In this document: in pieces, positions 1 to 64,000 of the stretch | Numbering within the stretch: the stretch's first letter is position 1 | Layout of the letters: every line of letters begins with the position of its first letter | Origin: Acidobacteriota bacterium | Lineage (GTDB): Bacteria > Zixibacteria > MSB-5A5 > GN15 > FEB-12 | Length of the DNA: 64,000 nucleotides | Direction of reading: 5' to 3' | Assembly: GCA_035529075.1 (NCBI GenBank) | Contig: DATKXK010000014.1 | Coordinates: forward strand, 202,264-266,263 | The notes under the pieces: model-generated | Told to the model about the DNA's origin: nothing | Database searches by the model: none | The model's input: the letters and a program-made list of their open reading frames with translations, nothing else | Made by a program: the position numbers and the translations under genes

Positions 1-38
1 AGGCGAAGCTGCCGCATGACGACGACGCTGACAACTAA
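1..38 (+). CDS. 3' end of an upstream gene (partial)
   Basis: Reading the third frame gives eleven codons ending AKLPHDDDADN and a TAA stop at 36-38. A perfect hairpin with a T-run follows four bases later, as expected at the end of a transcribed gene. The tail is acidic. Nothing of the body of the protein is visible, so no function can be given. Confidence 0.45.
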   Translation, partial: AKLPHDDDADN

Positions 39-41
39 CGA

Positions 42-75
42 GACCGCCGGGCCGTCAACCCGGCGGTCTTTTTTT
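42..75 (+). terminator. intrinsic terminator
   Basis: A perfect 10-bp GC-rich stem (42-51 paired with 59-68), a 7-base loop and seven T residues (69-75). It closes the gene whose end lies at base 38 and insulates the small genes downstream. Confidence 0.93.
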
Positions 76-110
76 ATGTTGCAGTTTCCATATCAGCACG
101 GATATTTTTT

Positions 111-138
111 TTGCTGGTGCGGTTTTGAAACGTATAAT
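111..138 (+). promoter_or_regulatory. sigma70-type promoter
   Basis: TTGCTG (111-116), a 16-base spacer and a perfect TATAAT (133-138). The predicted transcript starts near 145, upstream of the 40-codon ORF at 168, and could also read into the 113-aa gene at 439. Confidence 0.6.
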
Positions 139-167
139 AAATGCATGCGTGAGGTTTCAGAAGCGTG

Positions 168-290
168 ATGAGCGACAGTGAAGCGGACCGGGGGCGGTGC
201 AGCTTCTGCGGCGCAAGTCGCTGTTGCGCAAGAAATTACAAAAGAGCGAAAAACACGGCAATCTTAACTCATAGGAACCCTGAGACTTAG
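168..290 (+). CDS. 40-aa Cys-rich mini-protein, ClpX zinc-finger-like
   Basis: ATG at 168 to TAG at 288-290. The peptide begins MSDSEADRGRCSFCGAS and continues with a CC pair five residues after the CxxC, then a basic tail. The RCSFCG segment resembles the first half of the N-terminal zinc finger of ClpX, but the second CxxC half and the rest of ClpX are absent. It sits about 25 bases downstream of a good promoter with a perfect -10 box, which argues that it is transcribed. A weak GAGG lies about 14 bases before the ATG. It could be a real zinc-binding mini-protein, a leader peptide or a decayed fragment. Confidence 0.35.
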   Translation: MSDSEADRGRCSFCGASRCCARNYKRAKNTAILTHRNPET

Positions 291-323
291 AGGAGGAATT
301 TTTACGATTTTCGAATATTTCAC

Positions 324-351
324 TTGACATACAGGCAAATATTTCCATCAT
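324..351 (+). promoter_or_regulatory. possible promoter for the 113-aa gene
   Basis: A consensus TTGACA (324-329) followed after 16 bases by CATCAT (346-351), which matches the -10 consensus at four positions. It lies about 90 bases upstream of the ATG at 439. Confidence 0.35.
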
Positions 352-438
352 TTGTTCTCGGTGTGAGGAACCACCACTAGTAGCGCATTTCGGAGACCAG
401 GGTAGGAACTGAAAAGCACAGGGAAAGTGAGGTGGTTT

Positions 439-780
439 ATGGCTCGGGACAAGAAGTCGGCCGAGGCCAAAACCAGCACTGAGACTGCCCGTGGCACTGA
501 GGGATATACCGGAGGGGGGAGGCTCTCGACGGCCGAAGCGCGACGGGAATACCAGCGGCGGTACTACCAAATGCACAAGGAAAAGGCCAAAGAGTATCAG
601 CGCCAGTACAATCTGAAGCACAAGAAGAAAACGCGAAGTCGCGGTAAGTCCAACATTGAGGCACCGCGTGAAGTGTTACGGACGACGTTCAATACGGCGG
701 ACATTATGCATTCTCCGGTCGAGAAGACGTTGAAGATGCTCGAAAAGATCATCAGGGGCGAACGGATGTTTACAATGTGA
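439..780 (+). CDS. basic 113-aa protein with EYQRxY repeats
   Basis: Not a family I can name. ATG 439 is chosen because GAGGTGG sits just upstream; an in-frame GTG at 427 lacks its own site. The protein is strongly basic. Residues about 33-66 form a tyrosine/arginine/lysine-rich stretch with repeated EYQRxY units (REYQRRYYQ and KEYQRQYNL) that should be helical, followed by a KKKTRSRGK patch. The C-terminal third is a more ordinary amphipathic segment. Similar EYxRxY stretches occur in small phage and plasmid proteins, so nucleic-acid binding is plausible, but that is inference. A terminator follows directly, so it forms a short transcription unit of its own or with the mini-ORF at 168. Confidence 0.7.
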   Translation: MARDKKSAEAKTSTETARGTEGYTGGGRLSTAEARREYQRRYYQMHKEKAKEYQRQYNLKHKKKTRSRGKSNIEAPREVLRTTFNTADIMHSPVEKTLKMLEKIIRGERMFTM

Positions 781-806
781 GCTGCACGCACTGAGAAACC
801 TCCTCG

Positions 807-826
807 GGCGACCCGTCGCCTTTTTT
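807..826 (+). terminator. intrinsic terminator
   Basis: A GGCGA/TCGCC stem with a four-base loop and six T residues (821-826), 26 bases after the stop of the 113-aa gene. Confidence 0.75.
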
Positions 827-924
827 GAACGGGGGCCGCCTTTTCTGTTGCCTTGAACACCGAATTGCGTTACCATCCCGGTCTGAAAAAACGAACTCCA
901 CTGAGCTAATCCTTGGGGGATAAT

Positions 925-3741
925 ATGGCGCAGAAGAAAGCACCCCGAGCCAAAAAGGCCGTTTCGAAATCTCCAAGCAGGAAGCCGTCCACCAAGAAGG
1001 CTGCAGCCGGCGCCGGTCAGGCGGAATTCTCCGGCAAGTACTACTACTTCTTCGGAGGGGGCAAGGCGGAAGGGTCGGCCGATATGCGCGACCTGCTCGG
1101 CGGTAAAGGAGCCAACCTCGCGGAGATGACCAACGCGGGAGTGCCTGTGCCGGCCGGGTTCACCTTAACCACCGGCGTTTGCCATATCTATTACGAGAAA
1201 GGCATGCGCGTTCCCAAAAGCATTGACCAACAGCTTGAGTCGTTCGTGGACAGGGTGGAGCAGGCGGCCGGACGGAAATTCGGAGATCCGGATAACCCGC
1301 TTCTGGTCTCGGTCCGTTCAGGGGCCAGGTTCTCCATGCCGGGCATGATGGATACGATCCTCAATCTGGGCCTTAACGAGCAGACCCTGAAGGGGCTGGC
1401 GATCAAAACCGGTGACGAACGTTTTGCGCTCGACAATTACCGTCGCTTTATCCAGATGTTCGGCAACGTCGTACTGGGTATCGACAGGAATATCTTCGAG
1501 GACGTCATTACCAAGAAGAAGAAGGACCGGCGCATCAAGCAGGACAGTTCCCTGCAGGTCAATGACCTGAAAGATATCGTCCGGCGATTCAAGCAGATCG
1601 TTCGGCGGAAGTCCGGCGAACCGTTCCCCGAGGATCCCTGGATGCAACTGCGCATGGCCCGGGACGCCGTGTTCCGCAGCTGGAACACCCCCCGCGCCAT
1701 CAGCTATCGGCGGCTTAACGATATCCCCGGCGATCTGGGGACGGCAGTAAACGTGCAGGCGATGGTGTTCGGCAACATGGGCAACGATTCCGGCACCGGG
1801 GTCGGCTTTACGCGTAATCCTGCGACCGGCGATAACGAGTTCTACGGTGAGTATCTGCTCAACGCCCAGGGTGAGGACATCGTGGCCGGAGTGCGGACTC
1901 CTCAGCCCATCTACGATCTTAATAATGATATGCCGGCGATATACAAACAGCTCCGTGGCATTACCGCCAAGCTGGAGAAACATTACCGCGACGTTCAGGA
2001 CTTTGAGTTCACGATCGAGAAGGGTAAGCTGTACATGCTGCAAACCCGGGCGGGCAAGCGCACAGTACAGGCAGCCATCAAGATTGCGGTCGACATGGTC
2101 AAGGAAGGATTGATCTCAAAAGAAGAGGCTCTCATGCGGATCGATCCGCTGTCCGTCGATCAAGTGCTGCACCCGACGCTCGACCCGGATGCCGACTTTA
2201 ACGTCATTACCACCGGGCTGGGAGCGTCACCCGGCGCCGCTTCCGGAAAGGTCTATTTCACGGCCGAAGATGCCGTCAAGCACGGAGCCAAGGCGTCCGT
2301 CATCCTGGTGCGCGAGGAGACCAACCCGGATGATATCGAAGGCATGTACGCCTCGGCGGGAATTCTGACGTCCCGGGGAGGAATGACGTCGCACGCCGCG
2401 GTCGTGGCGCGCGGGATGGGCAAGTCCTGCGTGAGCGGGGCGGAGGCGATCAGGGTGAGCGCCGCCAAGAAACAGTTCCAGGTCGGCAGACTGACGATAA
2501 AGGAAGGGGAGATAATCACGCTGAACGGCTCCACCGGCGAGGTGATCATCGGCGAGGTCTCGACCGTCGAGCCCAAACTCTCCGGCGAATTCTCCGAGCT
2601 GATGAGTTGGGCGGATGAAGTCCGTCGCCTCAAAGTGCGCGCCAACGCCGATATTCCACGTGACGCCCGGCAGGCTCTCGAGTTCGGAGCGGAGGGTATC
2701 GGGCTGTGCCGGACGGAGCACATGTTCTTTGCCGACGACCGGATTCCGATCGTGCAGCAGATGATTCTGGCTGATACGCCCGAGGAACGGCAAGCGGCTC
2801 TTGACAAGCTGCTGCCCATGCAGAAAAAGGACTTCAAGGGCCTGTTTGACGTGATGCAGGGCCTGCCGGTGACTATCCGCACCCTTGACCCGCCGTTGCA
2901 TGAGTTCCTGCCGACCAAGGAGGAGATCGAAGCCAAGATTGAAGCCCTCGATCGCAAGAGCGACGGGTACGAGGAGGACCTGGAGGCGCTTCAGAAGACG
3001 ATAAAGCGCATCGACGAGCTGAAGGAAATCAATCCCATGCTCGGCCACCGCGGATGCCGGCTGGGTATTGTCTATCCGGAGATCACCGAGATGCAGGTCC
3101 GAGCCATCGTAGAAGCGGCCGTCGACCTTCACAAGCACAAGAAGAAAGTCATTCTGGAGATCATGATTCCCCTGGTCGGGCACGTCAACGAGTTCAGGAA
3201 CCAGAGGGAGTTGGCGGTGCGCGTAGCTAACGAAGTGATCACCAAGACGCGGGCGAAAGGGTTGCAGTATTCCGTGGGTACCATGATCGAGATTCCACGG
3301 GCCGCTTTGACGGCCGACGAGATCGCCAGCGAAGCCGAATTCTTTAGTTTCGGCACCAACGACCTGACGCAAATGGCCATGGGATTTTCTCGTGATGACG
3401 CGGGCAAATTCCTGCGGCACTACCTGGACAAGAAAATCCTGCCTCAGGATCCTTTCGTGTCCATTGACCGGGCCGGTGTGGGTCAGTTGATTGTGATGGG
3501 CACCCAGAAAGGTCGCGCGGCCCGCCCGGATCTCAAGGTGGGTATCTGCGGCGAGCACGGCGGCGATCCTGACTCGATCGAATTCTGCCACGAGGTGGGA
3601 CTCGACTATGTCTCCTGCTCTCCGTACAGGGTACCAATCGCCCGTCTCGCAGCAGCACAAGCCGCGGTGCGTGCGGCTAGCGCTGCGGCAGAAAAGACTT
3701 CGCCCGGGAAGACACGCAGTAAGTCGTCCCGCAAGCGTTAG
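925..3741 (+). CDS. ppdK: pyruvate, phosphate dikinase
   Basis: Catalyses pyruvate + ATP + Pi to PEP + AMP + PPi, reversibly, in the cytoplasm. ATG 925 follows GGGGGA; a TTG four codons upstream is less likely. The 938 residues carry the N-terminal nucleotide-binding part (GGKGANLAEM near residue 60), the swivelling phosphohistidine domain with GGMTSHAAVVARGMGK (catalytic His490), and the C-terminal PEP/pyruvate barrel with SFGTNDLTQMAMGFSRDD and the catalytic Cys in VGICGEHGGDP. The usual length is about 870-890. The excess is a Lys/Ala/Ser/Pro-rich N-terminal extension of about 38 residues resembling a histone H1 tail, plus a basic C-terminal tail ending KTRSKSSRKR. The gene appears monocistronic, with terminators on both sides. 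In an anaerobe it may run toward pyruvate and ATP in glycolysis. Confidence 0.98.
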   Translation: MAQKKAPRAKKAVSKSPSRKPSTKKAAAGAGQAEFSGKYYYFFGGGKAEGSADMRDLLGGKGANLAEMTNAGVPVPAGFTLTTGVCHIYYEKGMRVPKSIDQQLESFVDRVEQAAGRKFGDPDNPLLVSVRSGARFSMPGMMDTILNLGLNEQTLKGLAIKTGDERFALDNYRRFIQMFGNVVLGIDRNIFEDVITKKKKDRRIKQDSSLQVNDLKDIVRRFKQIVRRKSGEPFPEDPWMQLRMARDAVFRSWNTPRAISYRRLNDIPGDLGTAVNVQAMVFGNMGNDSGTGVGFTRNPATGDNEFYGEYLLNAQGEDIVAGVRTPQPIYDLNNDMPAIYKQLRGITAKLEKHYRDVQDFEFTIEKGKLYMLQTRAGKRTVQAAIKIAVDMVKEGLISKEEALMRIDPLSVDQVLHPTLDPDADFNVITTGLGASPGAASGKVYFTAEDAVKHGAKASVILVREETNPDDIEGMYASAGILTSRGGMTSHAAVVARGMGKSCVSGAEAIRVSAAKKQFQVGRLTIKEGEIITLNGSTGEVIIGEVSTVEPKLSGEFSELMSWADEVRRLKVRANADIPRDARQALEFGAEGIGLCRTEHMFFADDRIPIVQQMILADTPEERQAALDKLLPMQKKDFKGLFDVMQGLPVTIRTLDPPLHEFLPTKEEIEAKIEALDRKSDGYEEDLEALQKTIKRIDELKEINPMLGHRGCRLGIVYPEITEMQVRAIVEAAVDLHKHKKKVILEIMIPLVGHVNEFRNQRELAVRVANEVITKTRAKGLQYSVGTMIEIPRAALTADEIASEAEFFSFGTNDLTQMAMGFSRDDAGKFLRHYLDKKILPQDPFVSIDRAGVGQLIVMGTQKGRAARPDLKVGICGEHGGDPDSIEFCHEVGLDYVSCSPYRVPIARLAAAQAAVRAASAAAEKTSPGKTRSKSSRKR

Positions 3742-3765
3742 GCACAAGCGGGTATCTGTATCAAG

Positions 3766-3796
3766 AAGGTCATCTCGGTCGACGTGGTGGCCTTTT
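3766..3796 (+). terminator. intrinsic terminator after ppdK
   Basis: A 12-bp stem with one mismatch and two G-T pairs (3766-3777 with 3783-3794), a five-base loop, and a run of four T (3793-3796). Confidence 0.65.
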
Positions 3797-3834
3797 CATT
3801 AAGGCCGGTACACGACGTTCCGGCAGATAATTGC

Positions 3835-3862
3835 TTGACTTTCTGAAGCCTGGATTTATATG
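3835..3862 (+). promoter_or_regulatory. promoter of the acyl-CoA synthetase gene
   Basis: TTGACT (3835-3840), a 16-base spacer and TATATG (3857-3862). It leaves a leader of about 105 bases before the ATG at 3976. Confidence 0.55.
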
Positions 3863-3975
3863 TTCTTTTGGTGAGCAGGATCACTCAGCGAGAGTGAGAT
3901 GGATTGGTTCGAAGCTCTTGCAGTTGGCGGGCGCCCGGTGTCCGACCATCGTAACCGATTGTTATAAGTGATCTT

Positions 3976-6090
3976 ATGAAGCAACAGTTAGACTATATCT
4001 TTCGGCCTGGTTCGGTTGCGGTCATCGGGGCTACAAGCCGTAAAGGTGCCATAGGTCGTGAAACGTTTCACAATATCTTCAGGGCTGAGTTTACCGGCAA
4101 GGTCTTTCCCGTCAATCCCGGGGCAACTGTTATCCACTCGGTGAAGTCGTATTCAACTGTTCTTGACGTACCTGACTCCGTTGATCTTGCTATCGTCATT
4201 GTGCCGAAAGAGGTGGTGGCGGAGGTCGTGCAGCAGTGCGGGGAGAAGGGCGTGCGTGGGTTGGTGGTGCTCTCCGCGGGCTTTTCGGAGGTCGGCCCGG
4301 AAGGCAAAGCGCGCGAACTCGAGGTCCTTGGCATTGCGCAGCAATACGGCATGCGCATGATCGGGCCGAACTGTTTCGGCGTTGTCAATACGGATCCGGA
4401 TATCAGCCTCAACGCTACGTTCGGCAAGACCTTCCCCAAGGAGGGCAACGTCGGTTTTATCACCCAATCAGGGGCCATGGGCGAGGCGATTATGAGCCAG
4501 GCCAAGGAGTTGGGTATCGGGTTTTCGGTTGTGGCCTCGATCGGCAACAAGGCCGACATCTCTTCAAACGATATTCTTGAGTACCTCAAGGATGATCCCC
4601 GGACCGACGTTATCGTGATGTACCTCGAGAACTTCGGTAACCCCCGGAATTTCACGCGCATCGCCACCGAGGTCTCGCGGCTTAAGCCGATTGTGGCGGT
4701 GAAATCGGGTCGGACCAAGCTCGGCGCCAAGGCGGCGTCCTCGCATACAGGCGCCCTGGCCGGGATGGACGTCACGGTTGACGCCCTCTTCGAGCAGACC
4801 GGAATCATGCGCGTTAACACCATGGAGCAGTTGTTTGACGTGGCCGCCGCGCTGTCTTCGCAGCCGATCCCGAAGAGCAACCGGGTGGTCGTGGTCACCA
4901 ACGCCGGCGGCCCCGGTATACTGGCGACCGATGCACTGATCAACAACGGAATGCAAATGCCCCCTCTGGCGCCGACGACCGTCAGGAAGCTGAAAACATT
5001 CAGTTCCACGGCGGCGTCGTTTTCAAATCCCATGGATATGGTCGGTGACGCCAGGGGCCCTGAGTTCAAGAAAACGCTTGACTTGATAAAGCTGGACAGG
5101 CGCTACGATACCATCATACCGATTTTCGTCCCGCCCGTGACCGTAGATCAGCTTGACGTGGCCAGAAACATTCACGCGGCTCTCGCCGACACGGACAAGA
5201 CGGTGCTCGCCTGCTTCATGGGCGCCGGCGAGGAACCGGTCGGCATGAATTACCTCAAATCGCAGGGAATCCCCGTGTATATATTCCCCGAGGCGGCGGC
5301 CGAGGCGCTGGCCACCATCTACGGGTATCGTCAGTGGCTGAGCCGGCCCCGGGGCAAGACGAAGACGTACAAAGTCGATACCGATCGCGTCCGGCGCATT
5401 GTCGAACGGACCGTCCAGGGGCGTGACGGTGTTATTGCCGGCGACGATGCCATCAGAATCCTGTCCGCCTACGGCATTCCCGCCGCCGGGTACAATTACG
5501 CCTTCAGCGCCCGGGAAGCCGTCCAGGCAGCGAAGAAAACCGGGTATCCGGTGGTGATGAAGATTGCCTCGCCCCCGGTCCTTCACAAGACCGAGGTGGG
5601 CGGGGTAATGGTTGACCTGCGGTCTGATAAGGAAGTTCGTGAGGCCTACCAGGAGCTTCAGCGGCGTATCGGCAAGCTGAAGAAAGATGAGAAGTTCTCC
5701 GTCGCCGTTCAGCAGATGCTCACCGGCGGCGTGGAGACTGTCATCGGTATGATGTCCGATCCCTCGTTCGGGCCGCTGCTCATGTTCGGTCTCGGGGGGA
5801 TCTACGTTGAGGTCATGAAGGACGTGGCTTTCCGCATCAGCCCGCTGACCGACGTAGGGGCGCGGGAGATGATCAAGTCACTTCGCTCGTACCCGCTCCT
5901 GACCGGCTTTCGCGGGGCGCCGCCCGTTGATCTCGAGGTCATCCAGGAGACGCTGCTCCGCCTGTCCCAACTGGTCCGGGATTTTGACTGCTTTTCGGAA
6001 ATAGACATCAACCCGTTCATTGTCTCACCCGATCGAAAGAACTGCAAGGCGGTTGACGCGCGCTTTATCTGCAGGTACGAACCGGCCTAA
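3976..6090 (+). CDS. ADP-forming acetyl/acyl-CoA synthetase (fused subunits)
   Basis: Converts acetyl-CoA (or another acyl-CoA) + ADP + Pi to the acid + CoA + ATP, conserving energy during fermentation. The 704 residues match the fused alpha-beta form. An N-terminal CoA-binding Rossmann domain begins near residue 5 (SVAVIGATSRKGAIG). A succinyl-CoA ligase-like domain follows, with SHTGALAG carrying the phosphohistidine. A C-terminal ATP-grasp domain runs from about residue 470 (GYPVVMKIASPPVLHKTEVG, GPLLMFGLGGIYVEV). The start is an ATG with only a weak AAGTGA upstream. It lies in its own unit between the ppdK terminator and a downstream membrane-protein gene 108 bases away. The acyl substrate cannot be told from sequence. 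A GNAT-fused protein acetyltransferase (Pat) is excluded because no GNAT domain is present. Confidence 0.95.
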   Translation: MKQQLDYIFRPGSVAVIGATSRKGAIGRETFHNIFRAEFTGKVFPVNPGATVIHSVKSYSTVLDVPDSVDLAIVIVPKEVVAEVVQQCGEKGVRGLVVLSAGFSEVGPEGKARELEVLGIAQQYGMRMIGPNCFGVVNTDPDISLNATFGKTFPKEGNVGFITQSGAMGEAIMSQAKELGIGFSVVASIGNKADISSNDILEYLKDDPRTDVIVMYLENFGNPRNFTRIATEVSRLKPIVAVKSGRTKLGAKAASSHTGALAGMDVTVDALFEQTGIMRVNTMEQLFDVAAALSSQPIPKSNRVVVVTNAGGPGILATDALINNGMQMPPLAPTTVRKLKTFSSTAASFSNPMDMVGDARGPEFKKTLDLIKLDRRYDTIIPIFVPPVTVDQLDVARNIHAALADTDKTVLACFMGAGEEPVGMNYLKSQGIPVYIFPEAAAEALATIYGYRQWLSRPRGKTKTYKVDTDRVRRIVERTVQGRDGVIAGDDAIRILSAYGIPAAGYNYAFSAREAVQAAKKTGYPVVMKIASPPVLHKTEVGGVMVDLRSDKEVREAYQELQRRIGKLKKDEKFSVAVQQMLTGGVETVIGMMSDPSFGPLLMFGLGGIYVEVMKDVAFRISPLTDVGAREMIKSLRSYPLLTGFRGAPPVDLEVIQETLLRLSQLVRDFDCFSEIDINPFIVSPDRKNCKAVDARFICRYEPA

Positions 6091-6198
6091 TATTCGCTTG
6101 AGATTTCCTGGCACCGGCTCTATCTTCCGTCAAACTAATGCATGTCGATCGTTTCCGTCGCAGGAGAGGGAACCGGCGTGCATGGAGGTGAGGGTGGT

Positions 6199-6684
6199 AT
6201 GCGCTACGAACTGAAAACCATCGGGATCTGGCCGCTGGTCAAGGTCTCGTTTTTCTTGAACCTGGTGCTCGGGTTCCTCTATGGCCTGGTGAATGCCTTC
6301 ATCATGAGCATGATTCTGGCTATCGCGCCGAGTCTGCCGTTTGCGTCCGGTCTGGAATTCGATCCGGCCGAAATCTCTCTGGCTTTCCTTTTCCTTCTCT
6401 TCCCGATTTTCTGTGCCCTGGGCGGGGCTGTCTTCCTGACCCTTTTCTGCGCGGTCGTGGCGCTGATTTACAACGCCGTTGCCCGGTTGCTGGGAGGCTA
6501 CGAGTTTGACCTAGCGGCAGTGACCGAGATGGTCGGTGTTCGGTCGGTCCCCCGGCCACCCATGGCTCCGGGCCCGGCAGCCGGTCCATACGTGCCGCCG
6601 CCCTATACACCGCCGCCCCCCTCCGGCGATTACCCGAGGACCCGCGAACCGGGGGACAATCCTCCCGGGACAGACAGTCACTGA
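6199..6684 (+). CDS. DUF3566-like membrane protein
   Basis: ATG 6199 is chosen over 6142 because a GAGGTGAGGG stretch lies directly upstream. The 161-residue protein begins with a short basic segment, MRYELKTIGIWPLVKVSF, leading into a first membrane helix; a second hydrophobic stretch covers about residues 55-85. It continues into VALIYNAVARLLGGYEFDL. This helix-linker-helix plus 'YN..ARLxGG' layout resembles the DUF3566 family. The C-terminal 45 residues are Pro/Gly-rich and probably disordered. It lies 20 bases before gltX and is probably co-transcribed with it. The function of the family is unknown. Confidence 0.75.
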   Translation: MRYELKTIGIWPLVKVSFFLNLVLGFLYGLVNAFIMSMILAIAPSLPFASGLEFDPAEISLAFLFLLFPIFCALGGAVFLTLFCAVVALIYNAVARLLGGYEFDLAAVTEMVGVRSVPRPPMAPGPAAGPYVPPPYTPPPPSGDYPRTREPGDNPPGTDSH

Positions 6685-6704
6685 CCGACGTCCGGATCTG
6701 ATCG

Positions 6705-8159
6705 ATGTCACACGCAAGTGTAAGAGTCCGCATCGCGCCCTCCCCGACCGGGTACCTGCACGTCGGTACGGCCCGCATGGCCATTTTCAATTACCTGTTC
6801 GCCCGGCACTACGGCGGCCGGTTTCTGGTGCGCATCGAAGACACCGATCCTGAACGGTCCAGGGCGGAGCTTATCGATCCCATTCTGTCAGCCCTGCAGT
6901 GGCTCGGCATTTCCTGGGACGAGGAGATTGTCTACCAGTCCGCAAGGCTCGATCACTACCGTCAGTTCGCCCGCCGGTTGCTTGAGAGCGGCCATGCGTA
7001 TCCGTGCTTCTGTTCTCCCGAGCTTCTGGCCGAGATGCGGCAGCAGGCGCGTGCCGACAAGCGACCGACCCAGTATGATCGTCGCTGCCTGAGGCTGCCT
7101 GCCGATGAGGTGAAAAAGGCACTGGCCGACGCCGGCAGGCCCTGCGCCATCCGTATAAGAATCCCTGACGGTCAGACTGCGTACACTGACATGATTTCGG
7201 GCGAGCTTTCGCGCGAAAACACGGAAATCGAGGATTTCATAATCGCTCGTTCCGACGGGTCGGCAACGTACAACCTGGCCGTCGTGATCGACGACCACGA
7301 CATGGGTATAACCCACGTGGTACGCGGTAACGATCACATCACAAACACCTTCAAACAGATTCATATCTACCGGGCGCTGGGCTGGGAGGTGCCGGCCTTC
7401 GGCCATGTCCCGCTGATTCTCCGCCCCGATAAAAGAAAAGTCTCAAAGCGGCTGGGCGACAAGGACGTTAGTGAATATCGCCGGGAAGGGGTCCTTCCCG
7501 AACCGCTGTTCAACTATTTAAGTCTGCTCGGCTGGTCCCCCAAGACCGATCGCGAAATCTACACGCGGTCGGAACTGATCGAAATTTTCGACGAGAACAA
7601 TGCCAACCGGTCCAACGCCGTTTTTGACGAAGAAAAGCTGCTCGCGTTCAACTTCGAGTACATGCAGCGTATGACCGAGCACGAACTCGCGACCCTCGTC
7701 GCGCCGCTGCTGGTTGAGGCCGGAGTGACGACCAGGTACTGGCTGGAGACGCGGTGGGATTACCTCCGGGAGGTGGTCCGGTTGTTCAAGCCGCGGGTTC
7801 GCCGCCTGACCGATTTCGCCGTCCTGGGCGGCTATTTCTTCAGCTTTGACTACCGGTACGATGCTGCCGCCGAAGAAAAGCACTTTTCCGCCGAGGCGGG
7901 CCGTCTGCTGTCTGATCTGGCGGACTGTCTCGAAGCTCTGCCGGAGTTTACAGTTGAGTCGACCGAACAGGCGGTCGGGGCGACAGCCGAGGAAAAGGGG
8001 ATCAAGCGGGCCAGGCTGATTCATGCCGTTCGACTTGCAGTCTCCGGCACGCCCGCCGGGCCGGGTCTGTTTGAGATGCTCGCCTCCCTCGGCCGCCCGG
8101 TGGTCCTGGAGAGACTTAGGAAGGGGGCCGCCTATATCAGGCGGAAGTACGGGCAGTAA
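6705..8159 (+). CDS. gltX: glutamyl-tRNA synthetase
   Basis: Charges tRNA-Glu in the cytoplasm. The 484-residue length is typical of the bacterial class I enzyme. Its HIGH-type signature is PSPTGYLHVGTAR near the N-terminus, with RIEDTDPERS following. The KMSKS-type loop reads KRKVSKRLGDK. The C-terminal anticodon-binding helical domain is present (VESTEQAVGATAEEKGIKR). The start is ATG 6705, 20 bases after the DUF3566-like gene. A separate glnS follows, so this enzyme need not be the misacylating type, but a dual specificity cannot be ruled out by eye. Confidence 0.98.
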   Translation: MSHASVRVRIAPSPTGYLHVGTARMAIFNYLFARHYGGRFLVRIEDTDPERSRAELIDPILSALQWLGISWDEEIVYQSARLDHYRQFARRLLESGHAYPCFCSPELLAEMRQQARADKRPTQYDRRCLRLPADEVKKALADAGRPCAIRIRIPDGQTAYTDMISGELSRENTEIEDFIIARSDGSATYNLAVVIDDHDMGITHVVRGNDHITNTFKQIHIYRALGWEVPAFGHVPLILRPDKRKVSKRLGDKDVSEYRREGVLPEPLFNYLSLLGWSPKTDREIYTRSELIEIFDENNANRSNAVFDEEKLLAFNFEYMQRMTEHELATLVAPLLVEAGVTTRYWLETRWDYLREVVRLFKPRVRRLTDFAVLGGYFFSFDYRYDAAAEEKHFSAEAGRLLSDLADCLEALPEFTVESTEQAVGATAEEKGIKRARLIHAVRLAVSGTPAGPGLFEMLASLGRPVVLERLRKGAAYIRRKYGQ

Positions 8160-8161
8160 AT

Positions 8162-8186
8162 GGGTCGTCGGTCTCAGCGGCGACCC
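8162..8186 (+). other. intergenic hairpin without T-run
   Basis: A 9-bp inverted repeat with one G-T pair (8162-8170 with 8178-8186) just after the gltX stop. There is no T-tract, so it is not a standard terminator. It could protect the mRNA 3' end or reduce read-through into glnS. Confidence 0.35.
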
Positions 8187-8332
8187 GTCTGGAAAGCTCT
8201 TGCTATCCCCGAGGCTCCCGCGTATTGTCTCTCTGTGGCCTTGGGACCGGGCCCCGGGTGAACCAACCGTGAGTGGGACGGAAATCGATACAAACAGCAA
8301 CGGGATCGTCGAGAAGATCCGCTGACCGCGAC

Positions 8333-10054
8333 GTGAAAGACGCAAAGAAAAAACTGTCGACGGGGGCGCCCTCTGCCGCCGGGCCGGCTGATTTCATTCG
8401 TGAAATCATAACCCGGGACGTAACGGCCGGCAAGAACGACGGACGCGTACACACGAGGTTTCCTCCCGAACCGAACGGCTACCTGCACATCGGGCACGCC
8501 AAGTCAATTTGCCTCAATTTCGGCGTCGCCGCCGAATACGAAGGCGGATTGTGTAACCTGCGCTTTGACGATACCAATCCGATCAAAGAGGAAGCCATGT
8601 ACGCGGAATCCATCATGAAGGATATCCGCTGGCTTGGCTTTGACTGGGGAGACCGCCTGTACCACGCTTCGGACTACTTCGATCAGCTTTACGATTATGC
8701 GGTACGGTTGATCAAGGAGGGCAAGGCCTACGTCGACGACCTGAGTCCCGATCAGATCAGGGAGTATCGCGGTACCCTGACCCGCCCGGGCACGGAGAGC
8801 CCGTACCGCGACCGCCCGGTCGAGGAGAACCTGGACCTTTTTGAACGCATGCGGGCCGGGGAGTTCGAGAACGGCTCTCGCGTGTTGCGCGCCAGGATCG
8901 ATATGGCCGCGCCCAACCTGAATTTGCGCGACCCCGTCATGTACCGCGTGCTTCATGCCCGTCATCACCGCACCGGCGATAAATGGTGTATCTATCCAAT
9001 GTACGACTGGGCCCATGGGCAGTCGGATGCCATAGAGGAAATCACCCACTCCCTGTGTGATCTGTCGTTTGAAGATCATCGCCCGCTGTACGACTGGTTC
9101 CTGGAGGAGCTGAATATCCACCATCCGCAGCAAATAGAGTTCGCGCGCCTGAACCTCAGCTACACCGTCATGAGCAAGCGCATGCTGCGGCAGCTTGTCG
9201 AGAAGGGACACGTTCCGGGCTGGGATGACCCCCGTATGCCCACCCTGTCCGGACTGCGTCGCCGTGGATACACTCCGGAGTCGATTCGCACCTTCTGCGA
9301 TCGCATCGGCATGGCCAAAAGAGAAAGTACGGTCGACCTTGCTCTCCTCGAACACTGTCTTCGTGAGGATCTCAATCGGCGGGCGCCACGGGTGATGGCC
9401 GTGCTGCGGCCGCTCCACGTCGTGATCGACAACTACCCCGAGGGCGAGGAGGAGACGCTGGAAGCCGTCAACAACCCGGAAGATCCCGGCGCGGGGACGC
9501 GGAAGATAACCTTCTCGCGCGAACTGTACATCGAGCGCGATGACTTCCGTGAGGATCCCCCCAAGAAGTATTTCCGTCTGGCTCCCGGTAGCGAAGTCCG
9601 CCTGAAGCACGCGTATTTCATCAAGTGCGTCAAGGTTGTCAAAGACGAGCGGACCGGGGAGGTCATCCGGCTGCATTGCACGTACGATCCCGCAACCAGG
9701 AGTGGCGAGGCACAGGACGGGCGACGGGTGAAGGCAACACTGCACTGGGTTTCGGCACCACACGCGATCAAGGCGGAGGTGCGGCTGTACGACCGGCTCT
9801 TCCTGAAGGAGAATCCGGTCGAGGATGAGGACTTCATGGCCAGTCTGAATCCGCACTCGCTGGAGGTGTTTGATTCGTGCCTCGTGGAGTCGAGTCTGGC
9901 CGGCGCGGCTCCCGGAAGCCGTTTTCAGTTTCTGAGGCAGGGGTATTTCTGCGTCGATTTGGTCGATTCGTCTGAGCAGGCACTGGTGTTCAATCGGACA
10001 GTGCCGTTGCGCGACGCGTGGGCCAGGATCGAGAAGGCGCAGAACAAGACCTGA
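8333..10054 (+). CDS. glnS: glutaminyl-tRNA synthetase
   Basis: Charges tRNA-Gln directly. Clear family motifs are [16 protein letters not shown] (HIGH), [27 protein letters not shown], and [12 protein letters not shown] (KMSKS), followed by the two beta-barrel anticodon-binding domains to the end. The start is uncertain. GTG 8333 gives 573 residues and about 20 residues before the family's first conserved block (DFIREII), close to E. coli. An in-frame GTG at 8273 would add 20 residues. Neither has a strong ribosome-binding site. It is next to gltX on the same strand, with a gap of about 170 bases. Confidence 0.97.
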
Positions 10055-10143
10055 GCCAGCGGTCTACCGCGGCGGCGCGGTCGGCCGGCCATAACCGAGC
10101 AACAACACTTATAACATAACAGATTGACCGGTGGCGGGGAATC

Positions 10144-10644
10144 ATGAGTGAGGCAAAACAGCACGTTGCGGAGGTCCTGAGGCGGGCCATCAAAGGAGAA
10201 GTCGACGGACACCGTTTCTACAAACTCCTGGCCGAGAAGGCCGCCAACGCCGATGCCAAGCGAAAGCTGGAAGGCCTGCGGGATGACGAGTTCAGGCACC
10301 GGCAAACGCTTCACGGCCTGTTCGAAAAACACGTCGGCGGCGACGTCGGCAGGCTTCCCGACGAGGGGATCAGCGTTCTGTCCGAGATTTTCAGTAAAGG
10401 ACAGCTGCACGAAAGCAGGACGGAGATGGAGTACATATCGCTGGCCATCGAAGCCGAACTGGCGGCCACAAAGTACTACCAGCAGGAAAGGGATCTGATC
10501 GACGACCCTTCGTTCAAGGCCGTATTCGATGAACTGGCCGAGGAGGAGCACAGCCACTTCCAGTTGCTGCAGGCCGAGAAAGACGCCCTCGGCGGCAATT
10601 ACAGTTGGTTCGGGTACGAGGAAGGAGCACCGCTCGAAGACTAA
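10144..10644 (+). CDS. rubrerythrin-like di-iron protein
   Basis: A ferritin-like four-helix protein of 166 residues. Two metal-ligand helices carry ExxH-type motifs: DDEFRHRQTL near residue 50 and EEEHSHFQLL near residue 140; further Glu ligands lie in GEVDGHRFYKLL and EAELAATKYY. It lacks the C-terminal rubredoxin domain of classical rubrerythrin, so electrons must come from another donor. A role in peroxide reduction or iron handling is inferred from the family. ATG 10144 follows GGCGGGGA. It is followed by a peroxiredoxin and a ferredoxin-NADP reductase-like gene, which supports an oxygen-defence role. Confidence 0.88.
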   Translation: MSEAKQHVAEVLRRAIKGEVDGHRFYKLLAEKAANADAKRKLEGLRDDEFRHRQTLHGLFEKHVGGDVGRLPDEGISVLSEIFSKGQLHESRTEMEYISLAIEAELAATKYYQQERDLIDDPSFKAVFDELAEEEHSHFQLLQAEKDALGGNYSWFGYEEGAPLED

Positions 10645-10715
10645 GCTCCTGTCGTCTCCTGAGCGGCGGCCCCGGGGATCTTCTCTGCGCCAAATCCAGG
10701 CAGGCGGGCATACCG

Positions 10716-11225
10716 ATGACGTCAGATGGTACTACGGAATCGATAAGGCTGAACGTGGGGGATCCGGCGCCGGATTTCACCCTGCCCACGCACAACGAGG
10801 GGGAGTTGAATCTGTCCTGGTATCGTGGGCGCAGGATTGTCGTGCTCGCTTTCTACCCGGCTGACTGGACGCCCGTCTGCGCCACGCAGATTCCGGGTTA
10901 CCAGGATGTTTTCGACGAGTTCGAGAAGTACGACTGCCAGTTGCTGGCCGTTTCGATCGATTCCATTCCGTCGCACGTCGCCTGGGCCAGGTCTCTGGGA
11001 GGAATCTCTTTTCCCCTTATGTCCGATTTCTACCCGCACGGCCGCGTGGCGAGGCTGTATGGTGTGCTCACGGACAAAGGATACGCCGGCCGGGTGGTCT
11101 TTGTCATCGATAAGCGGGGAATCATCCGTCATATCCAGCGTGTCCCCGTCTTGGAGATCCCTGATAACGCCGAGCTGTTCAAGGTCCTGGCCGAGCTTCA
11201 GGCTGAGCGCAGCGAGGCCCGCTGA
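10716..11225 (+). CDS. peroxiredoxin (AhpC/TSA family)
   Basis: A thiol peroxidase that reduces H2O2 and organic peroxides. ATG 10716, preceded by AGGCGGG, gives 169 residues. The thioredoxin-fold core starts at VGDPAPDFTLP. The peroxidatic cysteine lies in ADWTPVCATQIPGY. A second cysteine occurs about 25 residues later in KYDCQLL, a position not usual for a resolving Cys, so a 1-Cys or atypical mechanism is possible. The C-terminal part GRVVFVIDKRGIIRHIQ is typical. It lies 71 bases after the rubrerythrin-like gene and 85 before the reductase gene. Confidence 0.93.
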   Translation: MTSDGTTESIRLNVGDPAPDFTLPTHNEGELNLSWYRGRRIVVLAFYPADWTPVCATQIPGYQDVFDEFEKYDCQLLAVSIDSIPSHVAWARSLGGISFPLMSDFYPHGRVARLYGVLTDKGYAGRVVFVIDKRGIIRHIQRVPVLEIPDNAELFKVLAELQAERSEAR

Positions 11226-11310
11226 CATCGGCCGGGCCCTCGGCCGCAGGAGAAAAAACGTCCCGTCGGCAGGCACTAACCGACAGAACGGTTGTTGATC
11301 GGGCAAAGGC

Positions 11311-12393
11311 ATGACAGATCTCAACGCCGACAACGAGCTTTACGACGTTACGTTCGTGGGCGCCGGACCGGTCGCCCTGTACGGAATGTATTACGCCGGC
11401 CTGCGCATGATGAGGTTCAAGGTCATCGATATGCTGGGGGAGGTCGGCGGCGGCCTCATGGCGCTCTACCCGGAGAAGTACGTCTACGACGTGGCCGGGT
11501 TTCCCAAGGTCATGGCCAAGGAGCTCACCCGGCTGCTCAAGGAACAGGCCACGCAGTATCCGCACACTCTCTGCCTCGGCGAAAAAGTCGTCGATCTGAA
11601 ACGTCAGGACGACGGCGTTATTCGGCTGAGCACGACCAAAGGGGTTCACCTGTCGAAAACGGTCATCGTCTGTGCCGGTCTCGGGGCGTACATTCCCAAG
11701 CGGCTGGACGTGCCCAACGTGCGCGAACTCGAGGGCGCCGGCGTGTTCTACTTCGTACGCCGTATCAACGACTTCGGGGACAAGAACGTCCTTGTCGTGG
11801 GCGGCGGCGATTCAGCGTTTGACTACTCGATGATGCTCGAGCCGGTCGCCCGATCGATTACCCACATCCACCGGAATGACTTCTTCTCCGCCCATGAGGA
11901 TTCCGTGCGCAAGGTGCGGGAATCCTCCGTCGATCTTCTCTACCCGTTCTGGGAGGTCAAGAGGATCGCCGGTGATGACTGGGTGCGGGAGGTGACGATA
12001 CTGCAATCACGCACCGGCGAGGAGAGAACGTTGCCGGTTGACGCCATCATTTTCAACATCGGCTTCCTGACCAACCTGGGGCCGATCGCCGGCTGGGGCC
12101 TTGAGCTGGAGGGTAACGCCATACTCGTTGACAGCCGAATGCGTACGAATATAGAAGGCATCTACGCCGCCGGTGACATCGTAACGTATGACGGGAAACT
12201 GAAGCTCATATCTACCGGCTGCGGCGAGGTTGCGGTCGCGGTGAACAACGCCAAGAGTTATATTGATCCAAAGGCCAAGGTGAGTCCCGGCCACTCGACG
12301 GAGAAACACGAGATCGCCAGGCGCAAGTGGGCGCGGGCAGGCCGCCGGTCCGAAGAGCCGGACGGGTCGTCACCCCGAACCGACAAGGAATAA
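11311..12393 (+). CDS. ferredoxin/flavodoxin-NADP+ reductase, TrxR-like
   Basis: A two-dinucleotide-binding flavoprotein of 360 residues. The FAD site is FVGAGPVALYG near residue 17 and the NAD(P)H site is VVGGGDSAFDY near 165; the C-terminal FAD-contacting motif is IYAAGDIV. The CxxC redox centre of thioredoxin reductases is missing from its usual place, which places it with the YumC-type ferredoxin-NADP reductases. The last 45 residues are hydrophilic and likely disordered. ATG 11311 is preceded by AAAGG. nadA starts six bases after its stop, so the two are co-transcribed. It could supply electrons to the neighbouring rubrerythrin-like protein or to NadA, which is inference. Confidence 0.88.
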   Translation: MTDLNADNELYDVTFVGAGPVALYGMYYAGLRMMRFKVIDMLGEVGGGLMALYPEKYVYDVAGFPKVMAKELTRLLKEQATQYPHTLCLGEKVVDLKRQDDGVIRLSTTKGVHLSKTVIVCAGLGAYIPKRLDVPNVRELEGAGVFYFVRRINDFGDKNVLVVGGGDSAFDYSMMLEPVARSITHIHRNDFFSAHEDSVRKVRESSVDLLYPFWEVKRIAGDDWVREVTILQSRTGEERTLPVDAIIFNIGFLTNLGPIAGWGLELEGNAILVDSRMRTNIEGIYAAGDIVTYDGKLKLISTGCGEVAVAVNNAKSYIDPKAKVSPGHSTEKHEIARRKWARAGRRSEEPDGSSPRTDKE

Positions 12394-12399
12394 GGAGCC

Positions 12400-13479
12400 A
12401 TGTACTTTACCCTGCCCCAGGAATACCGGGAAGCCACGACCGGAGAACTCCAGGACCGGATCACGGCGGTCCGGAAGAAACTTGACCGCCGGCTCTGCAT
12501 CCTTGCGCATCACTACCAGCGCCTGGAGGTGGTCAGGTTCGGCGACCACGTAGGTGACAGCTACGGGCTGTCAAAGGTTGCGGCGCAGAAGGCCGACGCC
12601 GAGATTATCGTTTTCTGCGGCGTCCACTTCATGGCCGAGTCGGCCGACATTCTCACCGGTGAACGCCAGCTCGTCTACCTGCCCAACCCGCTGGCCGGGT
12701 GCCCGATGGCTGACATGGCGGAAATGACGGATGTGCTCGAAGCCTGGGAGTATCTCAAACCGTTCGGAGCCGAGCAGAAAATCATGCCGATCTCGTATAT
12801 GAACACGGCCGCCGGGCTGAAGGCCTTCACGGGGCGGTACGGGGGACTGATATGCACGTCGTCCAACGCCTCAGCGGCGCTCCGCTGGGCCTTTGAAAAA
12901 CGTGACAAGGTGTTTTTCTTCCCGGACGAGAATCTCGGCTATAACACCGGCCTTAAACACGGGCTCACGCCTGAGCAGATGGTGATCTGGGATTTCTCGC
13001 GTGAGCGGGGCGGGCTGAGCGATGACGAGCTTGACCGGGCCAGGGTCATTCTCTGGAAAGGCCACTGCCACGTGCACACTAATTTCACGGTGGAGCATGT
13101 CCGGGAGGTCCGGGCGAAGCACCCTGATGTCCGGATCGTGGTGCATCCTGAGTGCACGCCGGACGTGGTGGCGCTGGCCGACGCCGCCGGTTCGACGAGC
13201 TTCATTGTCGATTACTGCAGGAAAGCGCCGCCGGGAGCCGCCATCGCCATCGGGACCGAGATCAATCTTATCAACCGGATGGCTCACGATCACCCGGACA
13301 AAACCATCTTTGAGCTGTCCGGGAATATCTGCCCGGTTTGCGCCAACATGTACCGCACCACGCTGAACGACCTGGCTTACACTCTGGAGAATTACGCTGA
13401 CTTGAAGCCGGTTACGGTGCCGGAGCCCGATCGGGGCGAAGCGCGTCTCGCCCTCGAGAAGATGCTGGAAATATCCTGA
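12400..13479 (+). CDS. nadA: quinolinate synthase
   Basis: A 4Fe-4S enzyme that condenses iminoaspartate with dihydroxyacetone phosphate to quinolinate in de novo NAD synthesis. The 359 residues include ILAHHYQ near the N-terminus and the three cluster cysteines in NPLAGCPMADM, VVHPECTPDV and SGNICPVCANMYR. The last site also has the nearby CxxC spacing. ATG 12400 is preceded by a consensus AAGGAG overlapping the previous gene's stop. nadB and nadC are not in this window; nadE, the last step of the pathway, lies 5 kb away on the other strand. Confidence 0.97.
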   Translation: MYFTLPQEYREATTGELQDRITAVRKKLDRRLCILAHHYQRLEVVRFGDHVGDSYGLSKVAAQKADAEIIVFCGVHFMAESADILTGERQLVYLPNPLAGCPMADMAEMTDVLEAWEYLKPFGAEQKIMPISYMNTAAGLKAFTGRYGGLICTSSNASAALRWAFEKRDKVFFFPDENLGYNTGLKHGLTPEQMVIWDFSRERGGLSDDELDRARVILWKGHCHVHTNFTVEHVREVRAKHPDVRIVVHPECTPDVVALADAAGSTSFIVDYCRKAPPGAAIAIGTEINLINRMAHDHPDKTIFELSGNICPVCANMYRTTLNDLAYTLENYADLKPVTVPEPDRGEARLALEKMLEIS

Positions 13480-13513
13480 CCAGACAGGGTGTTTCACCTG
13501 CTCCTTATTGTGT

Positions 13514-13543
13514 TTGACTGAATCGGCAACGTGGACATATATT
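13514..13543 (+). promoter_or_regulatory. promoter of the E2-lipB unit
   Basis: TTGACT (13514-13519), an 18-base spacer and TATATT (13538-13543), in the gap between nadA and the E2 gene and about 50 bases before the ATG at 13595. Confidence 0.6.
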
Positions 13544-13594
13544 CCGACCAGATATCAGGCAAGCCGAATCAAAAACCAAGCAGGGGATAGCGAG

Positions 13595-14929
13595 ATGGTA
13601 GTTGACGTACTGGTCCCACAGATGGGAGAATCCGTCCTCGAGGGCACCGTCCTTGAATGGAAGGTGAAGGTGGGTGACCGGGTTGAACTCAACCAGTCGC
13701 TGGTCGAACTCATGACTGACAAGGTCAACGTCGAAATCCCGGCCGAGAGCGCGGGCGTCCTTACGGGCGTCTTTGCCAGGGACGGCGACGTGGTGCCGGT
13801 CGGCACCCGTATCGCCACTATCGATGACGGCCTTGACGGTGACGCCGTCGAAGCTGCCCCGCCCGCGGCCGAAGAAGTCGCGGCAGAGCCGGCCGCGCCG
13901 GCGGCGGTGCCTGCCCCCGCTCCGCCTGAAATCAAGACTACCGCCCCCGTCGGCCAGGGCAAAATGTCTCCCAAGGTCAGGATGATGATACGGGAATACG
14001 GTCTGGACCCGGCTACCATTGCGCCCACCGGTAAGAAGGGACAGGTGACCGTGGCGGACGTGCTGCGAGCCGTCGATGTTCGTTCGGCGGCGGCCGGCTT
14101 TGTTGCCGGCCCGGTTCCGCCTGCGGCTCCGCCTGTTGGCCCGGCTCCTCCGGAAGCCCGACCGGCCGTGCCGCCGGAGCCGAAAGTCAGGGTAGAAATC
14201 CCGGTGTTCGAGCCGCTTCCGGCCAACCTTCGTGAAACCCGCCAGCCCCTGGTCGGCGTCCGCAAGATGATCGCCGATCATATGACCCGCTCGAGGGATA
14301 TCTCCGCCCATGTCACTACCTTCGAGGACATCGATATGACCGAACTGGCTAGGTTCCGCCGCGGGGCCAAGGAATCGTTCATGGCCACTTACGGGGCCAA
14401 CCTCACGTTCATGCCGTTCATTATCAAGGCGGTCACCGTAGCCCTGAAGGAATTCCCGAAGATGAACGCGTCTCTGACCGAGAAAGAGATCGTCCTGAAA
14501 AACTACTACCATATCGGCGTGGCGGTGGCCCGCGAGGAGGGTCTGATCGTGCCCGTGATACGGGACGCCGACCGCAAGACGATAACAGAGCTGGCGGTGG
14601 AGCTTGCCGACATCGGTACCAGGGCGCGCAACAACCAGCTGTTGCCGGATGACGTGGCCGACGGCACTTTCACCATCACCAATGCGGGCATGTTCGGAGC
14701 CAGCGCGTCCACCCCGTTAATCAACCAGCCTCAGGTGGCCATTCTCGGAGTGCACGCAATCATGAAACGGCCCTGGGTAATCGAGGACCAGATTGAAGTC
14801 CGGGATATTTCCACCTTCGGTCTGTCCTTCGATCACAGGCTGATAGACGGCCACACGGCCGTACAGTTCCTGCATCGCGTTCACGGATACCTGGCCGACA
14901 CCAGCAGGCTGTTGTTGAACCTTCGCTGA
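13595..14929 (+). CDS. 2-oxo acid dehydrogenase E2 (lipoyl acyltransferase)
   Basis: The core acyltransferase of a pyruvate, 2-oxoglutarate or branched-chain oxo-acid dehydrogenase complex. ATG 13595 has AGGGGA upstream and starts exactly at the lipoyl domain. The 444 residues comprise a lipoyl domain (1-80, lipoylated Lys43 in LMTDKVNVEIP), an Ala/Pro linker, an E1/E3-binding domain (about 125-160, KMSPKVRMMIREYGLDP), a second Pro-rich linker, and the catalytic domain (215-444) with DHRLIDG (His414). The SHVTTFEDIDMTEL and NYYHIGVAVAREEGL stretches lean toward the branched-chain or oxoglutarate-type group, but the substrate is uncertain. No E1 or E3 gene is nearby. Its stop overlaps the lipB start (TGATG), linking it to the enzyme pathway that modifies it. 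Confidence 0.95.
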   Translation: MVVDVLVPQMGESVLEGTVLEWKVKVGDRVELNQSLVELMTDKVNVEIPAESAGVLTGVFARDGDVVPVGTRIATIDDGLDGDAVEAAPPAAEEVAAEPAAPAAVPAPAPPEIKTTAPVGQGKMSPKVRMMIREYGLDPATIAPTGKKGQVTVADVLRAVDVRSAAAGFVAGPVPPAAPPVGPAPPEARPAVPPEPKVRVEIPVFEPLPANLRETRQPLVGVRKMIADHMTRSRDISAHVTTFEDIDMTELARFRRGAKESFMATYGANLTFMPFIIKAVTVALKEFPKMNASLTEKEIVLKNYYHIGVAVAREEGLIVPVIRDADRKTITELAVELADIGTRARNNQLLPDDVADGTFTITNAGMFGASASTPLINQPQVAILGVHAIMKRPWVIEDQIEVRDISTFGLSFDHRLIDGHTAVQFLHRVHGYLADTSRLLLNLR

Positions 14930-15633
14930 TGAGTTCTCGGGAGAATAGCTGTCTCTATGGATGGCACCTGCAACTCGGCCGTGTCGACTACCGGCGCGTT
15001 CTCGACTGGCAGCGCGGGCTGGTCAGGATGCGCGGGCAGGGCTTGGCCCGGGATACCATCATCACCGTCGAGCATCCCCCGGTAATCACGGTGGGCAGAG
15101 ACGGCCACGCCCGGAACTTCAGCGAGGCGCAGTGCCAACCCGTCTTTGTGGAACGGGGCGGCGACGTTACGTACCACGGGCCGGGTCAACTGGTAGTCTA
15201 TTTCATCTTCAACCTGGACCGCCGGCACCGCGATTTGCACCGGTTCATGGGGGACGTTCAGGACGGCGTCATTGCGGCGCTGGCCGATTACGAGGTCGCC
15301 GCGAGGAAAGACAGCGAGCATACCGGCGTCTGGGTTGGCGACAGGAAAATCGCTTCGGTCGGGCTGGCCGTCAAACGGTGGATATCGTACCACGGGGCGG
15401 CCGTGAACCTGAATACGTCCTCGGCCGACTTTGCGGGAATCCGGCCGTGTGGCCTGGATCCCGATGTCATGACCTCGGTACAGGCGATCACCGGCAGGCC
15501 GACAGACCTGCAAGCGTTCGGCTCGCTGCTGGTTCAGAAGTACGCGAACACCTTCAAGACCACTTTCACGCCGGTGGCGCTGGAAGATCTGGCCGAAGAT
15601 GTCGAAAGCCAGGCTGGCGGCTACGAAATCTGA
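14929..15633 (+). CDS. lipB: octanoyl-ACP:protein N-octanoyltransferase
   Basis: Transfers octanoate from acyl carrier protein to lipoyl domains, the first step of lipoate assembly. The 234 residues show the family signature RGGDVTYHGPGQLVVYFIF near residue 80, the catalytic lysine in KIASVGLAVKRW, and the catalytic Cys174 in GIRPCGLDP. Its ATG shares one base with the E2 stop (TGATG), so translation is probably coupled to the E2 gene whose product is its substrate. lipA is not seen in the window. The C-terminal 25 residues are acidic and beyond the conserved core. Confidence 0.96.
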   Translation: MSSRENSCLYGWHLQLGRVDYRRVLDWQRGLVRMRGQGLARDTIITVEHPPVITVGRDGHARNFSEAQCQPVFVERGGDVTYHGPGQLVVYFIFNLDRRHRDLHRFMGDVQDGVIAALADYEVAARKDSEHTGVWVGDRKIASVGLAVKRWISYHGAAVNLNTSSADFAGIRPCGLDPDVMTSVQAITGRPTDLQAFGSLLVQKYANTFKTTFTPVALEDLAEDVESQAGGYEI

Positions 15634-15673
15634 CGGATAGACACACACCGCTTGGTGTAACGGGAGACACCCA

Positions 15674-16420
15674 ATGGAGTTAAAGGGAAAAGTTGCATTC
15701 GTATCCGGGGGGACGCGCGGGATAGGCCTGGCGGTAGCTGAGAGGCTGGCTCGGCAGGGGGCCAACCTCGTTCTGAACTATTTCCGCAGCCGCCAGGCGG
15801 CCCGAGACGCCGAGGAAAAAATAAAAGGGCACGGGGTTCAGTGCTACACGCATCGTGCGAACATGGGCAATCACGACCAGATCCCGGGCATATTCGAAAG
15901 CATCAAGGAGCGATTCGGCAAACTGGACATCATGATCTCCAACGCCGCCCTCGGCCTGTACACCTCGCTTCTGGATATCGACGACAAGGCGTGGGATCTC
16001 TCTATGCACACCAACGCCCGGGCCTTCCTGCATTGTATCCAGCTGGGCGCGGGCATTATGCCTGACCACTCGCGGATCGTGACACTTTCGTCTCTCGGTT
16101 CCATCAGGTACATTCCCGGCTATTCCGCCATCGGCGTTTCGAAAGCGGCCCTCGAGAACATCGTTCGGTACGCGGCCATTGAGTTTGCGCCCCGCAAGAT
16201 TACGGTCAATTGCGTCTCCGGCGGGTTCATCGATACCTCGGCCCTGAGGGGCTTTCCCAATTACGAGGATATGAAGAAGGAAGTCGAACAGCGCACGCCC
16301 TTCGGCCGGGTAGGCAAACCGGAAGAGGTTGCGGACGTTGTCGCGTTCCTGGCCAGTCCGAGGGCGAGCTGGATCACGGGCCAGACCGTCATTGTCGACG
16401 GCGGCTATTCCCTGATGTGA
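15674..16420 (+). CDS. fabL: enoyl-ACP reductase III-like SDR (FabL type)
   Basis: A short-chain dehydrogenase/reductase of 248 residues. It has the cofactor motif SGGTRGIG (residues 11-18), NAA near 90, and the catalytic Ser-Tyr-Lys set in [20 protein letters not shown]. The [16 protein letters not shown] and [16 protein letters not shown] stretches closely resemble, from memory, the NADPH-dependent enoyl-ACP reductase FabL of Bacillus subtilis, rather than the ketoreductase FabG. Fatty acid elongation is therefore the best guess. Octanoyl-ACP made by this pathway feeds LipB, encoded 40 bases upstream. A generic SDR remains possible. It converges on lgt, leaving 20 bases between stops and no obvious terminator. 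Confidence 0.85.
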
Positions 16421-16440
16421 GGCGGCGGCGCGGGCGCAGC

Positions 16441-17265
16441 CTACGACGAACGGGCGTCCACGCGAGCACCGGGTGCTACCCGCCTGCTCCCGGCAACGTA
16501 GATGATAACACCGGTCAGGAAGAGCACTACCGACACCACCTGGTTGTAGGTGGGCTGAATCGAGCCCAGCGAAAACACCATCGCCTCTTCATAATACCGT
16601 ACGTATTCGATAGCGAACCGGAAGGTTGCCTCCGCCATGAAGAGGACGGCGATCAACTGCCCCGTGAATCGTCTCCGCTTCATCAGGTAGTGCAGGGTGA
16701 CAAAAAGCAGAAGACCGTAGAGCGAACTGTAGATCTGCGCGGGGTGGAGATGTTGTTGGCCGAAGACGGCGAACGGAATCGACCCCGCCGGAAAAGTCAC
16801 GCCCCAGGGCAGCTCGGTCGGGGTGCCGAAACAGCAGCCGTTCAGGAAGCAGCCAATCCTGGTCAGGGCCAGGCCGATGCCGAGGGTCGGGGAAAAGTAA
16901 TCAAACACGTCCAGCACCGGCAGACCTTTGCGGCGGCAGTATACGATGGTACCGGCAAGGCCCAGCAGCACGCCGCCGTACAGGTTCAGCCCGGCGATGC
17001 CGAACCGGTCAGAATGCAGGGGGTTGAAGGCAGCCCCCCAGTTGCCGGCAAACTCGGACACGTGCAAAGCGATATAGGCCAGCCTCGCCCCGATGATGCC
17101 GCCGAAAACCAGTATGTAGGCCACTGTCAGGTATTGTTCGAATGGCTTGCCGTCGCGGCTGCTCACCCGGTAGATGTAGTAGACCCCGAGGAGGAAGGAA
17201 AAGGCCAGCATCAGGCCGTAACTGCGAATGGGCAAAGGGCCGATGTGAAACAACTCAGGTAACAT
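16441..17265 (-). CDS. lgt: prolipoprotein diacylglyceryl transferase
   Basis: Attaches diacylglycerol from phosphatidylglycerol to the lipobox cysteine of prolipoproteins in the inner membrane. The start ATG at 17265 gives 274 residues beginning MLPELFHIGPLPIRSYG, the canonical Lgt start; a longer reading frame upstream is not needed. About seven membrane helices are visible. Signature parts are GGIIGARLAYIALH (essential Arg), LNLYGGVL, and RIGCFLNGCCFGTPTELPWG. The start overlaps the end of the PAP2 gene by 11 bases, and the gene closes the minus-strand operon nadE-rsmI-PAP2-lgt. At least two putative lipoproteins in this window would be substrates. Confidence 0.96.
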   Translation of the reverse strand: MLPELFHIGPLPIRSYGLMLAFSFLLGVYYIYRVSSRDGKPFEQYLTVAYILVFGGIIGARLAYIALHVSEFAGNWGAAFNPLHSDRFGIAGLNLYGGVLLGLAGTIVYCRRKGLPVLDVFDYFSPTLGIGLALTRIGCFLNGCCFGTPTELPWGVTFPAGSIPFAVFGQQHLHPAQIYSSLYGLLLFVTLHYLMKRRRFTGQLIAVLFMAEATFRFAIEYVRYYEEAMVFSLGSIQPTYNQVVSVVLFLTGVIIYVAGSRRVAPGARVDARSS

Positions 17266-18181
17266 ATTCCGTTCTCGTCTCCGTTCGCGCGGGCTCCCTG
17301 CCACCGGCTCCGGACCACGCGTCATAGTACTTCAAAACAAGGACATAGGCAAGGACGCCGATTGCGGCCCCCGCAACGACGTCCGAGACGTAGTGATACC
17401 GCCCCCAGACGGTACCTATGGCCAGGCCGACAGTGACCGGCAGCAGGGCCAGCCCTGCCGCTCGGCTCAGACGGAAACCGTAGAACATGACCACCAGCGC
17501 CACGGCGACGTGTGACGACGGCATGCAGCCGCCGTGAAACGCCCCGTTGGTGATCACGAACTCGGTCAGGGGGCGAAAGAGCGGGCCCGCCACGTCGTGA
17601 ATGAATTCGTTCGCGAAGTGGAAACGAGGTCCCTCGATGGGGTAGAGGATGAACATGACGTACGAGAGGAAAAAGGCCAGGCAGATTGCGGTCAGCGCCC
17701 GCCGGATGAAATCGTATTCCTTCCTGACGTACAGCACGATGAACAGCCCCGGAACCATCAGGTAATAGCTGAGATAACAGAGCGAGAAAAGCTCGTTGAG
17801 CCGGACGCTAAGCAGGTGTTGATCGATGTAGAGCGTCGGGTTGACGCCGAGGATCATGTGTTCGAAGGTCGTCAACTGCCAGTCGAAGAACCCGTCGGAG
17901 AAAAGAAACACCATGCCGCCCATGGAGCGGTAGAACAGACCGAACAAAAGGACCGGGTACAACAGCCGCAGGAACCCCTGCACGCCGCCGGCGCGCGCAT
18001 CCGCGAATTGAACGATCACCACTATCAGGAGGATGACCGAACCGTATAAAGCGAGCTGGGCGGTATAATCGACGAGCGGGCGGCCGAGGGCCAGCGCGAG
18101 CGTAATCAACAGCAGGCAGAAACCCGCCACGAGCCAGTCGTACGGATACAGGCGAGATGCAAGACTACTCGTCGGCGGCAA
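17255..18181 (-). CDS. PAP2-superfamily membrane phosphatase/transferase
   Basis: An integral membrane protein of about 308 residues with at least six hydrophobic helices. The C-terminal half holds the PAP2 signatures: GGCMPSSHVAVALVV (catalytic His) and GRYHYVSDVVAGAAIG (second His and Asp). The N-terminal half is like those of inositol-phosphorylceramide-synthase-type PAP2 proteins rather than small undecaprenyl-PP phosphatases. The TTG start at 18181 is chosen because GGAGGGG lies eight bases upstream; it overlaps the end of rsmI by 17 bases. Lipid-phosphate hydrolysis or headgroup transfer is likely, and the substrate is unknown. Confidence 0.88.
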   Translation of the reverse strand: MPPTSSLASRLYPYDWLVAGFCLLLITLALALGRPLVDYTAQLALYGSVILLIVVIVQFADARAGGVQGFLRLLYPVLLFGLFYRSMGGMVFLFSDGFFDWQLTTFEHMILGVNPTLYIDQHLLSVRLNELFSLCYLSYYLMVPGLFIVLYVRKEYDFIRRALTAICLAFFLSYVMFILYPIEGPRFHFANEFIHDVAGPLFRPLTEFVITNGAFHGGCMPSSHVAVALVVMFYGFRLSRAAGLALLPVTVGLAIGTVWGRYHYVSDVVAGAAIGVLAYVLVLKYYDAWSGAGGREPARTETRTEYVT

Positions 18182-18887
18182 CTTTCGAACCCCTCCTCTT
18201 TGCCGTGACGTCACCGGCCACCACCAGCACGATCTCACCCTTGACGGCCTTCCGGCCTATTTCTTCAATAATGCCGCTGAGCGCTCCACGGATGTAGGTT
18301 TCAAACTTCTTGCTGATTTCGCGGGCGAGACACGCCGGCCGATCCCCCAGAACCAGCAGCATATCGTCAAGACAACGGTGCACCCGGTGCGGGGACTCAT
18401 AAAAGACCAGCGTATGCGGGTACGGTTTAATCTCGGTCAGGCGTTTGCGGCGAGCCGTGGTTCGGTTCGGCAGAAAGCCTTCAAAGGTGAACCGGTCGGT
18501 GGGGAGCCCCGAGGCCGTCAGCGCCGGCAGCAGGGCCGAGGGTCCGGGGAGGGCCTCAACCGGCAGACCGCTCTCGATCGCTGTCTTCACGATGCGGTAG
18601 GCCGGATCGGAGATGCCCGGCGACCCGGCATCGGTGATTACAGCCACTGTCTTTCCCTGTTGGACGTCCCTGACCAGTTGGGCCGAACGGGCCCGTTCAT
18701 TGAACTCATGATAACTGATCAGTTTCTTCTTCAGGTTGAGGCTCTTCAGAAGCCGACCGCTGACCCGCGTATCTTCACAGGCGACGAGATCGACGGCCTG
18801 CAGGGTTTCAATCGCCCGCCTGGTGATGTCTCCCAGGTTGCCGATAGGCGTGGGGACCAGGTATATCTTGCCGGGCGGGTTTGCCAT
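18165..18887 (-). CDS. rsmI: 16S rRNA 2'-O-ribose C1402 methyltransferase
   Basis: A SAM-dependent methyltransferase for the decoding-centre residue C1402. The 240 residues carry the tetrapyrrole-methylase-fold motifs LVPTPIGNLGDIT at the start, ACEDTRVSG, ITDAGSPGISDP, LPGPSAL and FYESPHRV. ATG 18887 gives the family's usual N-terminus. A TTG at 18908 would add seven residues and overlap nadE. The C-terminal tail is basic. It is the second gene of the minus-strand unit that starts with nadE. Confidence 0.96.
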   Translation of the reverse strand: MANPPGKIYLVPTPIGNLGDITRRAIETLQAVDLVACEDTRVSGRLLKSLNLKKKLISYHEFNERARSAQLVRDVQQGKTVAVITDAGSPGISDPAYRIVKTAIESGLPVEALPGPSALLPALTASGLPTDRFTFEGFLPNRTTARRKRLTEIKPYPHTLVFYESPHRVHRCLDDMLLVLGDRPACLAREISKKFETYIRGALSGIIEEIGRKAVKGEIVLVVAGDVTAKRRGSKVAADE

Positions 18888-18897
18888 GGACGGAAGC

Positions 18898-19707
18898 CTA
18901 ACGGTCAAGCTGGATATACTCCGGGACGGGCGGCTTTCCGATCGGCGCGACCGGCGGCATGCGGCGTTTGAAGGCGTTGCGATTCAACAGAGACACGACG
19001 CGGCTGATGCTCAGCGGGTCGAACCCTTCGCTCTCAAGCTGCGACAGGGACGTCACGCCGTCATCTACGATGCGCATGAGCAGTCGGTCGATCACGTCGT
19101 ACGTAACGCCTATCTCGCCCTCGTCCGTCTGGCCTGCCCAGAGGTCGGCGCTCGGGACCTTGCTGCGAATCGCCTCCGGTATGTCCAGTGCCGCGGCCAG
19201 TTGCCGGACTTCCGTCTTGTAAAGATCGCCTACGGGATTGACGGAGCAGGCGGAATCGCCGTAAACGGTAGTATACCCCAGACAGATTTCGCTCCGATTG
19301 CCGGTGCCGAGCACGAGCCGGTCGGTTCGGTGAGCGACGTCAAAAAGGATCGACATGCGCTCGCGAGCCATCTTATTGCCCGCCCGCAGCCGATTCGACT
19401 CGTCGATCTGCTTGAAATAGGCGTCGATCATGGGCGAAATGTCGATCAACTGGTGATCAATCCCGAGCCGGTCGACCAGGTCGGCGGCATCATCGATGGC
19501 GCTTTGGGATGACGTCCGGTACGGCATGAGCACCGCCAGCAGTTTATCCGCGCCGACCGCCTGCACCGCCAGGGTCGCGGCCAGCGCCGAGTCAAGGCCG
19601 CCCGATAATCCCACCACGTAGCCCGACAGACCGGACTGGTTCAACTGGCCTGTGATAAACCTCTTGATGGTGGTTATTGCCGTATCCTGGTCGAATGGTA
19701 TTCCCAT
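18898..19707 (-). CDS. nadE: NH3-dependent NAD+ synthetase
   Basis: Amidates nicotinic acid adenine dinucleotide to NAD+ with ATP. From ATG 19707 the protein has 269 residues, the size of the ammonia-using form; no glutaminase domain is fused. The ATP-pyrophosphatase loop is VVGLSGGLDSALAA, and GTGNRSEICLGYTTVYGDS, KVPSADLWAGQTDEGEIG are further family blocks. The ribosome-binding site is weak. It heads the operon with rsmI, the PAP2 gene and lgt, and is divergent from ssb with a 125-base shared upstream region. Confidence 0.95.
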   Translation of the reverse strand: MGIPFDQDTAITTIKRFITGQLNQSGLSGYVVGLSGGLDSALAATLAVQAVGADKLLAVLMPYRTSSQSAIDDAADLVDRLGIDHQLIDISPMIDAYFKQIDESNRLRAGNKMARERMSILFDVAHRTDRLVLGTGNRSEICLGYTTVYGDSACSVNPVGDLYKTEVRQLAAALDIPEAIRSKVPSADLWAGQTDEGEIGVTYDVIDRLLMRIVDDGVTSLSQLESEGFDPLSISRVVSLLNRNAFKRRMPPVAPIGKPPVPEYIQLDR

Positions 19708-19775
19708 GGTCTGGCCCGCAACAGCCAGTACGATAGGCAATTCGCCATGGGCGAACAAGGAAAATCCCCTTGTGC

Positions 19776-19804
19776 TTGACACCCGTTGGGCGCGCTGGTA
19801 TATT
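19776..19804 (+). promoter_or_regulatory. strong sigma70-type promoter of ssb
   Basis: A perfect TTGACA (19776-19781), an ideal 17-base spacer and TATATT (19799-19804). The predicted leader before the ssb ATG is only about 20 bases. This is the best promoter match in the window. Confidence 0.82.
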
Positions 19805-19832
19805 CGTGCAAAATCAAGCGGTAGAGGGCAGA

Positions 19833-20252
19833 ATGAGTGTAAACAAAGCTATCTTGATCGGCCGGCTGGGGCGGGACCCCGATCTCAGGTATACGCCCGG
19901 CGGCAGAGCGGTCTGTTCATTTTCGCTGGCGACTTCGGAGGCGTGGAAGGGCCAGGACGGACAGCGCAATGAGTCTACCACCTGGCACAACATCGTGGCC
20001 TGGGGGAAACAGGCTGAGGTGATCAAGGAGTACCTGCGCAAGGGCAGGGAAGTTTATATCGAGGGGCGAATCGACAATCGCAGCTATGACGACAAGGAAG
20101 GCAACAAGAAGTACGTCTCCGAGGTGGTCGTCCAGCAGTTCCGGTTTATCGGTTCGCGGGCGGACGCGGAAGTGCCGGCATCGGAACCGCCTCCCGCCGA
20201 CGAGGTCGCTCAGCCGCCCGACAGCGGCAACGACGACGACCTTCCGTTCTGA
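19833..20252 (+). CDS. ssb: single-stranded DNA-binding protein
   Basis: Coats single-stranded DNA during replication and repair. ATG 19833, after GAGGGC, gives 139 residues starting MSVNKAILIGRLGRDP. The OB fold spans about residues 1-108 with TTWHNIVAWGKQAE and GREVYIEGRI. A Pro/acidic linker leads to the C-terminal partner-binding tip NDDDLPF, a match to the usual DDDLPF end. The strong upstream promoter and downstream hairpin suggest a monocistronic unit. Confidence 0.98.
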   Translation: MSVNKAILIGRLGRDPDLRYTPGGRAVCSFSLATSEAWKGQDGQRNESTTWHNIVAWGKQAEVIKEYLRKGREVYIEGRIDNRSYDDKEGNKKYVSEVVVQQFRFIGSRADAEVPASEPPPADEVAQPPDSGNDDDLPF

Positions 20253-20279
20253 GCAGAACCTGAACATGCAACTTTGATC

Positions 20280-20303
20280 AGCCCCGCCGGTCGGGGCTTT
20301 CTT
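20280..20303 (+). terminator. terminator after ssb
   Basis: AGCCCCG (20280-20286) pairs with CGGGGCT (20292-20298) around a five-base loop, followed by an interrupted T-rich tail. It lies 28 bases after the ssb stop. Confidence 0.6.
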
Positions 20304-20457
20304 CTGTCCAGGATCCACACACCGAATGTTCCGACATTGGACTAAGGATTGACCTCCGCCGGACCGAATTCCAGTTGCGGAAACCGCGCGGAAGAGCGCC
20401 GGACCCGAACGGCGGCGCGGAACGACATATGAACAAACGAAAACAGGAGTGGATACC

Positions 20458-21036
20458 ATGGCCGACGAAGTAGCAATCAGTCCGGTTCAATGCGCCCGGG
20501 TACAGCGGGTGCGCCTTTACCGAACGGTCGTGTTTATGGGTGCCTCCGCGACCGTGGCCTGCGGGTCGATCATCATCTATTTCAACACCGCCCTGTCTTC
20601 GGCGGCTGTCGCCGAGTTTTTCACCCGGGCCGAGCTGGCCGCCGTCACTCTTATGCCGTACATGATTTCCGCCGTGATTGCGGCGCTTACGGCCACGGCG
20701 GTGCTGACCATCCTTCCGGCGACCCGTTACGTGGGCCCATCGCTTCACCTGGTCGCAACTCTCAGGAAATTAGCCAGCGGTAATCTGACAACCCACTTGA
20801 GAGCCAGGACCGAGGACCCTCTTCGCGACGTATCCAACGAGCTGAACATGGCCGTTGAAAGCCTTAACCAGCAGGTTACCCAGTGGAAACTGATGAACCG
20901 GATTCAGTGGGGTGCGCTCTGCCGGGTTCGCATGGCCGCCGAGCACGGCGACTGCGATGACGTGCTGCACTTCGTACAGGAGATGGAGAAGAACTGGGAC
21001 CGGATCGCCGAGATAGAACGCGTCCTGGTGACGTGA
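20458..21036 (+). CDS. membrane protein with lone HAMP-like domain
   Basis: A 192-residue protein. ATG 20458 has AGGAG eight bases upstream. It has two membrane helices (about residues 25-45 and 62-95) separated by a short loop, which leaves almost no periplasmic sensor. Then follows a HAMP-like segment (RKLASGNLTTHLRARTEDP, DVSNELNMAVESLNQQV) and a short helical tail. No kinase, cyclase or methyl-accepting domain follows. It may act as an adaptor that pairs with another signalling protein, or be a reduced receptor; this is inference. Its stop abuts the end of lpxD on the opposite strand. Confidence 0.72.
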   Translation: MADEVAISPVQCARVQRVRLYRTVVFMGASATVACGSIIIYFNTALSSAAVAEFFTRAELAAVTLMPYMISAVIAALTATAVLTILPATRYVGPSLHLVATLRKLASGNLTTHLRARTEDPLRDVSNELNMAVESLNQQVTQWKLMNRIQWGALCRVRMAAEHGDCDDVLHFVQEMEKNWDRIAEIERVLVT

Positions 21037-22080
21037 TTACTCCCGCGATCTCTTTTCGATATCCCTGACGCGTTTCAGAAGTTGCGGGAGATGGGCCAGG
21101 GCAGCCTCGATCTTCTTGGTTTCCATGATGTCCCGCGCCGGACTGCCGAACATCGTCTTGCCGGCCGGGACGGACTTGGCAACCCCGGACTGCGCCCCGA
21201 CCCGAACACCGTGCCCGATCTCGATGTGCCCTATCAGCCCGACCTGGCCGGCAAGACGGACGCCGTCGCCGATCCTGGTCGATCCGGAGATACCGACCTG
21301 GGACACGATGATGCAGTTTTCGCCGATTTCCACGTTGTGCGCGATCTGCACCAGGTTGTCAATCTTGGTCCCGCGGCCGATTCTCGTAGGCCCGATGGAG
21401 CCCCGGTCGACTGTCGTGTTGGCGCCGATTTCAACGTCGTCGCCGATCTCCACCCAGCCCACCTGGCGGACTTTTTTCAGGCCCGACTCGGACTGGGCAA
21501 AACCAAAGCCGTCCGATCCGATGACGGCGCCTGAGTGGATAATAACGTTGTCGCCGACCGTGCATCCATCCATAATCTGCACGCCGGGATACAGCAGGCA
21601 GTGGCTGCCTATCGTAACGTTGCGACCCACAAATACCGAAGAGACAAGCTGGCCGTGCCTGCCTATCCGGCTTCCCTCGCGGACGTGGCAGAGGGGGCCG
21701 ATGGCCACAGGCTCGTCAAGGTGAACGTCGGGCGCTATTACCGCACTGTCGTGGCAGCCGGGGGCAACGAGTGGAGTTTCCGGATACAGGAGATCGACAA
21801 TGCGGGCGATCGTCAGGTAGGGGTTCTCGTGACGGATGACCGGGCAGCGGCCGCAGGCGGTGTCCGGGTCGAGCACGAGGGCGGAGGCACCGGTGGTCTC
21901 GATGAATTTCGTGTACGCCCGGTTGGCGACAAAACTGATGTCGCCGTCGCCGGCGTGCTGGATCGGGGCGACGGCGCTGATCTGCACGTTGCCGTCGCCG
22001 CCCAACTCCCCTCCCACCCGGGAGGCGATTTCCGCCAGTGAAAGGGTCGTTCTATTCTTCGAGCTTATCAAGGTATTCAA
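21037..22080 (-). CDS. lpxD: UDP-3-O-acylglucosamine N-acyltransferase
   Basis: Adds the N-linked hydroxyacyl chain in lipid A synthesis. The 347 residues have an N-terminal uridine-binding domain (SLAEIASRVGGELGGDGN near residue 15), a left-handed beta-helix of hexapeptide repeats through the middle, the catalytic His region DNLVQIAHNVEIGENCII, and a C-terminal helical part. The start is uncertain: TTG 22080 is used, and a TTG at 22071 is possible. Both overlap the end of the skp gene, which points to translational coupling. As last gene of the rplU-bamA-skp-lpxD unit it shows that the organism makes lipid A. Confidence 0.96.
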   Translation of the reverse strand: MNTLISSKNRTTLSLAEIASRVGGELGGDGNVQISAVAPIQHAGDGDISFVANRAYTKFIETTGASALVLDPDTACGRCPVIRHENPYLTIARIVDLLYPETPLVAPGCHDSAVIAPDVHLDEPVAIGPLCHVREGSRIGRHGQLVSSVFVGRNVTIGSHCLLYPGVQIMDGCTVGDNVIIHSGAVIGSDGFGFAQSESGLKKVRQVGWVEIGDDVEIGANTTVDRGSIGPTRIGRGTKIDNLVQIAHNVEIGENCIIVSQVGISGSTRIGDGVRLAGQVGLIGHIEIGHGVRVGAQSGVAKSVPAGKTMFGSPARDIMETKKIEAALAHLPQLLKRVRDIEKRSRE

Positions 22081-22591
22081 GAACTTTGTCGGTTACATCA
22101 TAGGACTCTCTGATGTACCCCAGACCGCTCTGCATGGTAAACACAACGTCGTAACTCTCTTCTTCGGCCAGCAATCTGATGGCCTCGGTCACTCTTTCCA
22201 GCAACGGGACGATCAGTTCTTCCTGTTTCCGCTCGGCCGTTCCCCCGGGTGCATAGATCTGCTTGGTGTATGCGTCCAGGGCCTCGCTCTTGGTTCGGAT
22301 TGTCGCCTCGCGCTCGCGCCGCTTTTCCTCTGACAGGATCAGCTTCTGCTTGTCGTACTCGTCGATGATCTCCTGCAGTTCCGTCTGCTTGGTCGTCGCC
22401 TCGTCATCCCAGGCCGTGCGCTCGATCTCCCACTGCTCCTGTGCGCGCTGCCAGGCCTTGTACTCCTGCTTTATTCTCTCGTCGTCGACAAAGCCGATTT
22501 TGAGTGCCTGCGCCGAGACCGTCGAGGCCAGGACGGAAAAAACAAGGGCCACGGCGAGAGCCGTGAGCATCCCTATCTGGATTCTTCGCAT
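22052..22591 (-). CDS. skp: periplasmic chaperone Skp/OmpH
   Basis: Holds unfolded outer-membrane proteins in the periplasm for BamA. ATG 22591 has AGGAG nine bases upstream and gives 179 residues. A Sec signal peptide of about 28 residues ends ASTVSAQA. After a short strand (LKIGFVDDERI) comes a long, charged coiled-coil region (about residues 45-120), then a return to a strand-like core (ESYDVVFTM). This is the tentacle-plus-body layout of Skp. It lies between bamA and lpxD, the same order as in many Gram-negative genomes. Confidence 0.93.
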   Translation of the reverse strand: MRRIQIGMLTALAVALVFSVLASTVSAQALKIGFVDDERIKQEYKAWQRAQEQWEIERTAWDDEATTKQTELQEIIDEYDKQKLILSEEKRREREATIRTKSEALDAYTKQIYAPGGTAERKQEELIVPLLERVTEAIRLLAEEESYDVVFTMQSGLGYIRESYDVTDKVLEYLDKLEE

Positions 22592-22614
22592 GCTCTGTAT
22601 CTCCTGACTTACGG

Positions 22615-25089
22615 TTATCTGAAAGTCGTGCCTATTTGGAAATGCGGTTTCCACGCTTGTTCTTCACCGTTTGGCGGCGGGTTCAGAGGATAGCCGAAAT
22701 CGAAGCCGATGGTCCCGATTCCCGGGACCACCAGGCGAAAACCGAACCCGGCACCGGCGAAAAGATCGGTGAAGGGCCTGATATCCCTGCGCTGCAGCCA
22801 GCTGTTTCCGGCGTCAAAGAACAGTAGAGCGTAAACCGACCGTTCCGCGATCGGGAATTGCAGCTCCAGGTTGGTGACCAGCATGTATTTGCCGCGCACG
22901 CGGGTCTTGAACGACGGAAGAAAGCTGGTGCTGTCCGGGGTCGAACCTATCGGAGCGTTCGGGTCAAGGTAGAGGAACGTCGTGTCAGACTGGGTGACCG
23001 TCGAATCGGGCGTCAGGCTGCCGTCGTCGTAGCCGCGGACGATCCCGTCGAAGGTCGTGCCGCCGGGGGTGAATCGGTCGGACAGCAGGATCCGGTTATC
23101 CCCCGCCGGCGATGTGATGACGCCGTATTCCACCTTGGCGGCCACCGCGAACTTCCAGAACAGCGGAATGAACTTGGCCACCGAAACGGAGTGCTTCTGA
23201 TACTCCCAGAAGCCCCCGAGAATGCCTCCGGTCTGGGCAAAGGTGTACGAAAGGACCGATCCTCTGGTCGCGAATTCGGGCAGATTGCGCGAATCCCGCG
23301 TGACGGTCATGCTGAACCGGGAGGCCGCATTCCACTTCTCGTCGTAGGCGAGCACTGAACCGGGAATCGCACCGCCGATGATAGTGGTGTCACGAGCCGC
23401 GACGTACTCACCGTCAACCGAATCCGCCGCCCACATGTACGTGGTCTTGTAAGAGTTTTCCTTTCGGAAGAAGTCGTCAAAGTCGTAGAAGCGGTTTCGT
23501 TCGAGCCGGTACGACGTGTAAACGCGGACGTAATTGTCCGGCCAGCGCAGCCGCCGACCCAGCCGAATCGCGCCGCCCTGGCGACCCTCGGTGTAGTCGT
23601 TAAACCAGCGACGATTGAGCAGGAAGAGGTCAGCCCCCAGGAGCGTCGGCCGGCCGAAAAGGTACGGCTCCGTGAACGACACGTTAAAGGAGTTTCGCCG
23701 GCTCCCGAAGTCGACGTTGAAGGAGATATCCTGGCCGTTGCCCCTCAGGTTGGGGATGCCCATGCCGAGCGACCCCACCAGCTTGTCCTGGCTGTTGTAC
23801 CCGGCGCCGGCCGAAACCTGTCCCGTCTGCTTCTCCTCGATCTTGAATTCCAGGTCGACGTCGCCGCTGGGCAGGTCGACCGGCACGGGTTCGACGTTGG
23901 CAAAGTAGTTCAGCGCCATTACCTCTCGAATCGAGCGCAGCAGCAGGGACCGGTTGAACACCTGGCCGGGGAAGACCCTGAGTTCCCGGCGGATCACCTT
24001 CTCCTTGGTCTTGGTATTGCCCACAATGTTGACCAGGCGTATATGGGAGGGCAGCCCCTCGTTAACGTCGTAGCTGATGTCAATGATGGAATCGTTGCGG
24101 GTCAGCTTTTCATCGAGGACGCGCACGTGCAGGTGCCCGATTTCCTGGTAGGTGGTGTAGATTTCGTACAGCGACTCCTCGTATGTCTCGGCGTTGAAGG
24201 TCTCGCCCGTATGGAACTTCAGGCCCGCCCTCAGAATCTCCTCGCCCATGATGTCCGTGCCTTTGAATTCCGCGTTGCCGAAGTAATACAGCGGACCTTC
24301 GTAAACCTCGAGATAAACGGTCATCCGGTTCGTCTCGGGGTTGATGTGGGTGGAATCGGACACGAGATGAGCGTCGATGAAACCGCGTTTATGGTATTCC
24401 TCGACAATCTTCTGGAGGTCTTCCTCGTATTCCTCCTGGGCAAAATCAGAGCTTTTCAGGAAGCCGCGTTTGCGGTTACGCATCTTCTTGATCAGGTCGT
24501 TTGCCTTTACGCGCACGTTGCCGGTCATTACGACCCGTTCCACTTTCACCTTGGAACGTTCATCGATGCTGTACGTGAGAGACGCGGCCGTGGAGTCCTC
24601 GCTGTACTCCAGCGCGGAGCTTACCTCGGCCCGGAAATAGCCCTTCTCGGCATAGAGATCGAGAATCTCCTGCCGCTTCAGATGAATCAGGTACGGCGAA
24701 ATGTAACCCCCGACACCGAGGGCCAGCTTCTCCTTGATCGCCTTGGTCTTGATCTTCTTGTTGCCGGTTATGGTGAGCCCCTCGAGCTTGGGCAACTCTT
24801 TGACAACAATGGTCACCCTGAGCCCGCCGGTGGCTTCCTCGGCCTCAATGCGGACGTCTGAGAAAATACCCAGGCCGTATAGTCGCTGCAAGGTTTCCTG
24901 TGTCGCCGACTGCGTCAGCGGCGAACCGAGGTGAATTGACGAGACGCCCAGGATAAGCGACTTGGTGGCGATACGGTTGCCCTCTATGTCCAGCGCGACC
25001 ACGTTGTATTCCGTCTGCGCCGGAGCATCGTGCGCGGCCAGGAAAAGCACGAATGCCAGAAGGAGAGCCGTCCGTACTCTGCAAGTCAT
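22615..25089 (-). CDS. bamA: outer membrane protein assembly factor BamA
   Basis: Inserts beta-barrel proteins into the outer membrane. It has 824 residues with a signal peptide (cleavage after about residue 24, HDAPAQ). POTRA-type repeats cover about residues 25-420 (first one LDIEGNRIATKSLILG; later ones LEGLTITGNKKIKTKAIKE and HIRLVNIVGNTKTKEKVI). The C-terminal 16-strand barrel follows, with the loop-6 motif VRGYDD near residue 690 and a barrel end GTTFR rather than a final Phe. rplU lies 23 bases upstream and skp 23 bases downstream. Confidence 0.97.
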   Translation of the reverse strand: MTCRVRTALLLAFVLFLAAHDAPAQTEYNVVALDIEGNRIATKSLILGVSSIHLGSPLTQSATQETLQRLYGLGIFSDVRIEAEEATGGLRVTIVVKELPKLEGLTITGNKKIKTKAIKEKLALGVGGYISPYLIHLKRQEILDLYAEKGYFRAEVSSALEYSEDSTAASLTYSIDERSKVKVERVVMTGNVRVKANDLIKKMRNRKRGFLKSSDFAQEEYEEDLQKIVEEYHKRGFIDAHLVSDSTHINPETNRMTVYLEVYEGPLYYFGNAEFKGTDIMGEEILRAGLKFHTGETFNAETYEESLYEIYTTYQEIGHLHVRVLDEKLTRNDSIIDISYDVNEGLPSHIRLVNIVGNTKTKEKVIRRELRVFPGQVFNRSLLLRSIREVMALNYFANVEPVPVDLPSGDVDLEFKIEEKQTGQVSAGAGYNSQDKLVGSLGMGIPNLRGNGQDISFNVDFGSRRNSFNVSFTEPYLFGRPTLLGADLFLLNRRWFNDYTEGRQGGAIRLGRRLRWPDNYVRVYTSYRLERNRFYDFDDFFRKENSYKTTYMWAADSVDGEYVAARDTTIIGGAIPGSVLAYDEKWNAASRFSMTVTRDSRNLPEFATRGSVLSYTFAQTGGILGGFWEYQKHSVSVAKFIPLFWKFAVAAKVEYGVITSPAGDNRILLSDRFTPGGTTFDGIVRGYDDGSLTPDSTVTQSDTTFLYLDPNAPIGSTPDSTSFLPSFKTRVRGKYMLVTNLELQFPIAERSVYALLFFDAGNSWLQRRDIRPFTDLFAGAGFGFRLVVPGIGTIGFDFGYPLNPPPNGEEQAWKPHFQIGTTFR

Positions 25090-25112
25090 CAGTCCACCAA
25101 CCAGCCGTCCAC

Positions 25113-25427
25113 CTACGGCGTGACTATTTTGCGGATCCTGACTTCCGTATAATCCTGCCTGTGTCCCTGTCGGCGACGGTACTTGGTGCGCCGCCGGTAC
25201 TTGTAAATCTCAACCTTGTCACCTTTTCCGTGCTTCAGCACCTCGGTTTCCACCCGGGCACCTTCGATGAAAGGTGTGCCGACGATACTGGAGTCCCCGG
25301 TTTTCACGAGCAGGACTTTATCGATATCCAGCTTTTCGCCCTCGGCATCGGGCCGCAGGGCGATTTTCAGCACCTCGCCTTCTTCGCCGCGGTACTGAAA
25401 GCCGGAAACTTCAAAAACTGCATACAT
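25113..25427 (-). CDS. rplU: 50S ribosomal protein L21
   Basis: A 104-residue protein starting MYAVFEVSGFQYRGEEGE at ATG 25427, preceded by GGAGG. The KVEIYKYRRRTKYRRRQGHRQ rRNA-binding stretch is diagnostic. In most bacteria rpmA (L27) follows directly; here the next gene, 23 bases on, is bamA and no L27 reading frame is present. It heads a minus-strand operon with a promoter at 25482-25509. Confidence 0.97.
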   Translation of the reverse strand: MYAVFEVSGFQYRGEEGEVLKIALRPDAEGEKLDIDKVLLVKTGDSSIVGTPFIEGARVETEVLKHGKGDKVEIYKYRRRTKYRRRQGHRQDYTEVRIRKIVTP

Positions 25428-25481
25428 CACGCAGCCTCCAAACATTCAAAAGCCGTTAACGGATTTAGACTTAAGCCCAAG

Positions 25482-25509
25482 AATCTAACGAATATGCCGG
25501 TCAAGTCAA
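25482..25509 (-). promoter_or_regulatory. promoter of the rplU-bamA-skp-lpxD operon
   Basis: On the minus strand TTGACT (25509-25504), a 16-base spacer and TAGATT (25487-25482), leaving a leader of about 50 bases before rplU. Confidence 0.5.
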
Positions 25510-25609
25510 GGCATTTTTCCATTCACCCAACTCCCGAGGCAAACAAGGTTTGACTTTAGACGCCTTTTCCGGCGTGAAGTTCCAGCAGACTGTCCCCGGC
25601 TATTAGTGA

Positions 25610-25637
25610 TTGCCGCAGGGCCGGCAGCCGGTATATT
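25610..25637 (+). promoter_or_regulatory. promoter of uvrB
   Basis: TTGCCG (25610-25615), a 16-base spacer and TATATT (25632-25637). Transcription would start about 22 bases before the uvrB ATG. I saw no clear LexA-type operator. Confidence 0.5.
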
Positions 25638-25666
25638 AAGAGCAAAGGTGCAGAACCGGCCAAACG

Positions 25667-27709
25667 ATGGCAGTAAGGACCAACCAGACGCAACAGGATC
25701 AGAAGACCGTGTTTGAGCTTCAAGCCCCGTTCCCACCCCGGGGCGATCAGCAACAGGCCATCGAAGAGTTGACCTCCGGCCTTCAGGCTGACCGGCGGCA
25801 TCAAACGCTGCTGGGTGTCACCGGTTCGGGGAAAACCTTTACAATCGCCAACGTGGTTGCCAGGTATGGGCGTCCGGCCCTGGTCATTTCTCACAACAAG
25901 ACGCTCGCGGCGCAGCTTTACGGCGAGCTCAAGGCTTTTTTCCCCGGGAATGCCGTTGAGTTCTTTATCAGCTACTATGACTATTATCAGCCGGAGGCGT
26001 ACATTCCCACCACCGATACGTTTATCGAGAAAGACACCAAGATCAACGAAGATATCGACCGGTTGAGGCTGCGTGCCACCGCCTCCCTGCTGGAGCGCAG
26101 CGACGTTATAATTGTGGCTTCCGTCTCCTGCATTTACGGGATCGGCCTGCCGGAGGAGTACAAGCGTCAGATGCTGTTTCTGGAGACAGGGACACAGGTC
26201 GACCGGGACGAGACCATTCGCAGCCTGATCGACGTTCACTACAGGCGCAACGACATAGACTTTTCCCGTGGCAACTTCCGGGTGCGCGGCGACACGATAG
26301 AGTTGATCCCGGCATACCGCGAAACCGCGCTGCGGGTGGAGTTCTTCGGTGATGAGATCGAACGCATTACGGAAATCGATCCGTTGACGGGGCAAATCCT
26401 GGCTGAGCGCACGAAGGTCGCAGTCTACCCGGCCAAGCACTTCGTGACGACACGTCCGATCCTGGAGAAAGCCATCGGTCAGATCGAGGCGGAGCTGGTC
26501 GAGCAGCTGGAGATTTTCCGTTCGCAGGGCAAGCTGCTTGAAGCCCAGCGGTTGGAGATGCGTACGCGCTATGATCTGGAGATGCTCAGGGAAATCGGCT
26601 ACTGTAGCGGCATCGAAAACTACTCGCGCTACCTGACCGGCCGGGAGGCCGGGGAGAGGCCGAAGTGCCTGATCGATTTTCTGCCCGCCGACTTTATCAC
26701 CATTATTGACGAATCCCACCAGACCGTGCCCCAGTTGCGCGGCATGTATGCCGGTGACCGGACGCGCAAGGAGACGCTGGTTGCTCACGGATTCCGGCTG
26801 CCCTCGGCCCTCGACAACAGGCCGCTGTTTTTCGACGAGTTCAAGGGGCTGATGAACAAGACCATCTACGTTTCCGCCACGCCCGCCGACTACGAGCTTC
26901 AAGAGTGCGAGGGCGTGGTTGTGGAGCAGGTGATCCGCCCGACCGGTCTGCTGGACCCGCTTATCACCGTCAAGCCGCTGTCGAGCCAGGTCGACGACCT
27001 GCTCGAGCAGGTCCGCAGCCGTGCCGCCCGGGGCGAACGCGTCCTTGCCACTACCCTGACCAAACGGATGAGCGAAGACCTGACCGCCTACCTGAGCAAG
27101 ATGGGCGTTCGCGTCCGCTACCTGCATTCCGAGGTTGACACCATTGACCGGACGGAGATTATCCGTGACCTTCGTCTGAGCGAGTTTGACGTGCTGGTCG
27201 GCGTGAACCTGCTGCGGGAAGGGCTGGATTTGCCGGAGGTTTCGCTGGTGGCCATCATGGATGCCGACAAGGAGGGCTTTCTGCGCTCGGAGCGCTCGCT
27301 TATTCAGACGGCCGGACGCGCGGCACGCAACAAGAACGGGGAGGTGATTTTTTACGCCGACAAGATCACCGACTCCATGAGGAAAGCGCAGGAAGAGACC
27401 AACCGTCGCCGCACCAGACAGACGGCCTACAACCTCGAGCACAACGTCAATCCGGAGACGATTCACAAGACGCGCGAGGAAATCCTGAGGTCGACCAGCT
27501 TCGCCGACAGCAGGACGGTTGTCGACGCGAAGTACGAGAAACCGGAGTACTTTGCTATGATGTCCCACGAGGACCAGCTTGCCTTCATGCTCAAGGTCAT
27601 GAGGAGATCCGCGCAGAATCTCGAGTTTGAAACGGCTATTCTGATCCGCGACGAGATCAAGCAACTCAAGGACAAAGTCAAAAAGAACAAAACAAAACGG
27701 AGGCGGTAA
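25667..27709 (+). CDS. uvrB: excinuclease ABC subunit B
   Basis: The damage-verifying helicase-like subunit of nucleotide excision repair. The 680 residues include Walker A GVTGSGKT (50-57), the beta-hairpin region [20 protein letters not shown], the DEAD-like [18 protein letters not shown], the C-terminal helicase motifs ([23 protein letters not shown]), and the UvrA/UvrC-binding UVR motif near the end. The last residues are highly basic. uvrA and uvrC are not in the window. Confidence 0.98.
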
Positions 27710-27744
27710 CAGTATATATTATGGTACGTTTTGGCGGTTCAATT

Positions 27745-28695
27745 ATGGTGAGACGAAGGCACATCCGGTACGCGGTCATCCTGGCAATCGCGATTTTTGC
27801 CGGCATGTCCGGCTGCGGGGAGAAGGACGTCCCGTTCGTTATCGATGCCGACGAGGTTGCCGCGTACGTGCAGCAATCACCGGAAGCCGGTGAGTTGTTC
27901 CGTACCGGCGGCCTGTTCCCGACCGAACCGTATGTTGTCGGGCACCAGGATTCCGCCACGTACCGCGACAGGATACTCAGCCACAAACGGACCATCGACG
28001 TGGGCCTGGTGCCGCTGAGACTGCCGGACGGCAGTCCCAGGCCGGAAGAAGATGTGTATGCAGACTACGGCCTGCTCGGGCGATTGCGCGAGGCATGGGC
28101 GACGGTTACGGACGAGTTCAGCATCGAGACCACGCGCGCTTTTGCCGCTGAGACACTCGTGGACACGTCCGACCGCGAGTTCGTCAGGTACGGCTTCTTC
28201 CTGAAGCTCGGCAGTGACGCGCAGGACTATGTCGGCTGGAAGCTTTACGGCTACAACGGATTGGGGTCGGTCAATGCGCCGCTGTACGTGTCGATCACCG
28301 CTCCCAGCGGTGATCGTGATACTAGCTTCACGGGTAACCTCAACCTTTACACCAATCGGTCCCTGACCGTCTCGGCTGCATTTGGCGTCCGGGATTACGT
28401 CAAGCTGGAAGATATCGTTCAGATAAACAACGGCGGCGTGCTGTCGGTGGTCACTCAGTGGGCGGGCTCGGTGACGAGCGCGAAGCGCGACTATCCGCTC
28501 ATCGCGGCCGACAGCCAGGAGGGATTTCGCACACAGACACTCGACCAGGTTCAGCAGTCGCGCGACAGCTACAGCGGCAGCGTGGACACGAGAAACGGCA
28601 GCAAAGCGAGATACGGCTTCTTGTTCTTCCAGTCGATTCACGACGACGAATTCTTCCCCACCCGGCGCTGGTGCGTTCCCTACCGGCTGTTCTGA
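27745..28695 (+). CDS. putative lipoprotein of unknown function
   Basis: Unrecognised. From ATG 27745 (GGCGG upstream) there are 316 residues; an in-frame ATG at 27721 adds eight. The N-terminus is a lipoprotein signal: basic MVRRRHIRY, a hydrophobic core, and the lipobox MSGC (Cys24). After an Asp/Glu-rich helical part (residues 30-110) the protein has a beta-rich middle (GFFLKLGSDAQDYVGWKLYG, APLYVSITAPSGD) that could be a jelly-roll or Ig-like fold. It starts 35 bases after uvrB and may be read from the same promoter. The product probably sits in the outer or inner membrane facing the periplasm. Confidence 0.75.
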   Translation: MVRRRHIRYAVILAIAIFAGMSGCGEKDVPFVIDADEVAAYVQQSPEAGELFRTGGLFPTEPYVVGHQDSATYRDRILSHKRTIDVGLVPLRLPDGSPRPEEDVYADYGLLGRLREAWATVTDEFSIETTRAFAAETLVDTSDREFVRYGFFLKLGSDAQDYVGWKLYGYNGLGSVNAPLYVSITAPSGDRDTSFTGNLNLYTNRSLTVSAAFGVRDYVKLEDIVQINNGGVLSVVTQWAGSVTSAKRDYPLIAADSQEGFRTQTLDQVQQSRDSYSGSVDTRNGSKARYGFLFFQSIHDDEFFPTRRWCVPYRLF

Positions 28696-28861
28696 GGCGC
28701 CGGCGCGCCGCCGACAGCCCCGAATTCTGCCTCCACCGTAACGGCATATGGCCGGTCGCGGTCATCGCGGCTCGTTTTTAGTTGAATAGCCGGTGTGCCG
28801 GGTGGTACTTTAGGTAGACAAAGCAGAGTTGTCTCAATATCAAACATTACATGGAGGTAGT

Positions 28862-29674
28862 ATGAAAGCACGGAGGATATCCGGGTTACCGCTTCTGGCA
28901 GTGGTACTTGTGGCCCTCGGCGCGGTCGGCTGCGGCACGCAGATTCCGTCCGGACACAGGGGGGTCTTCTTCAGCACTTTCGGCGACGGTACGGAGTTTG
29001 GCAAGATCTATGATGAGGGATTCAACTGGCACCTGCCGTGGAACAAGATGATGGTCTACAAGGTGCAGATCCAGGAGCGGCGGGAGGACCTCACGGTACT
29101 TTCGTCGGACGGCGCCACCATTCGCATGGAGGCATCGGTCCTGTACGTGCCGCTTGTGCTCAAGCTTGACTCTCTCCAGGTAACGATAGGGCCCAACTAC
29201 TACGACGTAGCCCTGGCGCCGAACCTCAGAGCGGTCGCGCGCGCCGTCGCGGGACGCTACAAGCCGGAGGAGATTTACTCGACAAAGCGCGAAGAGCTCC
29301 AAAACGAGATTGTCCAGGAACTGACGTTGCAGATATCAGGCAAGTTTATCGAGGTCCAGAGCGTCCTTATTCGCGACGTCCAGATTCCTGCCAAGATCTC
29401 CGAGGCCATCAATTTCAAGCTGACGGCCGACCAGGAAGCCCAGAAGATGCAGTTCACCATCGAGAAGGAACGACTCGAGGCGGAGCGAAAACGGATCGAG
29501 GCCAGGGGCGTCGCCGATTTCCAGACGATCGTGGCAGAAGGCATCACGCCATCCTACCTGAAATGGAAGGGGATCGAGGCAACTCTCAAGATTGCCGAGT
29601 CTCCGAACACCAAGGTCGTGATTATCGGCAACTCGTCCGGAGATCTGCCGATTATACTCGGCGGGGACAAGTAA
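28862..29674 (+). CDS. prohibitin/SPFH-family lipoprotein
   Basis: A 270-residue protein; ATG 28862 follows GGAGG. Instead of the usual N-terminal anchor helix it has a lipoprotein signal with lipobox GAVGC. The SPFH (band 7) domain spans about residues 28-200: VPSGHRG-like start (IPSGHRGVFF), GFNWHLPWNKMMVYKVQ, RREDLTVLSSDGATIRMEASVLY reduced to recognisable strands, and REELQNEI. A charged helical region (EKERLEAERKRIEARG) and a hydrophobic tail (VVIIGNSSGDLPIILGG) follow, as in prohibitins. The family forms ring-like scaffolds in membranes. Here lipid anchoring would place it on the periplasmic side. Confidence 0.88.
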   Translation: MKARRISGLPLLAVVLVALGAVGCGTQIPSGHRGVFFSTFGDGTEFGKIYDEGFNWHLPWNKMMVYKVQIQERREDLTVLSSDGATIRMEASVLYVPLVLKLDSLQVTIGPNYYDVALAPNLRAVARAVAGRYKPEEIYSTKREELQNEIVQELTLQISGKFIEVQSVLIRDVQIPAKISEAINFKLTADQEAQKMQFTIEKERLEAERKRIEARGVADFQTIVAEGITPSYLKWKGIEATLKIAESPNTKVVIIGNSSGDLPIILGGDK

Positions 29675-29724
29675 TCAAAGGCAGCGGTGCCGCGATTCGA
29701 TAGCCGGTCCGTACGGGGGCTCGC

Positions 29725-30384
29725 TTAAGGGTGATAGCGGCGAGCCGCTTCTGACTCCTCGGGGTCAGTCCGCCCCGTGTAGACGGGCTTGCCGAACCTT
29801 ACACAGACAAGGGCGCCCAGGAAGGACCGCTCAGGGTTGAGGTTTGCGAACAGGTGAAGACTGCCGCTCAGGCGGGATTCGGGTAACGAAGTCACCTGGA
29901 TTTCCAACGGCATTCCCACCGTCGTGAATTCATCCTCCTCGTACTTGGGGAAGAGATACCCCGGCAGTTGCCGTCCGAGTCGGCTCCCGCCGACCACGGC
30001 AATTCCTGCCGACAGCGAGATCGTGATACGAGATCCGGGCCGGATGAGCCCGGCCAGCAGGCCGACATCCCAGACCGTTTCCTCGGGAAAATCGAAAAAA
30101 CGGGTCTGCGAGTTCCACATGCAGCGTAGCGTCACCAGCTTACCGTCTCTGCGCGCGGACAGTGTTGCGCCCGCCGCGTAGGCGAAGTTGCCCCCGCCCA
30201 GACCGGCGCTGAACCACGAACCGCGGTGCCGTGGATTGTATTGCAGTTCCTGTCCCGAGGCGGGGCAGGCGTCAAGGCATAGCAGGGTGATGGCCAACAC
30301 GAGCGTAGCCAGCCGGGTAGTGAAGCGAGTATTCAAGAGTGGGTAGTTGTCCAACACGCGAGGCCTCCTGCCGGTTGTGTGCAT
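29725..30384 (-). CDS. putative outer-membrane barrel-like protein
   Basis: Unrecognised, 219 residues from ATG 30384. A signal peptide lies at about residues 15-47 (LATLVLAITLLCLDACPASG). The mature part has alternating hydrophobic strands (SWFSAGLGGGNFAYAAGATLSA, KLVTLRCMWNSQ, SRITISLSAGIAVVGG reduced) like small outer-membrane barrels of FCB bacteria. The end is not a typical barrel terminus (RYHP), which lowers confidence. It converges on the SPFH gene. Confidence 0.6.
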   Translation of the reverse strand: MHTTGRRPRVLDNYPLLNTRFTTRLATLVLAITLLCLDACPASGQELQYNPRHRGSWFSAGLGGGNFAYAAGATLSARRDGKLVTLRCMWNSQTRFFDFPEETVWDVGLLAGLIRPGSRITISLSAGIAVVGGSRLGRQLPGYLFPKYEEDEFTTVGMPLEIQVTSLPESRLSGSLHLFANLNPERSFLGALVCVRFGKPVYTGRTDPEESEAARRYHP

Positions 30385-30891
30385 GCAGCGGCGCTCCCTT
30401 TCACCCGGTCGCGGGTCCCGTGGATTCCGACGGCCCCCGCACGTGGTTGAAAGGTGGGCATCGACGGGTAACATCACGTCCCCGTCGGACTAAAGCTATG
30501 CATCTTGCGGACTAAGTCAAGGGGATATATCCCGTACGGGTTGGCTGACGGCCGGCAGCCGAAGGTGCACGGCGGACGGGCCAGGTCTGCACGTCGCAGC
30601 TTCTGCGTCCATCCACCATACGCAGCCGTACCAAGATCATCGCCCGGAATTGTGAAGTAGCCCCCACGAGGTCCATATTGTTGGATATTCAGGCTGGCCG
30701 CTCTGACGGCTTCGCTCGGTTTTGCGCGGACGGGCCGGCCGGGGCAAACCCGGAGTCTATATGCCATGATCGGCGACAGAATAGGAAACGGTCGGCACAA
30801 AACTGTCCTTCCAATTCACAAAAACGCGATCCGGCTGCAAAAGCAGGGGGATGGAAAGGGGAAGCGTTTCGGGTTAGCATTGAAACAGAGT

Positions 30892-30906
30892 TGGCCTGAT
30901 TCTTGC
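30892..30906 (+). promoter_or_regulatory. sigma54-like -24/-12 element
   Basis: TGGCCTG, four bases, TTGC. The GG (30893-30894) and GC (30905-30906) have the required ten bases between them and 11 of the 13 fixed core positions agree with the TGGCACG-N4-TTGC consensus plus flank. No upstream enhancer site was identified, so it may be chance. Confidence 0.3.
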
Positions 30907-30933
30907 GTCAACTGTCGGCAGTGACTTAGGTGC

Positions 30934-30961
30934 TTGACTTGCAAGCAGAAATAGATATATT
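30934..30961 (+). promoter_or_regulatory. promoter of the giant surface-protein gene
   Basis: TTGACT (30934-30939), a 16-base spacer and TATATT (30956-30961). It leaves a 5' leader of about 200 bases before ATG 31166, long enough for post-transcriptional control. Confidence 0.55.
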
Positions 30962-31165
30962 TATGGCGACAAGACAACGGGTTTACTGCGACCATTTACT
31001 GCCCTATAGTCACCGAACGGTTGATAGCGATCAGATCGGCACCAGAGTTTTGCGGCCTGCAAAGGGGCTGGCTTTTAGCGGCGAGTTGCTTTGGCAGTTC
31101 CGAGGGACTCCGGCAGACGATCCAGCGCCGGTCAACCCGTAGGTGTTCGACGTTTTGGAGGAAAG

Positions 31166-34100
31166 ATGTTGAGGAAAGGGTCAGCCAATAAAGTTCTTCT
31201 GATAGCCTCGATTTTCGTTGTCATCTCATGTTCCTGGATCACGGCCGCCGAGGGCGGCGGTTCAGACGACATCTGGGTGCCCAGCCTGACACTTCCGAAC
31301 GACACCACGCTGTACCTCTGCGGCCCCGAAGAAGTCTGTTTCGAGGTTAGCGCCAGCGACCCCGACGCTAATGACACGCTGGTCCTGACGCTGGTATCCG
31401 GCCCGATTGACATGCCCCCGGACACGTTTCCGAACGTTTTCACGACCACCGTCTGTTTCCAGGCCGACGGCGCCGGTGTCTATGAATTCCAGTTCATGGT
31501 AAAAGACCGCTTTGGGCACGAGGCCTATGGTTCAGTAACGTTTACGGTGGAGCTCGGCAATCCACCCGTTTTATCGGATCAGTCATTCGCCGCCGAACTG
31601 TGCAGTCTCAAGGAGGAGAGAGTCCTCCTCCTGAGCTATGACAACCCGCAGGGTGACTGGGTCTTCGAACTGGTTTCGGGTCCCGGTACCGTGGATCCCC
31701 TGACCGGAGCTATAACGTACCAGCCTGACACGTCCGGGGTCTTTGTGTTCGAGGTGGCTGTAGGCAACGCCTGTGGCGCCGACACGGCCACGATCACCGA
31801 CAACCTCGTGCTTAACCTGCCGCCGTACTGCGTCGGGTTCGACACCACGATTTTCCTGTGCGGGGTTGAGGAAGTCTGCTTTGACGTCCTTGCCGTCGAT
31901 CCGGAGGGTGATCCCATAACGCTTCAGCAGCTCGAGGGCCTCGGTTCGTTCACCCGGTTGAGTGACACCTCCGGTCGGACCTGCTTCTGGCCGTCCGAGG
32001 TTGACTCGGCGACTTACCGGTTTATCTACCGTGCCGCCGACAGTTGCGTGCTGGCGGCCGATGAGCTTTCCTCCGGACTGGAGGAGGCGGAGCCCCAGTG
32101 CTGCCTTGACACCGTGACTGTTATCGTGATAATCGATGATCCCCCGCAGCTGGTGTGTCCGGAAACTCAGGATTTCTGGTCCTGCGATCCGGGCACTTTC
32201 TGCTTCGACATAGAGTTGATCGACAATCATCCGGACGAGGTTACGCTGAACGTCCTGTCCGGGAACGCGACTATCGACGGCACCACGGTCTGCGTGACGG
32301 CCGACGAATCGACCGAGCTCGTCGTGGTCATCGAGGCCGTCGACGATTGCGGCGCGGACACGTGCTCCATGCCGGTCTCGGTACGGCTGAATCGCTCGCC
32401 GTACGTTACGATGGTTGATGACCGTGAGATATCCCTTTGCCAGCCGGAGATCGTTTGTCTGCCGGCGGCGGCCGACGACCCGGATTTCAATATTGCCGCG
32501 GTCTCGGTCAACTTCGGGTCATATGACGAGGCCTCGGACATTTTCTGTTTTCCCGCCGACACCTCCGGCCAGTACACCCTCGTCCTGACTGCTATTGACT
32601 CCTGTGACGCAACTGACAGTGATACGGCGATCATAACGATCAAACTCAACGAGCCGCCACTGGTCGACCTCGGCGATGACTTCACGGTTGACGAGTGCAC
32701 GACCACCGAGATCTGCATTGACGACGGCGTCGCCGACGACAACGTGAAATCGGTTACGAGCAACTTTGGCGTGTACGATCCGGAGACGGGCCGTGTCTGT
32801 TTCGTGCCCGAATCGTCGGGAGTCTACACGGTCTGGGTGACGGTGGAAGACGACTGCGGCCTGACCGCGTCGGACACCGTCGTGGTTACCGTCGAAATCG
32901 GCGGGCCGCCGGTCATCACGGACTTCTCGGACACGTCGGTCTTCCTTTGCGATGCAGAGGAAGTGTGCCTGACTCCGCAGATCACGGACCCCGACGGTGA
33001 CATAGCGACCATATCGGTCGACGAACCGTTTAGCTTCGCCGACGGCAGTGTCTGCTTCACGCCGGACACCGCCGGGCAGTATATAATTATCTTGGGGGTC
33101 ACCGACAGTTGCGGCTTCATGGGCGTGGCCACGGCGACCGTGACCGTCTCGCTGAACGAAGCCCCGGTCGCGACCCTGCCGGATGATCAGCAGTTCTCCC
33201 TCTGCCAGCCGGAGGTACTCTGCCTGCCGGCGACGGCTGACGATCCGAACTTCAATATCGCCGAGGTGTCCGTCAGTTTCGGTGAGTTCGACGACGCCAG
33301 TGATCGCGTCTGCTTTACGGCTGATACATCCGGTCTGTACACGATCATCCTGACGGCCGTGGATTCCTGCGGCTGGACTGACAGTGATACGATGCTGGTC
33401 ACGGTAACACTGAACGAGACACCGCTGATCGATCTCGGGCCTGACTTCACGGTTTCCGGCTGCGAGCCGTCGGAGGTGTGCATCGACGTTACCATAGACG
33501 ACGACAACATCGGCCTGGTCACGTCCAACGTGCCCGGGTTCGACCCCGAGTCCGGACGGCTCTGCTTCATGCCCGACACCGCCGGTGTTTACACGGTATG
33601 GGTGCGGGCCGAGGATGACTGCGGTCTTGTCGCGGCTGACACCGTCGCCGTTACGGTCGAGATCGGCAGTGCCCCGGTAATAGCGAATTTCGAGGATACG
33701 ACGGTGTATCTCTGCTTTCCGCAGGAGATATGCCTGGAGCCCCTGGTGAGTGACCCGGACGGTGACCTGGCCACGGTTACGGTCAGCGAACCCTACACGC
33801 TCAGCGAGGGGCGGATATGCTTTGTGGCCTTCAACCAGGGCACGTACGCGATTTCCCTGACGGCCACCGACAGTTGCGGCTTTTCCGTGACCGAAACCGC
33901 GATCGTGACTATACGGACCGACCAGGCTGTAGCCCTTGAATGCCCGCCGGACACGACCGTGTTCCTGTGTGAACCGGACACGCTCTGTTTCCCGGTTGAG
34001 GGCGTCCCGGACGGCGCCGAGGTGAAAGTCAGCGGGACCAACGTCTGGTGGAACGACACCACCTCTTCAGCCTGCTTCTACTCCGATTGTTGCCTGGAAA

Positions 34101-37100
34101 ACACCATTACGGTAAACGTCACCACCCCCTGCGGCACCTACAGCTGCGAGTTCACCGTCCAGGTGCAGACCAACAGCGAGCCGCTGGTCATTTTGCCGCA
34201 GGATACGGCCATGCAGTTCTGCGAGCCGACCACGGTCTGCCTGCCGGTAGGCATTACGGACGTGGACGGCAACGTCAACCCCGCGCTGGTATCGGTACTC
34301 CTGGTGGATGCCGGGGGTACTCCGGTCGGCGAGGGCGTGTTTGACGATTACAGGGACCTGATCTGCTTCGACGTCGATACGTCCGGAACCTACATCGTGT
34401 CGGTCACGGCGATTGATTCCTGCGGCCTGGCCGACAGCGACCTGATTGAGGTCGCGGTTCAGATGAACACCGCGCCGACGATTGCCGTTACGGATGTTCC
34501 AATGGAGCCCCTGTGCGAGCTGCCGGCCGAAGTATGCCTGCCGTTCACGGTGTTTGATGCCGACGATAACCTCGTCGGTGTCTCAACCACGCTCGGCAGC
34601 GTAGCGGACAATAGCGTCTGCTTTGTCCCCACCGATTTCGGCGATTATGAGATTATCCTCACCGCGACCGACGACTGCGGGCTGGTCGGGGCTGATACCG
34701 TCGTGGTTTCGCTGGTGAAGAATCCCGGCTGGGTATCCATCGACTGCCCGCCCGGCCTCGACACCCTGCTCTGTACGCCGGACTCTGTGTACATGGACGT
34801 CTCCGGCTGGTTCGCCGGGCAGGATTACGTTGTCGAAGTACTGAGCCCGTGGGCCGTGCTGGAAGACGGTTTTATCAAGTTTTACGTGGGTGAGGAAGGC
34901 TTGGTAGGCTTGCTGGAGATTGCTGCTTCCTCCGACTGCAACAGCGATACCTGCAAGGTCCCGGTCAATGCCCAGGTGATAGACTGGCTGTTGTTCACGA
35001 CTTGCCCGCCGGATACAACGGTTCTTGTCTGCGGGCCGGATACGCTGGCCTTCCCGTTCGAGACGGTCGGTGACGGCGGGCTGCAGGGCCAGGTCGTGGT
35101 TGACCCGCCGGCCTATCTCGCAGACGGCATGATCATGGTGCCGGTCCTGGCACCGGGCGCTCAGGTGGTCACGGCGCGGGCTTTGAGCGGGGTTGACGGC
35201 GAATGCAACGTGGATATCTGCACCTTCTCGGTCACCGCCGAGTTCAACGGTGCGCCGACGGTCAGCGCGCGTGATACCAGCCTTACGCTCTGTGAGCTTG
35301 AAGAGATCTGCGTGCCGTTTGAAGCCTCCGACCCGGACGACAACCTGTTGGAGGTGGTCAGCTCGCTGGGCTCCGTGACGATCAGCTATACGAGCGGCGC
35401 GAGCGGTCAGACCGGCGGAGCGACGGCGGTTGACTTCGTGCGCGAGATTGCCTCACCGCCGATCGGCGGCAAGGTCTGCTTTACGCCCGAGGCATTCGGC
35501 ACTTATGAAATTATCCTTACGGCTATAGATGAGTGCGGCGCCGAGGGCTACGATACGGTCGTTGTCTCGGTCTCCGCTGCGGCGTGGGTGGACCTTCAGG
35601 CCGACCCGCCGGTCGAGCCATTCCTCTTCTGCGACGGCCCCCAGACGATCTGCTGGCCGGTCACTGTTATCGGTGATCCGACCGGGATTGTCGTGTCGTA
35701 CGGGACCTACGATGCCGAGGACGGCATGTGTTTCGTGGCTGATTCGAGCGGCCTGTATACCATAACCATGATCGGCGTCGCCGCGTGTAACGAGGATACG
35801 CTGGACCTGACCTTCGACGTGCACATTCTCGATTCCGTCCAGGTGGTCTGCCCGGTTTCCGACACCTCGCTGTTCTTCTGCGATCTGCCGCGTTCAATCT
35901 CCCTGCCGCTGACCATTCTCGGCGACGTGGAGAACATCACCGCCCTGCCGGAGGGGACTTCCGCCGACGGTAACTCCGTGCTCATTCCGGTCGACGCCGA
36001 GGGGGAAATCACGGTTGTGGTTATTGCTGAAGGCTACTGTAACGTCGACAGTTGCACGTTTGTGGTCAATGTAGATGCCAACGAGCCGCCCGTCCTGGTG
36101 GCGGGTAATGACACCTTGGCGGTGCTGTGCGAACTGGGGGAGGTGTGCATCGGGTTCAACCTGTTCGATCCCGACGACAACCTCGTCGAGGTTCGAACGA
36201 CGCTCGGCCTGATCGACGATACGATAATCTGCTTTACGCCGGAGGCTTTCGGCGACTACGAAATGGTCATTACGGCGACGGATTCGTGCGGCGCGGTGGC
36301 TGAAGATACCGTTTTGATTGCGGTGAGCGAGGGAACGTACGCCGCGATAGATTGCCCGCCCGCGCCCATGTCGTTGGCCATCGATCTTCCCGGCTCTCTT
36401 ATGATACCTATTGCGATTACGCCGGTTGACGCCGAGGTCACGGTTCTGCCGTTCGGCCGCTATGATTTCGGCACCGGTGAGTTGATTGCCTATATCGAGG
36501 AACCCGGCACGTACACCTTTACGATCATTGCGGCGGCCGAATGCAGCAGTGATACGTGTGTCGTGGAGGTCGAGGTAATCCAGTACATCCCGCCGCTGGT
36601 CGTCTGCGAGGGAAGCGTTGATACAGTGCTTTGCCTGGTCACCCCCGAGACCCTGTGTATGCCGGTCACGGTTTCGGGCACCGCCATTTCCGTGGATGTC
36701 CTGCCCGTGGGTGAATACGCCGACGGTTACGTCTGCCTCGACGTTGACACCGCGGGCACGTACGAGCTGCAGATAATCGCCGCCAACGAGGCGCAGGCCG
36801 ATACATGTTATTCGTCGTTAACGGTGACACTCGGCCGTCCGCCCGTCATTGACATGCCCGACAGCCTCACTTTCGCGCTCTGCGATCCGGCCGAGGTCTG
36901 CGTGCCGGCTGTGTTCGAGGACACTGATTTTGACATCGCGGAGTATTCCGTCAGCTTCGGCACCTATGACGACGTCGACGAGCAAATCTGCTTTGACGCC
37001 GAGGCAACCGGCGTGTATACGATAATCGTGAGCGTATCGGATTCCTGCGGTAACGTGGCCATCGATACGGCCGTGGTTACCGTGAACGTGAACGCCGCTC

Positions 37101-40100
37101 CCACCGTCAGCGCAGAGCCGGGGACGTACTTCATCTGCGAAGAGCCTCAGGTCTGCGTTGCCGTTGACGTTGTTGACGAGAACATCGCCACCGTCGTCAC
37201 CAGCATGGGCGATTACGATGCTCAGGCGGGCCAGGTCTGCTTTATCCCGGATACGAGCGGAGTCTACACGCTGATTGTGCAGGTGACCGATTCGTGCGGC
37301 GCCGTGGCGGCGGATACGGCTGACCTGACGATCCAGGTCAACCAGGTGCCGGTGATCAGCGGCTTGACGGATACGTCGATTTACATATGCTCGCCGCAGG
37401 AGATCTGCCTGAGCACCGAAGTCGTGGATGCCGACGGCAATCTGGTGTCGGTGACCTTTGACGGCCCGGGGACTTACGAGGACGGCCTGATATGCTTTAT
37501 CCCGTTCTCGATGGGCCAGTACCAGTTTACTCTGACCGCCGAGGATGTCTGCGGAGCGATTACCGTGGTGACGGCGGTAGTTACCATCGAAACCGATCAA
37601 AGCCTGTCCCTGAAGTGCCCCGCCGACACGACCGTGTTCCTGTGCGAGGCCGATACACTCTGCTTCCCGGTTGACGGTATCCCGGAGGGAGCCGAGGTAA
37701 CCGTCAACGGAACCAACGTCTGGTGGGATGAGGCCACCTCTTCGGCCTGCTTCTACTCCGATTGTTGCCTGGAAAACACGATTACGGTAAACGTTGCCAC
37801 CGCCTGTGGCACCTACAGTTGCGACTTTACCGTTACGGTGCAGACCAACAGCCGGCCGCTGGTGATCCTGCCACAGGACAAGGCGGTTGTTCAGTGCCAG
37901 TTCGAGGAAATCTGCCTGCCGGTGGGGATTACGGACGTGGACAACAACGTCCTGCTGGTGACCGCCGATGGGGGAGTGTTTGACGACTACCGTGACCTGG
38001 TCTGCTTCACCCCGGACACCTCCGGCCTGTATAAAATCACCGTGACCGCCACCGACTCCTGCGGCCTGTCGGACAGTGATGAAATCCTCGTTGACGTCAC
38101 GCTGAACCGGCCGCCGGTAATCACGTATGAGTCGCCCGGGGCGGTAACGGTATGTGAGTTTGAGGAAATCTGCCTGCCGGTCGATATCGATGATCCCGAT
38201 GGCAACCTGGATCAGGTCAACGTCGTTGGCGGTCGCTACGACGAGGCCGGCGGTACGGTTTGCTTCACGCCGCAGGATCTCGGGCAGGCCTGCCTGTCGA
38301 TCATCGCCACCGATACCTGCGGGCTGAAAGACTCCATCATGGTCTGCGTCGAGGTGGCCGCGGGTGATTCGGTGGCAATTGATTGTCCCGTGGATCCGTT
38401 CCCCTCCGTTCAGCTATGCGCGGCGGACCAGGTGTGCGTCCCGCTCGCAGTCACCGGAGAGAGCTATACGGTCTCAACCAGCTTCGGCGGCTGGTCCGAC
38501 GGTACGCTGTGTTTCCAGGCCGACACGTCGGGACTTTATGAGATTACGGTGGTCGCCGATGCGGAGTGCAACCGCGACACTTGCGTTGTTGCCATACCCG
38601 TAGATATTCCCGGGCCCGTGACGATTACCTGTCCGCCGGACGCGAACGAGCCCCTGTGCGACCCGGATACCGTATGCTACCCCTTTGAGGCGTCCTCTTC
38701 GGCTCTGACGGTGACGGCCACGAGCCCTGCCTACATCAGCGGCGGTGAGGTCTGTGTCCCGATTCTGGAGCCGGGTGTGCTTGAAATCACCATGATCGCC
38801 TCAGGCGACTGCGGAGCCGATACCTGTTCGTTCACGGTAAGCGCTGAGTTTAACGAGCCGCCGGTGATCGTGGCCGGTCCCGATACTTCACTGACGGAAT
38901 GCGGCCTGGCTGAAATCTGTATCGATCTTCAGGTTACCGACGCGGATGACAATATCGAATCGATAACGGCCTCCCTGGGCAACGTCTCGGGTGACAGTGC
39001 CGTCTGCTTCACGCCGCCGGATTTCGGCACCTACGAGATTGTCGTAGAGGTTTTCGATGCCTGCGGCGAAAAGGACGCCGACACCGTCACTGTGACGGTC
39101 AGCGAAGGAGAGGCAGCGTCCATATTCTGTCCTGACGACGTGCAGCACCATTCCATCTGCGGGCCCGGCAACATATGCGTGATTGCCCCGATCTCGCCGC
39201 CTGATGCCAAGGTTACGGTCAGTCCGAGTGGTTATTACGATCCGGGTACCGGTACGATATGCATCTACGCCGACACCGGCGGGAGCTATGACGTGAAGGT
39301 CATCGCCGAGGCCCAGTGCGTCAGCGATACGTGTGAGTTTACTCTGAAAGTGAACATGGCCGAGCCGCCGGCCGTGACGTGTCCCGAGACAGTTGATACG
39401 CTCTTATGCCTGGCCGAGCCGGAAACACTGTGTGTCCCGGTAGAAATCACCGGCACCATCACCAATGTCACTGTCAGCCCGATTGGAAACTATGCGGCCG
39501 GGTTCGTGTGCGTCCCGGTGACCGGGCCCGGCGACTATGCCATTGAGATAATCGCGACCGGGAATTGCGGAGCTGACACCTGCCTGATGCAAATCGACGT
39601 TCAGGCGGATCAGCCGCCCGCGCTCACGTTGCCGCCGACCTTGACATTTGAGCGCTGCCCGGGAGACACTGATCCTATCTGTATCAACGGCGTCTTCGCT
39701 ATGGATGCGGAATCCGAGGTGACCGTCAGTAAGGTATGCGGTATCGGGGGCTTCGCTCAGGCCGATCCTGGCAGCGGCCAGCTGTGCTTCGTCCCTGACA
39801 CTTTCGGAACCTATACCTTCTGTTTCGAGGCCGATGACGGCTGCAACACGGTCGAGGATACACTCCTTGTCGATGTCGTGCTCAAGGATGACTGCGACGT
39901 CTGCCTGCGCGTGACTATCGACGGCGGCGAGTGCACGCCGGTCGGATTGCGCAAGACGGTCGCCATGAACTTTGAGAGCAACGAAGAGGTTGGAGGATTC
40001 TCAATTCTGATGGGCTATGATGCCTCGATCTTGAGTTTCCAGAATGCCACCATCGATGGTGGCGTTATTGAGGATTGGGAGTACTTTACATGGAACCTGG

Positions 40101-41398
40101 GAGGCGGCGCCTGCGGTACCGCCTGTCCTTCCGGAATCGTCCGCTTCGTGGGTATCGCGGACCAGAACAACGGCGCGGCTCATCCGCCCGATTCGGCGTA
40201 CGGCCCCAGCGGTCCGTCGGTCTTCATTGAGTACCAGGTCGCCAACGATCAGAATATCGGTGGCTTCTTCATCCCGATCAACTTCGTCTGGTACGCCTGT
40301 GCCGACAACTCGTTCTCCGACCCATCCGGCGGTGTCCTGTTCATTGATCGCCGCATTTATACCTACGAGGGTGTAATCTTGTGGGATGAGACGGACGACG
40401 TTCAGTTCCCCGAAAGCGCGCGACCGTTCGGCCTCGGCGCCCCCGACGATTGTATTAGTGGAGGAGACAAGTCGGAGCCTCTCCGCTGCATAGAGTACGT
40501 TAACGGCGGCGTCTGTATCACCCACCCTGATTCCATTGATGACCGTGGCGATATCAATCTGAACGGCCTGGCGTATGAAATCTCCGACGTCGTAACGTTC
40601 ACCAACTACTTCATCAAAGGCCTGAGCGCGTTTACGGTCAACATCGCCGGACAGATTGCGGCTACTGACGTGAACGCCGACGGCCTGACGTTGACGGTGG
40701 CCGACCTGTCGTATCTCATCCGAGTGGTGATCGGCGACGCCGACCCGATTCCGCGACCCGTGCCGTACAGCGAGGAGGTTTTGGTGGCGACCGCCATCGG
40801 CTCCGATCTCGTCCGAATATCGACGGAGGCTCCCGGCGACATAGGCGCGATGTACCTGGTCTATGACCTCGACCCCGGAATCCGCGTCGACGACGTGCGG
40901 CTGTCCGCTGCGGCTCAGGAGCTCGACCTGATGTACGGCGTGACCGACGGGCAACTCAAACTGCTCGTGTTTGATATCGGTCCGGGACGAATAGCGCCCG
41001 GCAACAACAGCATTATCGAGATACCGTATTCAGGGGACGGCTCACTGCGGCTGGTCTACTCTGAGATCAGCGACTACTACGGACGTCCCTATCCGACTGT
41101 AAACCTGAAGGCTACGCTGCCGGAGAGCTACTCGCTGGGCCAGAACTATCCCAATCCGTTTAACCCGTCCACGACGATTCGCTTCACGCTGCCGCAGCCG
41201 ACCGCGTGGGGCCTGAGAATTTATAACGTGGCCGGCGGGCTGGTCCGGGAGTTTAACGGGTCGGACGGTGCCGGCACCGTCGAGGTGGTATGGGACGGCC
41301 GGAATCAGGACGATGGTACGGTGGCCTCGGGCATCTACCTGTATCGTCTCGAGGCGGGCGGTTTCAGCGCCTCACGTAAAATGATCTTGCTGAAGTAA
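31166..41398 (+). CDS. giant Cys-rich repeat protein with T9SS sorting domain
   Basis: A 3410-residue secreted protein. ATG 31166 follows a consensus GGAGG. Visible parts: a Sec signal peptide (1 to about 29); about 33 Ig/cadherin-like modules of about 86 residues (about 37-2907); a cohesin-like beta domain (about 2910-3065, VAMNFESNEEVGGFSILMGY); two dockerin-like calcium-loop repeats (about 3126-3192, DINLNG and DVNADG); and a type A T9SS C-terminal sorting domain (about 3318-3410, LGQNYPNPFNPSTTIRFTLP, ending ASRKMILLK). Most modules carry four cysteines: LCxPEEVC near the start, VCF in the middle and DSCG near the end, suggesting two disulfides each. The likely fate is export through T9SS to the cell surface or medium; adhesion, surface-layer or scaffold functions are all possible. 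No enzymatic domain is visible. A convergent-gene terminator follows. Confidence 0.93.
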   Translation: MLRKGSANKVLLIASIFVVISCSWITAAEGGGSDDIWVPSLTLPNDTTLYLCGPEEVCFEVSASDPDANDTLVLTLVSGPIDMPPDTFPNVFTTTVCFQADGAGVYEFQFMVKDRFGHEAYGSVTFTVELGNPPVLSDQSFAAELCSLKEERVLLLSYDNPQGDWVFELVSGPGTVDPLTGAITYQPDTSGVFVFEVAVGNACGADTATITDNLVLNLPPYCVGFDTTIFLCGVEEVCFDVLAVDPEGDPITLQQLEGLGSFTRLSDTSGRTCFWPSEVDSATYRFIYRAADSCVLAADELSSGLEEAEPQCCLDTVTVIVIIDDPPQLVCPETQDFWSCDPGTFCFDIELIDNHPDEVTLNVLSGNATIDGTTVCVTADESTELVVVIEAVDDCGADTCSMPVSVRLNRSPYVTMVDDREISLCQPEIVCLPAAADDPDFNIAAVSVNFGSYDEASDIFCFPADTSGQYTLVLTAIDSCDATDSDTAIITIKLNEPPLVDLGDDFTVDECTTTEICIDDGVADDNVKSVTSNFGVYDPETGRVCFVPESSGVYTVWVTVEDDCGLTASDTVVVTVEIGGPPVITDFSDTSVFLCDAEEVCLTPQITDPDGDIATISVDEPFSFADGSVCFTPDTAGQYIIILGVTDSCGFMGVATATVTVSLNEAPVATLPDDQQFSLCQPEVLCLPATADDPNFNIAEVSVSFGEFDDASDRVCFTADTSGLYTIILTAVDSCGWTDSDTMLVTVTLNETPLIDLGPDFTVSGCEPSEVCIDVTIDDDNIGLVTSNVPGFDPESGRLCFMPDTAGVYTVWVRAEDDCGLVAADTVAVTVEIGSAPVIANFEDTTVYLCFPQEICLEPLVSDPDGDLATVTVSEPYTLSEGRICFVAFNQGTYAISLTATDSCGFSVTETAIVTIRTDQAVALECPPDTTVFLCEPDTLCFPVEGVPDGAEVKVSGTNVWWNDTTSSACFYSDCCLENTITVNVTTPCGTYSCEFTVQVQTNSEPLVILPQDTAMQFCEPTTVCLPVGITDVDGNVNPALVSVLLVDAGGTPVGEGVFDDYRDLICFDVDTSGTYIVSVTAIDSCGLADSDLIEVAVQMNTAPTIAVTDVPMEPLCELPAEVCLPFTVFDADDNLVGVSTTLGSVADNSVCFVPTDFGDYEIILTATDDCGLVGADTVVVSLVKNPGWVSIDCPPGLDTLLCTPDSVYMDVSGWFAGQDYVVEVLSPWAVLEDGFIKFYVGEEGLVGLLEIAASSDCNSDTCKVPVNAQVIDWLLFTTCPPDTTVLVCGPDTLAFPFETVGDGGLQGQVVVDPPAYLADGMIMVPVLAPGAQVVTARALSGVDGECNVDICTFSVTAEFNGAPTVSARDTSLTLCELEEICVPFEASDPDDNLLEVVSSLGSVTISYTSGASGQTGGATAVDFVREIASPPIGGKVCFTPEAFGTYEIILTAIDECGAEGYDTVVVSVSAAAWVDLQADPPVEPFLFCDGPQTICWPVTVIGDPTGIVVSYGTYDAEDGMCFVADSSGLYTITMIGVAACNEDTLDLTFDVHILDSVQVVCPVSDTSLFFCDLPRSISLPLTILGDVENITALPEGTSADGNSVLIPVDAEGEITVVVIAEGYCNVDSCTFVVNVDANEPPVLVAGNDTLAVLCELGEVCIGFNLFDPDDNLVEVRTTLGLIDDTIICFTPEAFGDYEMVITATDSCGAVAEDTVLIAVSEGTYAAIDCPPAPMSLAIDLPGSLMIPIAITPVDAEVTVLPFGRYDFGTGELIAYIEEPGTYTFTIIAAAECSSDTCVVEVEVIQYIPPLVVCEGSVDTVLCLVTPETLCMPVTVSGTAISVDVLPVGEYADGYVCLDVDTAGTYELQIIAANEAQADTCYSSLTVTLGRPPVIDMPDSLTFALCDPAEVCVPAVFEDTDFDIAEYSVSFGTYDDVDEQICFDAEATGVYTIIVSVSDSCGNVAIDTAVVTVNVNAAPTVSAEPGTYFICEEPQVCVAVDVVDENIATVVTSMGDYDAQAGQVCFIPDTSGVYTLIVQVTDSCGAVAADTADLTIQVNQVPVISGLTDTSIYICSPQEICLSTEVVDADGNLVSVTFDGPGTYEDGLICFIPFSMGQYQFTLTAEDVCGAITVVTAVVTIETDQSLSLKCPADTTVFLCEADTLCFPVDGIPEGAEVTVNGTNVWWDEATSSACFYSDCCLENTITVNVATACGTYSCDFTVTVQTNSRPLVILPQDKAVVQCQFEEICLPVGITDVDNNVLLVTADGGVFDDYRDLVCFTPDTSGLYKITVTATDSCGLSDSDEILVDVTLNRPPVITYESPGAVTVCEFEEICLPVDIDDPDGNLDQVNVVGGRYDEAGGTVCFTPQDLGQACLSIIATDTCGLKDSIMVCVEVAAGDSVAIDCPVDPFPSVQLCAADQVCVPLAVTGESYTVSTSFGGWSDGTLCFQADTSGLYEITVVADAECNRDTCVVAIPVDIPGPVTITCPPDANEPLCDPDTVCYPFEASSSALTVTATSPAYISGGEVCVPILEPGVLEITMIASGDCGADTCSFTVSAEFNEPPVIVAGPDTSLTECGLAEICIDLQVTDADDNIESITASLGNVSGDSAVCFTPPDFGTYEIVVEVFDACGEKDADTVTVTVSEGEAASIFCPDDVQHHSICGPGNICVIAPISPPDAKVTVSPSGYYDPGTGTICIYADTGGSYDVKVIAEAQCVSDTCEFTLKVNMAEPPAVTCPETVDTLLCLAEPETLCVPVEITGTITNVTVSPIGNYAAGFVCVPVTGPGDYAIEIIATGNCGADTCLMQIDVQADQPPALTLPPTLTFERCPGDTDPICINGVFAMDAESEVTVSKVCGIGGFAQADPGSGQLCFVPDTFGTYTFCFEADDGCNTVEDTLLVDVVLKDDCDVCLRVTIDGGECTPVGLRKTVAMNFESNEEVGGFSILMGYDASILSFQNATIDGGVIEDWEYFTWNLGGGACGTACPSGIVRFVGIADQNNGAAHPPDSAYGPSGPSVFIEYQVANDQNIGGFFIPINFVWYACADNSFSDPSGGVLFIDRRIYTYEGVILWDETDDVQFPESARPFGLGAPDDCISGGDKSEPLRCIEYVNGGVCITHPDSIDDRGDINLNGLAYEISDVVTFTNYFIKGLSAFTVNIAGQIAATDVNADGLTLTVADLSYLIRVVIGDADPIPRPVPYSEEVLVATAIGSDLVRISTEAPGDIGAMYLVYDLDPGIRVDDVRLSAAAQELDLMYGVTDGQLKLLVFDIGPGRIAPGNNSIIEIPYSGDGSLRLVYSEISDYYGRPYPTVNLKATLPESYSLGQNYPNPFNPSTTIRFTLPQPTAWGLRIYNVAGGLVREFNGSDGAGTVEVVWDGRNQDDGTVASGIYLYRLEAGGFSASRKMILLK
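33157..34462 (+). repeat. long internal duplication, copy 1 (modules A-B-C-D-E)
   Basis: Five consecutive modules that match, in order, those at 36832-38107, offset by 3675 bases (1225 codons). Module D includes a rare TNVWW followed by SACFYSDCCLENTITVNV in both copies. Bases 34070-34104 are identical to 37745-37779. Copy 1 has about 12 extra residues in module E. Confidence 0.85.
36832..38107 (+). repeat. long internal duplication, copy 2 (modules A-B-C-D-E)
   Basis: Partner of 33157-34462. The A-B-C part is more diverged than module D, which is nearly identical at protein level and has long identical DNA runs, so module D may have been homogenised more recently or be under stronger constraint. 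Confidence 0.85.
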
Positions 41399-41436
41399 GC
41401 GTTTTAATATTACCCTTTCTATCTTTCCTCTCAGAT

Positions 41437-41468
41437 CGTCCCGTTGGCGTCACGCTGACGGGACGTTT
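41437..41468. terminator. stem-loop between convergent genes
   Basis: CGTCCCGT (41437-41444) pairs perfectly with ACGGGACG (41458-41465); five weaker inner pairs extend the stem. A short T-run follows on the plus strand and an A-rich flank is lacking on the left, so it mainly serves the giant gene, 38 bases after its stop. Confidence 0.6.
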
Positions 41469-41471
41469 CCT

Positions 41472-41942
41472 TTACTTGTGGTAACCGGTGCGGTGCAGAA
41501 TCGTAAAGGCTCTGTAAAGCTGTTCCAGGAGAATCACACGGACCAGATGGTGGGGGAAAGTCAGGGGGGACAGCGACAGCACCGCGTCGGCCTCGCCCAC
41601 CAGCCGGTCGGCCAGTCCGTGGGGGCCGCCGATGAGGAATTCGACGCGTCCGCCGCTGGTGGTTTGCAGCCGCTCGATCAGCCGTGCGAAAGCTTCTGAA
41701 TCGCAGGTGGGACCCCGGTCGCTCAACGCGATGCCGTAGCCGCCCTTCCTCCGGCGGACCAGCAGATCGGATTCGCGGACGCGAATCTCATCGGGGGAGA
41801 GGGCGCTGGAGAATTTCGGCGACGGTATGACGGTCAGCGATATGCGGGCGAAGCGGGAGAGCAGCTTGCGGTAGTGTTCGCTCCCCTGCGTGATCCACGG
41901 CTCCTTGTCCCTGCCCAGACTAATAACGTGGACTTCAAGCAA
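41472..41942 (-). CDS. rlmH: 23S rRNA pseudouridine-1915 N3-methyltransferase
   Basis: A SPOUT methyltransferase of 156 residues acting on helix 69 of 23S rRNA. Family blocks are FLIGGPHGL (SAM-binding knot), SLSPLTFPHHLVRVILLEQL and the C-terminus RAFTILHRTGYHK. The start is TTG 41942, which overlaps the end of yjbQ by eight bases with AAGG upstream. It is the last gene of the eight-gene minus-strand unit. Confidence 0.97.
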   Translation of the reverse strand: MLEVHVISLGRDKEPWITQGSEHYRKLLSRFARISLTVIPSPKFSSALSPDEIRVRESDLLVRRRKGGYGIALSDRGPTCDSEAFARLIERLQTTSGGRVEFLIGGPHGLADRLVGEADAVLSLSPLTFPHHLVRVILLEQLYRAFTILHRTGYHK

Positions 41943-42336
41943 GGGCGACTACCTTGACAAGGAGGCGGCGGTTTCGCGGCCCGTCGAACTCGCAGAACTG
42001 AATGCCCTGCCACTGGCCCAGGACGAGCCGCTTGTTCTCGAAAAATACCTGCTGCGAGAACCCAAGAAGTGAGGCCTTGATATGGGCGTCGGAATTGCCC
42101 TCGGCGTGGCGGTAGCCGTCCTCGCGCGGTATTTCCTTACCCAGTTTGTACAGGATGTCGCGCTTGACGTCGGGATCGGCATTCTCGTTGATGGTGATCC
42201 CGGCCGTCGTATGCGGGACAAAGCAGTAGACGATGCCCGCTAAGTGCCCGCTGGCCGAGACGGCCCTCTGCACGAGGTCAGTGACGTCGAGGATTTCCTC
42301 ACGCTGACCCGTTCTGACCGGCAGTTCCTGGATCAT
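41935..42336 (-). CDS. yjbQ: YjbQ/UPF0047 family protein
   Basis: A 133-residue protein of the YjbQ family. Its conserved blocks are VPHTTAGITINENADPDV and HAEGNSDAHIKASLLG, which contain the His/Glu residues of the presumed active site; the family has been linked to weak thiamin-phosphate synthase activity, and its true role is not settled. Its ATG overlaps the ftsY stop (ATGA), implying coupled translation. Confidence 0.95.
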   Translation of the reverse strand: MIQELPVRTGQREEILDVTDLVQRAVSASGHLAGIVYCFVPHTTAGITINENADPDVKRDILYKLGKEIPREDGYRHAEGNSDAHIKASLLGFSQQVFFENKRLVLGQWQGIQFCEFDGPRNRRLLVKVVALA

Positions 42337-43247
42337 GTGAACAGGGCCTCGGCAAACTGTTTTGAGTCGAATCGCTGCAAATCGTCGATAGCTTCGCCGA
42401 TGCCGATGAAATCGACCTGCACGCCAAGCTCCTCGGCGACTGCGATGACCACGCCTCCTTTGGCGGTGCCATCCAGCTTGGTTATGATCAGTCCGTCACA
42501 GCCGACCGCCTCGGTGAACACTCCCACCTGTGTCAGGGCGTTCTGGCCGGTGTTGCCGTCAATGATAAGCTTGTTGTAAATCGCCGCTTCCGGTGCCGCC
42601 TTCTGTATGACCCGCCGGATCTTCCTCAACTCCTCCATGAGGTTGCTCTTGGTGTGGAGACGCCCGGCCGTGTCGATCAGCAGGAGGTCGGCGCCTCTGG
42701 CTCGTGCGGCGCTGGCCGCATCGAACGCCACCGCCCCGGGATCCGTACCTTCCTGGGCTCGTACCAGTTCCACGCGGCTCCGCTCGGCCCAAATTGCCAC
42801 CTGGTCGATCGCCGCCGCCCGGAACGTATCGCAGGCCCCTATAATCACCTTCTTCCCCTCCGAGGCGAATCGCGTGGCCAGCTTGCCGATGGTGGTCGTC
42901 TTGCCGACCCCGTTCACTCCGGTGATAAGCCACACGACGGGTTTCGGGTCGCTCTCGTGGAACAGCGCGCCGTTTTCCCGGGACAGGATAGCGGCTATAT
43001 TCTCCTTGAGCAGCGCCACGGCGCTCTCGCCGTCGGTCAGGCGGCGCTCGCGGGCGGATTGCCGTACTTGCTCGATCAGTTGCCGGGTTGTCCTGACGCC
43101 GACGTCAGCTTCGATCAGAATCTCCTCGATGTCCTCCAGCAGGTCATCGTCGAGCCGGCGCCGGCTGACGACCCGGGAGATCTTCCCGAAAATGTTCTCT
43201 TTCGTTCTGGAAAGCGATTCTCTGAGCTTTTCGAAACCGCTGCGCAT
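42333..43247 (-). CDS. ftsY: signal recognition particle receptor FtsY
   Basis: The SRP receptor GTPase that brings ribosomes to the membrane. The 304 residues are a short FtsY without the long acidic A domain. The N domain is residues 1-95; the G domain has [31 protein letters not shown] and [10 protein letters not shown]. The basic start ([13 protein letters not shown]) may help membrane contact. It begins 12 bases after smc and overlaps yjbQ by four. Confidence 0.98.
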
Positions 43248-43259
43248 AAGAAACCGGTA

Positions 43260-46200
43260 TTACGTGTCCTCGTCGCGAGTGAGAGATATCTCCGGGCCTA
43301 TCCGCTCCTGGATACTCTCAGGGAGTTGCTCCGGATACGCGTCGTTGGCGGTTTCCACGCTCACGACCGCGTCCTCGTCACCGTCGTCGGAGCTGAACCT
43401 GACCGCCACCAGTTTGGAGATCCCGGGTTCTTCCATCGTGACCCCGTACAGGTTGTTCGAGGCCGCCATGGTGATTTTGTTGTGCGTAATGGTGGCGAAT
43501 TGCGTCTGGTGGGAGAAGTTGCGGATGATCTTGAGAAACCGGTGGCAGTTGGCGTCGTCAAGCGGCGCGTCGATCTCGTCAAGAATGCAGAAGGGCGAGG
43601 GTTTCACGAGATAGAGCGAAAACAGCAGGGCGATGGCCGTCAGAGCGCGCTCACCGCCCGACATCATTGTTATCGGGAGCAGATTCTTGCCGCGCGGCCG
43701 GGCCGTGATTTCGATGTCGGATTCAAGCGGATCATCCGGTTCGATCAGCCTGATGCCGGCTTCGCCGCCGCTGAACAGCTCGGCAAACAACTCCCGGAAA
43801 TTCTTCTGCACTTTCTCCAGCGTGTCGTTGAATAGTCGGCGCGCCGTCTGGTTGATTTTGGCGATGGTCGAGTTCAGGTCACCCTTGGCCGTCTCGAGAT
43901 CACTCAGCTGCTCACGGAGGAATTTCTCGCGCTCACTGGCCTCGCGATATTCCTCGATAGCCAGCAGGTTGACGGCTCCGAATTTCTTCAGCCGGTCTCT
44001 CAGTTCACCCAGGTGCTGCGCGGCCCCCTCGTCGGCCAGACCGTCATCCGGTTTGGCGACCGCGGCGGTGTGGATGTCGACCTCGTAGTCTTCACGAATC
44101 CTCTCGCTGATGGAGCGGATCTCAGCATCGATCGTGTTCAGCCTGATGTCGAGTTCGTGCAGCCTTTCGCCGAAGACGTCTCGTTCGTCGCGCAGGCGCT
44201 TGATGTCCTTTTCGTGGCCCGACACGCGCCGAAGTAGCTCAGCCTGAGTTTCGTGGAATTTCTCCTGCTGCTCCGATTTCTCCTCGCGGAACCGAAAGGC
44301 CGCTTCGAGATCACGTTCCAGCGTGCCGGTGCGCTCCTGAGCCTGGCGGATATCGGTGCGGGCCTTCTCTATTTCCGTCGTATTCGTGCTCAGGCCGGTT
44401 TCGATGCTTGACGTAAGCTCATTGAGGTGGGTTATGCGGCTGGTGGTCTGTTCCAGGCGGCTTCGTGTTTCGATCACGGCCACTTGATGTCTGGACACGC
44501 GGTCGACCGCGGCCGCGGCGTCGCGTTCAAGGTCTTCCAGCCTGTTGCCGGCAGCCGTGATATCGCCGATGAGATGGTCCTTCTGGTCCGCGAGCTTCGA
44601 CGAATCCAGTTCGAGGCTGCACTGGCGGCTTTGTATGTCTTCGAGCTTGACCGAAAGCGCCTGCTTCTCCCGGTTCAGGCGCTCGAATTCGGACGTAAGG
44701 CTGCGGTGAGCAAAGTCGTTCTCATTGACGTCCTTCTGAACGGACTCGATCTCTTCGCTCAACTCCTGAAGCTGGGAACCGACTTCGTTGGATTCCGCTC
44801 TCGCCGCGGCCAGGCGGGCCAGCGTTCTGCCCTTCTCATCACTGATACCCTTCAGGCGCTCGCTCAACTGCGCAACGATCTCCTCCTGCTGCTGCACTTT
44901 CTCGCGGCGTCTGAACAACGGGAAACGGTCGTCTGAACCGCCCGAGATGACGTTCTTCCGGTAGACAACGCCGTCGGTGGAGACGGCCGTGAAGCCATAG
45001 GGGAGGTGTTCGAGAATTTCGGAAGGGGACGTCTCGGAACCGAACACGATGGTGCGGGAAAGCACGGCGTCTTTAAGAGATCGCATGCCCTCCTCGGTGG
45101 AGACGAAGCTGTCAAGCCAGCCGACGACCCCCGGCAGGTCAAGCTGCGGGCGTTTCACGGCAGGAGTAATGGTCCCGGTGTCGGGGACCAGGATGCCGAC
45201 TCTCCCCTTAGAATTGTCTTTGAGGAAGCGGATAATATCCTCGGCGGTGGCTCGATCGCGGCAGACGATGAACCTGGCCATCTCGCCCAGGGCCGCCTCG
45301 GTGGCCGTCTCCATGCCTTCGGCCGGGACAAACAGTTCCGCCACCGTGCCGGCGATCCCCGGCCAGCGATCCTTCTCGTCCATGGCCGACACGACGCCCG
45401 CTTCGTACCCTTCATGCTGCAGCATCATGTCTTCGAGCAGCTTGCGGCGTGCCTGGGCGGCCTCGATGGAGGCATTCAGGTTGGCCATGTCCAGCGACAG
45501 CGCCTCCCCGGCTTCGGCCAGAGTCTCCATCTCCTCAGTCAGGGCGGTCCGACGCTCATCCACCTGTTTCTTCCGGCCGATCTGGTCGTCCAGAGCGTGA
45601 CGACGTTCATGCAGCCGGGTCACAAGCTCGCTTTGCTCCTGTTCTCTGGCCGAAATCTGGGATTCGATCTCGGCTATGCGGTCGCTCAGTTCCCGTTGTT
45701 GCTGCTTGAGGCTGCGCTCCTCGGTTATTTCCGATGACAGCCTGCCCTCCAGTTCAACGAGCCTTCGGTTCTCGCCCTCTCGCGCCGACCTTGCCTCCAG
45801 CAGGCGCCGGTCGATCTCGGCCTGCTCGCTCTCCGCCTGCGCCAACCCCGTCGACTTCTCTTCAAGCGTTTCGGCCAGGCCGTCGGCTTCCTGCCGGGCA
45901 GCCTTGATCTGATCGGCGAGAGACTCCAGCCGTTTGCTCAGGGCTTCGTATTCCGATTCGTTCTTCTCGATGAGCCGCTCCGCGTTCGTCTTCTTTTCGC
46001 CGAGGATGGAGATCTCCCGCTCGAACGAGTGAGCCGACTCGGTGATAGTATAGATCTCGCGGCCGATTTCATTAAGCCGCCGTTCGATATCGACCTGTTC
46101 CTTGCGCTCGGCTTCCAATTGTGCCGCGTGCTGATCCAGGCTGGTCTCACACTGGACCTTCTGCCTGCTCAGGTCCTCGACTTGCCTCCCCAGCGTGCGC

Positions 46201-46922
46201 TTCTCAGCCTTCAGGGCGCCGACTCGCGAGGCGCCCAGGTACAACTCCCACTGCTTTATTTCATCCACAACCTTCTGGTACCGTTCGGCCTTCTTGTGCT
46301 GTCGGTACAGAGAGTTGGCCCGCGTCTTGACCTCGGCGTAGATGTCCTTCAGGCGCAGGAAATCGTGTTCGGTAGCCTCGAGTTTTCTGAGGGCGGCCCG
46401 GCGGCGCAGTTTGTACTTGGTGATGCCGGCCGCCTCCTCGAACAGGTAACGCCGTTCCTCGGCCCGGTCCGAGATGACGGCTTCGATCATATCCGGCTGG
46501 ATCACCGAGTAGGAATGGGTGCCGACTCCCGTGTCCAGGAAAAGGTCCGTGATGTCCCGCAGCCGGCAGGGGACCTTGTTCAGCAGGTACTCCGACTCGC
46601 CGCTGCGGTATAACCGGCGCGTCACCTGCAGTTCGTTATACTCGGTGGCGAGAAGTCCGCGGTCGTTGACTACCGTCAACGTGACTTCGGCCATCCCCAG
46701 CGGTTTGGCACTGCTGGTGCCGTTGAAGATCACTTCCTCCATTTTGCCGCCGCGGAGCAGGGAAGGCTTCTGTTCACCGAGCACCCAGCGCAAGGCGTCG
46801 AGGATATTTGTCTTGCCGCATCCGTTCGGCCCGACTATGGCCGTCAGACCGTCGGCAAACGTTAACGATGTCTTGATTGCAAAGGACTTGAAGCCGAGTA
46901 TTTCCAGTCGCTTGAGATACAC
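43260..46922 (-). CDS. smc: chromosome segregation protein SMC
   Basis: A condensin ATPase that organises and segregates the chromosome. The 1220 residues show the N-terminal Walker A (GPNGCGKT, 31-38), two long coiled-coil arms (about 170-490 and 680-1020), a hinge with Gly-rich turns (about 510-660, [19 protein letters not shown]), and the C-terminal head with signature [16 protein letters not shown] and Walker [15 protein letters not shown]. The last 60 residues are acidic. scpA and scpB are not in the window. It is followed at once by ftsY, an arrangement common in other phyla. Confidence 0.98.
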
Positions 46923-46937
46923 GAAGCCTCCATGCAG

Positions 46938-47522
46938 TTACCGGGTTGCGCGTGGCGTCAATCCATCGACGGACCTGTTCATTATGCTGCTCAGCGTTTC
47001 CAGCAGGGAACGGTAGATGTTGCGCTCGTCCCGGAGGTACCTGGTCTTGATCTCCAGGTTGTAGAACGGCACTCCGAGGTGGTTCCCCCGGCCGATCCGC
47101 GTGGCGTCCGGGAAACTGAGCAGAATGGTTGACGTGAAAAGGGACATCTCCAGGTTCATGTCCAGCACGGTGTCAAACTTGTATGACCGAAGGTGTTCGA
47201 GGTAGTTGCGTTTCGGAAGGCCGAGCCAGGTGACCTGGTCGGCTGTCGGTGTCAGGATCTGGAAGCCCTTGCGCGGGTATATGTCCGAAAGACGCATACC
47301 CGGCATGGACAGCAGCGTGATATCGGCGGGCTTGAACAGCTGTGTGATCGCCGGCAGGAATTGTTTCACGAGAGTCAGCTCCCGCAAGCCGCCCGGCAAA
47401 CAGACAAGAACGTGGCGGGGATGAAGCAGGGCCGACGGAAAGGACATGGGTACCAGCGCCATCTTCCTGCGGATGCGGCTGACTTGGTAGGAACCGACGA
47501 TACCCTTCAATCCCATGGACAT
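46938..47522 (-). CDS. short GT9-like domain protein of unknown role
   Basis: A 194-residue protein, start ATG 47522 after GGGAAG. It looks like the N-terminal Rossmann half of a family 9 (heptosyltransferase) glycosyltransferase: HVLVCLPGGLRELTLVKQFLP, then a middle YKFDTVLDMNLEMSLFTSTI and ATRIGRGNHLGVPFYN. The C-terminal nucleotide-sugar-binding half is missing, so catalysis is doubtful. Short proteins of this kind (such as DUF6913) occur in Bacteroidetes; that comparison is from memory. It sits between rodZ and smc with gaps of 9 and 15 bases. Confidence 0.7.
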   Translation of the reverse strand: MSMGLKGIVGSYQVSRIRRKMALVPMSFPSALLHPRHVLVCLPGGLRELTLVKQFLPAITQLFKPADITLLSMPGMRLSDIYPRKGFQILTPTADQVTWLGLPKRNYLEHLRSYKFDTVLDMNLEMSLFTSTILLSFPDATRIGRGNHLGVPFYNLEIKTRYLRDERNIYRSLLETLSSIMNRSVDGLTPRATR

Positions 47523-47531
47523 TGCTTCCCG

Positions 47532-48488
47532 CTATAAGCTGTCAGGCGTTCTCTGCTCAGGTGAGGCACCCGTAGAATCAGCCTCTTGTGTTCGGACCGC
47601 GTCCTGTCGGCGCATCGGCGGACGAACCGCCTCGGGGGCCGCGATGGGGCGAGTCAGAATAGAGGCCGCGTTGGTCTGGTTGATTTCCGACCGGGAGATT
47701 CTCCCGGTCTCCGGATCTCGCAGGTTGACTACCTGTCCGTTGAGCTTTGTCTCCACGCGGGACGGGATACCGACCGATACGAGAAACCGGTATTTGGCCT
47801 CGAGCTGATATTCCCGCCACGGCACCAGATTTCGATATACCACCGTGTCACCGTCGGCCACAACGGTGGCCCAGCTCTCGTCACGCGCCGTAAGGGTGAG
47901 TGTCAGGCCGGTCGGCTTTTCGTAGGCCGGGACGTTCCACTCATAACGTGTATATGCGGCCGCCACGGAACCCGGGGAGTCGTCCTCAGACGCCGACCCC
48001 GGTGCGTTGTCCGAAGCCGTTGTCCGTTCACCTTCCATGGCCGGGCTCTTGAGGAATACCTCGTAAACGACGAGAAAAGCCGCGAGGACGACAATTGCCG
48101 CCACCACCATAGCTATGACGCGCTTGCCGAATGCCGATCCGGCCTCGGCTGCGGCAACTTCGGCCTGATCAGCGGCGTTCACTTCCCCGTCCGCGGCTGA
48201 GTCCGTGGCTGCTTCCGCGGCCTCATCGCTCCCGGCGGGAGACTCCTTAAGGTCCATAGTGATGGCTTCGACGGTGCGCGTGTAATCGATCCCGAGACGT
48301 TCCGCATACGACTTGGCGAAAAGGTTGAAATAGAGATCGGACGGCAAACCGGCAACGTCACCGCTCTCTATCGCTTCGAGGTTGTGTATGGAGATTTTCA
48401 GTTCGTCCGAGAGATCGTTCAGGTCGATCTCCTGACGTTGTCGCTCGAGTTGAAGCAATCTGCCAAGTTTTGTATGTAACTCACTCAT
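47532..48488 (-). CDS. rodZ: RodZ-like helix-turn-helix membrane protein
   Basis: A 318-residue bitopic protein. Residues 1-75 are a RodZ-type HTH (GRLLQLERQRQEIDLNDLSDE, YFNLFAKSYAERLGID), which in RodZ binds MreB rather than DNA. An Ala/Glu-rich linker leads to one membrane helix (about 127-147). The periplasmic part includes a DUF4115-like strand set (GLTLTLTARDESWATVVADG, PSRVETKLNGQVVNLRDPE) and a disordered tail. It implies rod shape control; mreB is not in the window. Confidence 0.9.
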   Translation of the reverse strand: MSELHTKLGRLLQLERQRQEIDLNDLSDELKISIHNLEAIESGDVAGLPSDLYFNLFAKSYAERLGIDYTRTVEAITMDLKESPAGSDEAAEAATDSAADGEVNAADQAEVAAAEAGSAFGKRVIAMVVAAIVVLAAFLVVYEVFLKSPAMEGERTTASDNAPGSASEDDSPGSVAAAYTRYEWNVPAYEKPTGLTLTLTARDESWATVVADGDTVVYRNLVPWREYQLEAKYRFLVSVGIPSRVETKLNGQVVNLRDPETGRISRSEINQTNAASILTRPIAAPEAVRPPMRRQDAVRTQEADSTGASPEQRTPDSL

Positions 48489-48505
48489 TTCCAGCCTCTA
48501 ACCTG

Positions 48506-49111
48506 CTACAGCCGGGCAAGCGCCTCGTCCGCAAGACGTTCCAGAAGCGTCCGGGGGAAACCGATAACATTATCAAGTCTGCCTTCTATCCTGTCAACTA
48601 AAAATGCCCCCATTCCCTGGATGCCGTATGCCCCGGCCTTGTCCATCGGCTCCCCGGTGGCGATGTACTCCCTTATCTGCCGGTCGGACGCGACGTTGAA
48701 GAACACCTGTGTCAACTCGTAACCCGAGGCCAGGACGCTGCCGCCCGACACAAGCGCCAGGGCCGTGCAGACCACGTGCTCCTTGCCCGACAGGGTCATG
48801 AGAGTCTCGAAGGCCTCCCGTTCGTTCTGCGGTTTATGCAAAACCTGATCTTTCATGACAACCACGGTATCACAACCCAGGACTATTGCGTCGGAGCCTG
48901 CCTGACGCGAGACGTTCAGGGCTTTCTGCTCGGCCATGCGCTGCGCGTACTGGTAGCAGGGCTCTCCCGGCTGACGCGTTTCGTCAACCCGAGGAATGAG
49001 GTTGCGAAAGCGGATTCCCATCTCGGAAAGCAACTTCCGCCGTCGCGGGGACGCTGATCCAAGGACGAAGTCGGCCGTGTCGGCCAGACGGTGCAGGCTA
49101 CCGGGCGTCAT
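48506..49111 (-). CDS. maf: Maf-family nucleotide pyrophosphatase
   Basis: Hydrolyses non-canonical or pyrimidine nucleoside triphosphates (dTTP/UTP subgroup) to monophosphates. The 201 residues carry LGSASPRRRKLLSEMG, CDTVVV and GEPMDKAGAYGIQG; the last block is the YhdE-type pattern. The ATG lies inside the end of dtd (14-base overlap) and has no own ribosome site, so it is likely translated by coupling. Confidence 0.96.
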   Translation of the reverse strand: MTPGSLHRLADTADFVLGSASPRRRKLLSEMGIRFRNLIPRVDETRQPGEPCYQYAQRMAEQKALNVSRQAGSDAIVLGCDTVVVMKDQVLHKPQNEREAFETLMTLSGKEHVVCTALALVSGGSVLASGYELTQVFFNVASDRQIREYIATGEPMDKAGAYGIQGMGAFLVDRIEGRLDNVIGFPRTLLERLADEALARL

Positions 49112-49544
49112 GATCGAGGATGATTGTGACCGGTCCGTGGTTGGTGAACTTAACGTCCATTCTGGCCCCGAAAACGCCGGCGCCGGTTGTCAGCCCGCTG
49201 GCGGCAACTCGTTTTACAAAGCACTCGTACAGGCGTTCGGCTTCGGTCGGCTCCATGGCTTCCGTAAAGGCCGGTCGTCGGCCCTTGCGCGTATCGGCGT
49301 AAAGCGTGAACTGGGACACCACCATGATCTCGGCGTTCACGTCGAGGGCCGAAAGGTTCATCTTCCCTTGCTCATCTTCGAATATGCGCAAGTTGACCGC
49401 TTTATGGGCAAGCGCACCGCAGGAATCCTCCCGGTCGTCCGTCCTGGTCCCGAACAGGATCAGCAGGCCGGGCCCGGTCCGGCTGTGTAACTTCCCTTCA
49501 AGCCACACTTCAACGCCGCTCGTTCGTTGTATGATCAGTCGCAT
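49098..49544 (-). CDS. dtd: D-aminoacyl-tRNA deacylase
   Basis: Removes D-amino acids and glycine mischarged on tRNA. ATG 49544 gives the standard start MRLIIQRTSGVEV and 148 residues. Both active-site motifs are present: MVVSQFTLYADTRKGRRP and the Gly-cisPro motif NHGPVT. First gene of the minus-strand operon running to rlmH. Confidence 0.97.
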   Translation of the reverse strand: MRLIIQRTSGVEVWLEGKLHSRTGPGLLILFGTRTDDREDSCGALAHKAVNLRIFEDEQGKMNLSALDVNAEIMVVSQFTLYADTRKGRRPAFTEAMEPTEAERLYECFVKRVAASGLTTGAGVFGARMDVKFTNHGPVTIILDHDAR

Positions 49545-49566
49545 GATTCCAGCCGCTAAAGCGCTG

Positions 49567-49595
49567 AATATAACGTGCCGCCGGTAAAAGGCCAA
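49567..49595 (-). promoter_or_regulatory. promoter of the dtd-rlmH operon
   Basis: On the minus strand TTGGCC (49595-49590), a 17-base spacer and TATATT (49572-49567), about 23 bases before the dtd ATG. Confidence 0.5.
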
Positions 49596-49667
49596 CGGAT
49601 TATCGCGCCCGGCCGTTCCATTATTAACTTGCTATGCGAATCCCTGCAACCGTAGATTGGAGTCCTT

Positions 49668-52600
49668 ATGGACAGAGTATTCCGCTCGTTCGGTATCGAC
49701 ATCGGATCGGTGGCGGTTAAAGCGGTTCTCATGGACGGGGACCGGATCGTACGGACGGCTTACCGGCGTTTTCAGGCCGGAGCCTTTGAAACGCTCCGCG
49801 AACTCCTCTCCGAGAGATTTCCGGAACTGACAGGACAGCCCGTCTTTCTCGGTCTTTCCGGTATCGGCGGCAAGACCGCTCAGACCGTCTTCGGCGGCAA
49901 GGCGTTCGGGGAGATAGCGGCGCTGGCGGCGGGGAATTTCCTGGCTGTGCCTCAGGCCCGGACCGTGGTCGAAATGGGGGGAGAGGATTCCAAGCTGCTG
50001 ATCCTTGACAGCGCCCGCAAGACCGTCGTTGACTTTGCCATGAACGCTCAGTGCGCGGCGGGAACCGGCTCCTTCCTGGATCAGCAGGCCTCGCGGCTGG
50101 GTATTTCCATAGATGATGAGTTCGGCCGACTGGCCTTGAAGTCAGTCAATCCGCCGCGTGTAGCGGGGCGCTGTTCGGTCTTCGCCAAGTCTGACATGAT
50201 TCACCTGCAGCAGACTGCGACCTCCGATTATGACATCGTGGCCGGACTGTGCTTTGCCGTGGCCCGCAACTTCAAAGGTTCCATCGCCCGCGGCAAGAAC
50301 TTCGTCAAACCTGTCGCCTTCGAGGGCGGGGTTGCCGCCAACCCGGGCATGGTGAGGGCATTCACCGAGGTGCTCGACCTGGAGCCGGGCGAACTGATCG
50401 TCCCTGAGCGCTTCAACGTTCTCGTGGCGCTCGGCGCCGCCCTGCTGGCGCGCGAGAACGACGCCCTGGTCCAATCGTTCGATCCGGACAAGATCGACAC
50501 CTACCTGCAGTACCGGAACGTGACCGGCTCCCGGCATGAGGCACTGTCATATGATTTTCCTGAATCCAAACACTACGACATTACGCTGGCGGACCGCCCG
50601 CACGATATAGATGGCCTCGAAGTCTACCTTGGCATCGATGTCGGCTCCCTTTCCACTAATCTGGTCTTGGTCGACGACGGCCACCGGGTAATTGCCCGGC
50701 GATACCTGATGACCGAAGGCCGGCCGATAGAGGCCGTCCGGCGCGGGCTGGCTGAAATCGGCCAGGAGGTCGGCAACAGGGTTAGTGTCAAGGCCGTGGC
50801 CACCACCGGTTCGGGCCGCTACCTGATCGGGGATTACGTTGGTGCTGACATCGTCCGCAACGAGATCACGGCCCAGGCCACCGCGGCCATCAATATCGAT
50901 CCCACCGTTGACACGATCTTTGAAATCGGCGGACAGGACTCCAAGTACGTCTCCATTGACGACAGGGCGGTGGTCGACTTTGAAATGAACAAAGCCTGCG
51001 CGGCGGGCACCGGCTCGTTTCTGCAGGAACAGGCCGATAAGCTCAAGATCAACATAGAGGGCGAGTTCGGCGACCGCGCCCTGGGGGCGAAGTGCCCCGT
51101 CGGCTGCGGGGAGCGATGCACCGTGTTCATGGAGTCCGACCTGGTGGCGCACCAGCGTTCGGGAGCCAGACAGGATGATCTCATTGCCGGGTTGGCCTAC
51201 TCAATCGTCACCAATTACCTGACCAAGGTCGTCGGGGACCGGCGCATCGGTGACAATATTTTCTTCCAGGGCGGAGTAGCGTGGAACAAGGGGGTGGTGG
51301 CCGCCTTCGAGAAACTGACCCGCAAGAAGATAACGGTACCGCCCCATCATGACGTCACGGGAGCCATAGGGGCGGCCATTCTGGCTATGGAGAAGGCCGT
51401 CGAATCCGGCTTTGTGACCAGGTTCCGCGGGTTTGACCTTTACAAGCGCAAGTACACCCTCAGCACCTTCACCTGTCCGGACTGCTCTAATCGCTGCGAG
51501 ATCCGCCAGGTGGAGATCGAGGACGAATGCACGTTGTATTACGGTTCCCGCTGTGAGAAGTACGAGGTGGACAACCATCGCAAGGCGGCCCTGCCCCCCG
51601 ACTATACCAAGATTCGCCAGCAGTGCCTGTACAAAAGGTACGTTGAAATTCGCAGGCCCCGGAAATCGCGGGGTCGGGTAGGCCTGCCGCGCGTTTTGCA
51701 CTTCTTCGATTATTACCCCTTCTGGCGGGCTTTCTTCAACTCCCTCGGCTACACCGTCGTCAATTCCGATCTGAGCAACCAGCGCATCGTGGAGGATTCG
51801 CTCGAGCTGTTCAGTGCCGAAACGTGCTACCCGATCAAGATGGTTTACGGGCACATTGCCAACCTCATCGCCAAGAAGGTCGATATCATTTTCATGCCGT
51901 CGGTGATAAAGGTGGCCGACGAGACGGAGGACATTGACGACGGAGGTTACATCTGCCCGTACGTCCAGACCATCGGCTCCTCGATCAGGGCCCGTTTTGA
52001 CTTCGCCTCGAGCGGCGTCCGCTTCGTCAGTCCCGCCGTGTCGCTCAGTGACGATATCAGCGAGCTTCGCCACAGGTTCAAGGCAGTGCAGTCCTCGTTG
52101 GGCCTTTCCGAACGGGAACTCAAAAAGGCGCTGGGTACCGGCCTCACGGCGTACCGGAAATATCGCCTGTCGCTCCAGGAAGAGGGGCGGAAGATTCTCT
52201 CCAGCCTTGAACCGGATGAGAAAGTGCTGGTGCTGGTCAGCCGTCCGTACAACGGTTTTGACCGGCGCCTTTCGCTGGATCTCCCCGGCAAGGCCCGCAA
52301 CCTCGGTCTGAGAGTTATCCCCATGGATTTTCTGCCGTTGTCGGGCAACGGTGTGGTCATGGATCGCATGTACTGGCGGTACGGCCGGTTGATTCTGGCG
52401 GCGGCGGATTACATCAGGAACCACCCGAACCTGTACGGCGTGTACATCACGTCGTTCGGATGCGGACCGGATTCGTTCATCACGCACTTCTTCCGCAAGG
52501 TTATGTCGGGCAAACCGTACCTGCAACTGGAACTGGACGAACACTCGGCTGACGCCGGCCTCATTACCAGGATTGAAGCTTTCATCGATTCCCTGCGCTT

Positions 52601-53933
52601 CTACCGTTTCAGGTCGCCGGTCACCTGTTTCTCGATCACGTCCGACACTTTTCGGCCGTTCGAAAGGACCATCTACATTCCCAATATGTGTGACCACGCG
52701 TATGCCATCGGGGCTGCCATGAGACGGTTCGGTCTGACGGTCCAGGTGCTGGACGAACCGGACGAGTCCACGCTTGATCTGGGCAAGAAGTTCACGAGCG
52801 GCAAGGAATGTTTCCCGTGCCAGATTACGACCGGCGACATGATCAAGAAAACCCGGGAGCCAGAATTCGACCCTGCACGAACTGTCTTTTTCATGCCCGG
52901 CGCCAGCGGGCCGTGCCGCTTCGGACTGTACAGCCAGTTCCACCGGATCGTCCTTGATGATCTTGGTTTCACGGAAGTCCCGATATTCTCACCGCATTCG
53001 GATGATGGGTATGCCGAGTTCGGGCTTGAAGGTACGGCCTTTCGTTCTCTGGCCTGGAAGGGGATAGTGTTTGTCGACTGCCTTATCAAGATGAAGCACC
53101 GGACGCGACCCTACGGAATCAACACCGGAGAGACGGAAAAGGTTTACTATCACTACCTCAAACGGCTGGACCAGGCCATCCTGAAAGACGAGTCGCTGGC
53201 TGATCTGGCCGCTGAAGCGGCCAGAGCGTTCCGGGCCATCCCCGTGGCTCCGACCGAGCGGCCACTGGTCGGCGTGGTCGGAGAAATCTACCTTCGCAAT
53301 AACCGCTTCTCCAACAATCACCTTATCGACAAACTCGAGTCGCTGGGGATGGAAGTCTGGCTGGCTTCCTTCGGGGAGTGGCCGATGTACACTTCGTTGA
53401 CGTTTAAAGAGGATTCCCGGCAAAAGCGTGACTTCAAAGCGATTCTGAAAAGCACTCTCCAGGTTTATACGCAGCGATGGCAGGAGCACCGCATAACGGG
53501 CTGGTTCTCACGGCACTACGCCATCAGGCACGACTACCTGGTTGAGAAAGTGCTGGCCCTGGCTGAAGACTATATCTCACGGGATTACAAGGGCGAGGCG
53601 ATACTCTCCATCGGCAAGTCGATCGAGATGACCCGGGAGGGTGCTTCAGGCATTGTCAACGCCATGCCGTTTAACTGCATGCCCGGTACGGTCGTCAGCT
53701 CGCTGTCAGAGAAAATCTCCGAGGACCTTGGCGGCATACCGTGGCTCAACATAAGTTACGAGGGGCTCCGTGATTCGGGTGAGGAGACGCGTCTTGAGGC
53801 TTTCGCGGAGCAGGCGCGTTCCTTCGGCCGCGCGCGTGACCGTGCGGCGCGCGAGCTGTCCGGACAACCGGCTCGGACGACAGAGTCTGAGGTGTCGTCT
53901 CGCAGTATCAGATCGACCACGGATTCCGATTGA
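49668..53933 (+). CDS. giant tandem CoA-dehydratase activase-like protein
   Basis: A 1421-residue protein of the BcrAD/BadFG/HgdC activase group. ATG 49668 follows GGAG. Residues about 7-270 and 322-590 are two ASKHA-fold ATPase domains (FGIDIGSVAVKAVLMDG and YLGIDVGSLSTNLVLVD). Each holds the two cysteines that in HgdC bind the dimer-bridging 4Fe-4S cluster: CAAGTGSFL and RCSVFAKSD in the first, CAAGTGSFL and RCTVFMESD in the second. A Cys-rich segment follows (CPDCSNRCEI, about 600-640), then a DUF2229 domain and a C-terminal HgdB-like part with SGKECFPCQITTGDMIK. Fusions of this type are widespread in anaerobes but have no established substrate. An ATP-driven electron-transfer role is inferred. 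It appears to be a single-gene unit. Confidence 0.92.
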   Translation: MDRVFRSFGIDIGSVAVKAVLMDGDRIVRTAYRRFQAGAFETLRELLSERFPELTGQPVFLGLSGIGGKTAQTVFGGKAFGEIAALAAGNFLAVPQARTVVEMGGEDSKLLILDSARKTVVDFAMNAQCAAGTGSFLDQQASRLGISIDDEFGRLALKSVNPPRVAGRCSVFAKSDMIHLQQTATSDYDIVAGLCFAVARNFKGSIARGKNFVKPVAFEGGVAANPGMVRAFTEVLDLEPGELIVPERFNVLVALGAALLARENDALVQSFDPDKIDTYLQYRNVTGSRHEALSYDFPESKHYDITLADRPHDIDGLEVYLGIDVGSLSTNLVLVDDGHRVIARRYLMTEGRPIEAVRRGLAEIGQEVGNRVSVKAVATTGSGRYLIGDYVGADIVRNEITAQATAAINIDPTVDTIFEIGGQDSKYVSIDDRAVVDFEMNKACAAGTGSFLQEQADKLKINIEGEFGDRALGAKCPVGCGERCTVFMESDLVAHQRSGARQDDLIAGLAYSIVTNYLTKVVGDRRIGDNIFFQGGVAWNKGVVAAFEKLTRKKITVPPHHDVTGAIGAAILAMEKAVESGFVTRFRGFDLYKRKYTLSTFTCPDCSNRCEIRQVEIEDECTLYYGSRCEKYEVDNHRKAALPPDYTKIRQQCLYKRYVEIRRPRKSRGRVGLPRVLHFFDYYPFWRAFFNSLGYTVVNSDLSNQRIVEDSLELFSAETCYPIKMVYGHIANLIAKKVDIIFMPSVIKVADETEDIDDGGYICPYVQTIGSSIRARFDFASSGVRFVSPAVSLSDDISELRHRFKAVQSSLGLSERELKKALGTGLTAYRKYRLSLQEEGRKILSSLEPDEKVLVLVSRPYNGFDRRLSLDLPGKARNLGLRVIPMDFLPLSGNGVVMDRMYWRYGRLILAAADYIRNHPNLYGVYITSFGCGPDSFITHFFRKVMSGKPYLQLELDEHSADAGLITRIEAFIDSLRFYRFRSPVTCFSITSDTFRPFERTIYIPNMCDHAYAIGAAMRRFGLTVQVLDEPDESTLDLGKKFTSGKECFPCQITTGDMIKKTREPEFDPARTVFFMPGASGPCRFGLYSQFHRIVLDDLGFTEVPIFSPHSDDGYAEFGLEGTAFRSLAWKGIVFVDCLIKMKHRTRPYGINTGETEKVYYHYLKRLDQAILKDESLADLAAEAARAFRAIPVAPTERPLVGVVGEIYLRNNRFSNNHLIDKLESLGMEVWLASFGEWPMYTSLTFKEDSRQKRDFKAILKSTLQVYTQRWQEHRITGWFSRHYAIRHDYLVEKVLALAEDYISRDYKGEAILSIGKSIEMTREGASGIVNAMPFNCMPGTVVSSLSEKISEDLGGIPWLNISYEGLRDSGEETRLEAFAEQARSFGRARDRAARELSGQPARTTESEVSSRSIRSTTDSD

Positions 53934-53959
53934 TTTTCAAAGTGACGATATGCTATAAT
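53930..53959 (+). promoter_or_regulatory. promoter of trxA
   Basis: TTGATT (53930-53935, overlapping the previous stop), an 18-base spacer and a perfect TATAAT (53954-53959). The leader before ATG 54097 is about 130 bases. Confidence 0.6.
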
Positions 53960-54096
53960 AGGAACACGGGAGGAATGCTCTTTCCCGCGAAACAGGCAGG
54001 CAAGGCCGGGAATTCTCTCCAGGTTCGGAACCGGCGAGTCTCTATCTTGTTAGAAAAGGCATCAAAAAGGCTTTGAATCGCTGTGGAGGAGATGAA

Positions 54097-54423
54097 ATGA
54101 GCAAGCCGATACAGATCACCGACGATACTTTTGAGGCGGAGGTGCTGCAGTCTGATCTGCCGGTGGTTGTTGACTTCTGGGCAACCTGGTGCGGTCCCTG
54201 CAAGATGATCGCCCCAATACTCGAAGAGGTCGCCTCGGAGATGGCAGGGCAGGTGAAAATCGCCAAACTCGACGTCGACGCCAACAACAAGACAGCTGGA
54301 AAATACAACATCATGTCGATCCCTTCGCTGCTGTTCTTCAAGAATGGTGAGGTGGTTGACCAGGTGACCGGCGCCATTCCCAAGGCGCAACTGGTGCAAC
54401 GACTGGAGAAGGTGCTGACCTGA
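54097..54423 (+). CDS. trxA: thioredoxin
   Basis: A 108-residue dithiol reductant. ATG 54097 follows a GGAGGAG stretch. The active site is FWATWCGPCK (Cys32, Cys35) and the cis-proline lies in MSIPSLLFFKNGE. It has its own promoter and a strong terminator and may serve the peroxiredoxin at 10.7 kb and the CcdA protein at 57 kb. Confidence 0.98.
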   Translation: MSKPIQITDDTFEAEVLQSDLPVVVDFWATWCGPCKMIAPILEEVASEMAGQVKIAKLDVDANNKTAGKYNIMSIPSLLFFKNGEVVDQVTGAIPKAQLVQRLEKVLT

Positions 54424-54444
54424 TGTCAATGCGTGGTGACCATC

Positions 54445-54480
54445 GGCCGGTCTGGTCAAGTGCCCGGACCGGCCTTTTTT
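54445..54480 (+). terminator. terminator after trxA
   Basis: An 11-bp GC-rich stem with one G-T pair (54445-54455 with 54464-54474), an 8-base loop and six T residues (54475-54480). Confidence 0.9.
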
Positions 54481-54522
54481 GCCTGATATCTGTCGGCAAT
54501 CGACAGCCCTGATGGTAGTATA

Positions 54523-54618
54523 ATGAACTGGCACGATATCCTTTGGCTGGCCCTGGTTCTGGCCGTGTGGCTTGTTCTCGTAACCAAGGTTTTACCCCGC
54601 TTTGGGGTAGGGACATGA
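54523..54618 (+). CDS. possible 31-aa single-helix membrane peptide
   Basis: ATG 54523 to TGA 54616-54618 encodes MNWHDILWLALVLAVWLVLV, a classic membrane helix, followed by a short basic tail. No ribosome-binding site is seen; the ATG overlaps a perfect TATAAT (54519-54524) that lacks a good -35 partner. It lies in the 340-base gap between trxA and the rhomboid gene. It may be real or a chance hydrophobic frame; apart from this and the trxA terminator I see nothing in the gap. Confidence 0.25.
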   Translation: MNWHDILWLALVLAVWLVLVTKVLPRFGVGT

Positions 54619-54762
54619 ATGGTCGGAGCACACCGGCTTCCGGAGGAAGAGGAACAAGGCCAAAGCAGTGGCTCCGACAAGAGTTCTCAGTCGTAGGGAC
54701 CAGCATGGGCCGGGCGTTTCCCGCGCCAAAGGCTTTTGATATTCTGCCGATGAATTGAGAAG

Positions 54763-55605
54763 ATGAGAACCTACGGCGACAACAGACCTCCCCGCGCGTC
54801 CGGGGTCCGCATCGGGCCCGGCTCCATATCCCCGTTCATCAAGGTGCTGTTGATTGCCAACGGGGTCGTCTTTCTGCTTCAGGCGCTCGTCGGAGCTCGG
54901 TTCACGGCGATCTTCTGGTTGTCGCCCGGCGCGTTTTTCGACCAGTTTCCGAATTACGTCTACCAGGTCTTCACTTACATGTTCCTGCACGGGAGCTTCT
55001 GGCACCTGCTGTTCAACATGTTCGTGCTGTGGATGTTCGGCACGGAGATCGAGTACGTTTGGGGCACGAGGCGTTTTGCCCGGTTCTACATCCTGTGCGG
55101 TCTGGCCGGGGGCGTGTTGCCGCTGATTACCCACGGCCTGTTTGCCGCCGACCCGACGCCCATTCTGGGCGCCTCAGGAGCCATTTACGGGGTCCTGGTG
55201 GCCTACTGGGTGATGTATCCCAACCGCATGCTCTATCTGTACTTTCTTTTCCCCATCAGGGTCAAGTGGGCCATTCCCGGCCTGATGCTGCTCGGCTTCC
55301 TTTTCGGAGGGCCTGGAGTGGCGCATATGACACACCTCGGGGGCGCCCTGTGGGGGTTTGCCCATCTGAAATGGGACTGGCGGTGGGTATACGTGGGCAG
55401 GCGGATTCAAGACTTGCGCTATCGTCGCCAGGCTGCTAAGCTAAACAAGAAACGCCACCAGGCCGAAGATATAATGAAGCGGGTCGATGCCATTCTCGAT
55501 AAGATAAACGAGGTCGGCATCGATAATATCAGCGATGAGGATCGGAAATTCCTGCAGGAGGCTTCCTCGGAACTGTCCCGGCAGAAGGATAGACAGAAGC
55601 GGTAA
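54763..55605 (+). CDS. rhomboid-family intramembrane serine protease
   Basis: A six-helix membrane protease of 280 residues. The conserved HLLFNMFVLWMFG (oxyanion-side His/Asn) and the catalytic pair GASGAIYG (Ser138) and HMTHLGG (His191; His188 also present) are intact. After the helices comes a charged, helical C-terminal extension (about 205-280) ending in NISDEDRKFLQEASSELS, a DUF6576-like tail found on many FCB-group rhomboids. Its substrate is unknown. It lies 12 bases before the receiver-like gene, and the two are likely co-transcribed. Confidence 0.95.
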   Translation: MRTYGDNRPPRASGVRIGPGSISPFIKVLLIANGVVFLLQALVGARFTAIFWLSPGAFFDQFPNYVYQVFTYMFLHGSFWHLLFNMFVLWMFGTEIEYVWGTRRFARFYILCGLAGGVLPLITHGLFAADPTPILGASGAIYGVLVAYWVMYPNRMLYLYFLFPIRVKWAIPGLMLLGFLFGGPGVAHMTHLGGALWGFAHLKWDWRWVYVGRRIQDLRYRRQAAKLNKKRHQAEDIMKRVDAILDKINEVGIDNISDEDRKFLQEASSELSRQKDRQKR

Positions 55606-55617
55606 GGACAAGGCATC

Positions 55618-56871
55618 ATGCGCAAACGTGTACTCGTAGTCGAGACGGCTGACGCCACGAGGGGCGTGGCAGAAACCGTTCTGAGACAGAACGGGTTCGA
55701 AGTGATATCGGTACCGACGGCGGAGAAGGCCTCGGACGTGCTGCAGCTGTCCCGGCCGGATCTCCTTATCGTCGGCGGCGACGTGCTTGCCTCGGACCAG
55801 CGCCCGTTCTATGAGAAGGTCAAGGCCAATCCGAAGTCCGCCTCTGTGCCGTTTCTGCTGCTTGCGCCGTCGGATGGCACCACCCCGCCTTTTCCCGAAG
55901 AGTACGTCATCCCTCAGCCGTTTGATCCCCAGCAACTGCTCCAGAAAGTGAATCTCGTGCTGAGCCGCGGAAAGCCACAGAAGGACGAGTCCGCTGCTAA
56001 CCCGCCGACCGAGGAGCCGGTTGACGACGCGTTTCTGGATGCCGCCCTGGGGCTTGATGCCATCGACGTGACTGATTCTGAAGTAATGGACAAAACAGCC
56101 ATCACGGGCAAGTTGAAGCAGGGTCGCCAGCCTGAGAAGTTGGTTGGCTACGATCACTTTGTTGACGAGGACACCGGCCTGTCGGATTCTTCGCGGATCG
56201 AGTCCGTCGTTGTCCCCGAGGACGCCACGGATATTGTCAACCGCCCGCCCGAGCCCAAGCAGGCGCCAGCACCCTCGGCCACCGGCAAGCTGGAGATAAT
56301 GCAGGACCAGTACGGTCTGACGAATCCCGAAGCCCTTAAGCCGGGCAAGGCCGACAGTGCAGGTGCAGCCCATGACTATGACTGGTTCATCAAATCCATG
56401 CGAGAGGACGTCGAGGCTCATACCGGCGGGCCCGCGGCGGCCAAACCGACCAGGCAATCTCCTGAGGATTCGGAGAAGCTGACCATAACGGAGACGTCAT
56501 CGCTCGTTGATCCCACCACTGCCGGTCCCGCAAAACAGGCTGATGCCGCTCCCGAGGGCAAACCGTTGTCCGGCACCGTTGAGAAGTTCATCGGTGAGTT
56601 CAAGCGGGAGATGGAGGCGCTGCGCTCCAGTGAATTAGAAACCGCCGTTGCTCAGGAGGGTGCTGCGCCGCACCGGGAAGCGGACGCGCCGATCACGTGG
56701 GAGGAGAAACTCGAGCAGCTCTCGGTGGAGGACGTGAGTATGTTCACACGCCGTTTTGCCGCCGAACTGGCCGGAAAGATAGCCGAGAAAATCGCTGCCA
56801 AGATCGACGCTAAGAAGCTTCTCCAGCTTATCAAGAGCGAAATAGTCAGCCAGTCCCGCGAGAAATCCTGA
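55618..56871 (+). CDS. receiver-like protein with long disordered region
   Basis: A 417-residue protein. Residues 1-118 have a response-regulator receiver pattern (RKRVLVVETADATRGVAETV, PDLLIVGGD, IPQPFDPQQLLQKV). The acidic pair after VLVV is reduced to Glu/Asp-poor ETAD, and the phosphoacceptor position reads GG-D, so phosphorylation is doubtful. The final 'switch' Lys is also replaced (QPFD instead of KPF). A long Pro/Ala/Glu-rich region (about 120-345) leads to an amphipathic C-terminal helix (AAELAGKIAEKIAAKIDAKK). It may be a scaffold or polar-targeting protein; no output domain is recognised. Confidence 0.75.
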   Translation: MRKRVLVVETADATRGVAETVLRQNGFEVISVPTAEKASDVLQLSRPDLLIVGGDVLASDQRPFYEKVKANPKSASVPFLLLAPSDGTTPPFPEEYVIPQPFDPQQLLQKVNLVLSRGKPQKDESAANPPTEEPVDDAFLDAALGLDAIDVTDSEVMDKTAITGKLKQGRQPEKLVGYDHFVDEDTGLSDSSRIESVVVPEDATDIVNRPPEPKQAPAPSATGKLEIMQDQYGLTNPEALKPGKADSAGAAHDYDWFIKSMREDVEAHTGGPAAAKPTRQSPEDSEKLTITETSSLVDPTTAGPAKQADAAPEGKPLSGTVEKFIGEFKREMEALRSSELETAVAQEGAAPHREADAPITWEEKLEQLSVEDVSMFTRRFAAELAGKIAEKIAAKIDAKKLLQLIKSEIVSQSREKS

Positions 56872-56958
56872 TGCGCGGAACCTTCTGCCGCTTATGTTGT
56901 TGCATGTCCTCGTAGGTTTGCTTTACTTCCTGCTTATTCCGAATGTGGTGAAAGAGTT

Positions 56959-57705
56959 ATGTTTGACCAGCCCACGGTAGAGGTGCCGGCGGCAGTCCTG
57001 GCCGGGTTCTTGTCCTTTTTGTCCCCGTGCGTTCTGCCGCTCATTCCCGGCTACCTTTCCTTTATCTCCGGCCTCTCAATTGAGGAGCTCTCCGCCAAGG
57101 GGAAAGCGGCTTCGCATCTGGGCCGGCTGGTGGTCAACACGCTGTTCTTTGTGCTGGGTTTTTCGCTGGTGTTTATTACCCTGGGTGCGTTTGCAGGGGG
57201 CATCGGGGGCTGGCTCCGCCAGAACCTGTCGCTGTTCAACAAGATCGCCGGTGCCCTCGTCTTCGTGTTTGGTCTGCACGTGGCGGGCGTGCTGAGGATC
57301 AGGGCCCTTAACTATGAGAAACGCTTTAACTTAGGTGCCGCCAAGAAGAGGGGTGTTATCGGCTCGGCCGTTATCGGCATCGCCTTTGCCTTCGGCTGGA
57401 CGCCGTGCATCGGACCCATCCTCGGGAGTATCCTCACCCTGGCCGCCCAGCAGAACAGTTCCAGCCAGGGCCTGATGTTGCTGGTCTTCTATTCAGCGGG
57501 TTTAGGCGTGCCGTTCATACTGACCGCCCTGCTTTTCAACTATCTCATTGGGGCTTTCGGATTTGTCAAGAGACACTTCCGGGCTGTGGAGATCATCTCG
57601 GGCGGTCTGCTCATGGCCGTCGGTGTGGCGATCTTCTTCAATTGGCTGCAGCGTCTCTCCGGCTTGCTGCTCGATCTGTTCCCCTCACTGGGTGAGATTG
57701 GTTAA
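56959..57705 (+). CDS. ccdA: CcdA/DsbD-type thiol-disulfide transporter
   Basis: Carries reducing equivalents from cytoplasmic thioredoxin across the inner membrane for cytochrome c maturation or disulfide isomerisation. The 248 residues form about six helices with the two redox cysteines in FLSPCVLPLIPGYLSF and FGWTPCIGPILGS. It lacks the periplasmic thioredoxin domain of DsbD. A GAAAGAG lies before ATG 56959. Confidence 0.95.
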   Translation: MFDQPTVEVPAAVLAGFLSFLSPCVLPLIPGYLSFISGLSIEELSAKGKAASHLGRLVVNTLFFVLGFSLVFITLGAFAGGIGGWLRQNLSLFNKIAGALVFVFGLHVAGVLRIRALNYEKRFNLGAAKKRGVIGSAVIGIAFAFGWTPCIGPILGSILTLAAQQNSSSQGLMLLVFYSAGLGVPFILTALLFNYLIGAFGFVKRHFRAVEIISGGLLMAVGVAIFFNWLQRLSGLLLDLFPSLGEIG

Positions 57706-57740
57706 CGCCGAAGAAAATCCCTTTTTGCAGCCGTGCCGGC

Positions 57741-57769
57741 TTGACGCCTGTACGGCCGGCTTTTATATT
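57741..57769 (+). promoter_or_regulatory. promoter of the DUF2064-creatininase pair
   Basis: TTGACG (57741-57746), an ideal 17-base spacer and TATATT (57764-57769). The GCCGGC inverted repeat inside it may also weakly terminate ccdA transcription. Confidence 0.6.
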
Positions 57770-57803
57770 GGCGCCAAATGAAGTCACCTAAGCATCCGAA
57801 CCT

Positions 57804-58553
57804 ATGACGGCAAAGAAGAAGACCGAGGCAGTAGTCGCAGTATGCATTCAGGAACCGCTCGAGGACGGTTCGCAAATGGACCTCGGCTCCATCGCCGGGG
57901 ACGAGCTCAAGTTCCTCCATCAAGCCTTCATTACTGACACCATCACCAGCGTTCTTGGCATTAACGGCACTGACGTTCGGCTGTATGCGATTGACGTTTC
58001 TGAGCGGAAACGTTTCGTCCAGATTGTCACTGACTACCTGGCTTCAAAGCTGAGCGGCAAGAAGATGGAGAACTACAAGACGCGGTTCAAGAAGTTCGAG
58101 CAGACCCACGAGCGCTGGGGTATTCGTCTTCAAGCCGTCTTTGACGACTGCTTCAAGGCCGGCTACGGGCAGGTCCTCGTTGTCGGCAGCCGGACCCCGA
58201 CTGTCACCACCCGCATGATAAAGACCGCCCTGAAAATGTTAAAAGAATCCGACGCCGTCTTTGGCCCGACCCCCGAGGGCCGGTACTATATGATCGGCAT
58301 GTCCGGCTCGCCGCGAATCGATTTCGCCAGGTTTGACTGGAAATCACCGTCTATCTACAACGAGGTCGCCAGGGCGTTCGACGGGAGAAAATTGACCTGG
58401 TCGGAACTGGAAATCTGGTACGCGGTCGAGAGCCCGGATGACCTGGAATTGATGGCTCGTGACATAAACCAGTACCGGTTTGAAGGAGACGAGAGTACGG
58501 CGAGGGAAACCGAGATCGTCATGGAGCGGCTGCTCAACAAACTGGAGCTGTAA
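57804..58553 (+). CDS. DUF2064/TIGR04282-like nucleotidyl- or glycosyltransferase
   Basis: A 249-residue protein. The central part (about 110-165) carries the DUF2064 pattern: AVFDDCFKAGYGQVLVVGSR, then LKESDAVFGPTPEGRYYMIG, which is a GT-A-like fold related to MobA/CofC. The first 50 residues are less conserved. The actual donor and acceptor are unknown. The ATG has a weak ribosome site. The next gene starts directly after its stop. Confidence 0.8.
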   Translation: MTAKKKTEAVVAVCIQEPLEDGSQMDLGSIAGDELKFLHQAFITDTITSVLGINGTDVRLYAIDVSERKRFVQIVTDYLASKLSGKKMENYKTRFKKFEQTHERWGIRLQAVFDDCFKAGYGQVLVVGSRTPTVTTRMIKTALKMLKESDAVFGPTPEGRYYMIGMSGSPRIDFARFDWKSPSIYNEVARAFDGRKLTWSELEIWYAVESPDDLELMARDINQYRFEGDESTARETEIVMERLLNKLEL

Positions 58554-59288
58554 TTGGAAAGACATCTGCACAAGCTCAACTGGCTCACTGTCAGGGACCT
58601 GGTCCCCGACAAGGTTGATACCGTCATCTTTCCAGTCGGGACCGTCGAAGCCCACGGGACCGCCTGCCTGGGTACCGACAATCTTATCCCGGAGACAATC
58701 GCCGACGGGATTGCCCGGCGCCTGAACGCCCTGATCGCCCCTACCGTGAATTACGGCGTGACCAGGTCGCTCTATCGGTACAATGGCAGCTGTACCGTCA
58801 AACCGTCCACGCTTCAGCTTTACGTGCGCGAGGTGCTGGATTCGTTCTCCGACATCGGCTTTCGTCACGTCATCCTGATGAACGGCCACGGTGGCAACAA
58901 TGATGCTCTCAAGACCGTGGCACATGACTTTCACCGCGAAAGGGCCTGCAACATCGCGGTCATTCACTGGTGGGAGCTGTGCGCCGACATGACGCGGGAG
59001 TTCTTCGGTCACCGGGGTGGTCATGCAGGCACCGACGAAAGCGCCATGGTGCAGGCGGTCGACCCCGATCTGATCGACCGTGACGCGTATGACCCTGACC
59101 TGGCCTGGTACTTCCGGGACGGGGCAGACGTGTACCCGGTGCCCGGAACCATACTGCTGTACAAGGAAGGCGAGGGCTACCCGGAATTCGACGTGCCGAA
59201 AGCCCGCGCGTATCGCGAGGAAGTTATCGAACACGTCGGGCAATTCGCCGAAATGGTCGTTACCCGCTGGCGCAAATACATTCCGTAA
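58554..59288 (+). CDS. creatininase-family amidohydrolase
   Basis: A 244-residue metal-dependent amidohydrolase. Metal ligands lie in PVGTVEAHGTACLGTDN (Glu, His, Asp), LMNGHGGNN and GGHAGTDESAMV. The family includes creatininase, the FAPy deformylase ArfB and the mycofactocin peptidase MftE; the substrate cannot be assigned. The start is TTG 58554, directly after the preceding stop, with GGAG eight bases upstream inside the end of the DUF2064 gene, so the two are coupled. Confidence 0.9.
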   Translation: MERHLHKLNWLTVRDLVPDKVDTVIFPVGTVEAHGTACLGTDNLIPETIADGIARRLNALIAPTVNYGVTRSLYRYNGSCTVKPSTLQLYVREVLDSFSDIGFRHVILMNGHGGNNDALKTVAHDFHRERACNIAVIHWWELCADMTREFFGHRGGHAGTDESAMVQAVDPDLIDRDAYDPDLAWYFRDGADVYPVPGTILLYKEGEGYPEFDVPKARAYREEVIEHVGQFAEMVVTRWRKYIP

Positions 59289-59374
59289 GGGGCAACAGTC
59301 ACAGGCAGGACCTGCCGTTTCGGTCAAGTCGCGGTTGCCGGTATCCCGACAAATAGACAGGCGGCTGGAAGGCG

Positions 59375-60175
59375 TCAGAAGTGATCGATGTAGGTCATCC
59401 GGACTTCACGGCTGAACATGTCTGATTCGCGGCGGTTGATCAGCAGGTCCTTGAACACCAGTTCGAGTTCCAGGTTCTCGGCGAACAGCCATTTGACCGA
59501 CGTATTGAGGTAACCGCGCCCTTTACCGGTCACCGCCGCCGGCATGTTCCTATCGTCGTTCAATGCCGCGTCATACTCAAATACCAGGGCCAGGTTGTAA
59601 TTGAAGGTGGCGTCAAAGCCGCCGAATACGTTGAGATCGTTGTCCCCGTCAACGTTGTCCTCGAGGGATCGGTTGATGCCTATGTGCCACCCGGCCGTCC
59701 ATTTGTAAAAGTAGAAGCTGCGGCTGGCCACGCCATAGAAACCGCGCGACTTGAACGTATACCGGTCATGATCGTCGAGCCATGCCCCGAAACCCTGGTC
59801 CGAGAAGCCGACCGTTATCGCAGGAAAGTACTCCAACTCGTCGATCAGGCGGAACTTGAGGCTGAATCCGATCCGGTTGTTCCAGTTGGGGTCCGTGTTT
59901 GAAACGATGTTCTCTCCGCCGTACGAGATCCCGAGAGTGAATCGGCTCGACAGACCGATGTCCGTGTATCCCAGCCCGCCGCCGTTCGGGAATATGCGCA
60001 CGCCGATGTTGTAATGCGCGCGGGGGAGAGTCCCGGCGGTCGGCACGTCCACCAGCCAGCGCGGGGGCACGTCGTACATGGTAAGGCGCCCCACCGGTTC
60101 AAGTTCCTGTCCCTGTGTTGACGCGCATGCGGATATCAGCAGCAGGATCAGCGCGAGGCGGTAGACCTGTCTCAT
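59375..60175 (-). CDS. putative outer-membrane beta-barrel protein
   Basis: Unrecognised, 266 residues from ATG 60175 (GGGGA upstream). The N-terminus is a signal with a possible lipobox (ISAC) or a signal-peptidase I site after residue 23. The mature protein begins PVGRLTMYDVPPRWLVDVPT and then consists of strand-like segments with many aromatic residues (IGLSSRFTLGISYGGENI, YFPAITVGFSDQGFGAW). It ends MTYIDHF, the terminal Phe typical of barrel proteins. The layout recalls YjbH-like exopolysaccharide-linked porins, at low certainty. Confidence 0.7.
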   Translation of the reverse strand: MRQVYRLALILLLISACASTQGQELEPVGRLTMYDVPPRWLVDVPTAGTLPRAHYNIGVRIFPNGGGLGYTDIGLSSRFTLGISYGGENIVSNTDPNWNNRIGFSLKFRLIDELEYFPAITVGFSDQGFGAWLDDHDRYTFKSRGFYGVASRSFYFYKWTAGWHIGINRSLEDNVDGDNDLNVFGGFDATFNYNLALVFEYDAALNDDRNMPAAVTGKGRGYLNTSVKWLFAENLELELVFKDLLINRRESDMFSREVRMTYIDHF

Positions 60176-60390
60176 AACATCACGTCCCCGTTTCAATTAC
60201 CATCGGTTAACGATCATCTCCGGCGGCAGTATACCGTGGGCCGGGATCAAGTCAAACTAAAAACAGGGCACGCCGGTAAAACGCCCGGCCGACGGACGAC
60301 CCAGAGGTCTGCTGCTGTCTTTCCTGTGGCCATGTCACCGGTCAAGGCACGTCTGTTTCCGTCAATGCCCGGCTATGACACAGTCGCTCG

Positions 60391-60420
60391 TTGACTTTAC
60401 TCTGCTCCATGATGTATTCT
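60391..60420 (+). promoter_or_regulatory. promoter directly before the DUF401 gene
   Basis: TTGACT (60391-60396), an 18-base spacer and TATTCT (60415-60420). The ATG is only six bases after the -10 box, so the transcript would start at or next to the initiation codon. Confidence 0.45.
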
Positions 60421-60425
60421 AGAGA

Positions 60426-61640
60426 ATGGATTTCCTGAAGCTGGGCGTAATCTTCATTGCCATCGTCATCGCGCTCAGGAAGAAGCTTTCGGTGGGTGTG
60501 ACCCTTTTTGCCGCCGGTCTCTTAACTGCTCTTCTCTTCCGGGTTACGTTAGCCGCGCTTGTTGACGGCTACTGGGGGCTTGTCTCGTCGCAACGCTTTC
60601 TGGCCCTGACCTCGGTGATAATCCTGATCACCATCCTGGGGTCGCTCCTTAAGGAACTCGGCTGGCTGCAGAAGCTCTCCGAAGCGTGCCGGTCGCTTCG
60701 CGGCGGTCGGCGGACCGCCACCGCGGTGATGCCGCCGCTGATCGGTTTGATGCCCATGCCCGGCGGTTCGCTCCTTTCGGCTCCGTTGGTGGACAGTGTC
60801 CTGTCGGACGCGGAACATTCCCCCCACCTCAAGTGTGCCACCAACTACTGGTTTCGGCACATCGTGGAACACTTCATGCCTATATATCCCGGCATGATCC
60901 TCAGCGAGGCGATTACCGGCATGCCGGTTTCACGCCTGGCGATGATGCAGTCACCGCTCGCGCTTGCCATGGCGACCATTGGCGTTGTATTCTTCATCCG
61001 CAGGATCCGTAAGGACTCCGGCGGCCCGGGCGAATTCAGACGGCCAATTATCAGCATCATTCAGACCGTCTGGCCGATCCTTACGGCGATACTCTTGTAC
61101 GGCGTCGTACGTCTGAACCTGTCGCTGGCCGTCCTGGTGTCGCTCCTGCTGCTGATGGCGGTGGCCCGGCCGAAAAGAAACCTCATCGTCCAGTCGGTCA
61201 GGAGCGGTCTGTCCTACAAGCTCATCTTTCTGGTTTTCGGTATCCTCTCCTTCCAGACCGTGCTGGACAGTTCCGGCGCCATCCTGTCGCTGCAACGTCT
61301 GTCCGTCGACTACCATTTCCCCGAGCAGGTGATTATCATCATCGTCTGTTTCACGGCCGGCCTTCTGACCGGCATGTTTTCCGCCTTCGTGGCCATCGGG
61401 TACTCGCTGCTGGCCGGTTTTCTCTACCAGCCGGTGATCAACCCGGCTAACATCTTTCTGGCCTACCTGTCCGGATACTTGGGCATGATGCTGTCGCCGG
61501 CCCACTTGTGCCTGATCGTCACCAACAGCTACTTCAGGAGCGATTTGCTGGCTGTCTATAAGTTGCTGGTCGGCCCGGCCGCTGTTCTCGGTCTGGCCGG
61601 CTATCTCCTTTACCTGTCAGGCTGGCCGGCCCTTTTCTAA
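60426..61640 (+). CDS. DUF401 family integral membrane protein
   Basis: A 404-residue polytopic protein with about ten helices. The block AVMPPLIGLMPMPGGSLLSAP near residue 100 is the DUF401 signature, and HIVEHFMPIYPG follows. The two halves show permease-like symmetry (LIFLVFGILSFQTVLDSSGA, FVAIGYSLLAGF), related to Na+/H+ or gluconate-type transporters; no substrate is known. There is no Shine-Dalgarno sequence before the ATG; a promoter ends six bases upstream, suggesting a leaderless message. Confidence 0.88.
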   Translation: MDFLKLGVIFIAIVIALRKKLSVGVTLFAAGLLTALLFRVTLAALVDGYWGLVSSQRFLALTSVIILITILGSLLKELGWLQKLSEACRSLRGGRRTATAVMPPLIGLMPMPGGSLLSAPLVDSVLSDAEHSPHLKCATNYWFRHIVEHFMPIYPGMILSEAITGMPVSRLAMMQSPLALAMATIGVVFFIRRIRKDSGGPGEFRRPIISIIQTVWPILTAILLYGVVRLNLSLAVLVSLLLLMAVARPKRNLIVQSVRSGLSYKLIFLVFGILSFQTVLDSSGAILSLQRLSVDYHFPEQVIIIIVCFTAGLLTGMFSAFVAIGYSLLAGFLYQPVINPANIFLAYLSGYLGMMLSPAHLCLIVTNSYFRSDLLAVYKLLVGPAAVLGLAGYLLYLSGWPALF

Positions 61641-61812
61641 AGGCAATCAGGTCGTCTCCCGATGATACCGGTGACGGATTCGGATCAGCTTTGAGCAAAA
61701 ATCTTAACTTATTGTCGTACAAGGCAGTATATTGGCATGGCCGAGGAATTGGTTGGGAACTTTTGAAGCTCTTCCCGGTACCATAGTTAGAACTACTTGC
61801 AACGGGTGGCAA

Positions 61813-62415
61813 ATGTCAAAGCCGACCGAAAAAGAGATCGACTACAAGCTGATGAGGGCCATTCAGAAGGGCGACATGGTGGCCTTCAACGAGATGGTCA
61901 ACCGGTACAAGAACCGGCTGATGAACGTCATTGGCCGGATGCTGTCGTCGGCTGAGGAGGCCGAGGACATTGTGCAGGAGACGTTTATACGGGTATACCA
62001 GCACCGGCAATCGTTTAATTTTCAGCACTGCCTGTCGACCTGGATATACACGATCGGCCTGAATCTCGCCCGGAATGAGCTGCGCAAGAGACGGAAATTC
62101 AAGTTTTACGACATATCCGAGATGCAGGGGAATGAGACGGAGTTCGCCGTCGAGGCGAAGATTCCGAGTCGTTTGCCGGAGGTGCTCTCCGCAGCCGTGA
62201 AATCGCTGCCCGAGAAGTACCGGACGGCGTTCCTGCTTCGGGATATAGAAGAACAGCCATATGAAGAAGTCGCCAGGATCCTTGACGTACCCCTCGGGAC
62301 CGTAAAGTCCCGCGTCAACCGGGCGCGACTCATGCTGCGTGATAAACTGCGGCCGAAACTGGAGGAATATAATGCGTTGTCGAAAGGTACGCTCCTTCCT
62401 GTCAGCTTACTGTAA
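61813..62415 (+). CDS. ECF-type (sigma-E-like) RNA polymerase sigma factor
   Basis: A group 4 sigma factor of 200 residues, using ATG 61813. Region 2 covers about residues 14-80 (AFNEMVNRYKNRLMNVIGRM, AEDIVQETFIRVYQH) and region 4 about 125-180 (SLPEKYRTAFLLRDIEEQPY, GTVKSRVNRARLMLRDKL). It overlaps the anti-sigma gene by 44 bases. An upstream TATATT (61727-61732) with TTAACT may mark the promoter. The gap 61641-61812 holds nothing else visible. Confidence 0.95.
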   Translation: MSKPTEKEIDYKLMRAIQKGDMVAFNEMVNRYKNRLMNVIGRMLSSAEEAEDIVQETFIRVYQHRQSFNFQHCLSTWIYTIGLNLARNELRKRRKFKFYDISEMQGNETEFAVEAKIPSRLPEVLSAAVKSLPEKYRTAFLLRDIEEQPYEEVARILDVPLGTVKSRVNRARLMLRDKLRPKLEEYNALSKGTLLPVSLL

Positions 62416-63067
62416 CGATGAGCTTACTGGTCGGAAGCGGCTGGCTGTTCGCGAGCATCTTTCGACCTGCTGCGACTGCCGAAGGGAAGAGGCCTTTTAC
62501 CGGTCGATGAGGGCAGCCGCCGGCGAGTTGGCGGGGCTATCCGTGTCCTCGGACTTCAACACGCAACTGCTCAACCGCATCGCGCGGGAGCGGTTCGGGG
62601 AAACGCGTACGCGAGCCTACGTGCCCCGTCGGGCGCCGGTAGTGCGCTGGTCGCGAACGGTTCCCGTGCTGGCCATCGTGCCTGTCCTGGTGCTGGCCGC
62701 GGCCTACTGGCTTGCGGGTGGCTTGACGACCGGGCCGGTCGAGGTCGGCCCGTCGCCGTACGTTGTCGGCGATGACTACCTGACTGTTCAGCCCGCAAAC
62801 AACCCCAACCTGACCGGGGCGTTGAAGAAGGACTGGTCGCTTGACAAACAACTCAGGTGGACTGACCGCATGGCCAGAATATCCAACTCGATCACCGAGC
62901 GTACCGGCTTCGGTAATCTCCACCTAGCCGGCAGTCTCGGCGACCGCGCCGGCGACCTGGGGCCGGGCATCCCGTACGTCACGACGTACTACCGCGTGCA
63001 GCCGATCATTCGAGTATACCAGTCGTCCCACCGGACGAGCGTACAGGAGGATGAAGAAGTCTACTAA
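62372..63067 (+). CDS. membrane anti-sigma factor with zinc finger (ZAS)
   Basis: The partner of the sigma factor just upstream. ATG 62372 has GGAGG six bases before it, inside the sigma gene. The 231 residues begin with a zinc-binding anti-sigma motif: Cys14, then HLSTCCDC (HxxxCxxC) near residues 29-36. One membrane helix (about 98-118, VPVLAIVPVLVLAAAYWLAG) is followed by a periplasmic domain of about 110 residues (GPSPYVVGDDYLTVQPANN, YVTTYYRVQPIIRVYQ). Its release from the sigma factor may be redox-sensitive through the zinc site or depend on regulated proteolysis; this is inference. Confidence 0.92.
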   Translation: MRCRKVRSFLSAYCNDELTGRKRLAVREHLSTCCDCRREEAFYRSMRAAAGELAGLSVSSDFNTQLLNRIARERFGETRTRAYVPRRAPVVRWSRTVPVLAIVPVLVLAAAYWLAGGLTTGPVEVGPSPYVVGDDYLTVQPANNPNLTGALKKDWSLDKQLRWTDRMARISNSITERTGFGNLHLAGSLGDRAGDLGPGIPYVTTYYRVQPIIRVYQSSHRTSVQEDEEVY

Positions 63068-63068
63068 A

Positions 63069-64000
63069 ATGGTAACGTCATTCCTGGTGACCGTCAGGAA
63101 GAGCACCGCGGTGCTGCTGCTGGCGGTCTTTTTTTCTCCGGCCGCTCGGGCGGTCGACAGTTCCCTGTATTCCCTGGAGACCGGTCTGGGCGAGTTGATA
63201 TACTCGCTTTCTCGGTCTTTGGTGACGGTGGAGTCGTTCAGCCGGGTTTCAGTCGGAGGCCCCGGCGCGCCCCATCACGAGGTGCTGCGAAACCTCATTG
63301 CTTCCGGTCTGATTGTGGATACGGCGGGACATATCCTGGTGGCTGCTGAAACGGTGCTGGGGCAGGACCGCGTGCTGGTGAAGTTTGAGAACAATCGGAC
63401 GCCGGCCCGGCTGGTCGCCGTAGACTACCACAATATGCTGGCCCTGCTCGAGACCGGCCGGCGTCTCGGTGAACCGCTCGTCTATTCCGACGGCCACGGC
63501 TGCGCCGGGCAGGTGGTGCTGGCCATGGGTAATGCTTACGGTTTACGGGTATCGCCGACGCTCGGGATCTGCGCCGGGGCACGCGCCAACGGCGATCTGC
63601 AATTCTCAATTCCCATGACGTCCGGTGCCGTCGGCGGCGGTGTATTCGATCTCTCCGGTCGCCTTCTGGGCGTGATCACCGGCAGTCTTGGTGACCAGGG
63701 CCGGATCGTGCTCGCCGTGCCGGCCTACAGGGTCGAGCCGGTCGTTCAGTACCTGCTGACACGTGGCGACCGCTATCCCGGATTCGCCGGCATCCGGACG
63801 CGAGAAATAGAAATAGACCCGCCGATCAGAACCGAGCTTCCCCGTTCGCCCCTCGACGGCGGCGGGCAGACCGAGTTGTCCCTCGATGCCGGCATGGTGG
63901 TCACCGCCGTGCTGCCATTCTCCCCGGCGGAGCAGGCCGGGCTTCGCAAGGGTGATCTCATCTTCGCTCTCGGTGACCGGCGTATCCGCACCGGTGGCGA
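63069..64000 (+). CDS. HtrA/DegP-like protein lacking the catalytic triad (partial)
   Basis: Runs off the window; 310 residues are visible from ATG 63069 (an in-frame ATG at 63051 directly follows AGGAGG but with no spacer). A signal peptide ends near residue 28 (SPAARA). The trypsin-like double barrel aligns with HtrA by eye: LIVDTAGHILVAAETVLG corresponds to the block with the catalytic His, which is Glu94 here; VDYHNMLALLETG to the Asp block, Met123 here; and SGAVGGGVFDLSGRLLGVI to GNSGGPL, with Val188 in place of Ser. A PDZ domain begins about residue 274 (AGMVVTAVLPFSPAEQAGLR). It follows the anti-sigma gene by one base, as DegP-type proteins often accompany sigma-E. A pseudoprotease that senses or holds misfolded envelope proteins is the simplest reading. 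Confidence 0.85.
   Translation, partial: MVTSFLVTVRKSTAVLLLAVFFSPAARAVDSSLYSLETGLGELIYSLSRSLVTVESFSRVSVGGPGAPHHEVLRNLIASGLIVDTAGHILVAAETVLGQDRVLVKFENNRTPARLVAVDYHNMLALLETGRRLGEPLVYSDGHGCAGQVVLAMGNAYGLRVSPTLGICAGARANGDLQFSIPMTSGAVGGGVFDLSGRLLGVITGSLGDQGRIVLAVPAYRVEPVVQYLLTRGDRYPGFAGIRTREIEIDPPIRTELPRSPLDGGGQTELSLDAGMVVTAVLPFSPAEQAGLRKGDLIFALGDRRIRTGG

Follow-up and report, generated by a model that had tools for sequence, protein, structure and literature searches.

Long surface fibres made of Ig-type domains are common in bacteria, and the linkers between their modules are generally regarded as flexible or stiffened by calcium. Giant Ig fibres exported by the T9SS are already known, and giant surface proteins that follow this route include SprB of the gliding Bacteroidota and GhpA, the grappling-hook protein of Aureispira. 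Covalent ties between successive repeats have been described in a different setting, namely the Sel1-like repeats of Helicobacter HcpB and HcpC, in which disulfides tether each repeat to the next (PMC3851747). These Hcp proteins were the only close concept that we found in the open-licence literature, where no Ig array stapled bead by bead came up, although such an absence is weak evidence. Here, we describe an array protein encoded in a 64,000-nucleotide stretch of DNA (the window). We consider it likely that this is a giant T9SS-exported surface protein of the Zixiibacteriota that forms a single-chain Ig/PKD-like rod, in which disulfides from cysteine C1 of module i to cysteine C4 of module i+1 staple successive modules. 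Covariation of the cysteines alone points to such a bond between modules throughout the array, and the exceptions at its ends agree with this reading.

Architecture and locus of the giant protein

The open reading frame at 31166–41398 on the forward strand encodes exactly 3410 residues. A ribosome-binding site, GGAGG (31157–31161, forward strand), lies immediately upstream of the ATG at 31166, and the frame is already open from a TTG at 31091. By inspection, residues 1 to about 28 (31166–31249) resemble the signal peptide of the original prediction, with a basic start and a hydrophobic core followed by TAA-EGG. The protein contains 164 cysteines (4.8% of residues), while histidine accounts for 0.2%. 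A module HMM, together with cysteine assignment and AlphaFold modelling of modules 22–24, defines 33 contiguous Ig/PKD-like modules from residue 37 to 2904 (31274–39877) at a pitch of about 87 residues, which bears out both the module count of about 33 and the cysteine motifs proposed originally. The array is followed by a cohesin-fold domain, a dockerin-like region, a domain unmatched in Pfam and a T9SS type A tail. Dozens of independent genomes encode proteins with this architecture, which rules out an artefact. In the window, neither Rfam nor a tRNA scan produced any match.

The commonest module carries the pattern C-x5-C ... VCF ... DSCG, a second type has two extra cysteines (xxCPPD ... 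CxxDTC), and a few modules lack the middle two. In Pfam, the modules match PKD_4 with 74.8 bits (cut-off 27) and Big_9 with 63.6 bits (cut-off 23.6); these are general matches, and no well-described adhesin family is matched in full. The classical PKD motif WDFGDG is absent from the module consensus of 85 three-module sequences. Modules 22–24 (36815–37585, forward strand), modelled by AlphaFold with 85 sequences, are predicted with high confidence (pLDDT 97.0, pTM 0.79) to be all-β and to fold as Ig-like β-sandwiches, and their fold matches include cadherins, titin Ig tandems and the RTX and SraP adhesins. The Ig- or cadherin-like character first suggested for the modules agrees with both the Pfam and the AlphaFold results. 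An additional vicinal Cys-Cys is present in two modules, within CFYSDCCLEN (34073–34093 and 37748–37768, residues 970–976 and 2195–2201), and both modules belong to a larger block duplication within the array (about 48% identity).

The source genome comprises 3.04 Mb in 21 contigs and is rated 100% complete. When named genomes were scanned, the conserved C-terminal region matched almost only Candidatus Zixiibacteriota, which assigns the window to this phylum, and 601 residues of the array gave no matches. Arrays of this kind occur in all 41 genomes of the first search for relatives, and a three-module profile at E ≤ 1e-15 matches 94 of 110 genomes of the phylum. Among 388 near relatives, the same profile matches 83 of 97 phylum members as against six of 291 genomes outside it (G278, G214 and four others), where the matches are weak (best 2.5e-33) and could represent either Ig repeats of a generic kind or related arrays outside the phylum. 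An apparent absence in genome G059 reflects a contig break; its locus L201 has the C-terminal end. Four loci labelled as Calditrichaeota and Ignavibacterium (L095 and L107/L123/L134) carry array proteins of the Zixiibacteriota type, in L095 and L107 with the Zixiibacteriota neighbours as well, and these are probably misnamed MAGs. The source genome itself encodes a second array protein of 3088 residues on another contig (G000:C5; L040:4148-13411), whose N-terminal region differs (NYNLVDSSYFQGVP...), whose second module contains an insert of 206 residues and whose last module has no C1; paralogues of this type are found in other genomes.

The chromosomal setting of the giant gene is well conserved. 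Upstream on the forward strand lie uvrB (25667–27709) and an SPFH/Band 7 gene (28829–29674), both of which recur wherever a locus reaches them. Downstream on the reverse strand there is a convergent gene for an rlmH-like SPOUT methyltransferase (41472–41942), followed by UPF0047 (41935–42336), ftsY (42333–43247) and smc (43260–46922), and these three usually lie beyond the rlmH-like gene where the locus extends far enough. The rlmH-like gene flanks the array gene in 17 loci of one set and in 44 of 80 loci of another, the two sets overlapping partly (some contigs are identical). In 16 of the 17 loci the gap between the two convergent genes is 62–128 bp; the exception is L044, whose giant frame (L044:6738-15206) is truncated, stopping before the cohesin region and 1849 bp from rlmH through either a frameshift in the genome or an assembly error. 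Giant repeat adhesins are seldom found at so constant a locus. All four genomes of genus g40 are without the array, and three of their loci (L196, L198 and L199) span the interval, with uvrB, the SPFH gene and rlmH kept and other genes in between; in two of the three, these encode other proteins with T9SS-like tails. Elsewhere in the window, a 1421-residue protein of the BcrAD/BadFG CoA-enzyme activase type is encoded at 49668–53933.

Cysteine pairs within and between modules

To follow the cysteines, labelled C0 to C5, 1709 modules from 94 Zixiibacteriota open reading frames were aligned to one HMM, and the presence or absence of each position was scored within modules and across lags of −3 to +4. 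C1 and the C4 of the following module are both present at 1509 joints and both missing at 19, with two discordant joints, one in each direction (phi 0.949; Fisher p 1.7e-41). At every other C1–C4 lag tested |phi| was at most 0.034, and within modules, where each of the two is about 95% conserved, it was 0.02. In 2000 within-protein shuffles the number of discordant joints averaged 38 and never fell below 30. The pattern is the same in two separate sets of sequences: counted as both, only one, only the other and neither, the joints number 791/1/1/10 in the first set (35 frames) and 718/0/0/9 in the second (59 frames), which has less than 10% of its sampled 30-residue words in common with the first. 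The discordant joint in L058 is a C4 shifted by one residue, and that in L064 is a real exception. The 19 concordant losses reduce to about seven independent events, since thirteen of them are a single inherited joint and six are further cases. C4 is seldom missing from non-first modules (20 of 1530, about 1.3%), so that concordance in seven of eight events lies far beyond chance.

Two further pairs are seen within modules. C2 and C3 are scored as 1370/0/7/288 (seven discordant), and C0 and C5, at 449/76/3/1017, behave largely as one unit. The covariation indicates that C2–C3 is an intramodule pair and that C1 and C4 link adjacent modules, and we read the covarying pairs as disulfides. As C1 and C4 go together across each joint and not within a module, neighbouring modules are most likely disulfide-stapled. 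The original prediction of two disulfides inside each module, taken as C1–C4 and C2–C3, is accordingly rejected for C1–C4 and retained for C2–C3. It had also proposed a cross-linkable surface fibre; the long surface fibre stands, yet its cross-links would more plausibly already be in place along the fibre itself. Applied to the window protein, these rules give 28 C2–C3 pairs, 12 C0–C5 pairs and 31 of the 32 possible inter-module pairs, and the sole canonical module cysteine left without a partner is C1 of the last module.

The predicted structure fits this assignment. In the AlphaFold model, C1 lies at the end of strand A, C2 in strand B, C3 in strand E and C4 in the F–G turn. The end of strand A and the F–G turn are found at opposite ends of an Ig sandwich, and C1 of one module would for this reason meet C4 of the following one. 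A further expectation concerns the ends of the array, as a bond from C1(i) to C4(i+1) leaves the first module with no need of a C4 and the last with no need of a C1. First modules that have C1 without C4 are indeed the rule, with more than 20 in the first set and 15 of 19 in the second, and in both sets the last modules of the paralogue arrays keep C4 and are without C1.

We think that the C1–C4 bonds would form within one chain. They might instead connect parallel, in-register chains to give a disulfide-linked multimeric cable, as a homo-oligomer with interchain bonds in register would produce identical covariation and the neck of the T9SS grappling-hook protein GhpA (9flp) is among the fold matches of modules 22–24, at rank 48. 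This arrangement seems improbable, however, considering that the modelled Ig topology already faces both cysteines across the junction in one chain, so that a partner chain would not be needed.

We give similarly little credence to a scheme in which the cysteines are reduced or bind metal, with each pair bridging two modules via a metal ion. It would suit the source genome, in which DsbA, DsbB, VKOR and DsbA-like Thioredoxin_4 were not found by searches that were positive in control genomes, and also the seemingly largely sediment and groundwater habitats of the carriers, as judged from record titles. Nevertheless, each cysteine pair is inherited in isolation, the protein has very little histidine and no third cysteine is there to complete a site, and three different pairs follow the same two-at-a-time rule. 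Finally, an ordinary giant Ig/PKD adhesin made of independent beads, each with its own C1–C4 and C2–C3 disulfides, would account for the PKD/Big matches, the predicted Ig folds and the C2–C3 pair but is very improbable, being strongly disfavoured by the phi values (0.02 within modules against 0.95 between neighbours), by the cysteine content of first modules and of the last modules of paralogue arrays and by the predicted placement of C1 and C4 at opposite module ends.

The C-terminal region and a joint without the cysteine pair

The domain that follows the array (about residues 2905–3119; 39878–40522, forward strand) is predicted to have a cohesin fold, as had been proposed originally. The AlphaFold model of the C-terminal region has a pLDDT of 82.8, and its top 50 PDB fold matches in Foldseek are all cohesins or cohesin-like modules (best E 2.3e-7, TMt 0.78); a sequence search of the PDB, unlike the fold search, gave no match. 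Pfam Cohesin has no match in the window protein itself at E ≤ 1 and matches weakly in five of 14 orthologues (best 2.5e-4). This domain contains most of the C-terminal cysteines, with an odd set of seven that is invariant in 14 orthologues. Since their number is odd, C1 of the last module, which the window protein retains, may pair into the C-terminal domain.

The dockerin-like region (about residues 3122–3194; 40529–40747, forward strand) is conserved more strongly than any other part of the giant protein. It contains two Asp/Asn loops, DINLNGLAYEISD and DVNADGLTLTVAD, of the DxNxNG and DxNxDG types, each followed by a helix, and Pfam Dockerin matches weakly in four of 14 orthologues (best 7e-4), which makes the dockerin-like reading of the original prediction probable. 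Beyond a domain without a Pfam match (about residues 3200–3320; 40763–41125, forward strand), the protein ends in a T9SS type A sorting domain (residues 3328–3407; 41147–41386, forward strand), which matches TIGR04183 at 39.5 bits against a cut-off of 23, as well as Por_Secre_tail/FlgD_ig, and upholds the sorting domain expected there. The same genome encodes SprA (SprA_N, PF14349, 1.8e-24, in a frame of 2011 residues) and 42 proteins with T9SS tails.

The only joint of the window protein that lacks the inter-module cysteine pair lies between modules 20 and 21 (residues 1717–1888; 36314–36829, forward strand), where both cysteines are absent, and it is followed by 13 modules. Among the orthologues in which this joint lacks the pair, exactly 13 modules follow it in 12 of 13 and 12 follow it in L044, while the count of preceding modules differs greatly, reaching 24. 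The other same-locus orthologues have no unstapled joint among those that could be scored. Judged by these counts, the apparently unstapled joint has a conserved position in this genome's clade, 13 modules away from the anchored end, and it could act as a hinge.

A proposed stapled rod compared with known systems

We propose the following mechanism. The T9SS would export the giant protein, whose C-terminal end would anchor the rod to the outer membrane. A C2–C3 disulfide would join strands B and E within most modules and a C0–C5 disulfide would join strands A and G within some, while the bond between C1, at the end of strand A in module i, and C4, in the F–G turn of module i+1, would act as the staple. 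Stapling would make one covalently continuous and presumably stiff rod out of a string of beads, about 0.1 μm long if each module contributes 3.5–4 nm, which may serve as a spacer, as a means of attachment or as an envelope fibre. Bond formation may occur via another oxidase or by oxidation outside the cell; VKOR is found in two of the 110 genomes of the phylum.

More speculatively, the system could be a phylum-wide, positionally fixed surface organelle, i.e., a covalently stapled Ig cable in which one joint is deliberately left without a staple at a set distance from the cell, and its makers would be bacteria lacking the known disulfide-forming enzymes. This wider proposal is tentative and, on balance, doubtful. 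If true, it would imply an oxidation route for T9SS cargo that is not yet known, or a stiffness that responds to the surrounding redox state. If confirmed, the stapled rod would itself show how nature can build a nanorod that is locked covalently, and it would open a way to study the cell surface of a phylum for which metagenomes are almost the only source. It would also leave to be explained how a single exported protein acquires about 70 disulfides without DsbA, DsbB or VKOR, and the genus with other genes at the array locus offers a natural comparison.

The individual features of the window protein are found in several known families. Its tandem Ig-like β-sandwich modules are shared with PKD/Big_9 and cadherin-like arrays (the ColH PKD domains, SraP CDHL, RTX adhesins and protocadherins), and the Asp-rich loops at its module ends are also found in calcium-linked cadherin arrays. 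However, the module consensus differs from classical PKD in the missing WDFGDG, and where those arrays are held together by calcium or packing only, neighbours here would be joined by cysteine pairs. The A–G cystine of the type II modules (CP... ...C-F-V-V) presumably resembles that of the hyalin repeat (HYR), and HYR had no match at E ≤ 1 in the Pfam scan of the giant protein.

The C-terminal domain shares its predicted fold with cellulosomal cohesins, and the dockerin-like region carries two Asp/Asn loops. Unlike in the cellulosome, the two are adjacent on one Cys-rich chain, and the neighbourhood of the giant gene has no cellulosome context. The open-licence literature yielded no report of cohesin/dockerin or T9SS in Zixibacteria, which is a weak absence.

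With HcpB and HcpC, the window protein has the tethering of successive repeats in common, but these are short α-helical superhelices related to it in neither sequence nor fold, whereas here the tether would run along a 33-module, all-β Ig rod. In overall design there is a parallel with SprB and GhpA, which combine a signal peptide, a giant repeat region and a T9SS C-terminal domain; the window protein has the latter two behind a signal-like N-terminus, and the neck of GhpA is a distant fold match of the modules. The window protein is set apart from both in that no clear sequence relation to them was found, in its repeated inter-module cysteine pairs and in its fixed chromosomal locus across the phylum.

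Follow-up and report, generated by a model that had tools for sequence, protein, structure and literature searches.

A catalytically dead HtrA as the putative partner of the anti-sigma factor encoded in its own operon

The window, the whole stretch of 64,000 nucleotides, carries near its end a gene for an HtrA-like protein whose three catalytic residues are all replaced, directly behind the genes of an ECF sigma factor and of a membrane anti-sigma factor. As far as the sequences tell, loss of the triad and gene order are conserved together in at least three bacterial phyla. We propose that this dead HtrA grips the C-terminal tail of the anti-sigma factor, caps and shields it, and that unfolded outer-membrane proteins compete with this tail; on balance we hold the whole reading to be probable. 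With respect to the preliminary description of the gene, several observations are new: the loss runs through the whole order to which the window belongs, three phyla show it again, an intact triad is found in one family (f10), two lineages have deleted the gene, and the anti-sigma factor has a Tyr or Phe tail.

The pseudo-HtrA gene occupies positions 63069..64000 of the window and, as judged from the ORF, the flanking genome sequence and Pfam, would end at 64250; it lies on the + strand, like the promoter-like element, the sigma gene, the anti-sigma gene and the domains and codons given below. Its full product, read from the flanking sequence (L004), comprises 393 residues from the ATG at 63069, or 399 residues from a second in-frame ATG located upstream, at 63051. 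We favour the start at 63069 because its Met is nearly invariant in an alignment of 44 pseudo-HtrA orthologues. The stop codon of the anti-sigma gene ends at 63067, so that the pseudo-HtrA gene begins one base after it, just as the preliminary description had it. Pfam recognizes a Trypsin_2 (chymotrypsin-like) domain at 63300..63674 (residues 84-208 counted from 63051; 36.7 bits for a cut-off of 27.6) and then a PDZ domain, the matched part of which starts at 63882 and is cut off by the end of the window at 64000 (PDZ_2, residues 278-341; PDZ_6, residues 283-326, 40.9 bits). A G-Y-x-G stretch is conserved ahead of this PDZ match, at residues about 244-250, where the alignment places the beginning of PDZ1 of DegQ. 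The protein thus displays the chymotrypsin-like domain followed by a PDZ domain that defines an HtrA, and its fold matches in the PDB are DegS, DegP and DegQ. It scores far below every cut-off of the DegS, DegP and HtrA equivalog models, and with 70.1 bits for a cut-off of 422.95 in TIGR02038 it does not belong to the DegS equivalog. Trypsin and PDZ are its only Pfam families and its structure matches HtrA, with no RseB fold in the window protein. The signal peptide that had been noted earlier is probably kept, as suggested by a hydrophobic stretch followed by an A-x-A-like site, and by a helix predicted at the N-terminus. Behind the PDZ domain, a C-terminal helix of about 30 residues is predicted and conserved (about 373-402 in the L085 orthologue; 3' end of the gene in L004); it follows the pattern D-S-L...L-K...L-E and could possibly form a coiled coil for oligomerization.

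In our alignments, a GAA codon (Glu, 63348..63350) stands at the place of the catalytic His, an ATG codon (Met, 63435..63437) at that of the Asp and a GTC codon (Val, 63630..63632) at that of the Ser. Glu100, Met129 and Val194, which are counted from 63051 and correspond to residues 94, 123 and 188 counted from 63069, fall on the His, Asp and Ser of the two other PF13365 HtrAs of the same genome, both of which are intact. The preliminary description had read these three replacements as Glu94, Met123 and Val188 and had called for a structure-based alignment; a profile of the family aligned with PDB sequences of the DegQ/DegP type leads to the same columns as the alignment with the paralogues. 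A shifted alignment restoring a triad is thus ruled out by the agreement of two alignments and the PDB profile, and none of the alignments made recovered a His-Asp-Ser triad in the window protein.

A search for homologues had also been suggested. Across the order of the window (47 loci, corresponding to families f1-f3 and one f4), triad loss and operon order are kept together, with no sign of random decay. The His is retained in 0/47 orthologues, the Asp in 5/47 and the Ser in 0/47, the Ser column being mostly occupied by Ile, Val or Leu. For those close pairs that allowed its calculation, dN/dS is about 0.07-0.22, and because this is far below 1 we conclude that the pseudo-HtrA is under purifying selection and is not decaying; with the order-wide conserved loss, this rules out a single copy in random decay. 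In addition, nearly all genomes of the window's family keep the gene. It is true that some relatives in other families keep the Ser, but in the face of these data a protease that is cryptic or altered, or a decaying copy, seems to us very improbable. As for the HtrAs encoded outside the operon, all 21 found in the sampled Zixiibacteriota genomes keep His-Asp-Ser, and in the tree a 99% branch splits the operon HtrAs, f10 included, from these intact paralogues. The loss of the triad thus appears to belong to the operon-bound lineage and not to the HtrAs of these organisms generally.

AlphaFold models were obtained for the window piece and for a full-length orthologue (mean pLDDT about 78, from an alignment of 8 sequences). 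The best PDB matches of the orthologue model are DegS structures, including several complexes of DegS with peptides, some of the YQF type. With Trypsin_2 and PDZ above their Pfam cut-offs and a predicted fold closest to DegS, the earlier statement that the HtrA fold and the PDZ domain are kept appears to hold. A parallel can indeed be drawn with DegS and AlgW, which share with the window protein the HtrA fold, a single PDZ domain and a single N-terminal hydrophobic segment, here linked to an ECF sigma factor and a membrane anti-sigma factor. The window protein differs from them by the missing triad, by the location of its gene inside the sigma operon, by the extra predicted C-terminal helix and by its presumed PDZ ligand, which would include the C-terminus of the anti-sigma factor itself. 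Unlike DegS, it would presumably cleave no anti-sigma factor. A DegS-like fold thus goes together with conserved triad loss and conserved operon order, and a role in the control of the anti-sigma factor without proteolysis at this step is likely, as proposed in the preliminary description. The protein may also sense envelope stress, as was likewise proposed there, and it could act like RseB rather than like DegS.

The sigma factor of the operon is of the RpoE/SigW-like ECF type (61813..62415; Pfam Sigma70_r2 and Sigma70_r4_2) and about 76-84% identical to most orthologues of its family. The anti-sigma gene (62372..63067) was delimited with Pfam (zf-HC2, 30.9 bits) and an alignment of 28 orthologues. 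Its product has a zf-HC2 zinc finger (about 62378-62482), a single hydrophobic segment (about 62660-62713, topology read from the sequence) and, behind this segment, about 115 residues that are presumably periplasmic. Zinc finger, single hydrophobic segment, C-terminal part and adjacent ECF sigma gene are those of a zf-HC2 membrane anti-sigma factor similar to RseA or RsiW, with the topology as predicted. Upstream of the sigma gene lies a promoter-like element, GGAACTT-N15-GTA (61756..61780). Most of the roughly 60 orthologous loci compared across the phylum carry a GGAAC-N17-GTA element at about -46 to -75 relative to the sigma gene, and this conservation suggests that the sigma factor drives its own operon; the window element is probably the sigma factor's own, autoregulated ECF promoter. 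A scan of the genome for the regulon with this promoter motif showed no enrichment (6 hits versus 6 in the reversed control). Directly upstream of the sigma gene, and at the same spot in many orthologous loci, is a gene for a DUF401 membrane protein (60426-61640; PF04165, 180.8 bits).

Downstream of the pseudo-HtrA gene follow a carboxymuconolactone-decarboxylase-like (CMD) gene, tamB, an Omp85/POTRA gene (TamA/BamA-like) and a gene for a NifS-like cysteine desulfurase. The CMD-like gene lies beyond the window (L004:6559-7227) and stands between the pseudo-HtrA gene and tamB in most loci; a connection of its product with envelope assembly is not apparent. Phe is the last residue of the operon's Omp85 protein in 31/31 cases, the copy of this genome ending in ...ILYAF. 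M50 proteases and intact HtrAs are also encoded in the same genome.

The sigma/anti-sigma/HtrA operon is general across Zixiibacteriota, the phylum in which this genome falls and from which 132 genomes were sampled, and its order is largely kept in the 47 loci of the window's order. Outside this order, the triad places of the operon HtrA read S-N-S in f12-f14, mostly x-G-S in f15-f17, L-D-S in f18, mostly R-D-S in f19 and S-G-A in f9. In f7 (L195, L196) the operon HtrA is enlarged, with 665-712 residues. The gene has been deleted from the operon in most of f4 and in f5 (L184-L194); sigma and anti-sigma genes are kept there, as are CMD, tamB and Omp85 where the contig reaches. In f10 (L168, L169, L171), nested among broken relatives, the operon HtrA has an intact H-D-S. 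One could think of a paralogue swapped into the operon, but the test rejects a tree in which f10 groups with the paralogues (p-AU 0.022). The fewest triad changes on the HtrA tree number 2. The f10 triad may have been retained or regained; the return of three residues would be biologically improbable, and the triad may have been lost several times independently. At the least, f10 indicates that in one family or more the operon partner may be a protease. Together with the capping by the PDZ domain proposed above, we would tentatively see the intact, half-lost, fully dead and deleted states as a natural series that survives in one phylum, with a confidence somewhat less than even.

The same layout is found in other phyla. 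In Calditrichota, taken as the phylum of locus L103 and sampled with 82 genomes, nearly all of the loci examined carry the three-gene set. In the aligned operon HtrAs of this phylum, the His is kept in 0, the Asp in 2 and the Ser in 6; the window protein is counted once in these tallies, and the end of the locus truncates a few of the HtrAs. Where the HtrA gene seemed to be missing, the sequences show it at all loci but L294 and L299; at these two loci the anti-sigma factor ends in Tyr, and a protein of another kind, of about 415 residues and GAF-like by eye, takes the place of the HtrA. In an order of Acidobacteriota (94 genomes, 87 with a match), the set consists of the sigma factor, a short protein of about 120-140 residues in the place of the anti-sigma factor, and the HtrA. 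No Pfam domain was found in the one short protein scanned. The operon HtrA has here Leu for the His and mostly Arg or Gln for the Asp, with the Ser kept in all of the 30 examined. At the Acidobacteriota loci (L110, L308, L311-L339), the HtrA has two PDZ domains and the short protein ends in Tyr.

The anti-sigma factor of the window ends in ...EEVY, the Tyr codon (TAC) and the stop lying at 63062..63067, and C-terminus counts lead us to propose this end as a PDZ ligand. In the alignment of orthologues the last residue is Tyr while the preceding ones vary. Across Zixiibacteriota, the anti-sigma factor ends in Tyr or Phe in 65/69 operons with an HtrA versus 3/11 without. The exceptions among the former are three f2 anti-sigma factors ending in Pro and one from f1 ending in Ser; a Tyr end without linked HtrA is seen in three anti-sigma factors of f4/f5, in addition to L294 and L299. 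After deletion of the HtrA, the C-termini in f4/f5 are mixed (R, Q, N, Y). All 68 anti-sigma factors counted in Calditrichota end in Phe or Tyr, with Val at -2 in 40 and V-x-F as the commonest form, and in the Acidobacteriota order the protein in the anti-sigma place ends in Tyr in 29/29. In seven related sigma operons of other lineages, none of them with an HtrA gene linked to it, the C-terminal residues are D, K, D, Q, K, D and P. Among the genes that follow other ECF sigma factors, 1/52 has an aromatic end (L110), and it is the only one then followed by an HtrA; zinc-type anti-sigma factors of this control set have such an end in 0/16. A pooled Fisher test on Zixiibacteriota and the other lineages gives p = 7e-11, a value that ignores kinship. 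A test on the sigma tree, which has little power, yields three independent pairs on well-supported branches; on average 2.4/3 go in the expected direction, and practically never in the opposite one. The hypothesis was formed on data from f1 of Zixiibacteriota; the fairer test comes from what was inspected later, namely the f4/f5 losses, the loci of other phyla, Calditrichota, the control set and Acidobacteriota.

Could the terminal Tyr be a by-product of the ribosome-binding site or the start codon of the next gene? This is ruled out by the exchange of Tyr and Phe and by gaps of 174-216 nt; as the rule holds under both, the aromatic tail is a feature of the protein. A constraint of this kind may account in part for the conserved acidic and basic residues at -5 to -7, which we do not use as evidence. 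PDZ domains of HtrAs bind free aromatic C-termini, with positions 0 and -2 being decisive, as with YQF for DegS and WVF for AlgW (PMC8545111). The PDZ domain and its G-Y-x-G stretch are conserved here; the domain may bind aromatic C-termini as that of DegS does, its putative ligand being read from the anti-sigma C-termini only. The simplest reading would be that the anti-sigma tail is the built-in ligand of the HtrA PDZ domain. We regard the partnership of HtrA and anti-sigma factor as well supported; the binding and its direction we infer. One could also assume that the pseudo-HtrA is a periplasmic chaperone for outer-membrane proteins, controlled by the sigma factor, transcribed together with tamB and Omp85 and having no contact with the anti-sigma factor. 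HtrA proteins such as DegP do act as chaperones, and the gene sits with the envelope-assembly genes tamB and Omp85. Yet such a role would leave unexplained an anti-sigma tail that is aromatic with a linked HtrA and mostly non-aromatic otherwise, and we think it distinctly unlikely that it is the only one.

We come back to a direct contact. The periplasmic, non-proteolytic HtrA would be dedicated to the product of the preceding gene, the anti-sigma factor, whose free C-terminus the PDZ domain would most likely grip. The dead HtrA could cap the periplasmic part of the anti-sigma factor and shield it from site-1 cleavage, a task for which E. coli uses RseB, a protein of another fold. Unfolded outer-membrane proteins, which are also aromatic-ended like the Omp85 of the operon, would compete for the PDZ site. 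Once uncovered, the anti-sigma factor would be cut by an intact HtrA or another protease (site-1), next by an M50 protease (site-2), and the freed sigma factor may then activate the operon that encodes it, with tamB and the Omp85 gene. In f10, site-1 cleavage could be the work of the intact operon HtrA itself, bound to the tail; this would fit with a tethering that came first and a cutting activity lost later.

On the other hand, the dead HtrA could be an activating scaffold: bound to the anti-sigma tail, or joined with an intact HtrA in a mixed complex, it would recruit or activate the real site-1 protease and promote cleavage instead of blocking it. To illustrate this, the HtrA pseudoprotease MamO activates the intact HtrA MamE without catalysis (PMC4794232). 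The genome encodes intact HtrAs, the operon HtrA of f10 could cut its own anti-sigma factor, and the linkage between tail and HtrA fits a scaffold as well as it fits capping. The sequence results do not separate this scaffold, with its hypothetical mixed complex, from capping; we estimate the scaffold to be rather unlikely.

Capping would liken the dead HtrA, in its proposed role, to RseB and MucB, which are also non-proteolytic periplasmic partners encoded in a sigma operon and shielding the anti-sigma factor. The fold of RseB is unrelated to HtrA, and the contact would differ as well, going here through the PDZ domain and the anti-sigma C-terminus. The periplasmic part of RseA is bound by RseB, which must be removed before DegS can cleave (PMC8103513). 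With MamO, the window protein shares the descent from an HtrA, the loss of catalysis and a non-catalytic role; MamO differs by its function in magnetosome biomineralization, its metal-binding site, its C-terminal transporter domain and the lack of an anti-sigma partner (PMC4794232). Pfam found no such transporter domain in the window protein. HtrA genes also occur in other ECF sigma/anti-sigma operons, namely MucD in algU-mucABCD and the HtrA of the mycobacterial sigE-rseA-htrA. MucD and the mycobacterial HtrA keep the triad, and we know of no anti-sigma factor with a PDZ-ligand tail in either system.

Pseudoprotease HtrAs such as MamO and HtrAs in sigma operons were thus already known; what seems new is that both are joined, with a matching anti-sigma tail. 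In the open-licence literature we found no description of a dead HtrA as a conserved anti-sigma partner, none of an anti-sigma factor whose PDZ-ligand-like tail matches a linked HtrA, and no paper on Zixibacteria and HtrA. The furthest-reaching hypothesis would be that of a widespread, as yet undescribed envelope-stress control, conserved in three phyla, in which a former protease, HtrA, caps the anti-sigma factor through its PDZ domain. The tail of the anti-sigma factor would imitate the C-terminus of an outer-membrane protein and be displaced by real unfolded ones, with HtrA states running from intact to deleted. We put this forward tentatively, its chances being in our opinion slightly below even.

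Signalling by regulated proteolysis has its textbook example in the sigma-E pathway, where the sensing protease is an HtrA. Here, the operon retains across very large evolutionary distances an HtrA that has lost its active site. If our reading is true, it separates the sensing part of HtrA, the PDZ domain, from the cutting part, and shows how a protease becomes a regulator. The rule that associates an aromatic C-terminus of the anti-sigma factor with a linked HtrA could also guide the search for such pairs elsewhere.
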